Assembly: GCF_041821025.1 (NCBI RefSeq)
Contig: NZ_JBGUAY010000004.1
Coordinates: 186,001-250,000, forward strand
Direction: 5' to 3'
From: Egicoccus sp. AB-alg6-2
Lineage (GTDB): Bacteria > Actinomycetota > Nitriliruptoria > Nitriliruptorales > Nitriliruptoraceae
Length of the DNA stretch: 64,000 bases
In this document: in pieces, positions 1 through 64,000 of the stretch
Numbering within the stretch: the stretch's first letter is position 1
Layout: every line of letters starts with the position of its first letter
Position numbers and translations under genes: made by a program
The notes under the pieces: model-generated
What the model saw: only the letters and a program-made list of their open reading frames with translations
The model's database searches: none
What the model was told of the DNA's origin: nothing

Positions 1-1
1 C

Positions 2-1333
2 CACCTCAACGAGGGCCACGCCGCGTTCGCCGGCATCGAGCGGTTGCGGCACCACCTCGTGGGCGGGCACTCCCTGAGCACGGCGATCGAGCTGGTGCGG
101 GGCGAACTCGTCTTCACGACCCACACGCCGGTCCCTGCCGGCCACGACGCCTTCGGTTGGGACCTCGCCGCCTATCACCTGACCCCGCTGGCCGAGCAGC
201 TCGGCGTCGAGTTCCGCGCCCTGTGGGATCTCGCCACGGGGGCCGGCGACGATCGCTGGTCGCAGACGGTGCTCGCGCTCGCGCTCGCCGGCAAGGCGAA
301 CGGCGTCGCGCGCCTGCACGGTGAGGTCTCGCGACGCATGTGGGCCGGCCTGTGGCCCGAGCGCTCGGTGACCGAGGTCCCGATCGGGCACGTCACCAAC
401 GGCGTCCACCCCGGCCAGTGGGTCGGCGGGGAGCTCGCGGATCTCTTCGACGCCCGGCTCGGCCCCGGCTGGCGGACGAGTGCCGGGCCGGAGGCCTGGG
501 AACGCATCCGCGAGGTCGAACCGGCCGTGCTGTGGCGGACGCACGTCGCGGCGCGTCGACGGCTCGTCGGTGAGGCCCGCGACCGGCTCAGCGCGCAGAG
601 CCGTCGGCTGGGCATCGGCAACGACGGCCGCGGTCTGGACCCCGACGCGCTGACGATCGGGTTCGCGCGTCGCTTCGCGACGTACAAGCGCGCCACGCTG
701 CTCGCACACGACCTGGACCGTCTCGCCGGCATCGTCGGCGACGACGCACGCCCGGTGCAGATCCTGGTGGCGGGCAAGGCACATCCTCGCGACGAAGCCG
801 GCAAGCACCTGATCCAGCAGCTGGTCGGCCTCTCGCGCGATCCACGACTCAAGGGTCGCCTCGTCTTCCTCGAGGGCTACGACCTCGAGCTGGCCAGGTC
901 GCTGGTCGCCGGGGTCGACGTCTGGCTCAACAACCCGCTCCGCCCGCTCGAGGCCTCGGGCACGTCCGGGATGAAGGCGGCCATGAACGGCGTGCTGAAC
1001 CTGTCCATCCTCGACGGCTGGTGGGACGAGGCCATCGCGGACCTCGCCCCCCGTGCCGCGGCCGGCTTCGGCTGGGCGATCGGTGATCGTCGCGAGGACG
1101 GCGAGGAGCACCAGCGCACGGCCGCGGACGCCGACGCGCTGTACCACCTGCTCGCCGATGAGCTGGTCCCGACCTTCTACCGCCGCGACGACGCCGGCGT
1201 CCCGACACGCTGGGTCGAGATGATGCGTGACGCGATCGCGCTGCTCTCGCCGCAGTTCTCCACCCACCGCATGGTGGCGGACTACGTCACGCAGGCCTAC
1301 GGCCTGCTCGAGCCCGAGTTCGAGGTCGCGTAG
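2..1333 (+). CDS. glgP: alpha-glucan (glycogen) phosphorylase, C-terminal part, 5' truncated by window edge
   Basis: The reading frame is open from base 2 with HLNEGHAAF, a motif typical of the short bacterial/archaeal alpha-glucan phosphorylases, so the gene begins upstream and the TTG at 44 is not its start. The enzyme phosphorolyses alpha-1,4-glucan to glucose-1-phosphate in the cytosol. FARRFATYKRATLL and the PLP-site region EASGTSGMKAAMNG, followed by LNLSILDGWWDEA, are the conserved C-terminal landmarks. About 440 residues are visible of an expected roughly 700-850. It converges on the Sua5 gene and ends at a strong hairpin. Assignment is firm; polymer preference (glycogen or maltodextrin) cannot be told. 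Confidence 0.93.
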   Translation, partial: HLNEGHAAFAGIERLRHHLVGGHSLSTAIELVRGELVFTTHTPVPAGHDAFGWDLAAYHLTPLAEQLGVEFRALWDLATGAGDDRWSQTVLALALAGKANGVARLHGEVSRRMWAGLWPERSVTEVPIGHVTNGVHPGQWVGGELADLFDARLGPGWRTSAGPEAWERIREVEPAVLWRTHVAARRRLVGEARDRLSAQSRRLGIGNDGRGLDPDALTIGFARRFATYKRATLLAHDLDRLAGIVGDDARPVQILVAGKAHPRDEAGKHLIQQLVGLSRDPRLKGRLVFLEGYDLELARSLVAGVDVWLNNPLRPLEASGTSGMKAAMNGVLNLSILDGWWDEAIADLAPRAAAGFGWAIGDRREDGEEHQRTAADADALYHLLADELVPTFYRRDDAGVPTRWVEMMRDAIALLSPQFSTHRMVADYVTQAYGLLEPEFEVA

Positions 1334-1355
1334 CGATCCGACACACACGCCCGGG

Positions 1356-1388
1356 GGCGCGCCGACCGGCTTCAGCCGGCGGCGCGCC
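1356..1388. terminator. stem-loop between convergent glgP and sua5
   Basis: A 9-bp stem (1356-1364 with 1380-1388), a one-base bulge, a further 5-bp stem (1366-1370 with 1375-1379) and a TTCA loop. It sits just after the glgP stop and covers the last codons of the convergent sua5 gene. There is no T-run on either side, so it could be a weak bidirectional terminator or an mRNA 3'-end stabiliser. Confidence 0.5.
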
Positions 1389-2337
1389 GCAGCCGGTCCA
1401 TGACCGCACGGCCGACACCGGCCTCGCCGACCGCCTCGACCACGACCACGCCGACCCCGGCGGTCTCGGCCGTCCGGAGCGCCGCGTACAGCTGACGCGC
1501 GAGGTCCGCGGCATCGACGAATCGGGCGACACCGACCACGCCTGGCGGTGGCGGCTCGGTCGCGACGAGTCCGACCGTGACACCCTCGCCCATCAGCCGG
1601 TGGGCGGTCGCCGCGGCGGTTCCCGCAGCTGCCACCGCCACCCGACAGGTGGGCGCGTAGTGGCGATAACGCGTACCTGGTGAGGCGCGCAGTCGGTCAC
1701 CGTCGGTCACCGTCTCCGCTGCCCCGAGGTCCTCGCGGGTGATGCTGCCCTCGCGCAGCACCAGCGGCACCCGTCCACGTGCGTCGACCACCGTCGACTC
1801 GACGCCGACGGGGCACGGGCCACCGTCGAGCACGACCCGCACCGCGTCGCCGAGGTCCTGGGACACGTGCGCGGCCTCGGTCGGCGAGGGGCGTCCCGAG
1901 CGGTTCGCCGACGGCGCCGCGAGCGGGCGCCCCACGTCCCACAGGAGCGTCTGGGCGACGGGATGGTCGGGGACGCGCACCGCCACGGTCGCCAGCCCCC
2001 CGGTGGTCACCCTGGGCAGCTGCGACGCGGCGTCCAGGACCAGGGTCAGCGGGCCGGGCCAGAAGTCCTCGGCGAGGCGCCGGGCGAGGGGCGTCCACGC
2101 ATCGACCACCGGGCCAACGTGCTCGGCGTCGGGCAGGTGGACGATGAGCGGGTTGTCGGCCGGCCGGCCCTTCGCGGCGAAGATCCGGGCGACCGCAGAC
2201 TCGTCCATGGCGTCGGCACCGAGCCCGTAGACGGTCTCGGTGGGGAATCCGACCAACTCGCCGGCCCACAGCGCCGCGCACGCACGGGCGAGGCCGTGCG
2301 CGTCCGGGGCGACGACGTTGTCCAACGGCGGATCCAC
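1372..2337 (-). CDS. sua5: threonylcarbamoyl-AMP synthase, Sua5/YrdC family
   Basis: This enzyme makes threonylcarbamoyl-AMP from threonine, bicarbonate and ATP, the first step of t6A37 modification of ANN-decoding tRNAs. At 321 residues it is the long Sua5 form. The YrdC fold covers about residues 8-200, with GFPTETVYGLGADA and KGRPADNPLIVHL lining the substrate cleft, and is followed by the C-terminal Sua5 domain. Start is GTG at 2337; a TACCCT -10-like hexamer lies 15 bases upstream, implying a very short leader. It is a single gene, not obviously linked in function to its neighbours. Confidence 0.92.
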   Translation of the reverse strand: MDPPLDNVVAPDAHGLARACAALWAGELVGFPTETVYGLGADAMDESAVARIFAAKGRPADNPLIVHLPDAEHVGPVVDAWTPLARRLAEDFWPGPLTLVLDAASQLPRVTTGGLATVAVRVPDHPVAQTLLWDVGRPLAAPSANRSGRPSPTEAAHVSQDLGDAVRVVLDGGPCPVGVESTVVDARGRVPLVLREGSITREDLGAAETVTDGDRLRASPGTRYRHYAPTCRVAVAAAGTAAATAHRLMGEGVTVGLVATEPPPPGVVGVARFVDAADLARQLYAALRTAETAGVGVVVVEAVGEAGVGRAVMDRLRRAAG

Positions 2338-2388
2338 GGTCGGGCGCCCGGGAGGGTAGGACAGCGTCGACGGACCGGGCGACGCCGC

Positions 2389-2796
2389 TCAACCGGTGAG
2401 CCGACCGATCTCGTCGAGGTCCAGGTACAGCGTCAGGCGGAGATCACCGTCGGGACGTCCGTGCGCGTGCCAGGCGAGAGCCTCGCAACTGAGCACGTAG
2501 GGCGGTTCGAGCGAGGCGAGCAACTGCAGGCCCGCATGCAGTTCCTCGCCGACGCTCGGCGGCAACAGCCCGAGCTCGTGCCCGCCCGGACCGACGACAC
2601 CGACCTCGCGCGCCGCCAGCAGGCGCTCGGGCCGATGTGGCTCCAACTCGACACGAATCCGGAACGGGTCCCCGGTCCCGTCGCGTTGCCGCGCGAGTTG
2701 CCGCAGGTCCGGCTGATGCGCATCGGTTCCCTCGACGACGAGGGGGTCCCTGCCGTCGACGGCGAGCCGGCGGAGAGGTACGGCGCGCACCGACAT
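2389..2796 (-). CDS. hypothetical protein, 135 aa
   Basis: I do not recognise this family. The start at 2796 is chosen because GAGGGAGG ends six bases before the ATG; an ATG two codons earlier is too close to the same site. The protein is soluble with no signal peptide or membrane segment. It opens MSVRAVPLRRLAVDGRDPL, has an Arg/Leu/Glu-rich middle and ends with a predicted beta hairpin (LRLTLYLDLDEIGRLTG). It lies 153 bases beyond the receiver gene on the same strand, so it may belong to that operon or be independent. Confidence 0.6.
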   Translation of the reverse strand: MSVRAVPLRRLAVDGRDPLVVEGTDAHQPDLRQLARQRDGTGDPFRIRVELEPHRPERLLAAREVGVVGPGGHELGLLPPSVGEELHAGLQLLASLEPPYVLSCEALAWHAHGRPDGDLRLTLYLDLDEIGRLTG

Positions 2797-2949
2797 CCGC
2801 ATCCTCCCTCGTGCTCCGGCGTCCCGGGGGGTCTCAGTGTGGCGCCGCGTAGACGGCAGCGGATCCCGGAGGGCGGCGTTCGGACGTGGGCTGTGCACGT
2901 TGAACTGGACACGCCCGCCGTACGCCGGCACGTCGCCGGCGCTCCGGCG

Positions 2950-3324
2950 TCAGCCGGAGCGATCCGCACAGCGACGTATGAGCGGTTCCAGCCGCTCGGT
3001 GATGTGGCGCTTCTCCACGAACCCGCTCGCGCCCAGCAGCATGCCTTCGGCCGCCTCGTCGGCGTCCAGGGCCGTCAGCACGATGACGGACGTGTCCGGA
3101 TGTGCCGAACGGATCAGCGGCAGGGCGTGGAAACCGTCCATGCCCGGCATCATGAGGTCGAGCAGGACGACGTCGGGCCGGAGCACCTCGGTCTGTTCGA
3201 CACCGGCCTGGCCGTCGGCCGCCTCGCCGACGAACTCGAAGTCGTCGGCCTGGCGCAGCACGAGACGCACGAGGTGCCGGAACTGTGGATCGTCGTCGAC
3301 GATCAGGATCCGGGTGGCACTCAC
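2950..3324 (-). CDS. stand-alone response regulator receiver (CheY-like), 124 aa
   Basis: This is a single REC domain with no output domain. ILIVDDDPQF supplies the acidic pocket, VVLLDLMMPGMDG the phospho-accepting Asp, VIVLTALD the conserved Thr, and FVEKRHI the conserved Lys. The GTG start overlaps the CheB stop by 4 bases (GTGA), so the two are translationally coupled. Because the adjacent CheB lacks the usual N-terminal receiver, this protein probably supplies it in trans, or serves as a phosphate shuttle for the hybrid kinase encoded at the head of the operon. Confidence 0.9.
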   Translation of the reverse strand: MSATRILIVDDDPQFRHLVRLVLRQADDFEFVGEAADGQAGVEQTEVLRPDVVLLDLMMPGMDGFHALPLIRSAHPDTSVIVLTALDADEAAEGMLLGASGFVEKRHITERLEPLIRRCADRSG

Positions 3325-3908
3325 GCCGGCCCCTTCCGGCTGCGGCCACGGACCGCGGCGGCGATCACGGCCGCGAGATCGCCCAAGGGGGCGACGTGGT
3401 CGCCGAGCCCCGCCTCGACCACGGATCGAGGCATGACCGGTTGTTCGGCCGACTTCGGATCCTGCACGATGACCGTTCCTCCGCGACGGTGTACCGCTCG
3501 TGCCCCGGCGGTGCCGTCGTCGCTCGCGCCGGTGAGGATCACCGCGACCACTCGGTCCGCGAACGCGTCGGCCGCAGACTCCAGCAGCACGTCGATCGAC
3601 GGCCGGCTGTAGCGGACCGGTTCCTCGGTCGAGAGCGACAGCCAGCCCGGTTCGACGAGCAGGTGGTAGTCGGGCGGAGCGACGTAGACCCTACCCGGCC
3701 GCAACGACGTCTTGTCCTCGGCCTCCTCGACCGGGTAGCCGCTGCCCCGCGTCAGGACGTCGACGAGCGGGCTCCTGACCGGTTGCCGGTGCAGCACCGC
3801 GACCATCGCGGCGTCGTCGGGCAGATCGAGTCGGCGCAGGATCGTCTGCAACGCCGTGATGCCTCCCCACGACCCACCCAGGGCGACCAGACGCCGAACC
3901 TCGCTCAC
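3321..3908 (-). CDS. cheB: CheB-type protein-glutamate methylesterase, catalytic domain only
   Basis: The family hydrolyses glutamyl methyl esters (and deamidates Gln) on chemoreceptor-like proteins. Only the esterase domain is present: 195 residues, against about 350 for full CheB. Ser13 in LGGSWGG, His in AVLHRQP and Asp in TGASDDGTAG form the expected triad. It starts with GTG overlapping the CheR stop by 4 bases and overlaps the receiver gene by 4 bases. No chemoreceptor or CheA/CheW lies in the window, so its substrate is probably not a classical chemotaxis receptor. Confidence 0.9.
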   Translation of the reverse strand: MSEVRRLVALGGSWGGITALQTILRRLDLPDDAAMVAVLHRQPVRSPLVDVLTRGSGYPVEEAEDKTSLRPGRVYVAPPDYHLLVEPGWLSLSTEEPVRYSRPSIDVLLESAADAFADRVVAVILTGASDDGTAGARAVHRRGGTVIVQDPKSAEQPVMPRSVVEAGLGDHVAPLGDLAAVIAAAVRGRSRKGPA

Positions 3909-4771
3909 GCCCCCATCTTCCGGTACAGCCTGGTTTCGGTGTCGAGGGCGTCATAGCGCTCCTCGAGCACGGATCCGACGAGCGACTCCCGCGCCCCGAG
4001 TGCCAGCAGCCCCAGATCGACCAGGCTCGCGTCGAAGAGGCGGTGGACGCGCTCCTGCAGGGTGCGGTCGAAGTAGATCAGCACGTTGCGGCACAGGATC
4101 AGGTGGAACTCGTTGAACGTGCCGTCCGTGGCGAGATTGTGGCGTGCGAACACGACCCCGTCGCGCAGGGAGGGGTCCATCCGTGCCCAACGCCCGTCGA
4201 CGGTGTAGTAACGCGAGAGCCCGTCGCGCCCTCCGGCCTCGAGGTAGTTCGAGGAGTAGGCGCGCATCTTGTCCAGCGCGACCCGGCCGTCACGGGCATG
4301 GTCGAGGATGGGGTCGCTGACGTCGGTGGCGTAGATGCGGACGCGATCGCCCATCCCCTCTTCGCGGAGCACGATCGCCAGGGAGTAGACCTCCTCGCCC
4401 GAGGCGCAGCCCGCAACCCAGATCCGAACGAACGGGTAGGTCGCCAGCAAGGGCACCACCTGTCGGCGCAGCGCCAGGAAGAACGGCGGATCGCGGAACA
4501 TGCTGGTGACGGTGACCGACAGGTCCACCCGGAGCCGCTCCATCGCCTGCGGGTCGTGCAACACGCACTCGAGCAGCCCGCTCAGGCTGCTCCGCCCCTC
4601 GGCGGTGACGCGCCGCCACAGGCGGCGGCGCAACGACGCCCGGGCATAGTTGCGGAAGTCGTAGCCGTACACGCGGGTGACCGCTTCGAGCAGCACGTCG
4701 AGTTCGACGTCCTCGACGTCCTCGGGCGCCATGCCCGAAGGACGTGCGGCGAGGTCGTCGGCGTCGGTCAT
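3905..4771 (-). CDS. cheR: CheR-type SAM-dependent protein-glutamate methyltransferase
   Basis: At 288 residues it has the usual CheR layout: a small N-terminal helical domain (about 20-85) with YDFRNYARASLRRRL, then a SAM-binding domain with IWVAGCASGEEVYSLAI (motif I) and the family signature LILCRNVLIYFD. Start ATG at 4771 overlaps the kinase stop by 4 bases; a longer in-frame extension upstream lies inside the kinase gene and is spurious. Encoded second in the kinase-cheR-cheB-receiver operon, it may methylate the kinase itself or a receptor elsewhere. Confidence 0.93.
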   Translation of the reverse strand: MTDADDLAARPSGMAPEDVEDVELDVLLEAVTRVYGYDFRNYARASLRRRLWRRVTAEGRSSLSGLLECVLHDPQAMERLRVDLSVTVTSMFRDPPFFLALRRQVVPLLATYPFVRIWVAGCASGEEVYSLAIVLREEGMGDRVRIYATDVSDPILDHARDGRVALDKMRAYSSNYLEAGGRDGLSRYYTVDGRWARMDPSLRDGVVFARHNLATDGTFNEFHLILCRNVLIYFDRTLQERVHRLFDASLVDLGLLALGARESLVGSVLEERYDALDTETRLYRKMGA

Positions 4772-7700
4772 CGGTAGAGCCACACACGCAGCAGCGAGAG
4801 CAGCTGGTCCATGTCCACCGGCTTGGTGATGAAGTCCGACGCGCCCGCGGCCAGGCTCTCGGCCCGGTCCTCGCGCATCGCCTTCGCGGTCAGGGTGATG
4901 ATCGGCGTCTCGGCGTATCCGGGATGCTGGCGCAACTGCCGGGTCGCCTCGTGGCCGTCCATCTCCGGCATCATGATGTCCATGAGCACGAGGTCGTAGG
5001 CGACCCCGGCGCGTGCGACCCGGTCGAGCGCCGCCCGTCCGTGCTCGGCTGCCTCGACGATCATCCCCTGGGCCTCGAGCGCACGGGTGAGCGCGTACAC
5101 GTTGCGTTCGTCGTCGTCGACCACCAGGACGCGCTTGTCGCGCAGGGCCTCGTCTGCGGCGTACAGCTCCTCGAGTTGCTGCTGCTGTTCCTCGGGCAAC
5201 GCCGAGGGCGCACGGTGCAGGTGCAGCAGGGCCTCGTCCAGCAGGCGGGCCGTCGAGCCGACCGTCTTCACGACGATCGTCTCCGCATACCGGCGCAGGT
5301 GGGCCTCCTCGTCCCGCCCCAGCTCCTTGCCGGTGTGGATGATCACCGGCAGCGTGCGCAACTCGTCGTGGTCGCGGATCTCCTCGAGCAGGTCGAACCC
5401 GTTCTCGCCCGCGAGGTGGAGGTCCAGGACGAGCAGGTCGACGTCGCCCTCGGCGAGCTCGCGGCGGGCACCGTCGAGGCCACCGGCGTCGACGACCTCG
5501 ATGCCTTCGCCACGGCCGATCAACTCGCTGACCGCGCGGCGCGCGGCGTCGTCGTCCTCGACGACGAGCACCTTGCGGTCGGTGTTCAGCCCGAGCGACA
5601 TGACCCGCCCGATGGCCAGGTCGAGGGCCTCGTCGCTGGGTTCGGGTCCGGTGGTGAAGGCGGCACCGGTGCGCAACGCCATGCGCTCGACCTCGTCGCC
5701 GCCGACGACGCAGACCGGGACGTGCCGCGTCTCGCGACGCCGCTTGAGATAGGTCAGCGTCGTCAACGACTCCGCCGGGGTGCCGGCGTCCAGCAGGATG
5801 CCGCTGGGCCGGAAGCCGGTCGCGAGCGCGAATCCCGCCGACCGATCCAGGGCCACGACGACGCGGTGACCCTTCGCGTGTGCGAGCCGGACGACGCGCT
5901 CGGCCTGCTCCTCGTCCGCGACCATCGCGAGCAGGCACGGATCACCGGCCCGCAGGTGCTCACGATCGTCGAGGTGACTCGGCGTTTCGGTGGCCACGAC
6001 GCCGTCCTCGCTGGGCGCAGCCGCCGCCGCATCGGTCGGGATCAGCGTGAGTCGCTGCGCGGACGGTTCGTGCGCGGCGGGGGTGGCTCGCTGATCCGCC
6101 GTGTAGGTGATGGGCAGGTACAGCGAGAACGTGGAGCCCTCGCCCGGGGTGCTGTCGAGCGTGATGACGCCACCGAGCAGGGCGGCCAGCTCACGGCTGA
6201 TGGACAAGCCGAGGCCCGTACCGCCATGACGACGGCTCTTGGAACCGTCGCCCTGCTGGAACGCCTCGAACACCACCAACCGCTGCTCGTCACTGATGCC
6301 GATCCCGGTGTCGATCACCCGGAAGGCGACGTAGTCGCCGCCGCCCAGGCCGGTCGGAACCGGATCGGTGTCGAGATCACTGGTCACCTCGACACGGACG
6401 CCGCCGGTGTCGGTGAACTTGATGGCGTTCGAGAGCAGGTTCTTGAGGATCTGCTGCAGCCGCCGGACGTCGGTGTAGATCGACTCGGGCGCCGCCGCGA
6501 GATCGACCTCGAGGGAGAGCCCCTTGTCGGCCGCGACCTGGGCCAGGCCCTGACGAACCGGTTCGATCGCATCGGTCAGCGTGACCAGCTCGGCCTCGAC
6601 GTCCATGCGCCCGGCCTCGATCTTCGACAGGTCGAGGATGTCGTTGATCAACTCGAGCAGGTCGTTGCCCGAGCGGTGGATGGTCTCGGCGAATTCACGC
6701 TGCTCGCCGTTGAGGCCGTCGCCGTCGTCGGCGAGGAGGCGTGACAGGATCAGCATGCTGTTGAGCGGCGTACGCAGCTCGTGCGACATGTTGGCCAGGA
6801 ACTCGGACTTGTATCGCGAGGACCGCGCGAGCTGCTCGGCCCGGTCCTCGACCTCGGCCCTGGCGCGTTCGATCTCGGCGTTGGTCAGCTCGATGGCGCG
6901 CTTCTGGGCCTCGAGCAGCTCCGCCTTCTCCTCGAGCTCCTCGTTTGTCTGCTGCAGCTCCTCCTGCTGCGCCTGCAGCTCCTCGGACTGTGCCTGCAGT
7001 TCCTGGGTGAGGCCCTGCGACTGCTCGAGCAGCTCCTCGGTCCGCATCGTGGCCTGGATCGTGTTCAACACGATGCCGAGCGTCTCGGCGAGCTGGTCGA
7101 GCAGCTGCCTCGCGACGTCGTCGAAGGCGCGCAACGACGCGAACTCGAGGACGCCGAGCAGTTCCCCCTCGAACAGGATCGGGAGGACGAGCACGTTGAC
7201 CGGGCGCGCCTCGCCCAGGCCGGACTGCACCACGTACTCCTCGGGCGCGTCGGTCACCAGGATCGGGATGCGCTCGACGGCCGCCTGGCCGACCAGCCCC
7301 TCCCCGAGACGGAACCGGTTGGAGACGGAGCGGCGCTGCGAATAGGCGTAGCTCGCCACGAGACGCAGCTCGGTCTCGGCCTCGGGCGCCCCGTCCTCGA
7401 GCTGGGGGCAGAAGAAGGCGCCGCTGTGCGCGTCGATCAACGGCGTCACGTGCGACATCACCTGGCTGGCGACGGCACCGACGTCACGCTGGCCCTGCAA
7501 CATCGTGGAGATGCGGGCCACGTTGGTCTTCAACCAGTCCTGGGCGGTGTTCTGCTCCGTGGTCCGGGACAGGTTCACGATCATCTGGTTGATCGTGTCC
7601 TTGAGTTCGGCCACCTCACCGCTGGCGTCGACCTCGATCCGTTGACTGAGGTCACCGCGGGTCACCGCGGTGGACACCCCGGCGATCGCGCGGACCTGGG

Positions 7701-9717
7701 TGGTGAGGTTGGCGGCGAGCTGGTTGACGTTGTCGGTCAGGTCCTCCCACGTCCCCGAGACCCCGGCGACGTTGGCCTGACCGCCGAGCTTGCCCTCGGT
7801 CCCCACCTCGCGGGCGACCCGCGTGACCTCGGCGGCGAAGCTCGACAGCTGCCCCACCATCCGGTTGAGCGTGGTCTTGAGCTCCAGGATCTCGCCCTGG
7901 GCGTCGACGGTGATCTCCTGCGACAGGTCACCGTTGGCGACCGCGGTCGCGACCGTGGCGATGCTGCGGACCTGGTCGGTCAGGTTGCGCGCCATCGAGT
8001 TGACGCTGTCGGTCAGGTCCTCCCAGGTGCCCGACGCCCCCGCCACCGTGGCCTGGCCACCGAGCTTGCCCTCGGTCCCCACCTCGCGGGCCACCCGCGT
8101 GACCTCGGCCGCGAAGCTCGACAGCTGCCCCACCATCCGGTTGAGCGTGGTCTTGAGCTCCAGGATCTCGCCCTGGGCGTCGACCGTGATCTCGCGACTG
8201 AGGTCTCCCTGCGCGACGGCGGTCGTCACGGCCGCGATGTCGCGGACCTGGTCCGTCAGGTTGCGCGCCATCGAGTTGACGTTGTCGGTCAGGTCCTTCC
8301 ACGTCCCCGACACGCCCGCGACGTTGGCCTGACCGCCGAGCTTGCCCTCGGTCCCCACCTCGCGGGCGACCCGCGTGACCTCGTCGGCGAAGCTGGACAG
8401 CTGCCGGACCATCCGGTTGATCGTGTCCTTGAGCTCCAGGATCTCGCCCTGGGCGTCGACCGTGATCTCGTGGCTGAGGTCGCCCTGGGCCACCGCCGTG
8501 GTCACCTCGGCGATGTTGCGGACCTGGTCGGTGAGGTTTCGCGCCATCGAGTTGACGTTGTCGGTCAGGTCCTTCCACGTCCCCGACACGCCCTTGACCC
8601 GCGCCTGCCCCCCGAGCTTGCCCTCGGAGCCGACCTCGCGGGCGACCCGGGTGACCTCGTCGGCGAAGCTGGACAGCTGGTCGACCATGCGGTTGAGCGT
8701 GGTCTTGAGTTCGAGGATCTCGCCCTGGGCGTCGACCGTGATGCGCTGGGAGAGGTCACCGTGCGCGACCGCGGTCGCGACCGTGGCGATGTTGCGGACC
8801 TGGTCGGTGAGGTTGCGCGCCATCGAGTTGACGTTGTCGGTCAGGTCCTTCCACGTCCCCGACACGCCCTTGACCCGGGCCTGACCGCCGAGCTTCCCCT
8901 CGGAGCCGACCTCGCCGGCGACCCGGGTCACCTCGTCGGCGAACGCCGAGAGCTGATCGACCATGGTGTTGACGGTCGTCTTGAGCTCGAGGATCTCCCC
9001 CTGGGCATCGACGGTGATCTTGCGCGACAGGTCGCCCTGGGCGACGGCCGTGGTCACCTCGGCGATGTTGCGGACCTGGTCGGTGAGGTTGCGCGCCATC
9101 GAGTTGACGTTGTCGGTCAGGTCGCGCCAGGTTCCCGCCGCGCCCTTGACCCGGGCCTGACCTCCGAGCTTGCCCTCGGTCCCGACCTCGCGGGCGACCC
9201 GGGTGACCTCGTCGGCGAATGCCGACAGCTGGTCGACGACCTTGTTGACGCTGCGGCCGATGCTGAGGAACTCGCCGCTCATCTTGTGGTCGTTGACGTC
9301 GAGGGAGAAGCGCTGTCCGAGGTCGCCCTCCGCGATGGCCGTGAGGACGCGCGAGATCTCCGAGATCGGTTGCACCAGGTGGTCGATGAGCTCGTTGAGC
9401 GCCTCGATCTGCTCGTCCCAGCCACCTCCGACGCGGCCCACCGAGGCGCGTTCGTTGATGCGTCCGTCGCGACCGACGCGCTGACTCACGCGGCGCAGCT
9501 CGTCCGTGACGGCCACCCGCCGCTTCATCAACTCGTTGAAGGTGGCCGACAGCTCACCCGCCACGCCGTCGCGACGGAAACGCAGCCGTTGGGTGAAGTC
9601 CCCCTCCACCGCGGCCTCGAGGGCCTCGAGCAGTTGCTCCTGCTCGGCCAGTGTCAGGCCGCCGTCGGCCGCCCCGGAGGATCCGGCCCGCCCGCTGACC
9701 GCTTGCTTGCTCGTCAA
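4768..9717 (-). CDS. soluble poly-HAMP hybrid histidine kinase with GAF and three receiver(-like) domains, 1649 aa
   Basis: Start TTG at 9717 follows AGGAG with five bases between. No membrane segment or signal peptide is seen, so it is cytosolic. Residues about 40-720 are a HAMP chain whose core repeats every 92 residues; then a GAF domain (720-880), a Gln/Glu-rich coiled coil (880-970), HisKA with His979 in [11 protein letters not shown], a HATPase domain with GTGLGLSIS (about 1075-1210), a degenerate receiver (1257-1372) and two intact receivers (about 1378-1495 and 1530-1649). The layout resembles fungal group III (Nik1/Os-1) osmosensor kinases and related bacterial proteins. It heads the cheR-cheB-receiver operon. 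The stimulus is unknown; osmotic sensing is an analogy. Confidence 0.92.
7724..9379 (-). repeat. tandem 276-bp repeats encoding 92-residue HAMP units
   Basis: The same 17-base landmark (TTGACGtTGTCGGTCAG on the plus strand) recurs at 7724, 8000, 8276, 8552, 8828 and 9104, always exactly 276 bases apart, so six units have no indels relative to one another. Middle copies are nearly identical over long stretches; the copy nearest the N-terminus is the most divergent. Each unit encodes a [17 protein letters not shown] half and a [15 protein letters not shown] half, that is, alternating HAMP types. Confidence 0.95.
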
Positions 9718-9886
9718 GTCCGCTCCTGACGTCGGGCGACGTGCCGCCACGGCGCCGCCATCGGCCCGCGACGTTAGCCGCGCCTGCGACCCGGTCGGTC
9801 CGTCGGTCGTCACGCCCCGGGCGGTCGGCCGCTGCGCGCCGCGGCTGGGCGGCATAGCGTGCAGGGCGAGCGGGATCGGGGAGGAC

Positions 9887-10459
9887 ATGGTCGGATCGGC
9901 GCAGCACGGCCGTCGACGCGCTTCGGGCGCGTTGGCGCTCACCGCCTCGGTGCTCCTCGGTTGTGGCATCGCGGTCGACGACGCGGTCGGGCCCACGGCG
10001 GATGCCGGTACGGACGCAGAACCGGCGGAGGACGACTCGTCGCCGGCGACGACCGTCGACCCGGAGGACGTGGAGGACGTGGAGGAAACGTCCACGGACG
10101 TCGCCGTCACCGTCTCGGCAACCGTCGAGGACGGTGCGGTGACCGCCGAGGGCACGGCGACGGTGCCGGACGGCGCGTTGCTCGCCTTCGAGCTCCGACA
10201 TGACGAGACCTTCGAGGTGATCGACGGCTACACCGAGGTGCAGGACGGCACCTACACCTTCAGCCAGGACCTGGGCGACTGGCCCGCCGGCGACGTGGAG
10301 GTGTGGGTCGCGTTCCAGACCGAGCTGGTCGGTGCCGAACAGCCGGCCGAGGTGCGCGAACGCTACGGCGAGAACGGCGAAGGCATGACGGGCGATCAGG
10401 TGACGACCGACGGGTACGTGACCCGCGTCGACGCCACCGACACCGTGCACCTCGACTGA
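9887..10459 (+). CDS. putative lipoprotein, 190 aa
   Basis: The ATG at 9887 follows GGGGAGG. The N-terminus (RRR near residue 10, then a hydrophobic stretch ending LLGC) is a lipoprotein signal with the lipidated Cys at about residue 26. An acidic, Thr/Asp/Glu-rich tether (about 30-65) leads to a single predicted beta-sandwich domain of about 115 residues. I do not recognise the family. It is divergent from the hybrid kinase operon (169 bases between starts) and converges with the monooxygenase, so it may be an envelope partner of the kinase, though nothing in the sequence proves it. Confidence 0.75.
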   Translation: MVGSAQHGRRRASGALALTASVLLGCGIAVDDAVGPTADAGTDAEPAEDDSSPATTVDPEDVEDVEETSTDVAVTVSATVEDGAVTAEGTATVPDGALLAFELRHDETFEVIDGYTEVQDGTYTFSQDLGDWPAGDVEVWVAFQTELVGAEQPAEVRERYGENGEGMTGDQVTTDGYVTRVDATDTVHLD

Positions 10460-10511
10460 CGCGGATCGGCAGCAGCCGGACCGCGGCGAACGTGGCGTGT
10501 GTCGTGAGGGC

Positions 10512-11687
10512 TCAGGCGGGCGCGCGGAGCCGCTCGGGTGGGTCCCAGCCGGCGACCAGTTCGGTCTGCCGACGTGCCACCGCCGACGGGGTCGCCGCCA
10601 GTACGGCGTCCCGTACGGAGCACACGACCGGATGCTGGCGGCTCGCGAGCCAACTCGTCGCGCCGACGATCCGTCCGACGGTGCGGACCCGTCGGACGCG
10701 AATGCGTTCGTAGACCCGCAACGCGGTCCGCGGTTCCACGAAGGTGCGGAGCGCGAGCGCCAGCGTCTCGGCGTCCTCGATCGCCTGGCAGGCGCCCTGG
10801 CCGAGATCGGGCCCCATCGGATGCGCCGCGTCGCCGAGCAGCGCGACCCGCCCGTCGACCCATCGGCGCCCGACGGGACGGTCGTAGATGTCGTTGCGGA
10901 GGATGCTGGCCGGGTCGGTTCGCTCGAGCACCCGCGGAATCGGATGGTGCCAGTCGGCGAACCGTGTCCGCAGTCGGTCGAGCACGTCCGGCCCGTCGCG
11001 TTCTCCCTCGGGCCGCACGGCGCCGGCGAACCACATGATCCGGCCGTCGTGGAGCGGGAAGACGCCGAACCGCGCTCCCCGACCGACCGTCTCGAAGACG
11101 TCGTCCAGCGGTTCGTCCGCCGGCCACGGGGCAAGACCACGCCAGGCGGTGTCCCCCCGGTACCGGGGCGGGCCGTCGGCGAGGAGCTTGCTCCGTACCG
11201 TCGAGCGCAGCCCGTCGGCGCCGACGAGGACCGAGCCCTCGACGTCGCTGCCGTCGAGGAAGCGGGCGCGGACGTGTTCGTCCTCCTGCTCGAAGCCCAC
11301 CAGTTCGCGCCCCAGGTGGATGCGGTCGGTTCCGAACCGCTCGGCGAGGCGTCGCTGCACCTCGGCCCGCATGACGCCCGTCGTCGGCGCGCCGTAGCGC
11401 ACGTGCAGCGACTCCGCTGGCAGCGTGAGCAGGACCTTGCCCGACGGCGTCCGGGCGCTGCCCGTGGTGCCCGGCACGGCCAGGCTCCGCACGGCGTCGC
11501 CGACGCCGAGGCGGTCGAGTGCCCGGACCGCGTTCGGCCACAGGCCGATCCCCGCCCCGACCTCGGCCAACGCCGGGGCCCGCTCGTAGACCTCGACGGG
11601 CAGCCCGAGCCGATCCAGTGCGATGGCCGTCGTGAGGCCGCCGATGCCCGCGCCGACGACCACCACCGGCGCCTGGAGGCTCGCCAT
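10512..11687 (-). CDS. FAD-dependent aromatic-ring monooxygenase (PHBH/salicylate-hydroxylase type)
   Basis: A 391-residue class A flavoprotein hydroxylase. VVVGAGIGGLTTAIAL is the FAD Rossmann motif, VLVGADGLRSTVR the DG motif that binds FAD and NAD(P)H, and VALLGDAAHPMGP the GD motif. ATG at 11687 follows GAGGAGG; long upstream extensions in this frame are antisense to the CHAT gene. The usual reaction is NAD(P)H- and O2-dependent hydroxylation of an aromatic or similar ring; the substrate is unknown. It is divergent from the CHAT gene and alone on its strand here. Confidence 0.9.
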   Translation of the reverse strand: MASLQAPVVVVGAGIGGLTTAIALDRLGLPVEVYERAPALAEVGAGIGLWPNAVRALDRLGVGDAVRSLAVPGTTGSARTPSGKVLLTLPAESLHVRYGAPTTGVMRAEVQRRLAERFGTDRIHLGRELVGFEQEDEHVRARFLDGSDVEGSVLVGADGLRSTVRSKLLADGPPRYRGDTAWRGLAPWPADEPLDDVFETVGRGARFGVFPLHDGRIMWFAGAVRPEGERDGPDVLDRLRTRFADWHHPIPRVLERTDPASILRNDIYDRPVGRRWVDGRVALLGDAAHPMGPDLGQGACQAIEDAETLALALRTFVEPRTALRVYERIRVRRVRTVGRIVGATSWLASRQHPVVCSVRDAVLAATPSAVARRQTELVAGWDPPERLRAPA

Positions 11688-11729
11688 GGTCCCCTCCTCG
11701 CACCCGACCCCCGTCGTGTGCCAGGAGCC

Positions 11730-11758
11730 ACGGTACGCCGATCGAATCCGCCCGTCAC
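11730..11758 (-). promoter_or_regulatory. candidate sigma70-type promoter of the monooxygenase
   Basis: On the minus strand GTGACG (11753-11758) and TACCGT (11730-11735) are 17 bases apart. They lie about 40 bases before the monooxygenase ATG, inside the divergent gap shared with the CHAT gene. The match is to consensus by eye only. Confidence 0.45.
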
Positions 11759-11793
11759 GGTCCCGCGCCGGGTACAACTGCCGAGGGCCCCGG

Positions 11794-14700
11794 GTGAGCC
11801 ACCACGGGGCGTGCGGGGGCAGCGTGGGCACGACATCGGCTCGTGGGGAACGATCCGACCTCGAGGTGGCCGTCACCGCCGCGTTCGGTGGCTCGCTGTT
11901 GGCCGACGACCTGCGCGGGAGCCCCGCGGCCGCCGCGGCCGCCCTGGACGAGTGTGCGCCCGACCCGTTGCTGCGTGGCATCGTCGACGCCCTCGCCGGC
12001 GAAGCGGCGTCCGCCGTGGTGCACCTGCGCGAGGCAGGACGCGGCGGCGACGAGAGGACGCGTGGCCGCGCAGCAGCCTGGGCGGCGTGGGCCGCCACGC
12101 GGCGGTCGAACACCTTCCCGGGCGACACCGTGGCGGACGGACTCGAAGTGTTCGCGCGCTGGCCCGAACTTGCTTCGCACCCGGCGGTGCCGGACCAGGA
12201 GCCGGGTTTCGTCGAATTGGAACAGCTGGTGCTGACGCGGATGGCTCCGCGCTTGCGCTTCGTGCGCTCCCAGTTGCGTGCACCGATGCTCCAGGTGGAC
12301 GCGGCCGAGGTCGGCCAGGGCGCCCTCGACGAACTCGCCGACCTCCACCAGCGGGCCGTCGATGCCGACGAGCTGTCACTCGCCGCTGCCGTCCTGCGAT
12401 GGCGTGCCGAACTCCTCCATCTCGTCGGCGACCGGGCAGCAGCCGAGCGCCTGCTGGACGACGTGGCTCGCGAGGCGATCGGCCGCGACGACCACGCTGC
12501 GGCGGCGGCGTGTGATCTGCTGAGGGGTGACCTGGTCCTGGCACCGTTCTCGCATCCGCTGGCGGCCGACCTGGCCCTGACGGAGGCCGCCGGCGACACC
12601 AGCGAGCTGCCGTGGGCGGTCGAGTACGCCGAGGCCGACCCCGCCGCCGTCGACGTCCCGGTAGCGACGGCGGCGTACGAGGCGGCCGCCTCCTCCTACG
12701 CACGGGCGGTCGCACCGCGTGGACTGGTGGCCGTCGCGCTCCGGCAAGCGTTGCTCGCACGCCTGACGGGCGACGACACGGCGGCCGTGCAACTCGCCGA
12801 GCGTGCGGCGAACGAGGCTGCCGCAGCCGGTGACGCGTGGCTCCTCCGCACGGCACAGGTCCACACGCTGCTCGCCCGGACCGGAGCGGGACGATCCACG
12901 GCTTCGCTGTCGCTGCCCGAGGAGGTGGCCGCGTGGGGCATCTCGACCGGCAGCTACAGCCAGGCGTTCGGGCTCGGGCTGCTGCTCGCGCGGGCCGGGA
13001 GGCAGTTCCTCGTGCGCGCCGGAGATCCGGACCGCGCCTCGACCTGCCACGCGCTCGCCGGCCGGATCTTCGCCGGACTCGACGCCAGGCTGCAGCGCAG
13101 CCAGAGCCTGGCCGACCGGGGCGTGGTGGCGGCCGCCGTCGGGGACGCCCACTCGGCGGCGCACGAGTTCGATCGCGCGCTGCAGGAGCTCCACCCCCGG
13201 CTCGTCGACCCCACGTTCGGTCGCGACGCGTGGCGCCGCGCGATCTCGCTCGGCCAACGGCTGCATCAACTCGCCCTCGGCGGCGGCGAACCAGCCGCTC
13301 TCCGTCGGTCCGCGATGCGGCTGCAGGACCTGCTCAGCGCGGAGCCGTCGGAGCCAGCGGGCGATCCTGCCGATCTGCTCGACGGGCAACTCCGGACGAT
13401 GGCGGAGACGGCGATCGTCGGCGCAGAGCTGCACGCGGCGCTCGCCGAGGGCGACCGCGCCCGCGACGACGGCGCCAGTGACGTCGCGGCGGAGCGGTAC
13501 GGGGTGGCGCTCGCGGCGGCGGACGCCGCCGGCGACGACCTCGGCCGGGCCGTCACCCTCGCCCGACTGCAACGGCCACACGAGGCCCTGGCCGCCTACC
13601 ACGCGCACGAGACCGCGGTCGAAGCGCAGCAGCAGTCACTGCAGGAGCAACTGCGCGCCGCGCTCGGTGCAGACGCTCCGGCCCTGCCCGACCCGCGGGG
13701 AGGACGGCTGCGGCGCGAAGCGGCGTTCCTGACCCGGGTCGAGCTCTTCGACGCGGCCGCCGAGGCTTTCGACGCGCTCGATGCCCACGAGCCGGGCTGG
13801 TGGCACGCGGAGACGCGGCCCTGGGAGCTGCTCAGTGACCAGGGGCACGTGGCCGAACAACGAGGCGAGCACGCCCGGGCGGCCGAGCGTCACGCCGTCG
13901 CCATCGAGGCATTGGGACACCGCGCCGCCAACCTCGCGCGCGACGAAGCCAGGACGGCCCTGCACGCCGGCACTGCCCGCGTCTTCGGGCGGGCGGCGCG
14001 AACCGAGCTCCGACTGGCCGAAACGTCCGCCCCGGTCGCAACCCCTTCCGGCCCTCGTGCGGAGCGTTCGTTCGTGCTGGCCGAGACGGGCAGGGCACGC
14101 GCCCTCGCCGAGCTGCTCGCTGCCACCAGTCCCCTGGTGCGGACGCGCGCCGACGACGGTGACGCCGACGATCTGGTCGCGGCGTGGATGGCCGCAAGCG
14201 CACGCGTCTCGCTCTGGCAGCAGCTCCTCCTCACGCAGGTTCAGGAACACCGGAACGAGGGCGCCGTCGGCCAACTCGACGACCGGCTACGGGAGGCGGA
14301 ACGGGAGCTGCTCGCCGCCACGGACGCACTGCAGGAGCGGGCCCCTTCGGTCGCGCACGCCATGACGCCGCCCGCCGAGGTGACGCTCGAGCAGGTGTGC
14401 GCCACCTTGACGCCGGGAGCCGTCCTGGTGAGCCACCTCCTCGTGGACGACGACCTGCTGACCTTCGCGGCGACACCGGAGGGACTCGCGATCGCGCACC
14501 GACAGCGGGTCGACGCCCGCGACCTCACACGAACGCTGCTGGCCTTCTCGAAGGGCTGCGCGACCGGCGGGCACTGGGTCGAAGCCGGGCGATCGGCGGC
14601 ACGACTGCTCCTCGATCCCGTTGCCGACGTGCTCGACGACGCCGACCGCCTCACGTTCGTGCCGACGGGCGTTGGCCACGCGGCACCGCTCCACGCCCTC

Positions 14701-15531
14701 CCCTGGCGCGACGACGTCCTCCTCGAGCGGGCACCGGTGGCCGTGGTGCCGAGCGCGACCACCCTGTCACATCTGCGCGCACCGGTGGTGGCGCGCGGCG
14801 GCGGGAGCCTCGTGGTCGGCGACCCCGAGGACATGGTGCTGCGGTCGCTGACCGGCGGTGCGCCCGTGCCCCAACCGCCGCTCCCGTACGCCCGGGCCGA
14901 GGCGGTCGCCGTCGCCCGGTGGCTCGACGACCCGGTGCTGCTCACCGGGCCGGAGGCCACCACCGCCGCCGTTCGGGCGGAGCTGAGCCGAGCCGGCCTG
15001 GTGCATCTGGCGACGCACGCCCACGTCGACGTCGCGGTGCCTGCCGCGAGCGCGCTGTTGCTCGCACGCGGCGACGCGCTGCGACTGGTCGACCTGATCG
15101 GGGCCCGCATGTCGGCCCAACTCGTGGTGCTGTCGGCATGCGAGAGCGGCCGCGGGCAGCTGGCGGGAGGGGACGAGGTGCTCGGCATGACCCGGGCACT
15201 GCTGGCAGCCGGCGTCTCGTCGGCGGTCGTCAGCCTGTGGCCCGTCGACGACGTGTCGACGGGCCTGCTCATGTCCCGGTTCGCCGCCACCGTGGCCGCG
15301 GGCAGCGATCCGGTCACGGCCCTCCGCGAAGGACAGCGCTGGTACCGCTCGCTGGACGCCGCCGGCCATCGCGACGCCGTCCAGGAACTCGCCGCGGGGC
15401 TCCCCGACGCGTCGATGCCGCGCGGGCTCGCCAGCGGTGGGCCGCCGGCCATCCCACGGACCCACCCCTACCACTGGGCCCCGTTCATCTACGTCGGTGC
15501 ACACCCGGCAGGCCCAGCCGCGCCCGTATGA
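11794..15531 (+). CDS. large helical-repeat protein with C-terminal CHAT (caspase-like) protease domain
   Basis: About 1245 residues. Residues 1-900 are Ala/Leu/Glu-rich predicted helical repeats (TPR-like), the typical sensor part of CHAT proteins. The CHAT domain occupies about 1000-1235, with catalytic His1075 in HLATHAH and Cys1116 in LSACESG, the downstream LWPVDD element and a closing HPYHWAPFIYVG. CHAT peptidases belong to clan CD with caspases and act as activated proteases in defence and signalling proteins. Start is uncertain: GTG 11794 has GAGGG six bases upstream, GTG 11824 is an alternative. It ends 13 bases from the convergent caspase gene. Confidence 0.9.
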   Translation: MSHHGACGGSVGTTSARGERSDLEVAVTAAFGGSLLADDLRGSPAAAAAALDECAPDPLLRGIVDALAGEAASAVVHLREAGRGGDERTRGRAAAWAAWAATRRSNTFPGDTVADGLEVFARWPELASHPAVPDQEPGFVELEQLVLTRMAPRLRFVRSQLRAPMLQVDAAEVGQGALDELADLHQRAVDADELSLAAAVLRWRAELLHLVGDRAAAERLLDDVAREAIGRDDHAAAAACDLLRGDLVLAPFSHPLAADLALTEAAGDTSELPWAVEYAEADPAAVDVPVATAAYEAAASSYARAVAPRGLVAVALRQALLARLTGDDTAAVQLAERAANEAAAAGDAWLLRTAQVHTLLARTGAGRSTASLSLPEEVAAWGISTGSYSQAFGLGLLLARAGRQFLVRAGDPDRASTCHALAGRIFAGLDARLQRSQSLADRGVVAAAVGDAHSAAHEFDRALQELHPRLVDPTFGRDAWRRAISLGQRLHQLALGGGEPAALRRSAMRLQDLLSAEPSEPAGDPADLLDGQLRTMAETAIVGAELHAALAEGDRARDDGASDVAAERYGVALAAADAAGDDLGRAVTLARLQRPHEALAAYHAHETAVEAQQQSLQEQLRAALGADAPALPDPRGGRLRREAAFLTRVELFDAAAEAFDALDAHEPGWWHAETRPWELLSDQGHVAEQRGEHARAAERHAVAIEALGHRAANLARDEARTALHAGTARVFGRAARTELRLAETSAPVATPSGPRAERSFVLAETGRARALAELLAATSPLVRTRADDGDADDLVAAWMAASARVSLWQQLLLTQVQEHRNEGAVGQLDDRLREAERELLAATDALQERAPSVAHAMTPPAEVTLEQVCATLTPGAVLVSHLLVDDDLLTFAATPEGLAIAHRQRVDARDLTRTLLAFSKGCATGGHWVEAGRSAARLLLDPVADVLDDADRLTFVPTGVGHAAPLHALPWRDDVLLERAPVAVVPSATTLSHLRAPVVARGGGSLVVGDPEDMVLRSLTGGAPVPQPPLPYARAEAVAVARWLDDPVLLTGPEATTAAVRAELSRAGLVHLATHAHVDVAVPAASALLLARGDALRLVDLIGARMSAQLVVLSACESGRGQLAGGDEVLGMTRALLAAGVSSAVVSLWPVDDVSTGLLMSRFAATVAAGSDPVTALREGQRWYRSLDAAGHRDAVQELAAGLPDASMPRGLASGGPPAIPRTHPYHWAPFIYVGAHPAGPAAPV

Positions 15532-15544
15532 GCACGAGCCGCTC

Positions 15545-17455
15545 TCAGTCCCTTCGGGTGACGAGCACGGCGTCGGTGGTGACCCACAGGCTCGGCACGC
15601 CGTTTCCCCGGCGTGGCGGCGTCGCGGTCTCGGCAAGGGCCTCACGGCCGGTCGGGGGCGGCGGGAGCGGGCCGGCGGCCGACCACTCCGCTGGCGGCGG
15701 AGCGAGCGCAAGGGCATCGAACGAGGTCGCGTGGGTGGTCGCCACGACCCGCAGGTGATCGATGGCTTCGTCGGCGTGGTCCGGCAGGAATGCGGTCAAC
15801 GACCGCTCGGGTGCGCCGCCGACGGTGACGGTTGCGCCGGGTGCCATTCGGTCCTGTGCGCCCCGGACGGACGGGTGGAGCACGGTGACGGCCCAATCGG
15901 AGGTGAACGCGATCAGCGCGGCGTACAGCGGCACCCGTGCGTCGTTGGCGAGCTCGACGACGAGCGGTGTACCCGCCACGACCTCGTGCGCGCCGTCCGG
16001 GCGCCGGGAGACCTCGGTGAGCTGTCGCTCGCCGAAGGTGTCCGCCACGAGCGCCTTCACCCGGAGGTGGACGGGCGGCGGCATTCCACGCTGGAGCGTC
16101 GGCCGCTCCGAACGCAACAGCCACGCGAATCGCGCCACGTGCGCGACCGCGGCGACGAACGCCAGTGGGTCGTCGGCGGCGACGAGCCGCCGCCCCGAAG
16201 CGTCCGCGAGGAGGAGCCGGCCATCCTCGACGGTGACGACCATGTCGGCGTCGTCGAGGGCGTCCGCGTGGGTGACCACGCCGGCCAGGGGTCCCGATCT
16301 CATCGCGGCGACGAACGACGCCGTCGCGGGCTGGTCGGCGGCAGTGACGTGAAGCCGCCACCGGTGAGCCCCGAGATCGAGGCGGTCGAGGTGTGCACCG
16401 GTGCCCCGCTCCGGCAGTGCCACCCGGCCGAGCACCGGACCGGCGGACCGAACCGGCTCGACGTGCTCGAGCGCGACGATCGCGGATCTGCCGTCTGCTC
16501 GCTCCAGCGCCATCGTGCTGCCCGGCGTCAGACCGTGCACCCGGCCTGCGTCGAGCCAGACCCGCTCTCGACGAATGCCGATGACGGCCGCCTGGACGCT
16601 CCAGGGGCGGCGGCGATGGTCGAAGACCAGGCGGTCGACGTCGCCCTCGCACTGTGGCGTCTGGTTCCTCCGTGCGTCGTTGACCGCGAAGCGAACGCGC
16701 TCGTGGAGCTGCCGGTAGGTCAACCGGGGCCCCGCACCCATCGCGGCCAGTTGCGGGACGAGGAAGTACGTGAAGGCGCCGCGGACGGTGCCGTCGTCAC
16801 CGACGTGTTCGAAGGCTTCCTGCTCGGCGGTGCAGGCGGCGAGCAGCACGTGCCTGACCGGTCCACCGGTCGTCACGCCGCGCGTCCGTGAACGCGTGGT
16901 CGGCGACCGTTGCCGATCGAGCAGATCGGTCTGCGGGCGCGGGTCGGGAGGGACGGCCCGCACACGCTGACTTCGGCGGCCGCGCGTCCCCGAACCGCTG
17001 TGGCAGCAGTCGAGGACCACGGTCGTGTTCTCGCCCGGCAGGTCCTCGAGCCACGCCGCCAGTTCGAGATCGCGGATGTCGTAGACGTCGGGATGGCGCG
17101 CGTCGTGGGGCACGATGGTCTCGTGGTAGCCGTCGGGCTCCCGGCCGGTGACGTCGCGTGCCCTGGACCCGTGGCCGCTGAAGTAGAACAGGAAGGCCGG
17201 GGGCTCGGTCCCCCCGCCGACACGCTGCCACGCCTCCCCACGTGCGCGCAGATGGGTCGCGAACGCCTCGACGATCGCCGACCTGGTCGCCTCCTCGTCG
17301 ACCAGTTCGACGACGTGGTCGCCGGGCACGTCGAACGTGTCGACGAGTACCTGGCGCATCGCCCGGACGTCGTTGGCGCAGCCCGCGAGGCCGGGGACGT
17401 CAGGATGCGAGTATCGATCGACACCGACCAGGAGCGCGAAGAGCGGTGCGTTCAT
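15545..17455 (-). CDS. caspase-like (metacaspase, peptidase C14) protein, 636 aa
   Basis: The N-terminal p20-like domain (about 1-260) starts ALLVGVDRYSHPDVPGLAGC, has catalytic His95 in FYFSGHGSR and Cys151 in LDCCHSG, and an AACTAEQEAFE segment in the p10-like half. The remaining 370 residues are beta-rich and unrecognised; they could be a DUF4384-like or substrate-recognition region. There is no signal peptide, so it is probably cytosolic. Start ATG at 17455; an ATG 19 codons upstream is possible. It converges with the CHAT gene and is divergent from the cyclic-nucleotide-binding gene (85 bases). Confidence 0.92.
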   Translation of the reverse strand: MNAPLFALLVGVDRYSHPDVPGLAGCANDVRAMRQVLVDTFDVPGDHVVELVDEEATRSAIVEAFATHLRARGEAWQRVGGGTEPPAFLFYFSGHGSRARDVTGREPDGYHETIVPHDARHPDVYDIRDLELAAWLEDLPGENTTVVLDCCHSGSGTRGRRSQRVRAVPPDPRPQTDLLDRQRSPTTRSRTRGVTTGGPVRHVLLAACTAEQEAFEHVGDDGTVRGAFTYFLVPQLAAMGAGPRLTYRQLHERVRFAVNDARRNQTPQCEGDVDRLVFDHRRRPWSVQAAVIGIRRERVWLDAGRVHGLTPGSTMALERADGRSAIVALEHVEPVRSAGPVLGRVALPERGTGAHLDRLDLGAHRWRLHVTAADQPATASFVAAMRSGPLAGVVTHADALDDADMVVTVEDGRLLLADASGRRLVAADDPLAFVAAVAHVARFAWLLRSERPTLQRGMPPPVHLRVKALVADTFGERQLTEVSRRPDGAHEVVAGTPLVVELANDARVPLYAALIAFTSDWAVTVLHPSVRGAQDRMAPGATVTVGGAPERSLTAFLPDHADEAIDHLRVVATTHATSFDALALAPPPAEWSAAGPLPPPPTGREALAETATPPRRGNGVPSLWVTTDAVLVTRRD

Positions 17456-17540
17456 CGTCCGCCCTCGCGGTTCGTGCTGGTCGTCGTCGGCCGACCCGTG
17501 CATGATGCCACCTGAGGACCACGGCAGAGGGGGCTTCGGG

Positions 17541-18584
17541 ATGGGCGAGGCGACGGGGGTCGAGGGGACGGGGACGGGCACCAGGGTGGAGTCGTCGGCA
17601 CTCGTGCTGTCGTGGATCCCCTCGGAATCGATGCCACCGGTCGTCCGCGCGGCGTTCGACCTGGGCCTGGCGCACTTCGATCCGCCGCCACCCGAGGTCG
17701 TCACCGACCTTGACGCACTACAGGCGCAGAACGCCTTCCGTTTCGCGAACCGCCTCAGCGCCTGGATCGAGGTACGCGACGGTCGCATCGTCGACCACGG
17801 GTACGACGGAACGTTCCACATGGGTGTCACCACCCTCTCGTTCGGCAAGCGCGACGTGTCGTTCGCCGCGGTCGAGCACCCGATCGAGCAGCCCGCGCCC
17901 CAGGTCACCGAGACCTCGGTGCGATTCCTGCAGACGGTCGGGTGCCGCACCGGCGTGCCCATGCCCCGTCCGGTGAAACGCAAGCCCTACGTACAGGTGG
18001 TGGCGCCACCGGTGTGGACGACCCTGGCGCTGACCCTCCATGCCGATGGACGGGCCGAGCAGGAGATCGTCCAGGCCAGCCCCTTCCCGCGCCACTGGCT
18101 CTACGACGGCGAGGGCCGGCTGGTGGCCAAGACCGGCGTACTCGGGCTGCTGGAGTTCGCGGGCGAGACCCTGACCGGTGAGACGCCCTGGGGCACCGGC
18201 GACGACCGTGCGCCCGTGCTCGTACCCGCGGAGTCGGCGCTGGAGCGGCGACTGTCCGAGACGGTCATGCGCGGTGGGAAGGAACCAGCGTTCCGCACGC
18301 TCAAACCGCAGGAGACCCTGGTCGAGCAGGGCGAGCCCGGCGACGCGCTGTTCCTCCTGCTCGACGGGCTGCTCATGGTCGAGGTGGACGGGGAACCCGT
18401 GGCGGAGCTCGGGCCGGGCGCCATCCTCGGGGAACGGGCCGTCCTGGAGGGTGAGCGGCGCACCGCGACGCTGCGGGCGACGACCCGCGCCAAGGTCGCC
18501 GTGGTCGCCGCCGATCAGGTCGAGCGCGCAGCGCTGGCCGAGCTCAGCGAGGGTCACCGGCGCGAGGAGCACCGGTCGAGCTGA
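17541..18584 (+). CDS. cyclic-nucleotide-binding protein with an unrecognised N-terminal domain, 347 aa
   Basis: The C-terminal 110 residues are a cNMP-binding domain: TLVEQGEPGDALFLLLDGLL, then a phosphate-binding cassette GAILGERAVLEGERRTA that keeps the Gly-Glu pair and the Arg-Thr-Ala end. No helix-turn-helix follows, so it is not a CRP-type regulator. The N-terminal 230 residues (starting after a Gly/Thr-rich leader) are unrecognised, with many aromatic and Pro residues. ATG 17541 follows GAGGGGG. The last 41 bases overlap the 3' end of the convergent cyclase gene, and the caspase is divergent, which suggests a shared cyclic-nucleotide circuit. Confidence 0.85.
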   Translation: MGEATGVEGTGTGTRVESSALVLSWIPSESMPPVVRAAFDLGLAHFDPPPPEVVTDLDALQAQNAFRFANRLSAWIEVRDGRIVDHGYDGTFHMGVTTLSFGKRDVSFAAVEHPIEQPAPQVTETSVRFLQTVGCRTGVPMPRPVKRKPYVQVVAPPVWTTLALTLHADGRAEQEIVQASPFPRHWLYDGEGRLVAKTGVLGLLEFAGETLTGETPWGTGDDRAPVLVPAESALERRLSETVMRGGKEPAFRTLKPQETLVEQGEPGDALFLLLDGLLMVEVDGEPVAELGPGAILGERAVLEGERRTATLRATTRAKVAVVAADQVERAALAELSEGHRREEHRSS

Positions 18585-21500
18585 GGGCACGGAGCCGCGC
18601 CACGTCACGGAGCCCCACCGCGTGGCCCTTCTCCGCGTAGCGGTCCTCGGCGACGTCGAGCGCACGGGCGGCGGCCGCCGGCGAACCCTCGTCGACCAGG
18701 ATCTCCGAAAGCAGCAGGGACGCATCCCCCTGCAGGACGGGACTGTCCGTGGTCGAGGCGATGGCGACGGCGTCCCGCGCCGACGTCACCGCCGCCGAAT
18801 GGTCCCGGGCCCCCCTGGCGAGACGGGCCTCCGCCATACGCAGACGCACCTGGGCCTCGACGTCGTCCGCCGCGGCGTTGCGCCGTGCCTGCTCGGTGAG
18901 TCGGACGACCTCGGGGTCGTCCGGGTCCGGCAGGCAGACCGCGACCGTCGCGGCGACCACGGCCGCCTGGGCGTGGTCGCCCATCTCCTCGAGCAGCGCC
19001 ATGCCGGATCGCAGGGCATCGAGAGCTGCTTCCGGCACGCCGACCAGCCGTTCGACATGCCCCTGCAACACGGTCGCCGCCGCCGCCCAGTACCGCTGCC
19101 CCAGCTCGGCGAAGCGCACCTGCGCGCCGACCAGCGCGTCCCGGGCAGCATCACCCTCCCCCGACATCGCCCGCAGGAGGGCCACGATCTGCAGGACGCG
19201 GGCCTCGAGGGCCGGCTCGCCGGCGTAGCGCTCGAGCAACGACGTGCACCGGGCCAGCGCCTCTTCCACCGGCCACGGCCCCAGCGGCAGGACGAATGCG
19301 GCCGCGACGGCATTCTCCCGCTCCTCCGCCTCATCACCCGCGGCGCGCGCGTGGCTCTCGGCCCGCTCCATCGCCTGCAGGGCGTCGGCGAACCGCCCCC
19401 GCAGGAAGTGGACCTCCGCGCGCAGCCCCCACGCCCGACCGAGACCCCGATCGTCGGCGGCGGCCGTGAAGACCGCGATGGCCTCGTCGGACACCTCGGT
19501 GGCGTAGGCCGCCCAACCGTCGAGATCGACGTTGGAGCGCACCCAGGCGGCGCTGAGCAGCGCATGCATCCGGACGTGGCGGTCACCCGCGAGCTCGGCC
19601 GTGCGGATGGCGCGCCGGAGCTCGTCCTCGGCTGCGGCGAAGTTCCCGACCTCGGCGAAGGCGCGGCCGCGATCGGTGAGCAGCTGGGCCAGGCGGGGAT
19701 CGTCGGGAGGAAGGCGGTCGACGGCGTGGCCGAGGAGCCGGACGGCCGCGGGCATGTCACCACGTGCGAGGGCGCGGCACCCTGCGTCGGCGGCACGCTG
19801 GCCGTGTCGGGTCGCGAGCAGCCCGATGCGTACGTCGGTCGGCTCGAGCCGTACGCGTTCGTCGAGGGCCCGCTCGAGGTGCAGGAGCACGAACTCGTCG
19901 ACGCGTGGGCTGGGTGACCTGGCCTCGAGCGCGGCGGCGTGCCGTTCGTGCAGATCGGCACGCAGCCGCCGCGGCAACCCGGCGTAGACCGCGTCACGGA
20001 CGAACTTGTGCCGGAACTCGTAGCCCTCGGGGCCCGGGCGCAACAGCTCGCGGTCCACGAGTCGCTCGGCCCGCGCGACCACGTCGTCGTGCTCGGCCTC
20101 CGCGGTCAGTGCCGCGACGGCGTCGCACGAGAACGCCTCGCCGCAGACCGCCGCGCGCCCCAGGAACGCGCGGTCCTCGGCGTCGAGGCGGTCGATACGG
20201 GAGGCGAGCAGCAGGTGGATACTGGCGGGCAGGGCCAGCTGCCCCTCGGGTTCGGCCAACGACCACGAGCCGTCGGTCGTCCGGCGCAGCGATCCGGCCT
20301 CGACCAGGGTGGCGACGAGCTCCTCGAGGAAGAGCGGGTTGCCCGCCGCGGCTGCGGTCAGGCGCTCGACGGCGAGGGGGTCGACCGGCCCATCCAGGCG
20401 GTCGTCGACCAGGCGGGCGACGTCACGATCCTCGAGGGGAGCAAGGGTGAGCGACAGCGCGCCGGTCGTGCCGCCCGCCCAACCCGGCCGGTGTTCCAGG
20501 AGTTCGGGACGGGCGATCCCCAGCAGCAGCAACGGACCGGATCGCGACCGGGCGAGGCGGTCGAGCAGGTCGAGCAGTGGCGGTTCGGCGTTGTGGAGGT
20601 CGTCGATCACGATCGCGAGACCAGCGTCGCCGGCGCAGGCGGCGAGAAGGTCGGCGAGCGCATCGTCGGGATCGACCGAGAGCACCGCGTCGGTCAGACC
20701 CACCGCCGCTGCGGCGGTCGACAGGGTCTCCGATGGGACCGCTCCACCTGCCAGCGTCGCGAGCTTGTCGTGGATCTCCTCCTGCGTGTCCGCGTCCGTG
20801 ATGCCGGCGGCGGATGCGAGCGCCTCCGCCAGGGGCCAGTAGGTGACCCCGTCGCCGTAGGGCAGACACCGGCCGTAGAGCGTCCGTACGGGCGCCTGTT
20901 CGAGGGCGGTCGTCGCGAGCCGGGTCTTGCCGATCCCGGCCGCCCCGTAGACGGTGAGCAGGTGGGGTGCGCCGGCTTGCAGCGTCCGACGCACGGTCCA
21001 CGCGACCAGCTCCAGCTCGGCCTCGCGGCCCACGAACGGCAGGTCGAACCGGCGCGCCTGGGCGACGGCACCGGCGTCGACCTCGCGCACCCGGTACGCA
21101 CGCAGTGGCGCCGCCTTGCCGCGGACGCGCAGCGGCTCGAGGACGTCGACGACCACGGCATGACGCACCAGTCCGCAGGTGGTCTCACCGATCAGGACCT
21201 CCCCGGGCGCCGCGACCTGCTCGAGCCTGGCCGCGACGTTGACGGCATCACCGGTGGCCAGCGTGCGCCCACCGGCGCCGCCGACGAGCACCTCACCGGT
21301 GTTCACACCCAGTCGCCACTGCAGGGTCACACGTCCAGGGACGGCGGCGGCCGCCATCCCTTCCACCTCGTCGCGAATCTCGACGGCGGCGCGCACGGCC
21401 CGGAGCGCGTCGTCCTCGTGCACCGTCGGCAGGCCGAAGACGGCCATCACGGCGTCGCCGATGAATTTCTCCACGACGCCGCCGTGGCGCGAGACGATGG

Positions 21501-21711
21501 TCTGGATCCGCTCGAAGTACCGGTTGAGCACGGCGCGGTAGGCCTCGGGATCGTGCCGTTCGCCGAGGTCCGTCGACCCGACCACGTCGGCGAACAGCAC
21601 CGTGACGACCTTCCGAGCCTCGTCGTCGCCGGCGTGCCGCGGCTGACCGCAGCCGAGACAGAACCTGGCGTGCGCCGGGTTCTGCTCCCCACACGTCCCA
21701 CACGTGTCCAC
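18544..21711 (-). CDS. nucleotide cyclase/AAA ATPase/helical-repeat protein with N-terminal zinc ribbon, 1055 aa
   Basis: Residues 4-21 carry two CxxC pairs (zinc ribbon). The class III cyclase domain (about 35-205) has metal ligands Asp42 (LFADVVGST) and Asp86 (FIGDAV), Lys82, and the Asn/Arg of GDAVNVAARLE. The position that usually carries Asp or Thr for purine choice seems to be Leu by hand alignment, so product and activity are uncertain. An AAA/STAND ATPase follows (Walker A GAAGIGKTRLA near 257, Walker B IVIDDLHNAE near 369), then TPR-like repeats. The GTG start is preceded by TACGCT and six bases, a leaderless arrangement. The next gene tail-to-tail is a cNMP-binding protein. Confidence 0.92.
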   Translation of the reverse strand: MDTCGTCGEQNPAHARFCLGCGQPRHAGDDEARKVVTVLFADVVGSTDLGERHDPEAYRAVLNRYFERIQTIVSRHGGVVEKFIGDAVMAVFGLPTVHEDDALRAVRAAVEIRDEVEGMAAAAVPGRVTLQWRLGVNTGEVLVGGAGGRTLATGDAVNVAARLEQVAAPGEVLIGETTCGLVRHAVVVDVLEPLRVRGKAAPLRAYRVREVDAGAVAQARRFDLPFVGREAELELVAWTVRRTLQAGAPHLLTVYGAAGIGKTRLATTALEQAPVRTLYGRCLPYGDGVTYWPLAEALASAAGITDADTQEEIHDKLATLAGGAVPSETLSTAAAAVGLTDAVLSVDPDDALADLLAACAGDAGLAIVIDDLHNAEPPLLDLLDRLARSRSGPLLLLGIARPELLEHRPGWAGGTTGALSLTLAPLEDRDVARLVDDRLDGPVDPLAVERLTAAAAGNPLFLEELVATLVEAGSLRRTTDGSWSLAEPEGQLALPASIHLLLASRIDRLDAEDRAFLGRAAVCGEAFSCDAVAALTAEAEHDDVVARAERLVDRELLRPGPEGYEFRHKFVRDAVYAGLPRRLRADLHERHAAALEARSPSPRVDEFVLLHLERALDERVRLEPTDVRIGLLATRHGQRAADAGCRALARGDMPAAVRLLGHAVDRLPPDDPRLAQLLTDRGRAFAEVGNFAAAEDELRRAIRTAELAGDRHVRMHALLSAAWVRSNVDLDGWAAYATEVSDEAIAVFTAAADDRGLGRAWGLRAEVHFLRGRFADALQAMERAESHARAAGDEAEERENAVAAAFVLPLGPWPVEEALARCTSLLERYAGEPALEARVLQIVALLRAMSGEGDAARDALVGAQVRFAELGQRYWAAAATVLQGHVERLVGVPEAALDALRSGMALLEEMGDHAQAAVVAATVAVCLPDPDDPEVVRLTEQARRNAAADDVEAQVRLRMAEARLARGARDHSAAVTSARDAVAIASTTDSPVLQGDASLLLSEILVDEGSPAAAARALDVAEDRYAEKGHAVGLRDVARLRALSSTGAPRAGDPR

Positions 21712-21717
21712 CGACGA

Positions 21718-21723
21718 AGCGTA
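21718..21723 (-). promoter_or_regulatory. -10 element for a leaderless cyclase transcript
   Basis: TACGCT on the minus strand lies six bases before the GTG of the cyclase gene, so transcription would start at or next to the start codon. There is no Shine-Dalgarno in front of that GTG. Confidence 0.45.
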
Positions 21724-21780
21724 CTCCCGGGGCGTTTCCGCCGGGCCGGCGCCCGGGAGAAACGTCCTGCCGTCCGGTCA

Positions 21781-21806
21781 CCCCGATCGGGGGTCGCCGC
21801 TAGCGT
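21781..21806 (+). promoter_or_regulatory. perfect 12-bp palindrome next to a TAGCGT -10-like hexamer
   Basis: CCCCGATCGGGG (21781-21792) is a perfect palindrome placed just upstream of TAGCGT (21801-21806), in the 139-base gap between the divergent cyclase and the 55-residue gene. The position suits an operator controlling the small-gene/SARP side; the binding protein is unknown. Confidence 0.35.
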
Positions 21807-21850
21807 CGCCCGCACCGTGGCGCGTGTCCACGGGGAACCGGAGGGGAGCC

Positions 21851-22018
21851 GTGAGCGAGAACGTGTATGGCGAGATGGACCAGTTGACCGCGAACGAGTT
21901 CGTGCCCGTCTCGGTGCACGTGCATGTCGACGACCTCGCGTCCTTCTACACCGCCATCGCCCAGTGGTGGCAGGACGTGGACGGCAAGGGAGCGAAGGGC
22001 CGGCTGCGGGTCGCGTGA
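21851..22018 (+). CDS. small hypothetical protein, 55 aa
   Basis: GTG at 21851 follows GGAGG with six bases between, a strong ribosome binding site that supports translation. The protein is acidic, with MDQLTANEFVPVSVHVHVD, then a WW pair in AIAQWWQDVDG and a basic tail. No membrane segment. I do not recognise it. It lies 95 bases before the SARP-AAA regulator on the same strand and divergent from the cyclase. Confidence 0.6.
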   Translation: MSENVYGEMDQLTANEFVPVSVHVHVDDLASFYTAIAQWWQDVDGKGAKGRLRVA

Positions 22019-22068
22019 CGCCCGGGCACGCCGAGATCCCCTGATCGGTCGCTCCCTCGCGTCGCGCC

Positions 22069-22077
22069 TGCCATGCT
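22069..22077 (+). promoter_or_regulatory. extended -10 (TGCCATGCT) ahead of the SARP gene
   Basis: TGC followed by CATGCT, 36 bases before the GTG at 22114, resembles an extended -10 box. An almost identical TGCCATACT precedes the LuxR-type gene at 32582-32590. No clear -35 is seen. Confidence 0.35.
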
Positions 22078-22113
22078 GGTGTCGGGAGGAACCGGCGGAC
22101 AGGTGGGAACGTC

Positions 22114-25100
22114 GTGGGCGCGAAGCGGTCGCCGACGTCCGAACGCCTGCGCTTCGACCTCGTCGGCCCGTTCACGGTGTCCCGCGGCGGCCGCCGGCTG
22201 CCGCTGCGGGACCTCGGCAGCCGCAAGGAACGGACGTTGCTGCAGGTCCTGCTCCTGCACCCCGACGAGGTGGTGTCGCTGGACCGCATCGAGGACATCC
22301 TCTGGAACGGTGCCCCACCCGCGACGGCGAAGCGCACCGTCGCGAGCCTCGTCAGCCGCCTGCGTGCGCGGCTCGGCAGCGATCTCCTCGAGGGCGCCGC
22401 AGGCGGATACCGGCTGCTGATGCATCCGTCGCTCGAGACGGATCTGTGCGAAGCGCAACGGCTGACACGGGTCGCCGTCGCACGTCTCGACGCGCGGGAA
22501 CCTTCGCTCGCCCTGTCCGCGGCGACCCGTGCACTGGAGCTCGTCGGCAGCGGCGCGCTGCTCGCCGACGAGACCGATGCGCCGTGGGTCGAACCGCACC
22601 GTGCCGCGCTGCTCACCCTGCGCCGTACGCTGCGGCGGGTCGGCTGGGACGCGGCCCTGCTGCTGCGTGACCACGAGGTCGCACTCCAGCTCGCCGAGGC
22701 CGCCTGCGCGGACGACCCCTTGGACGAGGAGGCGACGCGGGCCGTGATGCGCGCGGCCCAGCTGCGCGGTCAACCGCCCGTCGGGCTCGTCGCGTTCGAT
22801 CGGCTCCGGCGTGCGCTGGCGGAACAGCTGGGCACCGACCCGTCGGTGCAGACGCTACGGGTCCACACGGCGCTCCTGCGCGAGGAGTCGCCGGACCCGG
22901 TGCCCGCGTTCGGTCGACCATCGGTCTCCCCCGGAGAGCCTGCGGCTGGCGAGTTCGTCGGCCGGGCCGCCGAACTGCGCGAACTCGAGCGTCGATGGTC
23001 CGAGGCCGCCGGGGGCCGGGGTGGGATGGTGCTGTTGGTCGGGGAAGCCGGCGTCGGCAAGACCCGACTGGCCCTGCAACTGCTGACGTCCGCCGAGGCC
23101 ACCGGCGGCACCGTCGCGCGGGTGCGGTGCTACGAGGCGGAGCGCTCGCTGTTGCTGGCACCGATCGTCGAGGTGGTGCACGAGCTCGTCCGGCAGACGC
23201 CGCCAGCGCGCGTCCGGGAGTCGGCCGGGGCCTGGGCCGCCGCCCTGGCCGCGCTCTCGCCGGAGCTCGAGGAGCTCCTCGGAACTCCCGCACGCGAGCG
23301 CGCAGACCCCGAGGTCGCGCGGCAACGGACCTTTCAGGCCATCACCTTCCTCGTCGGACAGCTCGCCGCCCAGCGGCCGGTGGTGGTCTTCGTCGACGAC
23401 CTGCACCACGCCGGGGCGGCGACCGTCGAGCTGCTGCACTACATCCATCGGCACACCAGCGACCACCGGCTGCTCGTGCTGGCCACCGTCCGCGCCGAGG
23501 AGGGCCGGTCGGTGCTCGCCGACCTCGGTTCGACCGCGCAGGTCCTCGACGTGGGGCGACTCTCGGACCGGGCCGTCGCCGCGCTCGTCGAGCGGGCCGG
23601 TGCCGAGCGGTTCCTGCCACGCATCCTCGCGCTCACGCGCGGGCACGCACTCTCGGTCGTGGAGTCGCTGCGCGCGCTGGCCGAGGCCGGACCCGACGTC
23701 GCCGAACCGCCCGTGCCGTCGTCGCTGCGCGCGGCGGTCCTGCGACGGGTCGAGCGTGCCGGTCCCGACGTCGAGCACCTGCTCCGCACGGCCGCGGTGC
23801 TCGGGGCGACCTTCGACCTCGAGACGCTGGCGGCACTGCTCGGGCTCGCACCCGACGCAGCGGCCCAGCGGGTCGAGCAGGCGATGTCGGCCGGGCTCGT
23901 GGTCGAGGAGGGACCGAGGTTCGGGTTCAGCAACGACCTGACGCGTGAGATCGTGTACCAGGACACGCCCGCTGCGGTTCGACGACTGCGCCATCAGCGC
24001 GCCGCCGAGCTGCTGATCGGCCAACCGGAAGCGGCCGCGAACCACGCGGCAGCCGTGGGCGACTGGGCCGCGGCACACGTGGCCTGGCTGACCGCAGCCG
24101 ACCGCGCCGCCGAGCGCTACGCCAACCGGGACGCCGAGGAACTGCTGCACCGGGCCATCGTCGCCGGCGAGGCCGCCGCCGACCCCGTCGGCATCGCCCG
24201 TGCCCGGCTCGGCCGCGCCCGGGTCCGGGAGGCCCTGGCCGACTACCAGGGTGCCTTCGAGGACCTGGAGACCGCCGCGGAACTCGCGCGCGGAAGCGCC
24301 CGGCCGGAGCTGGAGGCCGCCGCGCTCCGCGCACTCGGTGGTGACGTCATCGTCGGGTTGGGTCGACCCTCCTCCGACTGCCTGCCCTACCTCGAGGTGG
24401 GACTCGCGGTGGCCGAGTCGGCCGCCCTGGGACCGCTCGAGGTCGACCTGATGGGCCGGATCGCGGTCGTGTGGACCAACCGGACCCGGTTCGACCTCGC
24501 GGCGGAGATGGCCGAGCGTGCCCTGCGCCGCGCGCGAGCGATCGAGGACGCGCGGACGACGGCGGTGGCACTCGACGCCGTCAAGAACGTGGGCGCCTAC
24601 ACCGGCGACGTGGCGCGACTGCGTCGCGTCCTGCCCGAACTCGAGGCGCTGCTGCACGAGACCGGCGACCTGACGCTGCTGCAGTGGTGCGTCTTCGAGT
24701 CGGTCATCCCGCCGTTGGCGGCGGCCAACTGGGGAGAAGCCGACCTGGTGCTGGCGCGCGCGCTCGCCCTGAACCGCCGTACCGGCCACCCGTGGGGATC
24801 GTTGTTCCTCGCCCAACGTTCCTGGCTGCACCGCGCCCGCGGCCACTACGGGGCAGCCGTCGACGATGCCGGGAGCGCGGGTCGGGCCGCGATCGCGGGG
24901 CACCACCCCTGGTGGACGGCGTTCTCGCACGCCATGCTCGGGTGGGTGCTGAGTGACGCGGGTGCGCACGAAGCGGCGATCGCCACCCTCGAGGCGGGTC
25001 TGGCAGCCGTCGAACGGGACGGCATGGACAGCTACCTGCTGCGGTGTGTCAGCCACCTCGCGCTCGCCTGCTGGCGGGCGGGCGACGTCTGCACGGCGGA

Positions 25101-25608
25101 CCGTCATCTCGCCCGCGCAGCACGGTTGCTCGACCAGGTGCGAACCCCCCCGGGCACGGCCTTTCTCCATGCGGCCCACGCCTATGGTGCGGTCGCTCGG
25201 CTGCTGATCGCGAAGGGAGCGCTCGCCGAAGCGCTCGAACTGCTGGACCGGCTGCGACCGGCCGCGGAGCGGTCCGGTTGGGTCGAGGTGGTCGCCAGCG
25301 ACCGCCTGCTCCGCGGACGAGCGCGGCTGCTGGACGGCGACGCCCGAGCGGCACGCCGGTGCCTCGACGAGGGCGTCCGCCTGGCGGAGCAGGCATCCCT
25401 GCGCCCGCTCGCCTGGGAGTTCCACGAGGCGCTTGCCCACCTCGAGCGACACGAGGGTGACCACCAGCGGACCACCGGCGAGGAGGCGGCTGCGACGGTC
25501 CACCTCGAAGTCGTCGCCGCCTCGATCCCCGACGCCGGTCTGCGGGCAGGGCTGCTAGCCGTCGCTGCCCGCCGCCGCACCGAGCCCAGCGGTGAACCTG
25601 CCGGCTGA
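22114..25608 (+). CDS. SARP/AfsR-type transcriptional regulator with BTAD and AAA ATPase, 1164 aa
   Basis: Residues about 10-100 form an OmpR-like winged helix (RFDLVGPFTVSRGGRRLPL; VSLDRIEDILWNG). The bacterial transcriptional activator domain follows (105-250), then a STAND-type ATPase with Walker A LLVGEAGVGKTRLA near residue 308 and Walker B VVVFVDDLHHAG near 425, then a TPR-like solenoid to the end. These proteins activate secondary-metabolism or stress genes, with the ATPase as a nucleotide switch. GTG at 22114 is preceded by AGGTGG with seven bases between. The AhpD-like gene starts 70 bases downstream and could be a target. Confidence 0.9.
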   Translation: MGAKRSPTSERLRFDLVGPFTVSRGGRRLPLRDLGSRKERTLLQVLLLHPDEVVSLDRIEDILWNGAPPATAKRTVASLVSRLRARLGSDLLEGAAGGYRLLMHPSLETDLCEAQRLTRVAVARLDAREPSLALSAATRALELVGSGALLADETDAPWVEPHRAALLTLRRTLRRVGWDAALLLRDHEVALQLAEAACADDPLDEEATRAVMRAAQLRGQPPVGLVAFDRLRRALAEQLGTDPSVQTLRVHTALLREESPDPVPAFGRPSVSPGEPAAGEFVGRAAELRELERRWSEAAGGRGGMVLLVGEAGVGKTRLALQLLTSAEATGGTVARVRCYEAERSLLLAPIVEVVHELVRQTPPARVRESAGAWAAALAALSPELEELLGTPARERADPEVARQRTFQAITFLVGQLAAQRPVVVFVDDLHHAGAATVELLHYIHRHTSDHRLLVLATVRAEEGRSVLADLGSTAQVLDVGRLSDRAVAALVERAGAERFLPRILALTRGHALSVVESLRALAEAGPDVAEPPVPSSLRAAVLRRVERAGPDVEHLLRTAAVLGATFDLETLAALLGLAPDAAAQRVEQAMSAGLVVEEGPRFGFSNDLTREIVYQDTPAAVRRLRHQRAAELLIGQPEAAANHAAAVGDWAAAHVAWLTAADRAAERYANRDAEELLHRAIVAGEAAADPVGIARARLGRARVREALADYQGAFEDLETAAELARGSARPELEAAALRALGGDVIVGLGRPSSDCLPYLEVGLAVAESAALGPLEVDLMGRIAVVWTNRTRFDLAAEMAERALRRARAIEDARTTAVALDAVKNVGAYTGDVARLRRVLPELEALLHETGDLTLLQWCVFESVIPPLAAANWGEADLVLARALALNRRTGHPWGSLFLAQRSWLHRARGHYGAAVDDAGSAGRAAIAGHHPWWTAFSHAMLGWVLSDAGAHEAAIATLEAGLAAVERDGMDSYLLRCVSHLALACWRAGDVCTADRHLARAARLLDQVRTPPGTAFLHAAHAYGAVARLLIAKGALAEALELLDRLRPAAERSGWVEVVASDRLLRGRARLLDGDARAARRCLDEGVRLAEQASLRPLAWEFHEALAHLERHEGDHQRTTGEEAAATVHLEVVAASIPDAGLRAGLLAVAARRRTEPSGEPAG

Positions 25609-25647
25609 TCCGCTCCTCTGCAACGGCGCTGCAACAGCTCCTGTCAC

Positions 25648-25661
25648 GGTGTCCGGACACC
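25648..25661. promoter_or_regulatory. 14-bp perfect palindrome upstream of the AhpD-like gene
   Basis: GGTGTCCGGACACC, two 7-base halves with no spacer, ends 17 bases before the ATG at 25679 and just before its AAGGAGG site. Length and position fit a repressor operator overlapping a start site. Confidence 0.4.
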
Positions 25662-25678
25662 CGATAAGGAGGACCGGC

Positions 25679-26071
25679 ATGACGACGACCGCACGACCGA
25701 CGAGCGAGGTGGAGGCCGAGATCAAGGACACGCTCGGGCTCGTCCCGAGCTTCTTCAGCACGCTGCCGGAGGACACGCTCGACCACGAGTGGCAGCTGTT
25801 CCGGCGGATGGAACTCGGCGAGACCGTCATCCCCAACAAGTACAAGGAACTGCTGATGCTGGCGGTCCACGCGGAGACGCGGTGCCGCTACTGCACCCTG
25901 TTCCACACCGAAGCCGCGAAGTTGTTCGGCGCCACCGAGGAAGAGATCCAGGAAGCGGTCCACCTCGCCAAGTACACGGTCGGGTGGAGCGTCTATCTCA
26001 ACGGCATGCGCGAGGACGAAGGCCGGTTCGCGGAGGAGCTGGCCCAGATCGGCGAGCACCTCAGCGCCTGA
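25679..26071 (+). CDS. AhpD-like carboxymuconolactone-decarboxylase-family protein, 130 aa
   Basis: This is a small all-helical protein of the AhpD/CMD fold. The CxxC in ETRCRYCTLFH, followed by His three residues later, is the redox/proton-relay motif of AhpD-type peroxidase partners. VPSFFSTLPEDTLDHEW and IPNKYKELLMLAVHAE match the family's N-terminal half. ATG at 25679 is placed by a textbook AAGGAGG six bases upstream. It heads a plus-strand run with a 60-residue gene, a membrane protein and a hydrolase/glycosyltransferase fusion. A thiol-peroxidase or disulfide-reductase role is likely, not certain. Confidence 0.85.
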   Translation: MTTTARPTSEVEAEIKDTLGLVPSFFSTLPEDTLDHEWQLFRRMELGETVIPNKYKELLMLAVHAETRCRYCTLFHTEAAKLFGATEEEIQEAVHLAKYTVGWSVYLNGMREDEGRFAEELAQIGEHLSA

Positions 26072-26086
26072 CCGGGAGGTGGTGCC

Positions 26087-26269
26087 GTGAAGCTCGAGCG
26101 CATGCGACCGACGGCCTGGCGGGTCACGTTCCATCCGCTCGAGCTCGCGGCGCTGATCTCGGCCGCCCGCTGGGCGGAGGCGGGGGCGGAGGGCGAGTTG
26201 CCGCCCGATGCCAGGAAGCAGCTGCGTGCGGTGCTCGACCGCTACGACGAGGCCGTCAACCGCAGCTGA
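26087..26269 (+). CDS. small hypothetical protein, 60 aa
   Basis: GTG at 26087 follows GGGAGGTGG, 15 bases after the AhpD-like stop, which suggests co-translation with it. The protein is soluble, starts MKLERMRPTAWRVTFHPLELA and continues with Ala/Arg/Glu-rich helices. No family recognised. The operon position suggests an accessory to the AhpD-like protein. Confidence 0.6.
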   Translation: MKLERMRPTAWRVTFHPLELAALISAARWAEAGAEGELPPDARKQLRAVLDRYDEAVNRS

Positions 26270-26297
26270 CGCACGACGTCGAACATGGGAGAAGACG

Positions 26298-27086
26298 ATG
26301 ACGCGCAGCGTGATGATCGTGGGGTACGGCGTGCTCGCCTACCTCGTGTTCCTGGGAGCATTCGCCTACACGATGGGGTTCCTGGCGAATGCATTCGTGC
26401 CCCGTGGCATCGACGACGGTGCGGTGGGCGCCGTCTGGCTCGCGGTGCTGGTGGATGCAGGACTGCTCGGCCTGTTCGCCCTGCAGCACACCGTGATGGC
26501 CCGCCCGGCCTTCAAGCGGTGGTGGACGCGATTCGTCCCGCCGGCGCTCGAACGAAGCACGTTCGTGCTCGCGGCGAGCCTGGTGCTGATCCTGCTGCTC
26601 GCGCAGTGGCGACCGCTGCCCACGCCGGTGTGGACGGTGGAGGCCGCGGTGCCACGCATGCTGCTGTGGGCCACCTATGCCCTCGGCTGGATCGTCGTCG
26701 TGGCGAGCACCTTCCTGATCGACCACTTCGAACTGTTCGGTCTGCGGCAGGTGGTGGCGCGTGCCCGCGAGCGCCGCCACACGCCCCCGCCGTTCCGGGT
26801 CACGCTGCTCTACGCCTTCGTGCGCCACCCGATCATGGTCGGTTTCCTGATCGTGTTCTGGGCCACGCCGGACATGAGCCAGGGTCGCCTGCTGTTCGCG
26901 GCACTCGGCACGGCCTACATCGTCGTCGGCGTGCGCTTCGAGGAGCACGACCTGCGTGCACAGCTCGGTGAGCCGTATCGCCGCTACGAGGCCGAGGTGC
27001 CCCGCTTCGTCCCGCGGCTACGTCGCCGTCACGGCCGTGGGCAGGTACCGGTGGACGTCGGCGCCTCCGTTGCGCAGGATGGTTGA
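26298..27086 (+). CDS. membrane protein of the NnrU/isoprenylcysteine-methyltransferase superfamily (MddA-like), 262 aa
   Basis: Five or six hydrophobic segments. ALQHTVMARPAFKRWW, PPALERSTFVLAASL and the C-terminal FVRHPIMVGFL with GEPYRRYEAEVPRFVP are typical of the NnrU/MddA branch of integral-membrane methyltransferases. MddA converts methanethiol to dimethyl sulfide; NnrU homologues are tied to nitrogen-oxide metabolism. Which applies here cannot be decided from sequence. ATG at 26298 follows GGGAGAAG; an ATG 13 bases upstream is in another frame. It ends 14 bases before the hydrolase/glycosyltransferase gene. Confidence 0.8.
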   Translation: MTRSVMIVGYGVLAYLVFLGAFAYTMGFLANAFVPRGIDDGAVGAVWLAVLVDAGLLGLFALQHTVMARPAFKRWWTRFVPPALERSTFVLAASLVLILLLAQWRPLPTPVWTVEAAVPRMLLWATYALGWIVVVASTFLIDHFELFGLRQVVARARERRHTPPPFRVTLLYAFVRHPIMVGFLIVFWATPDMSQGRLLFAALGTAYIVVGVRFEEHDLRAQLGEPYRRYEAEVPRFVPRLRRRHGRGQVPVDVGASVAQDG

Positions 27087-27100
27087 GGGAGGGCGGGGAG

Positions 27101-29284
27101 ATGCGCGCGCGAGAGGCCGACGTCGAGGGGTACGTCGAGCACGGCGGCGTCAAGATCCACTACGAGGTGCACGGCACGGGCTCGCCCACGCTGCTCCTGC
27201 TCCCCACCTGGACGTTGATCCACCGACGGTTCTGGAAGCCGCAGCTGGCCTACCTCGCCCGCCACTTCCGGGTGGTGACCTACGACGGCCCGGGGAACGG
27301 GCGGTCGGCGCGCCCACTCGATCCCGCCGCCTACTTCCACGACACCCAGTGCGCCTACGCGCTCGCGGTCCTCGACGCGACCGAGACGGCCCGCGCCTGC
27401 ATCGTGTCGCTGTCCAAGGGTTCGTACTGGACGCTCGCCCTGGCCGCGGAGCATCCCGAACGCGTGCTCGGATGCGTGTTCATCGCACCGTCGCTGGACC
27501 TCGCCGACCAGGCCGGAGCCCGGGAGCGCGGCGAGACCGGGACCGACGCCCCCACGCCGACCCTCCCGCCATCGGCCGTCCCCCTGGGCGGGAGCGATCC
27601 GCCCCGGCACTGGGCCAAGCACGACCTGCGGTACATGCGGGACCACCACGAGGACTACCTGTGGTTCTTCTTCGGCCAGTGCTTTCCCGAGGCGCACTCG
27701 ACCAAGCAGATCGAGGACTGCGTCTCGTGGGGACTCGACACCACGCCCGATGTGCTGGCCGCCGAGCAGGCCGGGGAGAAGGCCCCCGACCGATCCGAAC
27801 TCGAGCAGGCGTGCGGACGCGTCCGCTGTCCCGTGCTCGTGATCCATGGCGACCACGACCACGTGTCGCCGCTGAGGCGCGCCGAGCGGCTGGCCGCGTT
27901 GACGCGCGGACAGCTCCTGGTGCTCGAGGGCGGCGGCCACCTGCCCGCCGCGCGCGATCCCGTCGCCGTCAACCTCGCCATCCGACGGTTCGTGGCGCGG
28001 CTCGGACCTGCCCCCGCCGGGCACCTCCGCTGGCGCCGCGCCACCGGCCGGTCGAAGCGGGTGCTCTACCTCTCCTCACCCATCGGCCTCGGGCACGCGC
28101 GTCGGGACCTCGCCATCGCGCAGGAACTTCGCCGGCACCACCCCGACGTGGAGGTGGAGTGGCTCGCCCAACACCCCGTGACCGCCGTGCTCGAGCGAGC
28201 CGGCGAGACGATCCATCCGGCGAGTCGCTGGCTGGCCAACGAGTCCAGCCACATCGAGGCGGAGGCCGGTGAACACGACCTGCACTGCTTCCAGGCGCTG
28301 CGCGAGATGGACGAGATCCTCGTGGCGAACTTCATGCTGTTCGACGAGGTGACGACCGAGCGTGACTACGACCTCGTCGTGGGCGACGAAGCCTGGGACG
28401 TCGACTACTTCCTGCACGAGAACCCCGAGCTGAAGCGCTTCGCCTACGCCTGGTTCACCGACTTCGTCGGGATGCTTCCCATGCCGGGCAGCGGCCGCTG
28501 GCCACCCTCCGGATCGGTCGACGCCGACGTCCGTGAGGCGCTCGTGGCATCCGACGTCAACGCCCAGATGATCGAGCACATCGAACGGTTCCCCAACGTG
28601 CGCGACCGCGCCATCTTCGTCGGCAACCCGTCCGACGTCGTCCCGCTGCGGTTCGGGCCGGACCTGCCCGAGATCCGCAGCTGGACGCGCGCGCACTACG
28701 ACTTCCCGGGGTACGTGACCGGCTTCGACCCGGCCCACGTCGAAGACCGCGAGTCGCTGCGAGCCGAGCTCGGCTACGCACCGGACGAACAGGTCTGCCT
28801 CGTCACCGTTGGCGGGTCGGGTGTCGGCGTCGACCTGCTACGACGGACGATCGAGGCCCTCCCCCTCGCGCGCCGGCACGTGCCGGGGCTTCGCATGGTC
28901 GTCGTCACCGGGCCACGCATCGCGGCCGACCAACTGCCTCGGCAGGACGGCCTCGAGGTGCGCAGCTTCGTCCCCGAGCTCCACCGGCACCTGGCGGCCT
29001 GCGATCTCGCCGTCGTGCAGGGCGGGCTCACGACGTGCATGGAGCTGACGGCCGCACGTCGGCCGTTCGTGTACGTGCCGCTGCGCCACCACTTCGAGCA
29101 GAACCACCACGTCCGCCATCGGCTGGACCGCTACCGGGCGGGCCGGCGGCTGGAGTATGCCCAGGCCGACCCCGATCACCTCGCCGGACTGATCGCCCGC
29201 GAGATCGGTCGGGAGGTGCACTACCGCCCGGTCGAGACCGACGGAGCCGCCCGGGCGGCCGCGCTGCTCGCCGACTTGCTGTGA
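27101..29284 (+). CDS. fusion of alpha/beta-hydrolase and GT-B glycosyltransferase, 727 aa
   Basis: Residues 1-305 are an alpha/beta hydrolase: oxyanion region LLPTWTL, nucleophile Ser105 in SLSKGS (Ser replaces the usual first Gly of GxSxG), acid in HGDHDHVSP and His in EGGGHLPAA. After a short basic linker, residues about 325-727 form a GT-B fold like MurG/UDP-glucuronosyltransferases: YLSSPIGLGHARRD at the N-terminal acceptor domain and QGGLTTCMELTAARRP with PLRHHFEQNHH at the donor site. ATG 27101 with GGGCGGGGAG is preferred over the TTG at 27083. A combined ester-hydrolysis and sugar-transfer role is inferred; the substrate is unknown. Confidence 0.87.
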   Translation: MRAREADVEGYVEHGGVKIHYEVHGTGSPTLLLLPTWTLIHRRFWKPQLAYLARHFRVVTYDGPGNGRSARPLDPAAYFHDTQCAYALAVLDATETARACIVSLSKGSYWTLALAAEHPERVLGCVFIAPSLDLADQAGARERGETGTDAPTPTLPPSAVPLGGSDPPRHWAKHDLRYMRDHHEDYLWFFFGQCFPEAHSTKQIEDCVSWGLDTTPDVLAAEQAGEKAPDRSELEQACGRVRCPVLVIHGDHDHVSPLRRAERLAALTRGQLLVLEGGGHLPAARDPVAVNLAIRRFVARLGPAPAGHLRWRRATGRSKRVLYLSSPIGLGHARRDLAIAQELRRHHPDVEVEWLAQHPVTAVLERAGETIHPASRWLANESSHIEAEAGEHDLHCFQALREMDEILVANFMLFDEVTTERDYDLVVGDEAWDVDYFLHENPELKRFAYAWFTDFVGMLPMPGSGRWPPSGSVDADVREALVASDVNAQMIEHIERFPNVRDRAIFVGNPSDVVPLRFGPDLPEIRSWTRAHYDFPGYVTGFDPAHVEDRESLRAELGYAPDEQVCLVTVGGSGVGVDLLRRTIEALPLARRHVPGLRMVVVTGPRIAADQLPRQDGLEVRSFVPELHRHLAACDLAVVQGGLTTCMELTAARRPFVYVPLRHHFEQNHHVRHRLDRYRAGRRLEYAQADPDHLAGLIAREIGREVHYRPVETDGAARAAALLADLL

Positions 29285-29300
29285 AGCTTCGGCGTGCCGG

Positions 29301-30158
29301 TCACCCGCGCGCGATGGCGATGTTGGTCTGCATCGGGATGACGACGTGGTCGCCGTCCCGGTGGCGGTCGACGACGTCTCTCGTCCTCCGGTCGACGGCC
29401 TCGAGGTAGCCGGCGAACGCGGCGGGGTCCTCGGCGAAGGCGGGTACGACGGCGGCGTAGGCGTACTCGAGGCGTTCGACGAAGCGGTCGGGGTCGGGAA
29501 AGCGGGCCACGACGGACGCCTGCACCACCTCGACCTGCCGGAAGCCGGCCGCCACCAACAGGTCGCGGAGCACCGCCGCGTCGCCGAAGGAGAAGGGGGC
29601 GACCAGGTCGCCGTACGAGGCCTGCACGTCGAAACGCGCCAGCTCCGGAAGCTCGGCGTCGGCGAGCGCGGCGAACAACGGATGGTGCTCGAGGCCCTGC
29701 CAGACGGCGATCACGGCGCGTCCCCCCACGCGGAGCACCCGTCGCATCTCGCGCGCCCCCGCATCCCGGTCCGGGAAGAACTGCAGCCCCTGCTGGCAGA
29801 GGACCAGGTCGAAGGCGGCGTCGGGCAGCGGCAGCGCGGTTCCGTCGCCGTGCTGCCACTCGACCGTGAGGTCGGTCTCCGAGGTGACGGCCCTGGCCAC
29901 GTCCAGCATGGCCGGGTTCACGTCGACACCGACGACCCGCCCGGTGGTTCCGACGCTCACTGCGACTCGCCGCGTGGCGATCCCCGTGCCGCAGGCGACG
30001 TCCAACACGGATTCGCCCGGTGACGGCCGCGCGCGCGAGAGCAGGATGGAAGCCAGCGGCTCGAAGATGGCCGGACCGTAGTAGGCCTGATAGGCCGCGG
30101 CGGGAGTGAGCGACGGCTGGGTGCCCATGGGATCCACGTCCTCGGTGATGGTCGTCAT
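29301..30158 (-). CDS. class I SAM-dependent methyltransferase, 285 aa
   Basis: Seven-strand methyltransferase with motif I VLDVACGTGIATR, motif II region VVGVDVNPAMLD, and FDLVLCQQGLQFFPD (motif IV), a pattern common in ubiquinone/menaquinone-type and other small-molecule methyltransferases. ATG 30158 overlaps the GNAT stop by 4 bases (ATGA), so the pair is coupled. It converges with the hydrolase/glycosyltransferase fusion. Substrate unknown. Confidence 0.88.
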   Translation of the reverse strand: MTTITEDVDPMGTQPSLTPAAAYQAYYGPAIFEPLASILLSRARPSPGESVLDVACGTGIATRRVAVSVGTTGRVVGVDVNPAMLDVARAVTSETDLTVEWQHGDGTALPLPDAAFDLVLCQQGLQFFPDRDAGAREMRRVLRVGGRAVIAVWQGLEHHPLFAALADAELPELARFDVQASYGDLVAPFSFGDAAVLRDLLVAAGFRQVEVVQASVVARFPDPDRFVERLEYAYAAVVPAFAEDPAAFAGYLEAVDRRTRDVVDRHRDGDHVVIPMQTNIAIARG

Positions 30159-30748
30159 GCGGGCAGCCGGAGCATCGGCCACAGCGGCGGTGAGTCGGCC
30201 ACCTGGAGCTCGGCGAAGGCGACGAAGCCGTGGCGCTCGTAGAGCGCCCGGTTCCTGGGGCTGCTGGCCTCGAGGTAGGCCGGAAGGCGGTCGCGATCGC
30301 TCCGCGCCAGGCCCTGCTCGAGCAACCGCGAGCCGTGCCCCTGCCCCTGACACGTGGGGTCGACCCCGATGAAAGGCAGGTACCAGTGCGGTTCGGTGGG
30401 ATGGTGCTCCGCCATCTGTTCGAGCATGCCGAACGCCGCAGGGCGACGCTCGGGAGCGACCGTCGCGTACATCAGGCCGACGAGCCGCTTGTCGTCGAGT
30501 TGCGCGTCGGGTGCGTGCCACAACGCGGCGCCGGCATCCTGGCCGGCGACATCGACGTCACCCGCCTGCAGGGCCGTCTCGGCGAACAGGTCGAGCAGCT
30601 CCGGGAAGCGGCGCAGGTAGCTGGGCGCGTCCGGAAGGAACCAGCGGATGACGGGGTCGTCGGCGAAGGCCACGACCAGGGTCGCGATGCTCCGCTCCCG
30701 TTGGAGGGCGGGCGGCGGGGTGGATACTTCGGTGACGGGGGCGCGCAT
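30155..30748 (-). CDS. GNAT-family N-acetyltransferase, 197 aa
   Basis: The acetyl-CoA binding signature is GVDPTCQGQGHGSRLL (Q-x-x-G-x-G/A), followed by YLEASSPRNRALYERHGF, the usual C-terminal GNAT strand and helix. ATG 30748 follows AGGAGAG. It is coupled to the methyltransferase downstream. The substrate may be an amine-bearing small molecule; a resistance role is possible but nothing specific is visible. Confidence 0.88.
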   Translation of the reverse strand: MRAPVTEVSTPPPALQRERSIATLVVAFADDPVIRWFLPDAPSYLRRFPELLDLFAETALQAGDVDVAGQDAGAALWHAPDAQLDDKRLVGLMYATVAPERRPAAFGMLEQMAEHHPTEPHWYLPFIGVDPTCQGQGHGSRLLEQGLARSDRDRLPAYLEASSPRNRALYERHGFVAFAELQVADSPPLWPMLRLPA

Positions 30749-30778
30749 CGGTTCTCTCCTGGAACGAGGGACCCGGTC

Positions 30779-30840
30779 GAACCTACGGACGACGCCCGGT
30801 CCCCACCTGGGTGCTGGCACGCAAACGACCACGTAGGTTC
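30779..30840. repeat. 9-bp inverted repeat flanking 44 bases between GNAT and luxR-type genes
   Basis: GAACCTACG (30779-30787) and CGTAGGTTC (30832-30840) are exact inverted copies. Each contains a TAGGTT -10-like hexamer, one on each strand. The minus-strand copy is well placed to be the -10 box of the GNAT gene. The pair could be two operator half-sites or the base of a long hairpin ending the LuxR-type transcript. Confidence 0.4.
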
Positions 30841-30872
30841 CGTCCGCGCCGTGGGCGCGTCGGTCCGCTGCG

Positions 30873-32537
30873 TCATCGGCGGGTGAGGATCCCCTCGCGG
30901 AGGGCGAAGCTGACCGCCGCGGCCCGGGCACTGCGGCCCTGCAGCCCCAACTTCTGGTAGACGGTCGCCAGATGCCGCTCGACCGTGCGGATGCTCAGCA
31001 CCAGTTCGGCCGCGATGTCCTGGTTCGAGCGTCCCTCCGCCACCAGGGCGAGCACCTCGGTCTCGCGAGGGGTGAGTCCCGCCGGTGACGATCGGCGGCC
31101 GAGTCGCGACCTCGGATCGGCGATGTCCAGCCGCGCGAACACCTCGGCTGCGGCGTCGCGCTCGAGGAGCGCCGACTCCCGGTCCCCCAGCTGCTCGCAG
31201 GCGGTTGCCAACAGCAGGCGGATCCGGGCGACGTCGTAGGGCGCCTCGTGTTCTCGCGCCGCGTGCAGCGCGTCGCGCAAGACGCGCCGGGCCTCCTCGA
31301 CCTCGCCACCAGCCAGGAGCACGGCACCTTCCGCCTGCAGGGCCGCCGCCGTGAACCCCGTGGTGCCGTAGCGCCGCGCGATGTCGCGCAATTCCCCGCT
31401 CCAGCGCCGGGCCTGGTCCGACTCGCCGACGGCCAGCGCCACCTCGACCGCTGCCGGCAGGAGCCGACCTCGTCCGCAGAGGTCTCCTTCGGTCGCGGCG
31501 AGGACCGCGTGGAGCGAGGCGTAGGCGGTGTCCGCCTCCCCGCGGGCGACGCGCAGCAGCGCCAGGCCCGGCTGCGGGTCGCGTCCCAACCGGTGCCCCT
31601 CGCGATACGACGCCTCGGCCCCCGCGAGGTCACCGCGAAGGCGTTTCAGCTCACCGAGCAGGTACCGTGCCTCGGCCACGATCTCGACGTCGAAGTGCGC
31701 CAGCTCCCCACAGACGTGGACCGCCTCGCCCTCCGCGGCGTCCCAGTCACCCCGTACCTGCAGGATCTGGGCCCGGTGGACCCGGCAGATGCCCATGAAC
31801 GGGCCGGCCCCGGGCATGGACCGGCACCAGTCGGCGGTCACCTGCGTCCACTCGCCTGCGCGACGCAGGTCGGCGATCTCGTGGCAGGCGACCATGAGAT
31901 GGCAGTAGACGTTGCCGGCCCATCCGGGGTCGAGCTCCTCGGACATGGCGGCGACCATCGCCTCGTCGAGCAGCGCCATGCCCGCCGCCACCTCACCCCG
32001 GCGCACCAGGACCCGTCCTTCACCGAGCACCCCCAGGGCGGTCAGCGTCGGGTCGGCGAACCGCCGGCCCCGCGCTTGGACACGCCGCGCCGCCTCCATG
32101 GCACCATCGGGATCGCTGGCCCGGAACGCCGACTCGAAGTCGAGGTACTCGAGGAAGCCGTACTCGATCGTGTCGGTCCGGTCCTCCAGCAGCCGCACGG
32201 CACGGCCGATCCAGCCGGACCCCTGCGCTTCCTCACCGCGGATGAGGTGGGTGTAGCCGACGTCGATCGCGACGAGCGCCGCACGGACCGGGTCGTCGAG
32301 GTCGAGGTAGCGCTGGTGGACCTGCCGCTGGAGCGCGAGGCAGGCGTCGAGGTCGCCGAGCCACCAGGAACAGTTCGCAAGTGCGTACAGGTCGTCGGGG
32401 TGCAGGTCGCGCGTACGGCGGACCTCCGTGAAGTCACCGCGCGCCGTGACCCAGTCGCGGCGCACGTAGGCCTCCCGGGCGCGGTCGAGGACATCCCCGT
32501 CGCCGCGGGCGGACCCAGCCACCTCGGCGTCGGTCAC
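30873..32537 (-). CDS. LuxR-type transcriptional regulator with TPR-like sensor, 554 aa
   Basis: The C-terminal 65 residues are a LuxR/GerE helix-turn-helix: GLTPRETEVLALVAEG, IAAELVLSIRTVERHL, VYQKLGLQGR. The N-terminal 480 residues are helical repeats (TPR-like). No P-loop is present, so this is the ATPase-less relative of MalT/LAL regulators. GTG 32537 is preceded by AGGTGG and four bases. A second, stronger AGAGGAGG site upstream serves an 8-codon ORF whose TGA overlaps this GTG. It probably controls the GNAT/methyltransferase pair downstream or the divergent lipid operon. Confidence 0.9.
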   Translation of the reverse strand: MTDAEVAGSARGDGDVLDRAREAYVRRDWVTARGDFTEVRRTRDLHPDDLYALANCSWWLGDLDACLALQRQVHQRYLDLDDPVRAALVAIDVGYTHLIRGEEAQGSGWIGRAVRLLEDRTDTIEYGFLEYLDFESAFRASDPDGAMEAARRVQARGRRFADPTLTALGVLGEGRVLVRRGEVAAGMALLDEAMVAAMSEELDPGWAGNVYCHLMVACHEIADLRRAGEWTQVTADWCRSMPGAGPFMGICRVHRAQILQVRGDWDAAEGEAVHVCGELAHFDVEIVAEARYLLGELKRLRGDLAGAEASYREGHRLGRDPQPGLALLRVARGEADTAYASLHAVLAATEGDLCGRGRLLPAAVEVALAVGESDQARRWSGELRDIARRYGTTGFTAAALQAEGAVLLAGGEVEEARRVLRDALHAAREHEAPYDVARIRLLLATACEQLGDRESALLERDAAAEVFARLDIADPRSRLGRRSSPAGLTPRETEVLALVAEGRSNQDIAAELVLSIRTVERHLATVYQKLGLQGRSARAAAVSFALREGILTRR

Positions 32538-32560
32538 GGGGCCACCTGCGCCGTCCCCAT
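32534..32560 (-). CDS. putative 8-residue leader peptide overlapping the LuxR-type start
   Basis: ATG 32560 sits five bases after AGAGGAGG, the best ribosome binding site in this gap, and reads MGTAQVAP then TGA. The TGA shares three bases with the regulator's GTG (GTGA). This looks like a leader ORF feeding ribosomes to the regulator. The alternative is that a sequencing or real frameshift has separated the true ATG from the regulator frame. Confidence 0.4.
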   Translation of the reverse strand: MGTAQVAP

Positions 32561-32581
32561 GACGACCTCCTCTCGACTCCG

Positions 32582-32590
32582 AGTATGGCA
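32582..32590 (-). promoter_or_regulatory. extended -10 (TGCCATACT) for the LuxR-type gene
   Basis: TGC plus CATACT on the minus strand, 21 bases before the leader ATG. It matches an extended -10 and nearly repeats the element in front of the SARP gene. Confidence 0.4.
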
Positions 32591-32650
32591 GCGTCCTCCG
32601 ACACCCGCCGTCGGCAACGGCCACCGCTTCCCTGAGCTGGGCGGGTCACG

Positions 32651-32656
32651 TAGGGT
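32651..32656 (+). promoter_or_regulatory. TAGGGT -10 element ahead of the lipid operon
   Basis: TAGGGT lies six bases before ATG 32663, so transcription would start at that ATG. This is the typical geometry of a leaderless actinobacterial transcript. No ribosome binding site precedes the ATG. Confidence 0.45.
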
Positions 32657-32662
32657 CGGGCC

Positions 32663-32722
32663 ATGACGGTCCGCCGCAACTCCTTTCCGGCGCGCGCCAC
32701 CGCGACGCGGACGGCACGGTGA
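32663..32722 (+). CDS. putative 19-residue leader peptide of the UbiA operon
   Basis: ATG 32663 opens a 19-codon frame, MTVRRNSFPARATATRTAR, very basic and Thr-rich. Its TGA overlaps the UbiA GTG by three bases. With the -10 six bases upstream it would be translated leaderless and couple to ubiA. It may be only a spacer, or an attenuation-type leader (six of its 19 residues are Arg). Confidence 0.35.
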   Translation: MTVRRNSFPARATATRTAR

Positions 32723-33552
32723 CCACCGGCGCGGAAGCGAACCGTCGCGCCGACCTCGTCCTGCTCCTCCGCGCCGCGCACGTCGGCCCGTCGGTCGCGG
32801 TGACGACCATCACGGCGTTGTTGGCCCTCGCCCACGATCTCTCCCCCGCCGAGGGCGCCGTCGTCACCGGGGCCGTGTTCGCGGGGCAGCTGACCATCGG
32901 CTGGGGCAACGACCTGCTCGACGTCCATCGGGACCGCGAGGTCGGCCGAGCGGACAAGCCGCTGGCGAACGGCGACCTGACGCCCTCCTTCGTGCTCCGT
33001 TGGCTCATCGTGGCGGCAGTCGTCTGCGTGGCGCTGTCGATGCTGGCAGGCTGGCGCAGCGGTTTGACCCACCTGGCGCTCCTGGTCGCCTTCGGTCACC
33101 TGTACAACGTGCACCTCAAGGCGACCGCCTGGTCCTGGCTGCCGTACGCGGTGGCGTTCGGTTCGTTGCCCGCCGTCGTGAGCCTGGCGGGCAGCCCGTC
33201 CCGGTGGCCGCCGGCGTGGATGGTCGGCACCGCGGCGGCGCTCGGGGTCGCCGCGCACTTCCTGAACACGCTCCTCGACTTCGAGGACGACGCGGCCACC
33301 GGCGTGCAGGGGCTTCCGCACCGGCTGGGCGCCGTCCCGAGTCGGGTCATCGCCACGGCGTTGTTGGTCCTCGCATCCGCGGTCGCGGTCCTCGGCCCCG
33401 CGGACGCACCGACCGTCTGGGGGTGGACGGCACTTGCCGTCGTGGTCGCGCTCGCCGCCGTGGCCCTGTTCGCCGACGGCAGGACGCCGTTCAACGCGGC
33501 GGTCGCGATCGCGCTCGTCGACGTCGCGCTCCTCGCCGTGGTCGCCGGATGA
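32719..33552 (+). CDS. UbiA-superfamily prenyltransferase, 277 aa
   Basis: About eight or nine hydrophobic segments. The first Asp motif is NDLLDVHRDREVGRADKP and the second LLDFEDDAATG, the pair that binds Mg-prenyl-diphosphate in UbiA enzymes. LYNVHLKATAWSWLPYAVAF is also family-typical. The enzyme transfers a polyprenyl group onto an aromatic or glycerol-type acceptor in the membrane. First structural gene of a five-gene coupled operon; the acceptor may be the product of the type III polyketide synthase two genes downstream. GTG 32719 is inferred from coupling; an upstream ATG is out of frame. Confidence 0.9.
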   Translation: MTTGAEANRRADLVLLLRAAHVGPSVAVTTITALLALAHDLSPAEGAVVTGAVFAGQLTIGWGNDLLDVHRDREVGRADKPLANGDLTPSFVLRWLIVAAVVCVALSMLAGWRSGLTHLALLVAFGHLYNVHLKATAWSWLPYAVAFGSLPAVVSLAGSPSRWPPAWMVGTAAALGVAAHFLNTLLDFEDDAATGVQGLPHRLGAVPSRVIATALLVLASAVAVLGPADAPTVWGWTALAVVVALAAVALFADGRTPFNAAVAIALVDVALLAVVAG

Positions 33553-34748
33553 CGGCCTGGGACCTGGCGGTCGTGGGCGCCGGACCGGCCGGTTCCGCCG
33601 CCGCCATCGGCGCCCTTCGCGCCGCGCCTTCGCTCCGGGTGGCGCTGCTCGACCGCGCCGGATTTCCCCGCGACAAGTCCTGTGGCGACGGCATCGCCCC
33701 GCGCGTCATCGACCTCCTCGTCGGGGCCGGCGTCACGGGGATCGTCGACGACCACGTGCCGGTGCCCCGGTTGCGACTCGACCGCGGCTCCCTCGGCGTC
33801 GACCGCGAGATGGTGCGACCCACGTGGGTGATCCCGCGGACCGAATTCGACCTGCGACTGGTCGACGCGGCGCAGGCAGCGGGCGCGACACTGCTGCGTC
33901 ACCGGGTCCGCGACGTCGCCCAGGGCTCCCCGGTCGTGCTGGACGGGGAGGTGGAGGCGCGGACGGTCGTCGGCGCGGATGGGGCCCACTCGAGCGTCCG
34001 GCAGGCCCTCGGCCTGCCCGCAGGCCCGATGGCGGTCGCGCTCCGCGGGTACTCCCCCACGCCGTCGCACCGTTCCAATGCACAGATCATCGTCTACGAC
34101 ACCGCACGGCAGCCGGCATACGCCTGGTCCTTCGACCGCGGCGACGGCCTCGCCAACGTGGGGTACGGCGAACTGCTCGGCGGCCAGCGTGCCCGTCCCA
34201 ACCGGGGCCAGCTCATGGAGCGGCTCGAAACGTTGCTGCCGGGGGCGACCGAGGGCGGGCCCGGCTGCTGGAAGGGCCACCAGCTGCCCCTCTCCACGGG
34301 GCGCTGGCGTCCACCCGACGGGCCGATTCTGCTCGCCGGTGACGCGGCGGGGCTGGTGAACCCGATGACCGGCGAGGGCATCTACTACGCCGTCGCGACC
34401 GGGCTCGCCGCAGGTCGAGCCGCCGCCGAGGCGTTGGTCGCGGGTGAGCCCGCGACCGCGGGTGCACGCTACGCCCGGACCACGAAGACGCTCCTGGCCG
34501 GCCACCTCCGCCACGTGGCGGCAGCGGCGTGGCTCTGCCGCCATCCCCGGGTGATCGACGCGGGACTGCGGGCAGCCACCGCCGAGCAGCGCGTCTTCGA
34601 CGACCTGGTCGAACTCGGGCTGGCGCGCGGGCGCATCACGGCCATCATGGTCCGTGGGCTCACCCGCGAGCTGGGGAGCGCCACCCTCGACCGGCGCATC
34701 CGAGGACGCCGGACCGACCACGAGGACACACCAGCATGCGAATCCTGA
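33549..34748 (+). CDS. geranylgeranyl-reductase-family flavoprotein, 399 aa
   Basis: An FAD enzyme with [18 protein letters not shown], the family-typical [11 protein letters not shown] after the first domain, and [21 protein letters not shown] near residue 260. Members saturate double bonds of prenyl chains on lipids, chlorophyll or menaquinone; some are hydroxylases. ATG 33549 overlaps the UbiA stop by 4 bases. With UbiA beside it, reduction of a transferred prenyl chain is the simplest role. The C-terminal tail overlaps the polyketide synthase gene by 13 bases. Confidence 0.88.
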
Positions 34749-35824
34749 GCGTCCAGGGGATCCTCCCCGAGCACCGGTACAGCCAGGCAGAGATCACCGA
34801 GGCCTTCACCGACACGCTGCTGAGCGCAGCCGTCGACGACCGACTCGTACGGCGTCTGCACGGCAACGCCGGGGTCCGGACGCGGCACCTCGCACTGCCG
34901 CTGGAGCGGTACGCCGAACTGGCCGACTTCACCGCGGCCAACGACGTGTTCATCGGGGCCGGTGTCGAACTCGGCGCCCGGGCCGTCACCGACGCACTGA
35001 AGGCCGTCGACCTCACCCCGTACGACGTCGATCTCATCGTCTCCGCGACCGTCACCGGCCTCGCGGTTCCCTCCCTCGACGCACGCGTCGCCGCCCTGAT
35101 CGGGATGCGTCCCGACGTCGTGCGCATGCCGCTGGTCGGACTGGGCTGCGTCGCCGGCGCATCCGGGGTGGCACGACTCCACGACTACCTGCGCGGACGC
35201 CCGGACGGCGTGGCGGTGCTGATGGCGGTCGAGTTGTGCTCGCTCACCCTGCAGCGTGACGACGACTCGCTGGCGAACCTGGTCGCCAGCGGGCTGTTCG
35301 GCGACGGCGCAGCGGCCGTCGTCGCCGTCGGCGCCGAGCGCGCTCGCGCGATCGACCACCGGCCCACCACGCCCCAACCGGAGGTGCTCGGCGCCCGAAG
35401 CCGGCTCTACCCCGACTCCGAGCGGACGATGGGCTGGGACGTCGGCGCGAGTGGACTGAAGATCGTGCTGGACAGCAGCGTGCCGGCGCTCGTGCACCGC
35501 TACGTCGGCGACGACGTCCGGACGTTCCTCGCCGACTGCGGGCTCACGCAGGAGGACATCGAGTGGTACGTGTCCCATCCGGGAGGACCCAAGGTGCTCG
35601 AGGCCCTGCAGGAGAGTCTCGGACTCGAGCGGGAGGCGTTGCAGGTGACCTGGGACTCCCTGGCCCGGATCGGCAACCTGTCCTCGGCGTCGGTGCTGCA
35701 CGTGCTGGCCGACACCCTCGAGCACCGGCCACCGAGGCCGGGATCCTACGGTCTGATGCTCGCCATGGGGCCGGGCTTCTGCTCCGAACTCGTGTTGCTC
35801 CGGATGCCAGAGGCGGCCACATGA
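34736..35824 (+). CDS. type III polyketide synthase (chalcone/stilbene-synthase-like), 362 aa
   Basis: This is a homodimeric ketosynthase that extends an acyl-CoA with malonyl-CoA and cyclises it to a pyrone, resorcinol or quinone precursor. The triad is visible: Cys138 in [10 protein letters not shown], His281 in [11 protein letters not shown], Asn314 in [20 protein letters not shown] and the terminal [12 protein letters not shown] are family-conserved. ATG 34736 lies inside the end of the preceding gene. A following ICMT-type methyltransferase and flavoprotein copy the Streptomyces srsABC order for methylated alkylresorcinols and quinones, so a long-chain acyl starter is likely. Confidence 0.92.
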
Positions 35825-36372
35825 CCTGGTTCACGCTGCTGATCGTCGCCGTCGGGCTGGAGCGACTGGCCGAGCTGGTGGTGTCCAAGCGCAACGCGGC
35901 GTGGAGCTTCGCTCGGGGCGGGGTGGAAACGGGTCGGCGGCACTACCTGGTGATGGTGGTGATCCACAGCGGTCTGCTGGTCGGCGCCCTGGTCGAGGTG
36001 TGGTTGCGGAGGCCGGCGTTCGTCCCGGCCCTCGGATGGACGATGCTCGCGCTGGTGCTCGCGGCCCAGGCGCTGCGATGGTGGTGCATCTGCACGCTCG
36101 GCCGCCAGTGGAACACCCGCGTGATCGTCGTACCGGGGCTGCCGCGGGTCACCGGTGGCCCGTACCGGTACCTGTCCCATCCCAACTACGTGGCGGTCGT
36201 CGTCGAGGGGTTCGCGCTGCCGCTCGTGCACTCCGCCTGGATCACCGCGGTCGTGTTCACGCTCGGCAACGCGGTGTTGCTGGCGGTACGGATCCGCGTC
36301 GAGAACCGGGCGTTGCACGCGTTGCCGTCCGCGGCACGCGCAGGACCGCCGGCCGCGGAGCTGGCGCCTTGA
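35821..36372 (+). CDS. ICMT-family membrane methyltransferase (SrsB-like), 183 aa
   Basis: Four or five hydrophobic segments and the ICMT signature [23 protein letters not shown], with a terminal RIRVENRAL. Members next to type III polyketide synthases O-methylate alkylresorcinols or alkylpyrones; SrsB is the known example. ATG 35821 overlaps the synthase stop by 4 bases and its own stop overlaps the next TTG, so synthase, methyltransferase and flavoprotein are translated as a coupled unit. Confidence 0.9.
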
Positions 36373-37394
36373 GCGACCTCCTCGTGATCGGAGGCGGCCC
36401 CGCCGGGCTGGCCACCGCGCTCCACGCCGCGCGTGCAGGGCTCGACGTCACCCTGTGGGACAAACGTTCCGGCGACATCGACAAGGCGTGCGGGGAGGGG
36501 CTGATGCCCGGTGCGGTCTCCGCGCTCGCGGACCTCGGGATCGCGCCAGACGGCCAAGACCTCGTCGGGATCCGTTACCTGGCCGGGCACCGCGCCGTCG
36601 AGGCGGCGTTCCGAAGCGGGCTCGGCCGCGGCGTCCGCCGCACCACCTTGCACGCGGCGATGCGGTCCGCGGCCAGGGCGTCCGGGATCTCCTTCGAACA
36701 GCGGCGCGCTCGGCAGATCCGACAGGATCCTGACGGAGTGGCGGTCGACGGTCAGCGCTTCCGGTACGTCGCCGCCGCCGACGGACTCCACTCACCGGTC
36801 CGGCGCGCACTCGGGCTCGACGGGCGACCTTCCCCTCGGCGGCGCTATGGCGTGCGACGGCACTACCGGCTTCCGCCCTGGACGTCGTACGTCGAGGTGC
36901 ACTGGGCCGAGTCGGTCGAGGCCTACGTCACCCCCGTGACCGCAGACGTCGTCGGCGTCGCCATGCTGACCTCCGCACGCGGCGCGTTCGACGACCATCT
37001 GACCCGGTTCCCGCTCCTGCGGGCGCGGCTGCGCGACGCCGCCCCGATCGGCGACGTCCTCGGCGCCGGTCCCCTGCGCCAGCGGGCCCGGTCGCGGGTG
37101 GCCGGAAGGGTGCTGCTCGTCGGGGACGCCGGCGGCTACGTCGACGCCCTCACCGGCGAAGGCGTGGCGATGGCCGTGCTGCAGGCTCGGGCGGCCGTCG
37201 CCGCCATCGTGGCCGAGGACCCCAGCCGCTACGAGCGCGAGTGGCACACCATCACGCGGCGGTACCGCCTGCTGACGGCCTCGCTGCTGAGCGCCACGCG
37301 CTTGCACCCGATCCGCCGGGCGCTGGTCCCGACCGCCGAGCGCCTGCCCGGGGTGTTCTCCGCGGCGGTCAACGCCATCGCGAGGCCCACGTGA
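36369..37394 (+). CDS. FAD-dependent oxidoreductase/monooxygenase, 341 aa
   Basis: LLVIGGGPAGLATALHAA binds FAD; DKACGEGLMPGAV resembles the reductase two genes upstream, and LLVGDAGGYVDALTGEGVAMA is the second FAD motif. Likely reactions are hydroxylation or quinone formation on the polyketide ring (compare SrsC), or prenyl reduction. TTG 36369 is chosen because it overlaps the preceding stop as TTGA and starts directly at the FAD motif. Last gene of the operon; it converges with tRNA-Leu. Confidence 0.87.
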   Translation: MSDLLVIGGGPAGLATALHAARAGLDVTLWDKRSGDIDKACGEGLMPGAVSALADLGIAPDGQDLVGIRYLAGHRAVEAAFRSGLGRGVRRTTLHAAMRSAARASGISFEQRRARQIRQDPDGVAVDGQRFRYVAAADGLHSPVRRALGLDGRPSPRRRYGVRRHYRLPPWTSYVEVHWAESVEAYVTPVTADVVGVAMLTSARGAFDDHLTRFPLLRARLRDAAPIGDVLGAGPLRQRARSRVAGRVLLVGDAGGYVDALTGEGVAMAVLQARAAVAAIVAEDPSRYEREWHTITRRYRLLTASLLSATRLHPIRRALVPTAERLPGVFSAAVNAIARPT

Positions 37395-37472
37395 CCGCGG
37401 CGCCGTCGACCTGAGCGGACCCGCCAGCCGCGGGGTTCGCGACGAGGGTGTCGACCTGGTGCACGGCCGACG

Positions 37473-37500
37473 AAAACGCCCCCGACCTCGGTCGGGGGCG
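37473..37500 (-). terminator. Rho-independent terminator of tRNA-Leu
   Basis: A perfect 10-bp GC stem (37477-37486 with 37491-37500) with a 4-base loop, followed on the minus strand by TTTT (37476-37473). It lies 50 bases past the tRNA 3' end. The stem may also stop plus-strand readthrough from the lipid operon. Confidence 0.85.
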
Positions 37501-37549
37501 CTTCGGTGTGGTTGTCGGACCGGCCGCAGTGACCGGTCGTGCCATGAAG

Positions 37550-37633
37550 TGCGCGAGAGAGGACTTGAACCTCCACCCTCTTTCGAGGACACGGCCCTCA
37601 ACCGTGCGCGTCTGCCTATTCCGCCACTCGCGC
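37550..37633 (-). tRNA. tRNA-Leu (anticodon GAG)
   Basis: 84 nt. Acceptor GCGCGAG pairs with CTCGCGC, discriminator A, anticodon stem CACGG/CCGTG with loop TTGAGGG, giving GAG (minus strand of 37597-37599). A long variable arm (class II) and a T-arm GGAGG-TTCAAGT-CCTCT are present. CCA is not encoded. It reads CUC and CUU codons; CUC is frequent in this genome. Confidence 0.97.
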
Positions 37634-37665
37634 GTGTGCGGGCGAGACCGCCCGCGGAGTCGCGA

Positions 37666-37695
37666 AGCGTAGCCGCTGGGGCCACCCCCCGCCAA
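37666..37695 (-). promoter_or_regulatory. sigma70-type promoter of tRNA-Leu
   Basis: TTGGCG (37690-37695) and TACGCT (37666-37671) on the minus strand, 18 bases apart, place the start about 25 bases before the mature tRNA 5' end. Confidence 0.65.
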
Positions 37696-37737
37696 TGCGC
37701 AGGTCCTCGCAGCGGCTTGTCCGAGGCGGCCATCGGC

Positions 37738-39678
37738 TCAGCTTCCGACGACGCGGACCTCGGTCAGGTCGATGCGGCCGAAGGGGGCCCACCGCAGCCC
37801 CTCGACCTCGGGAGCGACCACGCGCGGCTGGCGATACCACAGCAACGGCAGGACCGGCTGGTCCTGCAGGATCAGGCGCTCGGCCTCGCGGTAGCGGGTC
37901 CGCGCCGCGGCGGGCTGCTCCAGCGATCTCGCCTCGTCCAGCAGCGCGTCGACCCGCTCGTCGGCGTACCCGGTGAGGTTCTCGCGGCCGATCTCGCCGC
38001 TGTGGAACAACGGGCGTAGGTAGGCGCCGGGGCTGGGGTCACCGCTCTCCCACCCGATGCGGAACACGCCGGCCCCCCGCTCGCGCACACGCTGGACGAA
38101 GGGACCCAGGTCGAGGGCCTCGAGGTCCACCGTGATCCCCAGCGCCGCCTCGATGTCATCGGCCATCCGCTCGGCGACCGCACTGTGGGTCCGACCGCGG
38201 TTGTGGGTCAGGGTGATCCGTGCGAGTTCGTCGGGCAGCGGCGCCGGTTCGACACCTTCCTCGTCCCCATCGTCCGCCTCGGCTCCACCTTCTCCGCCCT
38301 CGGCTCCCTCCGCTGCCTCGGGATCGTCGCCGTCACCGGCGGCATCGGTGGGCTCGTCCCCGTCGTCGGGGTCCTCGGCGACGTCCGAGCCGGCGGCGTC
38401 GTCCGGGGCGGTGACCTCACCGGGTTCAGCGCCTTCGCCGGGTTCCCCGGTCACCCCCCCGGCCTCGCCATCCTCGGCCCCTTCGGCCTCGGCAGCCGCG
38501 TACTCCGCGGCGACCTCCTGCCACAGCGACCGCGCCTGCACCGGGTCGTGGCGGCAATAGGCGCAGGCGCGGGCCTGCGCGCCGGGCACGGACGGCGGGA
38601 CGATGCCGTACGCGGCGACGCGTGAGCCGGCCAGCACCTGCCCGGCCAGCCGGGGACGGTCGATCGACAGCGACAGTGCACGTCGGACGCGCACGTCGTC
38701 GAAGGGAGGCCGGGACGTGTCGAAGCCGTACAGGTAGACGGTCGCCGTGATGCCGTCGAGCAGTCCGGGCCCGCGGTAGCCGTCCGGAGAGGTGCCGAAG
38801 CGATCGCGGGCCGGCTCGATCCGTTCGGGCGGGATCTGGGCCACGTGGAGCTGCCCGGCCAGCAGGTCGTCCCACTGCTGGTCCTGGGGAGCGCTCTCGG
38901 CGTACACCGACAGGACGACCTCGTCGAGCAGCGGGGCCCGGTGGTGGTTGGGGAAGCGCGCCAGCCGCAGGAACTGCCCCGGCTCGCGCGGTTCCCGCAT
39001 CGCGAAGGGACCGTTGCCGATCGGCTGCAGCGCGAACGCCTCGAGGTCCTCGTCGGCGCTGGCAGGGACCGGCACCAGGCTCGGGTCGGCCAGGGTGCGC
39101 AGGAACCCGGGCTCGGGGCCGACGAGCTCGATCTGCAGCGTCCGTTCGTCGATGGCACGCAGGCCCGACACCGTGCCGCCGCGCTGCTGGGCCGAGGCCG
39201 CTCCCTCGACCGACTCGAGCAGGAAACCGAGGTAGGACGGCGGGCGCGCCGCCCCGTCGAGCAGCCGGGTGAAGGTGCGGACGAAGTCCCGTGCGGTGAC
39301 CGGCGTGCCGTCGTGGAACTGCGCCTCCCGCAGGTGGAAGATCCACCGTGCGCCCTCGTCGAGCATCTCCCAGTGCGTCGCGGCCGCCGGCACGACCTGC
39401 AGGCGCTCGTCGAAGGTCACCAGCGGCTCGAAGAGCGAGCCGACGACCAACTCGCCCTCGTCGTCGGCGACGAACCGCGGGTCGATGCTGACGGGGTCGA
39501 GCGCCAGGCCGATCCGCAGCGTCCCCCCGGACGCGTCACCGGTGGCGCCCGCCGACGGCAGGGTCGGGGCCGTGGCGGGCGGTTCGGGGTCGCCCACCGC
39601 ACCACCCGTGCAGGCGCCGAACAGCAACGTTCCCATCACGAACGCCGCCAGCCGGCGCGCCGTGGCGGAAGGGGTCAG
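37738..39678 (-). CDS. ABC-transporter substrate-binding lipoprotein, peptide/oligopeptide family 5, with acidic insertion
   Basis: An extracytoplasmic SBP_bac_5 protein anchored by a lipobox (LLFGAC). Family landmarks: LRIGLALDPVSIDPR, FHDGTPVTARDFVRTFTRLLDG, RRALSLSIDRPRLAGQVLAG, and PLLWYRQPRVV near the end. Residues about 390-480 are an Asp/Glu/Gly/Ala-rich low-complexity insertion in the middle of the fold, absent from typical members. The start is uncertain: only a CTG at 39678, overlapping the SecG stop as CTGA, gives a signal with the expected two Arg; GTG 39639 and ATG 39636 lack a basic n-region. No permease genes adjoin it. Confidence 0.85.
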   Translation of the reverse strand: MTPSATARRLAAFVMGTLLFGACTGGAVGDPEPPATAPTLPSAGATGDASGGTLRIGLALDPVSIDPRFVADDEGELVVGSLFEPLVTFDERLQVVPAAATHWEMLDEGARWIFHLREAQFHDGTPVTARDFVRTFTRLLDGAARPPSYLGFLLESVEGAASAQQRGGTVSGLRAIDERTLQIELVGPEPGFLRTLADPSLVPVPASADEDLEAFALQPIGNGPFAMREPREPGQFLRLARFPNHHRAPLLDEVVLSVYAESAPQDQQWDDLLAGQLHVAQIPPERIEPARDRFGTSPDGYRGPGLLDGITATVYLYGFDTSRPPFDDVRVRRALSLSIDRPRLAGQVLAGSRVAAYGIVPPSVPGAQARACAYCRHDPVQARSLWQEVAAEYAAAEAEGAEDGEAGGVTGEPGEGAEPGEVTAPDDAAGSDVAEDPDDGDEPTDAAGDGDDPEAAEGAEGGEGGAEADDGDEEGVEPAPLPDELARITLTHNRGRTHSAVAERMADDIEAALGITVDLEALDLGPFVQRVRERGAGVFRIGWESGDPSPGAYLRPLFHSGEIGRENLTGYADERVDALLDEARSLEQPAAARTRYREAERLILQDQPVLPLLWYRQPRVVAPEVEGLRWAPFGRIDLTEVRVVGS

Positions 39679-39902
39679 AGCAGGACGACGAGTGCGCAGT
39701 TGGTGGCGCCGAACAGCAGGGCCGTGAAGATCGTGAGCCGGTCGAGGTTGCGCTCGACGACCGCCGAGCCCTGCAGGCCGCCGCCCGCCCCGCCACCGAA
39801 CATGTCGGAGAGCCCGCCGCCCTGCCCACGGTGGAGCAGGATGAACAGGATGAGCACGAGCGAGAGCAGCACGTGGAGGGTGACGAGGATGCCGACGAGC
39901 AC
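39675..39902 (-). CDS. secG: protein-export membrane protein SecG
   Basis: 75 residues with two hydrophobic segments, the first VTLHVLLSLVLILFILLH, then the SecG loop GQGGGLSDMFGGG and NLDRLTIFTALLF. It stabilises the SecYE channel. GTG 39902 follows CGGGGGACC. In many actinobacteria secG directly follows tpiA on the same strand; here tpiA lies more than 10 kb away. A TACCCT -10-like element is present about 45 bases upstream. Confidence 0.93.
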   Translation of the reverse strand: MLVGILVTLHVLLSLVLILFILLHRGQGGGLSDMFGGGAGGGLQGSAVVERNLDRLTIFTALLFGATNCALVVLL

Positions 39903-39988
39903 GGGTGGTCCCCCGGAGGGTCACGGGACGGAAGTGGGGCGAGGGTAGCAGCGGCGAAGGGCTCCCTGCCGCCGCCTGCCCGCAGGCG

Positions 39989-41359
39989 TCACTGGGGCGC
40001 GAGCGGCAGCCAGTAGGCACGGAACCCCTCGCGGCCCTGGCCGGCCACCACCGGCGTGGGGTTCGACCACCGTCGCGTCAACGCATCGTCGACGCGGATG
40101 TCGGGGCGCGGACGCAGGCCGAGTCCGACGCGGCGTTCGCCGACGGGGCACTCGGCGCCGTCGACGCCGCAGGCACGCAGGGTGCTGCGCCGGTTCTCGT
40201 AGCTGCGCTCGTCGAGTTGCGCGTAACCCGTCACGCTGGGCTTGCCGACGTCGAGGTGGCTGCGCCGGTAGACGTCGAAGGCGCGGGCCGGCACGACGGG
40301 TTCGGCATTGCGTTCGGCCACGGTCGGCGCGGTTCCCGACCAGACCAGCGCGACCGCGTCACGTTCGTGCTCGGCGCCCGTGAGCACCCCCGGGACCACG
40401 AGCGCACCGGCGACGGCGAGCACGACCGTGCCCGTCAGCGCGAACGACTCGGCGATCTTGCGGGGACGCGAGATCGGCGGTTGCTCCTCCACCAAGATCC
40501 GGACCCGGTCGACCAGCGACCCGCCGGGCGCCAGGGCCGCACACGGATGCGACACCGACGGTCCGGCCTCGATGACCTTGAGCAGCCCACTGGCGAGCGC
40601 GCCCGGCCGTTCGGTGACGGCCACCGCGACCTGGTCCGCGGCCAGCTCGCGTTCCCGGTGCAACTGCCGGACGGCCCAGCCCCCTCCCGGAACGAAGAAG
40701 GTGAGGTCGCGAACCGCGCCGAGCACCCCCGAGACCAGGTTGTCGCGCCGGCGCACGTGCGCGAGTTCGTGGGCGAGGACCCCCTCGAGCTCGGCCGGAT
40801 CGAGCCGCTCGAGCAGGTCCTGCCCCAGCAGGACCACCGGGCGCCGCGTGCCGACGACGAGCGCCCCGCCGGGGCACGCCGGAAGCAACGCGACCGCCGG
40901 CGCCGGCACACGCAGGCGCGCCGCCAACTGTTCGGTGATCGCCTGTAGCTGCGGGGCGGCGGTGCCCTCGCGCCGGGCGAGCATCGCGTGACGTCGCGCC
41001 GACCGGAACACCTGGCCGCGCCGCCACAGCCTCACGCCGGCGACCGAGGCCCACACGCCCACCAGCAGCGGTGCGGCGATCGGGGCGAAGTGGAGGTAGC
41101 CGTCCCGGACCGGGATCGGCAGCGCGTCGGCACCGTCCACGGGCAGCATCAGCGACGGCAGATGCAGGCTGCCCCAGGTGAGCGCCACCACGCCCGCGAC
41201 GGCCGCGGCCGGCGCCATGGCCGTCGCCACGCGCACCGATGGCGCTCGGAGGCCGGTGCGCAGCAGGCTGCGCACGAGCAGCATGCTGCCCACGGTCGCG
41301 AGGACCGCACGCACCGCCACCGACTCCAGCGGCAGCGTCAGGAGGACACCGAGGTCCAC
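39989..41359 (-). CDS. M56-family membrane metallopeptidase (BlaR1/MecR1-like), 456 aa
   Basis: Several N-terminal membrane helices, then the zinc-peptidase motif HELAH (about residues 193-197) in VLAHELAHVRRRDN, with the downstream RELAADQVAV. In BlaR1/MecR1 this domain cleaves the partner BlaI-type repressor. The last 140 residues after a fourth hydrophobic segment are unrecognised, and no penicillin-binding sensor motif (SxxK) stands out, so the signal is unlikely to be a beta-lactam. GTG 41359 lies five bases after the BlaI-type stop. Confidence 0.9.
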   Translation of the reverse strand: MDLGVLLTLPLESVAVRAVLATVGSMLLVRSLLRTGLRAPSVRVATAMAPAAAVAGVVALTWGSLHLPSLMLPVDGADALPIPVRDGYLHFAPIAAPLLVGVWASVAGVRLWRRGQVFRSARRHAMLARREGTAAPQLQAITEQLAARLRVPAPAVALLPACPGGALVVGTRRPVVLLGQDLLERLDPAELEGVLAHELAHVRRRDNLVSGVLGAVRDLTFFVPGGGWAVRQLHRERELAADQVAVAVTERPGALASGLLKVIEAGPSVSHPCAALAPGGSLVDRVRILVEEQPPISRPRKIAESFALTGTVVLAVAGALVVPGVLTGAEHERDAVALVWSGTAPTVAERNAEPVVPARAFDVYRRSHLDVGKPSVTGYAQLDERSYENRRSTLRACGVDGAECPVGERRVGLGLRPRPDIRVDDALTRRWSNPTPVVAGQGREGFRAYWLPLAPQ

Positions 41360-41364
41360 GGGCG

Positions 41365-41766
41365 TCAGCGTTCGGCGCTACGGCGGCGCTCGACCGCTGC
41401 CCGGAGATCGTCGAGCGTGACCCCGTCGACGTCGTCGACGACGTCGGCGAGATACGCGGCTGCGGGCTCGGGATAGCGTTCGAAGAGCCAGGAGAGCACG
41501 TCCCCGACCGCCGACTGGGCGTAGTCCTCGCGGCTGACGGCCGGGCGGTAGCGGTGGGCCAGTCCGGCCGTGTCGCGCTCGAGCAGCCCCTTGCTCGCGA
41601 GCCGGGCCATGGTGGTCATGACCGTGGTGTAGGCGATGTTGCGTACACGAGCGAGCTCGTCGTGCACGTCACGGACGGTGGCGTCGCCGAGGCGCCACGA
41701 GACGTCCATGACCTCCTGCTCCAGCGGGCCGAGCAGCGTCTCCAGGGGTTCGTTGCGTCGTGTCAC
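41365..41766 (-). CDS. BlaI/MecI/CopY-family transcriptional repressor, 133 aa
   Basis: A winged-helix repressor: LGPLEQEVMDVSWRLGDATV, then VRNIAYTTVMTTMARLASKGLLERD, the recognition helix and wing typical of the family, and a C-terminal dimerisation helix region. GTG 41766 is chosen because GAGGCGAGG precedes it; the longer frame starts in non-conserved sequence. Paired with the M56 peptidase gene as in bla/mec switches. A TAGCAT -10-like box lies about 50 bases upstream. Confidence 0.92.
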   Translation of the reverse strand: MTRRNEPLETLLGPLEQEVMDVSWRLGDATVRDVHDELARVRNIAYTTVMTTMARLASKGLLERDTAGLAHRYRPAVSREDYAQSAVGDVLSWLFERYPEPAAAYLADVVDDVDGVTLDDLRAAVERRRSAER

Positions 41767-42009
41767 GCGCACACCTCGCCTCTCCGCAGGTCCGTGGCCC
41801 ACGTCTCCGCGCCCGATGCTAGCCGGCATCCGGCCCGCTGGACAGGACCGATCGCATCCGCGCACGAGGCGACGGCGTGGGTCGTGCCGCCGTGCGCCAA
41901 GCGCCCCGGGGAGCGGTGGGGACTAGCCATTCCTTATCGTCTCCCCCGGCGTGGGGGACGCCCACACGCGGGTCGTGGGAGGAGGCGGCCACCGAAGGGG
42001 CGAGCGAAG

Positions 42010-43407
42010 TTGTCGAACGTGGGCCAACGAGGCGGGACGGCGCGGAGCCAGGCCGACCCCGCGCGGCCGCGTGGGCTGGGGGCCAACTACCGGAAGCTGT
42101 GGACCGCCTCCACCGTTTCCAATCTGGGCGACGGGATCGACTCCGCGGCCATTCCGCTGCTCGCCGAGGCGCTGACACGCAACCCCATGCTGTTCGCCGG
42201 CGTCGCCATCGCTGGCCGGCTGCCGTGGCTGGTGTTCTCCCTGCACGCCGGCGTCATCGCCGACCGTGTCGACCGTCGCCGGCTGATGTATCTGTGCAAT
42301 CTCGTCCGCTTCGCGCTGATGGCGCTCCTCGGCACCGCCATCGTCCTCGACGTCGCCAACGTCTGGCTGCTGTACGCGGTCGCGGTCGGACTCGGCACTT
42401 TCGAGGTGCTGTTCGACAACGCCGCCAACGCCCTGATGCCCGCCGTGGTCCGCCGCGACCAGCTCGAGAAGGCCAACGGCCGCCTCTTCGCAGGTGAGGT
42501 GGTCACCAACCAGTTCGTCGGCCCCGCACTCGGCGCCTACCTGTTCGGCCTCGCGGCGGCGCTGCCCATCCTGCTCGACGCCGGCACCTTCCTGGTCTCG
42601 GCCGGGTTGATCTTCGCCATGACCGGGACCTATTCCCGTGCACATCGCCGCACGACGCGGTTGTCGGTCGAGGCGGAGTCGCTCGCGCCCGCCGATGGCG
42701 ACCAGGTCGCCACCGACCCCTCCGTGGCCAGCCCGGCCGGCACCATCTCCTCCCCCGGGCGCCCCCGGGCGGTCGCGGAGATCCGTGAGGGGCTGGCGTG
42801 GCTGCGACAGCATCGCCTCCTGCGCACCTTCGCCCTGCTGACGGCCGCGATGAACGGTGCCACGATGATGGGCTACTCCATCCTCGCGTTGTTCGTCGTC
42901 GGCCCCGAGTCGGTCCTCCAACTGGGCCAGGCCGCCTTCGGGCTGTTGTTCGTGGCCGGGGCGACGGGGTCGCTGCTCGGCAGTTTCGGCGCCGAGCGCA
43001 CCGCATCTCTGCTGGGGCGCGGCACCGCGCTGCGGGCCGCACTGCTGGTCGTCGGCCTGGTGCCCCTCGCGATCGGCGCCACCGGCAACGTGCTGGTGTA
43101 CCTCGTCGCCCAGGCGATGTACGGGTTCGCCGCCGTGACCTGGAACGTCATCACGGTCTCGCTGCGGCAACGCCTCGTCCCCGACGAACTGCTCGGACGG
43201 GTCAACAGCGTGTTCCGCTTCCTCGGCTGGGGAGCGATGCCGTTCGGCGCCCTCGTCGGAGGACTCACCGCCACCGCCTTCGGCCTCCGGGCACCCTGGT
43301 TCACCGCCGCAGCGGTGATGAGCGTGGCCATCGTGCTGGCGCTTCCGATCGTGACACCGCGCGCCGTCGCCGCAGCGGACGACGAGGCCAGGGCCACCGA
43401 GAGGTAG
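42010..43407 (+). CDS. major facilitator superfamily transporter, 465 aa
   Basis: About 12 hydrophobic segments in two halves joined by a polar loop (residues about 210-255). LWTASTVSNLGDGID at the N-terminus, HAGVIADRVDRRRLMYL after helix 2 (motif A-like D-RxDRR) and LGRVNSVFRFLGWGAMPFGAL resemble MFS_3 exporters such as the EntS/macrolide-efflux group. Start TTG 42010 with GAAGGGG upstream is my choice; no better ATG/GTG lies nearby. Substrate unknown. It is divergent from the BlaI/M56 pair (243 bases), so that switch could regulate it. Confidence 0.87.
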   Translation: MSNVGQRGGTARSQADPARPRGLGANYRKLWTASTVSNLGDGIDSAAIPLLAEALTRNPMLFAGVAIAGRLPWLVFSLHAGVIADRVDRRRLMYLCNLVRFALMALLGTAIVLDVANVWLLYAVAVGLGTFEVLFDNAANALMPAVVRRDQLEKANGRLFAGEVVTNQFVGPALGAYLFGLAAALPILLDAGTFLVSAGLIFAMTGTYSRAHRRTTRLSVEAESLAPADGDQVATDPSVASPAGTISSPGRPRAVAEIREGLAWLRQHRLLRTFALLTAAMNGATMMGYSILALFVVGPESVLQLGQAAFGLLFVAGATGSLLGSFGAERTASLLGRGTALRAALLVVGLVPLAIGATGNVLVYLVAQAMYGFAAVTWNVITVSLRQRLVPDELLGRVNSVFRFLGWGAMPFGALVGGLTATAFGLRAPWFTAAAVMSVAIVLALPIVTPRAVAAADDEARATER

Positions 43408-43410
43408 CCT
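43405..43410 (+). promoter_or_regulatory. TAGCCT -10 element for a leaderless small membrane protein gene
   Basis: TAGCCT overlaps the stop of the MFS gene and lies seven bases before the GTG at 43418, so the transcript would begin at the start codon. Confidence 0.35.
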
Positions 43411-43417
43411 CGTCCCC

Positions 43418-43951
43418 GTGAGCCGTCTCGACCAGCCCCTGACCCTGTACCCGTCGCTGCGGGGCCTGCTGGCGGTGTTGCTGACGCCGCATCTGCTGAT
43501 CCTGCTCGGCGCCTGGGGTCTCTCGGCCGGTGGCAGCACCGTCGCCCTCGGCTTCGTGCTCGTCGGCATCGCCTCCGCGGCGCTGGGGCTCTTCGGCTAT
43601 CCGCACCGGGTCGTGGTCACGCCGGACGGCATCCAGATGGCGAGTGTGCTCCGCCGCCGCATGCTCCCCTGGGACGCCGTGCGGACCATCGAACGCACCC
43701 GTCCGGGGGCGGCGGCCATGGCGCGCGCGCGGACGGCGGGCGACGGCCCGCGTCCGGTCACCGGCGGACTGCTCGCCCGCGGCCACGGCCGGCGTCGCTG
43801 GATGCTGACCGACCACGTCGAGAGTCCGGACGAGTACGACCACCTGCGCGCGATTGCGGCGGCGGCTCCCGGTGCGCCCCGGGTCGTGGCGAAGCGCCCC
43901 CTCGAGGGAACCCCTCCGACCTCGCTGTACCGGCGCCGCGTCGATCGCTGA
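43418..43951 (+). CDS. PH-domain-like membrane protein, 177 aa
   Basis: Two N-terminal hydrophobic segments (LAVLLTPHLLILLGAWGLS and VALGFVLVGIASAALGLFG) followed by a small beta-rich domain: YPHRVVVTPDGIQMASVLRR, then MLPWDAVRTIERTR. That pattern matches bacterial PH-like domains exposed to the cytosol. The Pro/Arg-rich tail is disordered. Ten bases separate it from the MFS gene, so it may be co-transcribed or leaderless. Function unknown. Confidence 0.75.
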   Translation: MSRLDQPLTLYPSLRGLLAVLLTPHLLILLGAWGLSAGGSTVALGFVLVGIASAALGLFGYPHRVVVTPDGIQMASVLRRRMLPWDAVRTIERTRPGAAAMARARTAGDGPRPVTGGLLARGHGRRRWMLTDHVESPDEYDHLRAIAAAAPGAPRVVAKRPLEGTPPTSLYRRRVDR

Positions 43952-44253
43952 CCGGCATCCACGACGGTTCGAGCGCGTCGCGATCACCGAGGGTGCACGC
44001 CGTTGTCCCCATACCGCGGACCACGTCCTTCTGGGGGGCATTTCTGGCGCAGTCGTGGCCGAACGTCCGGTGGGCGAACACGCTTCCATGACGCGCGTTG
44101 CGCCGGTGATAGGTTCCTACGGCCACCGTAGTAGGCCGCGTATCGGTCTTCCGCGGCGCAAGAAGGACCCAGTCATCGGACGGGAGAACACCCCCCGGGT
44201 GGATCCGCTGACAGCGTCCGGGACTCGCACTTCCCATTACCAAGGAGTGATAC
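43952..44253. promoter_or_regulatory. 302-base intergenic region upstream of the Dpp/Opp operon
   Basis: No credible ORF with a ribosome binding site is seen on either strand. It holds TAGGTT (44110-44115), a -10-like hexamer without a convincing -35, and immediately downstream an inverted repeat CTACGG-CCA-CCGTAG (44117-44131). A CAAGGAG site precedes ATG 44254. If TAGGTT is the -10, the inverted repeat covers the transcription start and the leader would be about 130 bases, long enough for control. No known riboswitch recognised. Confidence 0.45.
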
Positions 44254-46002
44254 ATGCGGTCACCTAGCATCCGGCGATGGCGGGGCGTTGGCCTCGTCAT
44301 GGCTGCCGCGCTCGTCGTCACAGCATGTGGCGGCGGCGACACGGCTGAAGAGCCGGAGCCCGAGACCACCGAACCGGCACCGACGGACGACGACACCGAA
44401 GAGCCCGAGGAGCCCGAGGAGACCGAGGACGACGAGCAGGCCGGCGGCCCCGTCGAAGGCGGCACCATCCTGTTCGGTGACGAGCAGGAGCCGACCATCC
44501 TCAACGGCTGGCTGATCGACGGCAACTCGCTGGTCACCTCGAAGGTCAACGCGAACATCTTCCCCGGCGCCTACGTGATCCAGCCGGACTTCTCCTACGC
44601 GCCGTGGCTGCTCGACGGCGAGGCGGAGTTCACCGAGGACCCGTTCAGCGTCACCTACACCATCCGTGAAGAGGCCGTGTGGTCCGACGGCGAGCCCATC
44701 GACGCCGAGGACTTCGTCTTCACGTTCGAGACGATCATGGACGAAGAGGCCGCCTGGGCCGACCAGATCACCTCGCGCAACGGCTACGACCTCATCACCG
44801 ACTACGAGGTCGTCGACGAGAAGACGGTCACCTTCAACTTCGAAGAGCCCTACGCCGCCTGGCAGCTGCTCTTCAGCGGCATCCTGCCCCAGCACGTGCT
44901 CGAGGGTGAGGACTTCACCACCGTCCTCAACGACGAGCTGCCGGACGTCTCCGGTGGTCCGTACATCTTCGACTCGTGGGACCGCGGTACCCAGTTGCGT
45001 CTCGTCAAGAACGAGAACTACTGGGACGGCGACGTGATGCTCGACGAGATCATCTTCCGGTACGTGCCCGACACCACCACCCTCACGAACCAGATGATCG
45101 GTGGCGAGATCGACATGTACGACCCGCAGCCGCAGATCGAGCTCGTCCAGACCCTCGAGGGCGCGTCCGACCAGCTGCAGTACGACGTCGGTCTCGGCCC
45201 GGTGTGGGAGCACATCGACTTCAACACGCTCGTCGACGGTCTCGACCGTGAATACGTGCGTCAGGCCATCGCGCTCGGCATCAACCGCGAGCAGATCGTC
45301 GACACGCTCGTCCGTCCGGTCGACCCGGAGGCCGAGGTCCTGAACAACCCGTTCTGGATGGCGAACTCCGAGTTCTACGAGCCCGTCTACTCGCAGTGGG
45401 ACTACGACCCCGACGCCGCGATCAGCCTCCTCGAGGAGAACGGCTGCACCCGTGGCGACGGCGACATCTTCGAGTGCGACGGCACGCGCCTCTCGTTCCG
45501 CATCAGCACCACCGGCGGCAACGAGCGTCGCGAGCTCACCCAGCAGCTGATCCAGGCCGACCTGCAGCAGGTCGGTATCGAGATCTCCATCGAGAACGAC
45601 GAGGGCGCGACGTTCTTCGAGCGTCTCAACACCCCCGACAACTGCGGTGGCGTCTGCGACTACGACATCGGTCTGTTCGCCTGGGTCGGCTCGCCCGACC
45701 CGTCGGGCAACGCCAACATCTACGGTTGTGACGGCGATGAACCGCGTGCCCAGAACTGGACCGCGTGGTGCAGCGAGGAGATCACCAACCTGATGGACGA
45801 GGCGAACTCCACCGTCGACCCCGAGGCCAACGCCGACCTGTGGAACCAGGCCGCGCAGGTCTTCGCGGACGGCGCACCGGTGGTGCCGCTGTTCCAGCAG
45901 CCGCAGCTGCTCGCGTTCGCGAATGACATCACGGGTCCGCAGCTGAACCCGACCAACGCCACGCAGTTCTGGAACTCCTCCGAGTGGGCGCGCACCGAGT
46001 GA
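44254..46002 (+). CDS. ABC-transporter substrate-binding lipoprotein, peptide family 5 (DppA/OppA-like), 582 aa
   Basis: The lipobox VVTAC gives a lipidated Cys at about residue 25, followed by an extremely acidic Glu/Asp/Pro/Thr tether (about 29-63). The mature domain has the SBP_bac_5 order: VEGGTILFGDEQEPTILNG, VWSDGEPIDAEDFVFTFETI, RQAIALGINREQIVDTLV and the final VVPLFQQPQLLAF. It captures a peptide or similar ligand outside the membrane for the permease encoded downstream. CAAGGAG eight bases before the ATG is a strong ribosome binding site. Confidence 0.93.
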   Translation: MRSPSIRRWRGVGLVMAAALVVTACGGGDTAEEPEPETTEPAPTDDDTEEPEEPEETEDDEQAGGPVEGGTILFGDEQEPTILNGWLIDGNSLVTSKVNANIFPGAYVIQPDFSYAPWLLDGEAEFTEDPFSVTYTIREEAVWSDGEPIDAEDFVFTFETIMDEEAAWADQITSRNGYDLITDYEVVDEKTVTFNFEEPYAAWQLLFSGILPQHVLEGEDFTTVLNDELPDVSGGPYIFDSWDRGTQLRLVKNENYWDGDVMLDEIIFRYVPDTTTLTNQMIGGEIDMYDPQPQIELVQTLEGASDQLQYDVGLGPVWEHIDFNTLVDGLDREYVRQAIALGINREQIVDTLVRPVDPEAEVLNNPFWMANSEFYEPVYSQWDYDPDAAISLLEENGCTRGDGDIFECDGTRLSFRISTTGGNERRELTQQLIQADLQQVGIEISIENDEGATFFERLNTPDNCGGVCDYDIGLFAWVGSPDPSGNANIYGCDGDEPRAQNWTAWCSEEITNLMDEANSTVDPEANADLWNQAAQVFADGAPVVPLFQQPQLLAFANDITGPQLNPTNATQFWNSSEWARTE

Positions 46003-46042
46003 CCCACGAGTGACGGGATCCGGAGGCGTTCGGTAGCTTCCG

Positions 46043-46078
46043 GGCCGGCGCCTGTTCCTTCGGGAGCGGGCGCCGGCC
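46043..46078 (+). terminator. stem-loop between the binding-protein and permease genes
   Basis: A 10-bp GC stem (46043-46052 with 46069-46078) enclosing a further short stem and a small loop, with no T-run after it. Such hairpins between the first and second genes of binding-protein operons usually protect the upstream mRNA or reduce readthrough, letting the binding protein be made in excess. Confidence 0.6.
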
Positions 46079-46126
46079 ACCCCGTCGTACCCGGTTCGTC
46101 TCCTCCTACCGGGAAGGATCCGTCGC

Positions 46127-47101
46127 GTGCTCAACTATGCGCTGCGCCGTCTTCTCATCACCATCCCCATCCTGATCCTGTCGACCTTCCTGACCTTCGG
46201 GTTCGTGTCGTCCGTGGGTGACCCGCTCGCCGACCTGCGCGCGCAGCCCAACATCACGCAGGAGCAGATCAACCGGGTTCGCGAGGCCCGTGGCCTCGAC
46301 GACCCGTTCCCCGTGCAGTACCTGCGCTGGGTCGAGCAGATCCCCCAGGGCGGCTTCGGCGAGTACCTGATCTCGCCGCGCCCGATCTGGCCGGACTTGC
46401 GGCGGGTCATGGGCAACACCCTGCAGTTGGTCGTCGCCGCCGAGCTGATCGCCTTCGTGGTCGCCGTCGGTCTCGGCGCGGTCTCCGCCAAGCGGCAGTA
46501 CAGCGTCTTCGACTATTCGACGACCACGCTCAGCTTCATCGGATTCTCGATGCCGGCCTTCTGGTTCGCTCTGCTGCTGCAGGTGGGCGTGCTGATCGTC
46601 TACAACTGGACCGGAACCCGCATCTTCCCGATCGCGAACCTGTCCTCGCCCAATCCCGGCACGGGACTGGCGTTCTGGCTCGACCGCGCGCACCACCTCG
46701 TGCTGCCGATCGCCTCCCTCGCGATCTTCTCGGTCGCCAGCTACAGCCGCTACATGCGCGCTTCCATGCTCGAGGTGATGTCGTCGGACTACATCCGAAC
46801 GGCCCGTGCCAAGGGACTGCCGGAGCGCAAGATCACGACGCGCCACATGATGCGCAACGCGCTGATCCCGACCGTGACGGTCGCGGCGCTCTCCTTCGGC
46901 ACCCTGATCTCGGGCGCCATCGTCATCGAGAGCGTGTTCGGCCTCGACGGGATGGGGCGCTACTTCGTCAACGCGTTGGGCCGCCGCGACCCGTACCCCA
47001 TCATGGCCTGGTTGCTGCTCGTCGGCTTCTTTTTGATGATCGCAAACCTCGTCGCCGACCTGCTGTACGGCCTTCTCGATCCGAGGATCCGCTATGAGTG
47101 A
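46127..47101 (+). CDS. peptide ABC transporter permease, DppB/OppB type, 324 aa
   Basis: Six hydrophobic segments, starting LNYALRRLLITIPILIL. The N-terminal TMD_DppB part is followed by the permease domain with the EAA-like loop YIRTARAKGLPERKITTRHMMRNALIP that contacts the ATPase. GTG 46127 follows GGGAAGG. It overlaps the next gene by 8 bases and is the second gene of the five-gene importer operon. Confidence 0.93.
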   Translation: MLNYALRRLLITIPILILSTFLTFGFVSSVGDPLADLRAQPNITQEQINRVREARGLDDPFPVQYLRWVEQIPQGGFGEYLISPRPIWPDLRRVMGNTLQLVVAAELIAFVVAVGLGAVSAKRQYSVFDYSTTTLSFIGFSMPAFWFALLLQVGVLIVYNWTGTRIFPIANLSSPNPGTGLAFWLDRAHHLVLPIASLAIFSVASYSRYMRASMLEVMSSDYIRTARAKGLPERKITTRHMMRNALIPTVTVAALSFGTLISGAIVIESVFGLDGMGRYFVNALGRRDPYPIMAWLLLVGFFLMIANLVADLLYGLLDPRIRYE

Positions 47102-48104
47102 CCGCTCCGAGCGACCCATGGCGGCCCAGGACGTGCCGGCCCCCGGCAGCGCCGGCGGGGCGGACATCGCCACCGACGACGCCGGCCTGCACACGCCCAA
47201 CGAGCCCGCGAACGAGCACCACGACTACCACGACGGCAGCCAGATCGTCGTGCGCAGCCAGTGGCAGCTGTTCCGACGCCGGTTCCTGCGGCACAAGCTG
47301 GCGATGGGCAGCCTGCTGTTCTTGGCCATCGTTGCCATCGTCGCGTTCAACGCCGAGCGGATCGCTCCCTACGGCTACGCCGACATCGACGTCATCCGCC
47401 GCTCGACGCCGCCGACGCTGGAGGGCTGGCACCTGTTCGGCACCGACCAGCTCGGACGCGACTACTTCAGCCGGGTGATCTACGGCACGCGGGTGTCGCT
47501 GCAGGTCGCGGCCGTCGTCGCGGTCGTCTCCACCGTCATCGGCACCGTCATCGGCGCCATCGCGGGGTACTACCGCGGCTGGGTCGACGCGTTCCTGATG
47601 CGCTTTGCCGACCTGATCATCATCGTGCCGCTGTTGGCCGTGCTCCTGATCGCGGCCGCCTTCCTCGGTCAGGGCCGACCGATGCGCATCGCGATCATCA
47701 TCGCCCTGCTCGTGTGGCCCTCGCTGGCCCGCATCGTGCGCGGCGTGTTCCTGAGCCTGCGCGAGAAGGAGTACGTCCAGGCGGCCCGGGCGGCGGGTGC
47801 CGGTGACCTGCGCATCATGTTCCGGCACATGCTGCCCAACACGATGGGCCCGATCCTGGTCAACATGACCCTCGTGCTCGCTGCCGCGATCCTCCTCGAG
47901 GCCACGCTCGCCTTCCTCGGCCAGGGCGTCAACCCACCGACGCCGGCACTCGGGCTGCTCATCAACGACGGGCGCAGCTCCATGCAGACCCAGTGGTGGC
48001 TCGTCGTCATGCCCGGTCTGGCCATCGTCGCCATCGCCCTCGCGATCAACTTCGTCGGGGACGGCCTGCGCGATGCACTCGACCCGACCCAGCAGGAGAA
48101 GTGA
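47094..48104 (+). CDS. peptide ABC transporter permease, DppC/OppC type, 336 aa
   Basis: A soluble N-terminal stretch of about 60 residues rich in His, Asn and Asp, then FRRRFLRHKLAMGSLLFLAIVAI (OppC N-terminal region) and five more membrane segments. The EAA-type loop is YVQAARAAGAGDLRIMFRHM. It forms the heterodimeric channel with the preceding permease. Its TGA shares one base with the next ATG. Confidence 0.93.
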   Translation: MSDRSERPMAAQDVPAPGSAGGADIATDDAGLHTPNEPANEHHDYHDGSQIVVRSQWQLFRRRFLRHKLAMGSLLFLAIVAIVAFNAERIAPYGYADIDVIRRSTPPTLEGWHLFGTDQLGRDYFSRVIYGTRVSLQVAAVVAVVSTVIGTVIGAIAGYYRGWVDAFLMRFADLIIIVPLLAVLLIAAAFLGQGRPMRIAIIIALLVWPSLARIVRGVFLSLREKEYVQAARAAGAGDLRIMFRHMLPNTMGPILVNMTLVLAAAILLEATLAFLGQGVNPPTPALGLLINDGRSSMQTQWWLVVMPGLAIVAIALAINFVGDGLRDALDPTQQEK

Positions 48105-49189
48105 TGGGCGCCGAGCCCCAGTTCGTCGACGCACCGGCTGCCGGGACCGACGTCCAGCCGCTGCTGTCGATCCGCAACCTCGTCACCGAGTTCAAGACCC
48201 CCGACGGCATCGTCCACGCCGTGGACGGGGTCAGCTACGACGTCTTCCCCGGCGAGACCCTGGGTGTCGTCGGTGAGTCGGGATCGGGGAAGTCCGTCAC
48301 CGTCATGAGCGTGCTCGGGCTGATTCCCCAGCCGCCGGGACGTATCGCGGCGGGCGAGATCATCCTCGACGGCCAGGACCTGCTGCAGTTCTCGCAACGC
48401 GAGCTGCGGCGGGTGCGCGGCAAGGACGTCGCGATGATCTTCCAGGACCCGATGACGTCGCTCAACCCGGTGCTCACGGTCGGCGACCAGCTCGCCGAGG
48501 CGATCCTGGTCCACGAGGACATCAGTGCCGATGACGCCCGCAAGCGGGTCGTGGAACTGCTCGAGCTCATCGGCGTGCCGAACGCCGACGACCGCTTCGA
48601 CCAGTACCCCCACGAGTACTCGGGCGGGATGCGCCAGCGCGCCATGATCGCGATGGCGATGGCGAACCGGCCCAAGATCCTCATCGCCGACGAGCCGACC
48701 ACCGCCCTGGACGTCACCATCCAGGCCCAGGTGCTCGAGGTGCTCGAGCGCGCCAAGCAGGAGACCAACGCCGGTGTCGTGCTGATCACGCACGACCTCG
48801 GCGTCATCGCCGAGATGGCCGACCGGGTCGTGGTGATGTACGGCGGCCGCGTCGTGGAGACCGGCACCGTCGACGAGATCTTCCACTCCCCCCGCCACCC
48901 CTACACCCTCGGGCTGCTGTCGAGCCTGCCGCGGCCGGACGTCGACATGGAGCGCCTGGTCCCGATCCCGGGTCAGCCGCCCAGCCTGATCAACCTGCCC
49001 AGCGGCTGTTCGTTCCACCCGCGGTGCCACCTCGGCGAGGGCCGGCAGAAGTGCCGCACCGAAGAACCGCCGCTGTTCCAGCTCGGACCGATGCGTGCCT
49101 CGGCGTGCCACTTCCACCAGGAGATGGAGGACGAGGTCCATCTCGTCGAGCGCACCACGGGCACCACGATCGAGGGTGACGAGGTATGA
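48104..49189 (+). CDS. peptide ABC transporter ATPase, DppD/OppD type, 361 aa
   Basis: Walker A GESGSGKS near residue 60, Q-loop [12 protein letters not shown], signature YSGGMRQRA, Walker [13 protein letters not shown] and H-loop LITHDLG. The C-terminal oligopeptide extension ([12 protein letters not shown], then [10 protein letters not shown] with further Cys residues) may bind an iron-sulfur cluster as in related OppD/DppD proteins. ATG 48104 overlaps the upstream stop by one base. Confidence 0.94.
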
Positions 49190-50253
49190 GCACCGCCGTT
49201 TCCGCCACCACCAGTCCCGAGCCGGTACCCGAGGACCAGCTCCACGTCCGCGCGCAACGCGGCGAGGAGATCCTGCGCGTCGAGGGCCTGACGAAGCACT
49301 TCCCGCTGCGTGGCGGGGTGTTCAACCGCCAGTACGGCGCCGTGCGCGCCGTCGACGGGGTCAACCTGACGATCAACGCCGGCGAGACGGTCAGCCTCGT
49401 CGGCGAATCCGGCTGCGGCAAGTCGACGACCGGCCGCTGCATCGTGCGACTGCTCGACCCGACCGCCGGGCACGTCTACTTCAAGGGGCACGACCTCGCC
49501 GAGATGTCGCACCGGCAGATGCGCCAGATGCGACGCGAGATCCAGATCGTGTTCCAGGACCCGTACGCGTCGCTCAACCCCCGCATCAACGTCAGCGAGA
49601 TCATCGCCGAGCCGTTGCGGATCTACGGGCGGTACAAGAACGGCGGCAAGGACCGGGTCAAGGAGCTGATGAAGATCGTCGGGCTCAACCCCGAGCACGG
49701 CAACCGGTTTCCGCACGAGTTCTCCGGCGGCCAGCGCCAGCGCATCGGCATCGCCCGCGCACTCGCGCTCAATCCGCAGCTGCTCATCCTCGACGAGCCC
49801 GTTTCGGCCCTCGACGTGTCGATCCAGGCGCAGGTCATCAACCTGCTCCAGGAACTGCAGCAGGAGTTCGGACTCGCCTACCTGTTCATCGCCCACGACC
49901 TGTCGGTGGTCCGCCACCTCTCCGATCGCGTCGCGGTGATGTACCTCGGACACGTGGTGGAGTTCGGTACCAAGCACGAGATCTTCCGCAACCCGACCCA
50001 CCCGTACACCCAGGCGTTGCTGTCAGCCGTCCCCCTGACCGACCCCCGCCTGCGCGGCAAGCGTGAGCGCATCGTCCTCGAGGGCGACGTTCCCAGTCCG
50101 TCCAACCCGCCGTCGGGGTGCCGGTTCCGCACCCGCTGCTGGAAGGCCGAGGAGATCTGCGCGACCGAGGTACCCGAGCTGATCGACCGGTTCGGCCACG
50201 GCCATCCCAGCGCCTGCCACTTCGCCGAGCCGCGGGCCGTCATCCGCGGCTGA
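49186..50253 (+). CDS. peptide ABC transporter ATPase, DppF/OppF type, 355 aa
   Basis: Partner ATPase of the importer: Walker [11 protein letters not shown]-loop [12 protein letters not shown], signature [10 protein letters not shown], Walker [14 protein letters not shown]-loop FIAHDLSV, and a C-terminal extension with four Cys ([17 protein letters not shown] and SACH). ATG 49186 overlaps the preceding stop by 4 bases. Last gene of the operon; a large hairpin follows. Confidence 0.94.
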
Positions 50254-50262
50254 TCGCAAACC

Positions 50263-50298
50263 CGCCCCGACCTGCGACGACGCGTCCAGGTCGGGGCG
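50263..50298. terminator. 12-bp stem hairpin between convergent dppF-like gene and tpiA
   Basis: CGCCCCGACCTG (50263-50274) and its exact complement (50287-50298) with a 12-base loop, 10 bases past the importer stop. There is no strong T-run on the plus strand; on the minus strand GGTTTG follows. Probably a shared terminator for both convergent transcripts. Confidence 0.6.
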
Positions 50299-50330
50299 CG
50301 CGCGGACAGCGGACCGGGGCCGGGCCGCCC

Positions 50331-51104
50331 CTACCTCCGGTGTCCGACGATGAGCGCGAAGTCCTCGCTCGAGAGGCTGGCGCCGCCGACGAGCGCCCCG
50401 TCGATGTCCGGCCGCGACATCAGCTCGCGGACGTTGCCCGGCTTGACGCTGCCGCCGTACTGGATCCGGATGCCGGCAGCGGTCGCCTCGTCGTACAGCG
50501 CCGCCAGTTCGGTGCGGATGGCGGCGCACATGTCCTGCGCGTCCTGCGGCGTTGCGGTCCGGCCGGTGCCGATGGCCCAGACCGGCTCGTAGGCCACGAC
50601 CAGCTCCTCGGGGTCCGCGACCGCGATCCCGGCCAGGCTGCCGCGCAGCTGCGACACCACCACGTCGACGGCCTGGCCCGCCTCGCGCTGGTCGAGCGAC
50701 TCGCCGACGCACAGGATCGGCCGCATCTTGTGGCGTTGCACCGCGGCGACCTTGGCGTTGACGATCTCGTCGGTCTCGCCGAACAACGCCCGCCGCTCCG
50801 AGTGGCCGACGACGACGTAGCGCACGTCGAGCCGGGCCAGCATCGTGGCGGAGATCTCGCCGGTGAAGGCGCCCTCGTCCTCGGTGTGGCAGTTCTGCGC
50901 GCCGAGGTGGATCGGCAACCGGTCCGACTGCAGCAGCGTCTGGACCGACCGCAGGGCCACGAACGGCGGGCACACCACGATCTCCTGGCCTTCGTAGTCC
51001 TCCTCGCGGAGGTGGTAGGCCAACTTCTGGACCAGCTGGATCGCCTCGAGGTGGTCGCGGTGCATCTTCCAGTTCCCGGCGATGACGGGTACCCGCTCGG
51101 TCAC
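50331..51104 (-). CDS. tpiA: triosephosphate isomerase
   Basis: 257 residues, standard length. Interconverts dihydroxyacetone phosphate and glyceraldehyde-3-phosphate. AGNWKMH provides Asn and the catalytic Lys, VVGHSERR the catalytic His, VAYEPVWAIGTG the catalytic Glu and flexible loop 6, and YGGSVKPGN the phosphate site. GTG 51104 follows GAAGGA. It lies 57 bases downstream of the ABC exporter pair and may also have its own start, since TAGGGT (51145-51150, minus strand) lies in the gap. Confidence 0.97.
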   Translation of the reverse strand: MTERVPVIAGNWKMHRDHLEAIQLVQKLAYHLREEDYEGQEIVVCPPFVALRSVQTLLQSDRLPIHLGAQNCHTEDEGAFTGEISATMLARLDVRYVVVGHSERRALFGETDEIVNAKVAAVQRHKMRPILCVGESLDQREAGQAVDVVVSQLRGSLAGIAVADPEELVVAYEPVWAIGTGRTATPQDAQDMCAAIRTELAALYDEATAAGIRIQYGGSVKPGNVRELMSRPDIDGALVGGASLSSEDFALIVGHRR

Positions 51105-51161
51105 GCTTCGAATCCTTCGTGGCGTTTGGTGTCGGCAGGCTGCGACCCTAATCGCTCCGGC

Positions 51162-52928
51162 TCAGCTGCCGGATACGGCCGACCAGTCGGCGTGCAGTTC
51201 CCGGTACACGCCGGCCTGCCGCACCAGTTCGGCGTGCGTGCCCTGCTGGACCAGCCGGCCGGCGTCGAAGACCAGGACGCGGTCGGCGGCCTCGGCGGTG
51301 GAGAGCCGGTGCGCGACCGTGACGCTGGTGCGTCCGGCGGTCAGTCGCTCGATGGCCCGGCGCAGCCGCACCTCGAGCGCGGGGTCGACGGCCGAGGTGG
51401 CCTCGTCGAGCACGAGCAGGTCGGGCGCGACGATCCAGGCACGCACCAGGGCCACCAGTTGCCGCTCGCCGGCCGAAAGGCGCGAACCGCGCTCCCCCAC
51501 CCTGGCGTCCAATCCACCCGGCAACCCGCCGACCCACTCGGTGAGCCCGAGTTCCTCGAAGGCGGTGACGATGTCGTCGCGCGACGCCTCGGGGACGCCG
51601 TAGCGGACGTTCTCGGCGAGGGTCGTGTCGAACAGGAAGCCGTCCTGCGGCACGAAGGCCACCCGGCGGCGTAGCGAGTCGAAGCGCACCTGCTCCAGCG
51701 GGATGCCCGACAGCGACACCGTGCCCTCCACCGGATCCACCAAGCGCGTCATCAGCTTGACGAACGTGGACTTGCCCGAACCGGTTTCGCCGACGACCGC
51801 GACGCGCTCCCCCGGCGCGATGACGACGTCGAGGTCGCACAGCACGTCCGGGCCGTCCGGATACCGGAATCGGACCGCGGTGAAGCGGACGGCGAGCGGG
51901 CCAGCCGGCAGTTGCCTGCCGTCGCCGAACCGTCCGGGGTCGGCGAGCTCGAGGGGGGTGTCCAGGACGTCCACCACCCGGCGCACGCCGGCGGCCGCCG
52001 TCTGCGCCTGGTCGAGCACCTCGACGAGCAGCTGGACCGGCTCGATGAAGAGCGTCACCAGGAACAGAAACGCCACCAGCTGCCCCGCCGTGAGGCCGAC
52101 GTCGGGGCCGACCAGGACACCGGCCGCGACGACCATCGCCGTGACCGACGCGGCGAACAGCTCGCCGCTGGAGAACATCGCGGCGCCCAGCGCGCCGGTG
52201 CGGAACTCGGTCCTGAACTGGGCGTCGAGGGCCGCGTCGACCTTCTGGCGACTGCGATCCTCGGTGCCGAAGGCGCGGATGGTCGGCAGTCCGGCGATGG
52301 TCTCGGACATCGCCCCCATCGAATCGGCGACACGCACCCGGACGCGGTCGTAGGCCCGCGAGAGGATGCGCTGGAAGGCCAGCAGCAGGATCGCGTAGAG
52401 GATGCCTGCGACGAGGACCAGCAGCGTGAGCCGCCAGTCGTAGACCGCCATCAGACCGAGGACCAGGGCGACCTGTGCCGCGCCGACCAGCATCCCGACG
52501 CCGCCCCACTCGAGGAACATCGAGATGGCCTCGATGTCGGAGGTGACCCTTGACACCAGCACGCCACGGCGTTCGGACTGCACGTGCAGCACGGACAGGT
52601 CGTGGACGTGACGGAACACCTTGACCCGCAGCTCGGCCAGGCCCCGTGCCGCGGCGATCGCCAGGCGGTACTGCGCCATGCGGTTGGCGAGCATGGCACC
52701 GAGCAGCGCGACGACCGCGACCGCACCCGCGACCACCACGGACCCCACGTCGATGGTGTCCCCCGACAGCACCTCCCGATCGAGCAGTTCCCGCACGGCG
52801 ATGGGCACCACGAGCTGCCCGGCCGTGCCGAGCACCGCCAGGATCAGGGTGGTGCGCAGGCCGACGGCGAGCGCGGGGGCCTCGTGCAGCGCGCGGCGGA
52901 TCGCGGCGACCGCGGATCGCGAGTTCAT
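51162..52928 (-). CDS. ABC exporter half-transporter (type IV), 588 aa, with degenerate signature motif
   Basis: Six N-terminal membrane helices (to about residue 310) and a C-terminal ATPase: Walker A GETGSGKST, Q-loop AFVPQDGFLF, Walker B LLVLDEATSAVDP with catalytic Glu, H-loop VAHRLST. The signature loop reads LSAGERQ instead of LSGGQ. ATG 52928 overlaps the partner gene's stop by 4 bases. Together they form a heterodimeric exporter in which this subunit supplies the intact Walker B and H-loop and the poor signature. Substrate (drug, lipid or peptide) unknown. Confidence 0.93.
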   Translation of the reverse strand: MNSRSAVAAIRRALHEAPALAVGLRTTLILAVLGTAGQLVVPIAVRELLDREVLSGDTIDVGSVVVAGAVAVVALLGAMLANRMAQYRLAIAAARGLAELRVKVFRHVHDLSVLHVQSERRGVLVSRVTSDIEAISMFLEWGGVGMLVGAAQVALVLGLMAVYDWRLTLLVLVAGILYAILLLAFQRILSRAYDRVRVRVADSMGAMSETIAGLPTIRAFGTEDRSRQKVDAALDAQFRTEFRTGALGAAMFSSGELFAASVTAMVVAAGVLVGPDVGLTAGQLVAFLFLVTLFIEPVQLLVEVLDQAQTAAAGVRRVVDVLDTPLELADPGRFGDGRQLPAGPLAVRFTAVRFRYPDGPDVLCDLDVVIAPGERVAVVGETGSGKSTFVKLMTRLVDPVEGTVSLSGIPLEQVRFDSLRRRVAFVPQDGFLFDTTLAENVRYGVPEASRDDIVTAFEELGLTEWVGGLPGGLDARVGERGSRLSAGERQLVALVRAWIVAPDLLVLDEATSAVDPALEVRLRRAIERLTAGRTSVTVAHRLSTAEAADRVLVFDAGRLVQQGTHAELVRQAGVYRELHADWSAVSGS

Positions 52929-54715
52929 GCCGGGTGCTCCGCCTCGTAGGCGCGCAGCAGAGCCGCATAGCCCGGGACCGTGCCCAGCAACTGGTCGTGA
53001 CTGCCCTGCGCGACGATGCGACCGCCGTCGACGAACACCACCTCGTCGGCGAGCATGATGCTCGAGCGCCGGTAGGCCACGAGCACGATCGTCGACGGGA
53101 GCTCCGCGCCCCGCAGCGCCCGGAGGATCGTCGTCTCGACCGACGGGTCGACCGCGGACGTGGCGTCGTCGAGGATCAGCAGGCGCGGCCGCCGCGCGAG
53201 CGCCCGCGCGAGGGCGACCCGCTGGCGTTGCCCGCCCGACAGCGTGGCCCCGCGTTCGCCGAGACGGGTGTGCAGGCCGTCGGGCAGCGCCGAGACGAAG
53301 TCCAGGGCATTGGCGAGCCGCAGTGCGTCACGGATGTCGTCGTCGGAGAGGTCGAGGTGAAGTGCGACGTTGCCCGCGACCGTGTCGTCGAACAGGAATG
53401 CGTCCTGGGCGACGTAGGCCACCTCGGACGGCAGCACGCCGGGCGCCAGGTCGCGGACGTCGCGCCCGTCGAGCCGCACCGCGCCGGTGTCGGGGTCCCA
53501 GAGGCGGGCCAGGAGCAGGGCGAGGGTCGACTTGCCCGAGCCGGTCGGACCGACCACGGCCAGGGTGCGGCCGGGGGTCAGCGTCAGCTCGAGGTCCTGC
53601 AGGACGGGCGTCTGCGGCTCGTAGCCGAACACGAGCCGGTCGGCGACCAGGTGCGCCGCCGGTGACGGCGGCGAGGTCCGGTCGCTGCCGTGGGTCTGGA
53701 CGTCGTCGGCATCCAGGACGGTCTCGACGCGCCGCCAACCCGCCACGCTGTGGGCAGCGTCCCACATCAGGTAGCCGATCAGCCGCGTCGGCACGGCCAG
53801 CAGCGACAGCAGGTAGGCCACGCGCACGAGTTCCCCGGCACTGAGGGTGCCGGCGGCGATCCTCGCCGTGCCGACCACCAGCACCACGATGGTGCCGATC
53901 GCCGGAAGCCCTTCGGTCAACGCGCGGTAGCCGGTCCAGACACGGCCGACCTCGATCAACTGGTCGGCGAGCGCGTCGGCCGCTCCCCGGAAACGCGCCG
54001 TCTCGACCTGCTCGCGGCCCAACGACTTGACGGTGAGGGCACCGTCGAAGCTCTCGTGGGCGACGCCGGCCACCCGTCCCCGTCTGGCCTGTGCCTCCTC
54101 CATGAGATGGAACGTGCGCCATGCCCCCTGCAGGTCGAGCGCGACGACGACGCCCAGCAGGAGGATGGCGAGCAGGCCGAGCACAGGGTCGGTGAGCGTG
54201 ATCACGACCGCGGAGCCGACGAGCAGGAAGCTGACGCCGGTCGCGAAGGGCAGCGGCGCGAGCACCATGGTCGCCTGGCGGCTGTCGACGTCCGAGACGG
54301 ACAGCAGGTCCCCGACCCCCCGGGTGCCGAACCAGCGCAGGCTCAGCCCGAGCTGGTGGCCGATCAGGCGTTTGCGAAGCCGGGTCTGCGCCCCGAACTG
54401 CATCCGCGTGGCGGCCGTGCGCCGCACGACGATGCCGACCGCCTTCCAGACGGCGACGCCGAGGATCAGGGCGAGCGCGGTGCGCAGCCGGCCGGCGGCT
54501 GGTTCACCGTCACCGAGCACGGGGATGATCACGGCGTCGGTCACCCAGCCGACCACGACGGCGCTGGCCACGATCGCCGACGTGAAGGCGATCGCACCGG
54601 CCGCCGCGAGGGTGAACATGACCGGCTGCTCGCGCACGAAGCCGCCGATCAGCGATCCGGCCGCACGCACGACCCCGCGAGGCTCCATCGGCCGCGCCGG
54701 TGTCGAGGTGCTCAC
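52925..54715 (-). CDS. ABC exporter half-transporter (type IV), 596 aa, with degenerate catalytic site
   Basis: Six membrane helices and an ATPase with Walker A GPTGSGKST, Q-loop AYVAQDAFLF, and a canonical signature LSGGQRQR. Walker B reads LLILDDATSAVDP (Asp in place of the catalytic Glu) and the H-loop VAYRRSS (Tyr in place of His). Its own nucleotide site is therefore probably non-hydrolytic, the usual pattern of asymmetric heterodimers such as TM287/288. GTG 54715 lies four bases after the pgk stop, so the pair is embedded in the glycolytic operon. Confidence 0.93.
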   Translation of the reverse strand: MSTSTPARPMEPRGVVRAAGSLIGGFVREQPVMFTLAAAGAIAFTSAIVASAVVVGWVTDAVIIPVLGDGEPAAGRLRTALALILGVAVWKAVGIVVRRTAATRMQFGAQTRLRKRLIGHQLGLSLRWFGTRGVGDLLSVSDVDSRQATMVLAPLPFATGVSFLLVGSAVVITLTDPVLGLLAILLLGVVVALDLQGAWRTFHLMEEAQARRGRVAGVAHESFDGALTVKSLGREQVETARFRGAADALADQLIEVGRVWTGYRALTEGLPAIGTIVVLVVGTARIAAGTLSAGELVRVAYLLSLLAVPTRLIGYLMWDAAHSVAGWRRVETVLDADDVQTHGSDRTSPPSPAAHLVADRLVFGYEPQTPVLQDLELTLTPGRTLAVVGPTGSGKSTLALLLARLWDPDTGAVRLDGRDVRDLAPGVLPSEVAYVAQDAFLFDDTVAGNVALHLDLSDDDIRDALRLANALDFVSALPDGLHTRLGERGATLSGGQRQRVALARALARRPRLLILDDATSAVDPSVETTILRALRGAELPSTIVLVAYRRSSIMLADEVVFVDGGRIVAQGSHDQLLGTVPGYAALLRAYEAEHPA

Positions 54716-54719
54716 GACC

Positions 54720-55916
<1,197 letters not shown>

Positions 55917-55940
55917 GGGCAGGCCTTTCGCATCGAGCAG

Positions 55941-55966
55941 CCCGCGCTCCGGATTCGGAGCGCGGG
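55941..55966 (-). other. intercistronic hairpin between gap and pgk
   Basis: A perfect 11-bp stem (55941-55951 with 55956-55966) and a GATT loop in the 80-base gap between gap and pgk, with no T-run. It could be an mRNA processing or stability element that sets gap and pgk levels apart, rather than a terminator. Confidence 0.55.
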
Positions 55967-55996
55967 CCGCCGGTACGGAGCGGAAGTGGTGGTCGC

Positions 55997-57102
<1,106 letters not shown>

Positions 57103-57161
57103 CGGGCCGCACGGCACCGATCGTCGGGGCTGTCGGCCCTCGCGCGGCCGATCCCACCCGT

Positions 57162-58133
57162 TCAACGGGGGCCGACCGGGCGGGACGCACCGAGCTCGGC
57201 GTGCAGCGATTCGAGCTTGCGCATGCGCCGGTGGACGGCGGACTTGCCGACCGGTGGGTCGAGCAGCTGGCCGAGTTCCTGCAGCGTCGCGCCCGGGTTG
57301 GCGAGGCGCGCGAGGGCGACCACGCGGACATCCTCGTCGAGGGCGTCCCAGCCCGCGGCCGCCACCACCTCCTCGACCACGCGCACCTGCGCACCGGCGG
57401 CGTCGATGGTGCGGCGCAGATTGGCGGCGTCGGCGTTGGCGAGCCGGTTGGCGTCGCTGCGCAACTGTCGCCGCAGGCGGCGGTCGCCCCACTGCAGGAA
57501 CGCGACCGTTGCCCCGACGGCGGCCAGCAGGTCACCGATGGTCGCCCCCGACTTGACCACCATCCGGTGCCGCTCGCGGCCTCCGGTCTCGATCACCGCG
57601 CGGGCGCTGCCGTCGAGGCAGCGTTCGACGAGACCGGCCAGCCCCCTGGCCGTCGCCTCGGACCTGGCGGTGATCTCCAGGTGTGGCTCGCGGCCGGGAT
57701 CGGACACCGAGCCGGCGGCGAGCAGGGCGCCACGCAGAAACGCGATCGCGGCGGCGCGTGACAGGTCGGCCGGCAGGCCGTCCCGCGGCCGGCCCTCGGC
57801 ATCGACCAGCCCCAGGTCGCGGGCCACCTCGTCGGCGCCGACCTCGACCCGGACGCCGTAGGTGGAGCGGCGGTGCACCCCGCCCGGAGCACGTACCAGC
57901 AGTTGCGGACGCAGCCCGTAGCGGCGTTGCAGCAGCGTGAACGCCCGGCGGGCCACCGCTCCCGAGCTCGTGACGACCTCGAGCCGGCGCCGCATGCCTT
58001 CCTCGCCACCACTGACGGTGAGCGTCCCGGCCAGCCGCAGCAGGGCGGTCAGCTCGGCGCGTGTGCCGACGTCGTCGCCAAGCGGCAGACGCGCCAGTTC
58101 CTGGCGGACGTCCTCGGTGAAGGAGCCGCTCAT
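57162..58133 (-). CDS. whiA: WhiA family DNA-binding sporulation/cell-division regulator
   Basis: 323 residues. The N-terminal domain resembles degenerate LAGLIDADG homing endonucleases (AIAFLRGALLAAGSVSDP, HLEITARSE). The C-terminal helix-turn-helix is LANPGATLQELGQLLDPPVGKSAVHRRMRKL. In Streptomyces WhiA acts with WhiB on cell-division genes; in other Gram-positives it is part of the rapZ-yvcK-whiA cluster, as here. ATG 58133 overlaps the yvcK stop by 4 bases. Confidence 0.96.
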   Translation of the reverse strand: MSGSFTEDVRQELARLPLGDDVGTRAELTALLRLAGTLTVSGGEEGMRRRLEVVTSSGAVARRAFTLLQRRYGLRPQLLVRAPGGVHRRSTYGVRVEVGADEVARDLGLVDAEGRPRDGLPADLSRAAAIAFLRGALLAAGSVSDPGREPHLEITARSEATARGLAGLVERCLDGSARAVIETGGRERHRMVVKSGATIGDLLAAVGATVAFLQWGDRRLRRQLRSDANRLANADAANLRRTIDAAGAQVRVVEEVVAAAGWDALDEDVRVVALARLANPGATLQELGQLLDPPVGKSAVHRRMRKLESLHAELGASRPVGPR

Positions 58134-59047
58134 CGCCCACCGAGCAGGTCGGTGAAGACGGCGGCCAGCGACGTCGGGTCGTGCCCGTCGCTGCCGTCCA
58201 GCAGGTCCGCGGTCACCACCCGTCCGACGGCCCCGGTGAGGCCGACGCCGTGGAGCGGCGCCCCACCGCCGGTCGGGGTCGGTCCCTCGTGCGCCAGACA
58301 GACGTCGATCCGGACCTGAGGTACGTGGGCACGGAGCGCATCGAGATGGTCGCGCAGGCTCATGCCCTCGGTCTCGCCCGGCTGTTCGCGCAGGTTGCCC
58401 ACGAACACGACCGGCGCCGCGGCCGCGGCGAGCGCGTCCGCAAGACCGGGGACGAGCAGGTTCGGCAGCAGGCTGGTGAACAGCGACCCCGGACCGAGCA
58501 CGATCAGGTCCGCCTCGGCGACGGCGTCGACGACACCCGGTCCCGGTGGGGCGTCCGCGGGGTCGAGCCACACCCGCTGCAGGCCCGGCGTCGACGAGAC
58601 GGCGGTCTGTCCCCTGACCTCGGCGTCGCCGGTGCTGGCGTGCAGGACCACCGGCGCCGTCGTGCACGGCAGTACCCGGCCGGGGACGTCGAGTACCCGG
58701 GCCAACTCGTCCAGGGCGGTCTGCAGGTCCCCACCGGCCAGGTCCTGCAGGGCGACGAGGACCAGGTTGCCCAGGCTGTGACCACCGAGCTCGCCGCGCG
58801 GGAAGCGGTACTGCAGCAGTTCGGCGATGCGTCGCTCACGGGCGAGTGAGGCCAGGGCCATCCGCAGGTCACCCGGGGGCAGCACGCCGAGGTCGCGACG
58901 CAGACGGCCCGACGAGCCGCCGTCGTCGGCGACGGTCACGACGGCGGTCACCTCGTCGACGACCTCGGGCAGCGCGGCGAGGGTCCGCGCGAGGCCGTGA
59001 CCACCTCCGATCGCGACGGCGCGCGTGGGCTCGGGCCGGGTGGTCAC
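58130..59047 (-). CDS. yvcK: YvcK/CofD-like gluconeogenesis factor
   Basis: 305 residues with the family start AVAIGGGHGLARTLAAL, then VADDGGSSGRLRRD, LGGHSLGNLVLVAL and DLIVLGPGSLFTSLLPNLLV. YvcK homologues bind UDP-sugars and are needed for cell-wall homeostasis and growth on gluconeogenic carbon. GTG 59047 overlaps the rapZ stop (GTGA). Confidence 0.95.
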   Translation of the reverse strand: MTTRPEPTRAVAIGGGHGLARTLAALPEVVDEVTAVVTVADDGGSSGRLRRDLGVLPPGDLRMALASLARERRIAELLQYRFPRGELGGHSLGNLVLVALQDLAGGDLQTALDELARVLDVPGRVLPCTTAPVVLHASTGDAEVRGQTAVSSTPGLQRVWLDPADAPPGPGVVDAVAEADLIVLGPGSLFTSLLPNLLVPGLADALAAAAAPVVFVGNLREQPGETEGMSLRDHLDALRAHVPQVRIDVCLAHEGPTPTGGGAPLHGVGLTGAVGRVVTADLLDGSDGHDPTSLAAVFTDLLGGR

Positions 59048-59997
59048 TCGTGGCCCAGGTCCCGGTGCTGCACGTTGACCGACAGGTCGGTCGTCTCGTG
59101 CAGGTACTGGCCGATCGACTCGCTGATCGCGACCGACCGGTGTTTGCCGCCCGTGCAGCCGATCGCGATCGTCAGGTAGCGCTTGCCCTCCTGCACGTAC
59201 CCGGGAACGACGACGTCGAGCAGTCGCTGCAGCGCCTGCATGAACGGCTCGCTCTGCGGCTGCCCGAACACGTAGTCGCGCACCGGCTCGTCGCGTCCGG
59301 TGAAGGGTCGCAGCTCCTCGACCCAGTGCGGATTGGGCAGGAACCGCACGTCGAACAGCAGGTCGGCGTCCCGCGGCGTCCCGCGCTTGAAACCGAACGA
59401 GACGATCTCGATGCGCAGTTGCGCGGACTCGTGCCCCTGCAGCACCTCCAGCAGACGGTCGCGCAACTCGTGCACGTTCAGCCCGCTGGTGTCGATGATC
59501 AGGTCGGCCATGCCCCGCAGGTCGCTCAACAGCGCCCGCTCGTTGCGGATCCCGGCGAGCACGCCGGCGCCGTCCGCCGCCGGATGCCGCCGCCGGGTCT
59601 CCTCGAACCGCCGGACGAGGACGTCGTCGTCGGCGTCGAGGTACAGGACCCGGACGTCGGCCTCGCTCGACCGCAGCTCGCGCAGCGTGTCGAGCAGTGC
59701 GGCGAAGAACTCGCGGCCGCGGACGTCGACCACCAGGGCGAGCCGGCCGACCGACGAGCCGGGGGCGAAGGCCAGCTCCGTCACCCGACTGATCAGGGTC
59801 GGTGGCAGGTTGTCGATCACGAACCAGCCGAGATCCTCGACCACGTTCGAGGCCGTCGACCGCCCGGCACCGGACAGGCCGGTGATGATCATGATCTCGG
59901 GACGCTCGGTCGTCTCCTCGTCGACGATGCGGTCGAACTCGCGACCCTCGGGGCCGGCCCCGTCGTCGGCCGTCGGCGCGGCCTGGTGGTCGGTCAC
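59044..59997 (-). CDS. rapZ: RapZ family nucleotide-binding protein
   Basis: 317 residues; the first 30 or so are a variable, acidic N-terminal extension. P-loop GLSGAGRSTA, with Arg in place of the usual Lys as is common in actinobacterial members. LGWFVIDNLPP, FGFKRGTPRDADLLFDVRFL and the C-terminal IGCTGGKHRSVAI identify the family. In E. coli RapZ controls glmS through small RNAs; the actinobacterial role is less clear. GTG 59997 overlaps the uvrC stop (GTGA). Confidence 0.95.
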   Translation of the reverse strand: MTDHQAAPTADDGAGPEGREFDRIVDEETTERPEIMIITGLSGAGRSTASNVVEDLGWFVIDNLPPTLISRVTELAFAPGSSVGRLALVVDVRGREFFAALLDTLRELRSSEADVRVLYLDADDDVLVRRFEETRRRHPAADGAGVLAGIRNERALLSDLRGMADLIIDTSGLNVHELRDRLLEVLQGHESAQLRIEIVSFGFKRGTPRDADLLFDVRFLPNPHWVEELRPFTGRDEPVRDYVFGQPQSEPFMQALQRLLDVVVPGYVQEGKRYLTIAIGCTGGKHRSVAISESIGQYLHETTDLSVNVQHRDLGHE

Positions 59998-61934
59998 GTG
60001 GACTCCTCGTTGGCGTGCAGATGCTCGTGGACGGCCGTCGCGATCGTACGGGAGACCCCCTCGACCGCCATCAGTTCCTCGAGGCTGGCGCGGCGCATGG
60101 CCGCGACCGAGCCGAAGTGGCGGAACAGGGCCTTGCGCCGGGTCGGTCCGACCCCCGCGACCCCGTCGAGCGCCGACGACGCGACCGCCTTGCTCCGCCG
60201 AGTGCGCTGATAGGTGATCGCGAACCGGTGCGCCTCGTCGCGTACCCGCTGGACGAGGTAGAGCGCCTCGCTGCCCCGTGGCAGGGCCACGGGCCGGTCC
60301 CGCCCCGGCAGCCACAGCTCCTCGAACTTCTTCGCGAGCCCGACGAACGCGACCGACGAAGTCGCGAGCTCCCCCGCTCCCTGCAACGCCGCGTTCAACT
60401 GGCCGACGCCGCCGTCGATGACGACCAGATTCGGCGGATACGCGAATTGACGTGCGGCGGGTTCCGCCAGCGGCGCGTCGCCGTCGACGTCGGGCGGCTC
60501 CGCGGTCGAGGTCTGCGCCAGGCGGGCGAACCGGCGACGGATCACCTCCTGCATGGACGCGAAGTCGTCGTTGCGGTCGATCGAGAGCTTGAAGCGCCGG
60601 TAGTCGGACTTCTTCGGCAGGCCGTCCTCGAACACCACCATCGAGCCGACGACCTCGGTGCCGCCGAGGTGGGAGATGTCGAAGCACTCGATCCGCAGGG
60701 GCGCCTCCTCGAGCCCGAGGGCGTCCTGCAGTTCCTTGAGCGCGCGACTGCGGCTGTCGAAGTCGCTGGCCCGCTTCAGCCGCGCCCGCTGGAAGGCTTC
60801 CCGGGCGTTCTCGGTCACCGTCTCCAGGAACGCCACCTTGTCCCCGCGCTGCGGGACCTGGAACCGCACCTGCTGGATCGGCCGCCCCCGCGTGCCGGCG
60901 CGCGTGTGACGACGCTGTTCGGCGAGCAGGGTCCCGAGTGCCTCGGCGTCCTCGGGCTCGACCGGTACGAGGATCTGCGGGGGGATGTCGTCGTCACGGT
61001 CGGCGTACAGCTGCAGCGCGAACGAGGTCAACAGCTGGGCGGTCGTGAGCGGTTCCACCTTGTCGACGGTCCAGCCTTTGCGTCCCACGAGCCGTCCGCG
61101 CCGGACGAAGAACGCCTGGACCGCGGCCTCGAGCTCGTCCTCGTGCACCGCGATGGCGTCGAAGTCCTCCGCCTTCGCCGACACGACCTGCTGCTTCTCG
61201 AGGGCCTTGCGCACCGCCGTCAGCTGGTCGCGGTGGCGCGCGGCCGCCTCGAAGTTGAGCTCGGCAGCGGCCGCCTGCATGTCCTGCTCGAGCTGGGCGA
61301 GCACCGGACCCGTCTCGCCGTCGAGGAAACTGCCGAGCCGCCCGACGAGCTCACGGTGGTCCTCGAGCGAGATCTTGCCGACGCATGGCGCCGCGCAGCG
61401 GTCGATGTGGAACAGCAGGCACGGCTTGCCGGTGCGTGCGGCGCGGTCGTAGATGCCCTGCGAGCAGGTCCGCACCGGGAAGGTGCGCAGCAGCAGGTCG
61501 AGCGTCTCGCGGATCGCGTAGGCGTGCGCGTAGGGGCCGAAGCGCAGGTCCCCCTTCGCGACCTTGCCGCGCTGCACCCGGGCGCGTGGCACCGCTTCGG
61601 AGGCCGTGAGCACGAGGTAGGGATAGGACTTGTCGTCGCGGTAGCGCACGTTGTAGCGCGGGCGGTGGCGCTGGATCAGCGTGTACTCGAGGTGGAGTGC
61701 CTCGACCTCGCTGTCGACGACGATCCACTCCACCGAGCGCGCCGCCTCGAGCATCGCGCGCGTGCGCGGCGCGATGTTGTGCCAGGCCTGGAAGTAGTTG
61801 CCCAGTCGCTGGCGCAGGGACTTCGCCTTGCCGACGTACACGACGCGCCCGTGCGCGTCCTTGAACTGGTAACAACCCGGCGCCTCCGGGATGGCACCGG
61901 GTTCGGGTCGGAAGGCATGGGCCGGGTTGCGCAC
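59994..61934 (-). CDS. uvrC: UvrABC excinuclease subunit C
   Basis: 646 residues in the usual order: GIY-YIG nuclease (GCYQFKDAHGRVVYVGKAKS), Cys-rich segment (CLLFHIDRCAAPCVG), UVR helix (MQAAAAELNFEAAARHRDQL), RNase H-like nuclease (RIECFDISHLGGTEVVGSM; NLVVIDGGVGQL) and helix-hairpin-helix tail. Makes both incisions in nucleotide excision repair. GTG 61934 has no ribosome binding site but a TACCCT hexamer six bases upstream, so it is probably leaderless. First gene of the uvrC-rapZ-yvcK-whiA operon, all coupled by 4-base overlaps. Confidence 0.97.
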   Translation of the reverse strand: MRNPAHAFRPEPGAIPEAPGCYQFKDAHGRVVYVGKAKSLRQRLGNYFQAWHNIAPRTRAMLEAARSVEWIVVDSEVEALHLEYTLIQRHRPRYNVRYRDDKSYPYLVLTASEAVPRARVQRGKVAKGDLRFGPYAHAYAIRETLDLLLRTFPVRTCSQGIYDRAARTGKPCLLFHIDRCAAPCVGKISLEDHRELVGRLGSFLDGETGPVLAQLEQDMQAAAAELNFEAAARHRDQLTAVRKALEKQQVVSAKAEDFDAIAVHEDELEAAVQAFFVRRGRLVGRKGWTVDKVEPLTTAQLLTSFALQLYADRDDDIPPQILVPVEPEDAEALGTLLAEQRRHTRAGTRGRPIQQVRFQVPQRGDKVAFLETVTENAREAFQRARLKRASDFDSRSRALKELQDALGLEEAPLRIECFDISHLGGTEVVGSMVVFEDGLPKKSDYRRFKLSIDRNDDFASMQEVIRRRFARLAQTSTAEPPDVDGDAPLAEPAARQFAYPPNLVVIDGGVGQLNAALQGAGELATSSVAFVGLAKKFEELWLPGRDRPVALPRGSEALYLVQRVRDEAHRFAITYQRTRRSKAVASSALDGVAGVGPTRRKALFRHFGSVAAMRRASLEELMAVEGVSRTIATAVHEHLHANEEST

Positions 61935-61940
61935 ACCGGG

Positions 61941-61946
61941 AGGGTA
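61941..61946 (-). promoter_or_regulatory. TACCCT -10 element for a leaderless uvrC transcript
   Basis: On the minus strand TACCCT ends six bases before the uvrC GTG. It lies in the 70-base gap shared with the divergent mscS-like gene, which has its own TAGGCT hexamer at 61970-61975 and a GGAGG site. Confidence 0.5.
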
Positions 61947-62004
61947 GCCAGCGACCCGGACGCGACCCCTAGGCTCGGCGGCGACGACCAATCGAGGAGG
62001 ACCG

Positions 62005-63198
62005 GTGCTGCTCGCGCAGACCGCCGACCAGCTCACCCGGGTGTGTGGTGTCGGCGAGGACCTGGAGATCGACTTCGTCTGCGAGGTGTTGTTCCGCCTG
62101 ACGGGCAACGACCTCGTCGCGCGGGCCGGCGGCATCGTCCGCGCCGGCCTGCAGCTGCTGCTGATCCTCGTCGTCGCCTTCGTCGTCACCCGGCTGCTGC
62201 GCGGCGCGATCAGCCGCTTCGGCGCCACGATGGAGCGCCGGATCGAGGCCCGCCTCGAACGTGGCGAACGTCGCGGCACGCTGGACGTGGCCCGCTACCG
62301 GGTCCGCCGGTTCCAGCGCCTCCACGCCATCACCGGGGTGATGCGTGGCGCGGCCGGCGTCCTGGTCTGGGTCGTTGCCGTCTTCGCGGTCCTGCAGACG
62401 CTGCGCATCGACCTGCGTCCCATCCTCGCCGGCGCCGGACTCGCCGGCATCGTGATCGGCTTCGGAGCCCAGCAACTGGTCCGCGACGTCCTGGCCGGCA
62501 TCGCCATGCTGATCGAGGACCAGTACGGCGTCGGCGACTGGATCGAGGTCGACGGTCGTATCGGGCAGGTCGAGCGCGTGGGTCTGCGCGCGACCTCGAT
62601 CCGCGACCTCGACGGCATCGTCTGGCACACCCTCAACGGCCACGTCCAACAGGTCGGCAACCTGTCGCAGGAGTGGAGTCGTTCGCTCCTCGACGTCCCA
62701 CTCGCGCTCGACAGCGACGTCCCGGCTGCGAAGGCGATCATCCACAAGGTCGCCAGCGACCTCGCCGCCGACCCGATCTGGGGCGAGGACATCATCGGGC
62801 CGCCCGAGATCTGGGGGGTCCAGGACTTCGGACCCGAGGGCCTGTCGATCCGCCTCGTGATCCCGACGAAGCCGATGGCGAACTGGGACATCAACCGCCA
62901 GTTGCGCGAGCGACTGCACCGCGCCTTCGGCCAGGCCAACATCCGCATGCAGGGGCGGTTGGTCGAGGTCGGCGGGATGGCGTCCGGCTATCCGCTGCTG
63001 AGCAGGGCGCCCAGCGGCGAAGGCGCCCAGCAACAGCGCCCGCGCCGCCGTGGCCTGGTCCCCACCGACGTCGGTCCGCTCGACCAGCCACCGAAACGGC
63101 CGGCAGGCGACCCGGCCGACGTCGACACCGGCGAGTTCGGCCGCGACCAGACCACCGAGCTGCGGCTCGAGCGGGGGCGGGAGCCCCGTCCGGACTGA
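62005..63198 (+). CDS. MscS-family mechanosensitive channel, 397 aa
   Basis: Three hydrophobic segments (about 43-65, 110-130, 138-165); the third, GAGLAGIVIGFGAQQLVRDVLAGI, is the Gly/Ala-packed pore helix. The beta domain follows at once (DQYGVGDWIEVDGRIGQVERVGLRAT), then the C-terminal domain (LIRLVIPTK-like, PMANWDINRQLRERL). The last 70 residues are a polar, disordered tail rich in Arg, Pro, Asp. GTG 62005 follows GAGGAGG. Relieves turgor on osmotic downshock. It converges with the SLH-protein gene (three bases apart). Confidence 0.93.
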   Translation: MLLAQTADQLTRVCGVGEDLEIDFVCEVLFRLTGNDLVARAGGIVRAGLQLLLILVVAFVVTRLLRGAISRFGATMERRIEARLERGERRGTLDVARYRVRRFQRLHAITGVMRGAAGVLVWVVAVFAVLQTLRIDLRPILAGAGLAGIVIGFGAQQLVRDVLAGIAMLIEDQYGVGDWIEVDGRIGQVERVGLRATSIRDLDGIVWHTLNGHVQQVGNLSQEWSRSLLDVPLALDSDVPAAKAIIHKVASDLAADPIWGEDIIGPPEIWGVQDFGPEGLSIRLVIPTKPMANWDINRQLRERLHRAFGQANIRMQGRLVEVGGMASGYPLLSRAPSGEGAQQQRPRRRGLVPTDVGPLDQPPKRPAGDPADVDTGEFGRDQTTELRLERGREPRPD

Positions 63199-63201
63199 CG
63201 A

Positions 63202-63999
63202 TCAACGGCGTGGGGCGGCGATCCCGTCGTCGATGAGGTTCGCCAGCCAGCGCGTGAGGAAGATCGCCATCTGGTCGCGCTGCACGCCCTGACCCGGGCG
63301 GAAGGTGCCGTCGCCGAACCCGCCGGTCCAGCCCGCGTCCGCCGCCTGGTTGATGCTGCGCGCGAACGTCGTGCCGGTCACGTCGGAGAACCACCGGTAG
63401 CGGGGCTCGGGCATCGGCGTCCCCGCACGGTGTTCGAAGGCCCGGACGAGGATCTGGGTCAGCTGCCCGCGCGAGATGGTGGCGCTGGGGTCGTAGGTGC
63501 CGTTGGCGCGCCCGCCGACGATGCCGGCCTCGGCCAGCTTGTTGATGGCGGCCGCATGGACCGAATCGACCGGGACGTCCGGGTAGTGGTGACGTGTCGG
63601 AGTCGGCAGGCTGCCCCCCGACTGCTCGATGGCGCGGGCGAGGAACGACGCCATCTGGTCCCGCCGCACCTCCCGGCCTGGGGCGAAGGTGGTCGGTGAC
63701 GTTCCCTTGGCGATGTCCCACCAGACCAGGCACGAGACGGCACGCACGGCCTCGGGTCGACTGACGTCGGTGAACGGCGCCCGCGGCACGGAGGCGGGGC
63801 ATGCTGCCGCGACGGCCCGTGGGGGCGGGTTCAGGTCCGCGAGCCCGCCGGTGGGCGGCGTCGCCGGTGGTGGGGTCCCCGCGCCACCGGGGTCGTTGGG
63901 GTCGGTCGTGGTTCCGCCGCCGGTCCCGGGGGTGCTGCCACCCGTGCCGCCGCCCGTCCCCGGCGTGCTTCCACCCGTGCCACCGCCCGATCCCGATCC
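63202..63999 (-). CDS. surface protein with three SLH domains, C-terminal part, N-terminus beyond the window
   Basis: The frame is open to the window edge, so the GTG at 63789 is not the start. From the edge it reads a Gly/Thr/Ser linker with GGTGGSTPG repeated at a 27-base period, a Pro-rich stretch, then three SLH repeats: FTDVSRPEAV (motif WWDIAKG), YPDVPVDSVHAAAI (GIVGGRANGTYDP) and FSDVTGTTFARSINQ (GFGDGTFRPG). SLH domains attach exported proteins to secondary cell-wall polymer, so this is the wall anchor of a secreted enzyme or adhesin. The missing N-terminal domain decides its function. Confidence 0.9.
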   Translation of the reverse strand, partial: GSGSGGGTGGSTPGTGGGTGGSTPGTGGGTTTDPNDPGGAGTPPPATPPTGGLADLNPPPRAVAAACPASVPRAPFTDVSRPEAVRAVSCLVWWDIAKGTSPTTFAPGREVRRDQMASFLARAIEQSGGSLPTPTRHHYPDVPVDSVHAAAINKLAEAGIVGGRANGTYDPSATISRGQLTQILVRAFEHRAGTPMPEPRYRWFSDVTGTTFARSINQAADAGWTGGFGDGTFRPGQGVQRDQMAIFLTRWLANLIDDGIAAPRR

Positions 64000-64000
64000 A

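Follow-up and report, generated by a model that had tools for sequence, protein, structure and literature searches.

Two recurrent gene pairs, cyclase with cyclic-nucleotide receptor and CHAT protease with caspase, lie side by side in Egicoccus sp. AB-alg6-2

Do four adjacent genes of Egicoccus sp. AB-alg6-2, for two proteases, a cyclic-nucleotide receptor and a nucleotide cyclase, form one system? The genes occupy positions 11794-21711 of the window (the whole stretch of 64,000 nucleotides that we analysed). All four are intact, in the order CHAT (+), caspase (-), cNMP receptor (+), and cyclase-AAA-TPR (-):

11794..15531, + strand: CHAT protease; the CHAT domain is C-terminal (about 14584-15498), and the start is at 11794 or 11866
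15545..17455, - strand: caspase (Peptidase_C14 / metacaspase-like), 636 aa
17456..17540, 85 bp: head-to-head region between the caspase and receptor genes, possibly a shared promoter region
17541..18584, + strand: cNMP receptor, 347 aa; N-terminal beta-rich BAS0735-like (PDB 3c5p) fold and C-terminal cyclic-nucleotide-binding (CNB) domain
18429..18470, + strand: phosphate-binding cassette of the receptor, GERAVLEGERRTAT
18544..21711, - strand: zinc ribbon, class III nucleotide cyclase, AAA_16, and TPR-like repeats, 1055 aa

We recomputed the spacings. The CHAT and caspase genes are tail to tail with a 13-bp gap, the caspase and receptor genes are head to head with 85 bp between them, and the receptor and cyclase genes overlap by 41 bp, tail to tail.

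The G+C content is near 0.74 across the whole stretch, so composition shows no sign of recent import. Another genome of the genus, G003, lacks the four-gene block although it shares the right flank (a BTAD regulator at 57% identity, CMD at 89%, MddA at 72%, and the next gene at 71%), which means that, within the genus, this site either gained or lost the block. (The regulator, a BTAD-AAA-TPR protein at 22114-25608, adjoins the cyclase gene, and its conservation in G003 makes it part of the flank, not of the block.) The genes that flank the block are for ordinary metabolism and regulation, and we saw no evident defence genes among those we scanned. Elsewhere, the window encodes a 1706-aa hybrid histidine kinase with seven HAMP repeats, a GAF domain, and two receiver domains (4768-9888). 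It also holds a UbiA prenyltransferase, an FAD enzyme, and a type III polyketide synthase (32719-37394), which are likely a small biosynthetic cluster.

The domain content of the proteins is mostly clear. The CHAT gene matches CHAT in Pfam (PF12770, E = 5e-58) and the caspase gene matches Peptidase_C14 (E = 7e-20). The His-Cys dyads are intact in both the CHAT domain (motifs HLATH and LSACESG) and the caspase domain (SGHG and DCCHSG), and Pfam finds no SAVED domain in either protein. The cyclase protein matches Guanylate_cyc (3e-23) and AAA_16 (7e-19), with weak matches to TPR and a zinc ribbon. As read from its sequence, it keeps both metal Asp residues, the Lys, and the transition-state Asn and Arg. 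A Guanylate_cyc domain with the two metal Asp, the Asn, and the Arg marks it as a predicted class III cyclase. The base-specifying Asp/Thr position holds a non-canonical Leu, so the nucleotide that it makes is not predictable.

The receptor matches cNMP_binding (E = 3e-16), and Pfam finds no DNA-binding domain and no TIR domain in it. There is no transmembrane (TM) segment either (the maximum 19-residue hydropathy is 1.34). The key residues of its cassette GERAVLEGERRTAT (GERA...RT, with the Glu and Arg) vary little or not at all among 18 homologues. (The Thr that follows the cassette Arg recalls PKG, which we take as a hint of cGMP only.) A structure search with an AF2 model matched the CNB domain to those of PKG, PKA-R, CRP, and PycTIR, with Z scores of about 13-14. 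For the whole receptor, the structure matches covered the CNB part only and did not identify the N-terminal domain. Modelled alone (38 sequences; mean pLDDT 78, pTM 0.77), the N-terminal domain resembles BAS0735 (3c5p; Z = 12.0 over 171 residues, rmsd 4.0). This is its single clear match: every other one has Z below 6. We found no direct description of this receptor family in the literature that we searched.

Pfam, the recomputed spacings, and our reading of the motifs thus bear out much of the original prediction, which was made from the letters and reading frames alone: the four-gene make-up, the spacings, the intact protease catalytic residues, and a cNMP-binding protein that lacks a DNA-binding domain. 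It had also placed a helical-repeat sensor in the N-terminus of the CHAT protein. This is not confirmed: the N-terminal ~900 aa have no Pfam match, and no repeat family was recognised there.

We then considered whether the receptor and the cyclase belong together. The receptor family is present in 29 of the 396 genomes of our phylum sample. Of 61 relatives, counting the window genome, about 18 have a full-length homologue (49-59% identity); the other three genomes of the genus lack one. (At one locus, L049:994-2012 in G052, the receptor gene is in two frames with a further C-terminal piece upstream, which may be an assembly error or decay. A match in an "Acidobacteriota" MAG, L032, is possibly misassigned, and we treat it as uncertain.)

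Several pieces of evidence link this family to class III cyclases. First, at 25 loci the receptor is flanked by three or more genes both ways; in 20 of these, a class III cyclase lies no more than three genes from it. (Our gene calls, here and elsewhere, come from a script of our own, run on fragmented assemblies.) Control genes further from the receptor, taken from the same loci, included no cyclases (0/109; per-gene Fisher P = 1.6e-5). Six of the pairs are on the same strand, with gaps of -4 to 58 bp. The five exceptions include G232, with a REC-cyclase four genes off (L167), and G057, with a REC-cyclase on another contig. Second, across the 61 genomes, the receptor is found in 18, the REC-cyclase in 14, and both in 13 (P = 1.7e-8). 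Third, the partners have at least five architectures: REC-cyclase, GAF-cyclase, NB-ARC/TPR-cyclase, double cyclase-AAA-TPR, and cyclase-AAA-TPR. That the receptor and the cyclase act in one pathway, with a cNMP as the putative ligand, is well supported by this comparative linkage. Separately, six loci in relatives (L094, L096, L097, L098, L101, and L102) have cyclase-AAA-TPR or cyclase genes beside MFS-type or small cNMP-binding proteins, which suggests that cyclase-CNB pairing is common in these genomes.

In the commonest layout, as seen with Pfam, the receptor gene and that of a REC-cyclase fusion are divergent. The cyclase side holds histidine kinases and response regulators, often together with a cupredoxin; the receptor side holds an MBL-fold hydrolase, often accompanied by an FAD enzyme. 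These usual partners look like ordinary environmental signalling. At six loci (L033, L037, L045, L048, L120, and L160), one arm of a conserved divergon carries a LuxR regulator, REC, histidine kinase, cupredoxin, and REC-cyclase, and the other carries the receptor, MBL hydrolase, and FAD enzyme. This would be a two-component-to-cNMP circuit, of which we found no description in the literature searched. The hydrolase has the HxHxDH motif (as HLHWDH, invariant in 12), which it shares with class II (MBL-fold) cNMP phosphodiesterases and Apyc1 (PMC9117128), so it is possibly a cNMP phosphodiesterase, or eraser. A profile of these hydrolases matched only RNase Z in the PDB, and the Apyc1 structures were not among the matches listed. 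In contrast to these loci, the window genome has no such MBL hydrolase, and it has no full-length REC-cyclase.

The cyclase of the window nevertheless belongs to a family that pairs with the receptor elsewhere. In G099, a member of the same cyclase-AAA-TPR family (49% identical to the window cyclase over the first ~320 residues) adjoins a receptor gene. In the receptor tree, the window copy sits on a long branch (0.69) and groups with a REC-cyclase-type receptor of its family (support 88/96). The G099 receptor is in a different clade, so the cyclase-AAA-TPR protein became a partner twice; this seems the simplest reading of the tree.

The two proteases form a separate pair, which recurs in other bacteria. 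Among relatives, both are rare: full-length counterparts of this CHAT protein are found in 3 of the 66 genomes of the class (the window genome, G046, and G040), and caspase homologues in none of the 60 relatives searched and in 1 of the 396 phylum genomes (G184). We examined 14 other caspase loci, namely G184 and 13 plasmid loci with caspase relatives, which are not a random sample. A CHAT gene is near the caspase in 7 of the 14. (At L183, the presence of CHAT was judged by a six-frame scan.) In G184, the two genes are adjacent and overlap by 4 bp. Among the plasmid loci, CHAT lies within 6 kb of the caspase relative in 6 of 13. The two genes are adjacent and convergent, as in the window, in two loci (S. 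clavuligerus and Embleya; 81 bp). They are adjacent with a 4-bp overlap in Leptolyngbya, adjacent in Anabaena and Tolypothrix, and near each other in Rhizobium ruizarguesonis. A caveat is that CHAT genes are common in cyanobacteria, so the cyanobacterial cases weigh less. A proteolytic cascade between the CHAT protein and the caspase would fit this pairing.

Are the two pairs joined? We considered a conserved four-gene operon and rejected it. All four genes occur together only in the window, and we found no second case among the genomes searched (CHAT was sought in 66 genomes of the class and the caspase in 60 relatives; the phylum sample had 396 genomes). The original prediction thus divides: its step from cyclase to sensor is strongly supported by the conserved linkage across many genomes, but the co-occurrence of the four genes, which it had named as its own test, is not found outside this genome. 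The closest parallel is G046, which has three of the four (CHAT, cyclase, and receptor) within 20 kb, without the caspase. There, full-length orthologues of CHAT (37%) and cyclase-AAA-TPR (47%) are tail to tail, one gene apart, and the receptor, with an MBL gene, is 11 kb away; a given gene would lie so near by chance in about 1% of cases. In G040, of the same genus as G046, CHAT is present and the receptor and cyclase are absent. At the 14 other caspase loci examined, neither a cyclase nor a receptor gene lies near the caspase. Searches with phmmer, with a CHAT profile of our own, and by motif found no CHAT or caspase gene at the receptor loci other than those of the window and G046.

The locus is therefore two recurrent modules side by side, with links supported within each module, and a link from receptor to protease is a plausible hypothesis. 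None of our results connects the locus with phage defence. Our leading reading, to which we give a little under an even chance, is a composite in which the receptor would be the switch of a proteolytic response. Another serious contender, though we would bet against it, is that the modules are independent and neighbours by chance, with the receptor and cyclase having their own output and the proteases their own trigger. Each pair does recur without the other, and the caspase is absent from all other relatives searched. Against this reading stand the tight interleaving of the genes (13 bp, 85 bp head to head, and a 41-bp overlap) and the linkage of CHAT, cyclase, and receptor in G046.

We also compared the locus with known systems. 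In type III CRISPR, SAVED-CHAT and a second caspase form a CHAT/caspase cascade. As there, a CHAT and a caspase are encoded together and would act downstream of a nucleotide messenger; unlike there, Pfam finds no SAVED domain in these proteins, and the messenger would be a cNMP, bound by a separate CNB protein. The same domain vocabulary, of caspase, cNMP-cyclase, and cNMP-binding domains, is found in some NTP-dependent conflict systems, but they are built around vWA, MoxR, or other NTPases (PMC7159879), and no vWA or MoxR gene is among the window neighbours that we scanned.

The closest logic is that of Pycsar (PMC11224242), in which a class III cyclase is likewise beside a receptor with a CNB domain. 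Here, the cyclase has intact catalytic residues, but by Pfam and hydropathy the receptor is not fused to a TIR or TM effector. Instead, its CNB domain is C-terminal, behind the BAS0735-like domain, and the cyclases of the family are fused to REC, GAF, or AAA/TPR. We do not file the locus as Pycsar because the TIR or TM effector is lacking and the non-canonical Leu at the base site gives no prediction of pyrimidine (UTP/CTP) specificity, a Pycsar feature. The signalling half may work like Pycsar, and by the tests we applied the locus is not a member. The original prediction, which held that this would not be a known defence type, had overlooked that a receptor with a class III cyclase is Pycsar logic, and its statement needs this comparison. 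Pfam, NCBIfam, and PADLOC name no specific system for the locus.

We think it very unlikely that the locus is a Pycsar-like abortive infection system, with the receptor as the effector, its N-terminal domain toxic upon binding cNMP, and the proteases as bystanders. Besides the shared logic, PADLOC gives generic matches to PycC, PycTIR, and caspase domains, the PycTIR CNB domain is among the structural matches (Z = 13.7), and relatives have the candidate MBL eraser. But the PycC and PycTIR matches are confined to the shared cyclase and CNB domains, the relatives are wired to two-component kinases and are not in defence islands, and the window's flanks have no evident defence genes. Least probable is that the receptor is a non-functional remnant, left on its long branch beside an unrelated cyclase after the loss of its REC-cyclase, kinase, and hydrolase: those partners are missing from the window genome, but the 347-aa frame is open, the cassette and invariant residues are kept, and the family of the neighbouring cyclase is paired with the receptor in G099.

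Returning to the composite reading, the AAA/TPR part of the 18544-21711 protein might sense something, and its class III cyclase would then make a cNMP. The receptor (17541-18584) would bind this cNMP with its intact CNB domain, a pairing for which the comparative linkage argues. Its BAS0735-like domain might couple the signal to one protease of the CHAT-caspase pair, which may act as a cascade; the compact, interleaved arrangement and the partial parallel in G046 are what point to this coupling. The full chain, in which the cNMP of an AAA/TPR-gated cyclase is read by the receptor and licenses a CHAT-caspase cascade, is rather unlikely to be right in every step.

If the arrangement in the window is functional, it would link cNMP signalling to paired caspase-fold proteases. 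A two-protease response triggered by a cNMP is not described in the literature that we searched. The receptor family has a wider meaning. Transcription factors account for many of the known bacterial CNB proteins. This family is widespread, lacks a DNA-binding domain, swaps its class III cyclases, and often has a candidate degrading enzyme beside it. Such a family would constitute a general writer-reader-eraser pathway for cNMPs.
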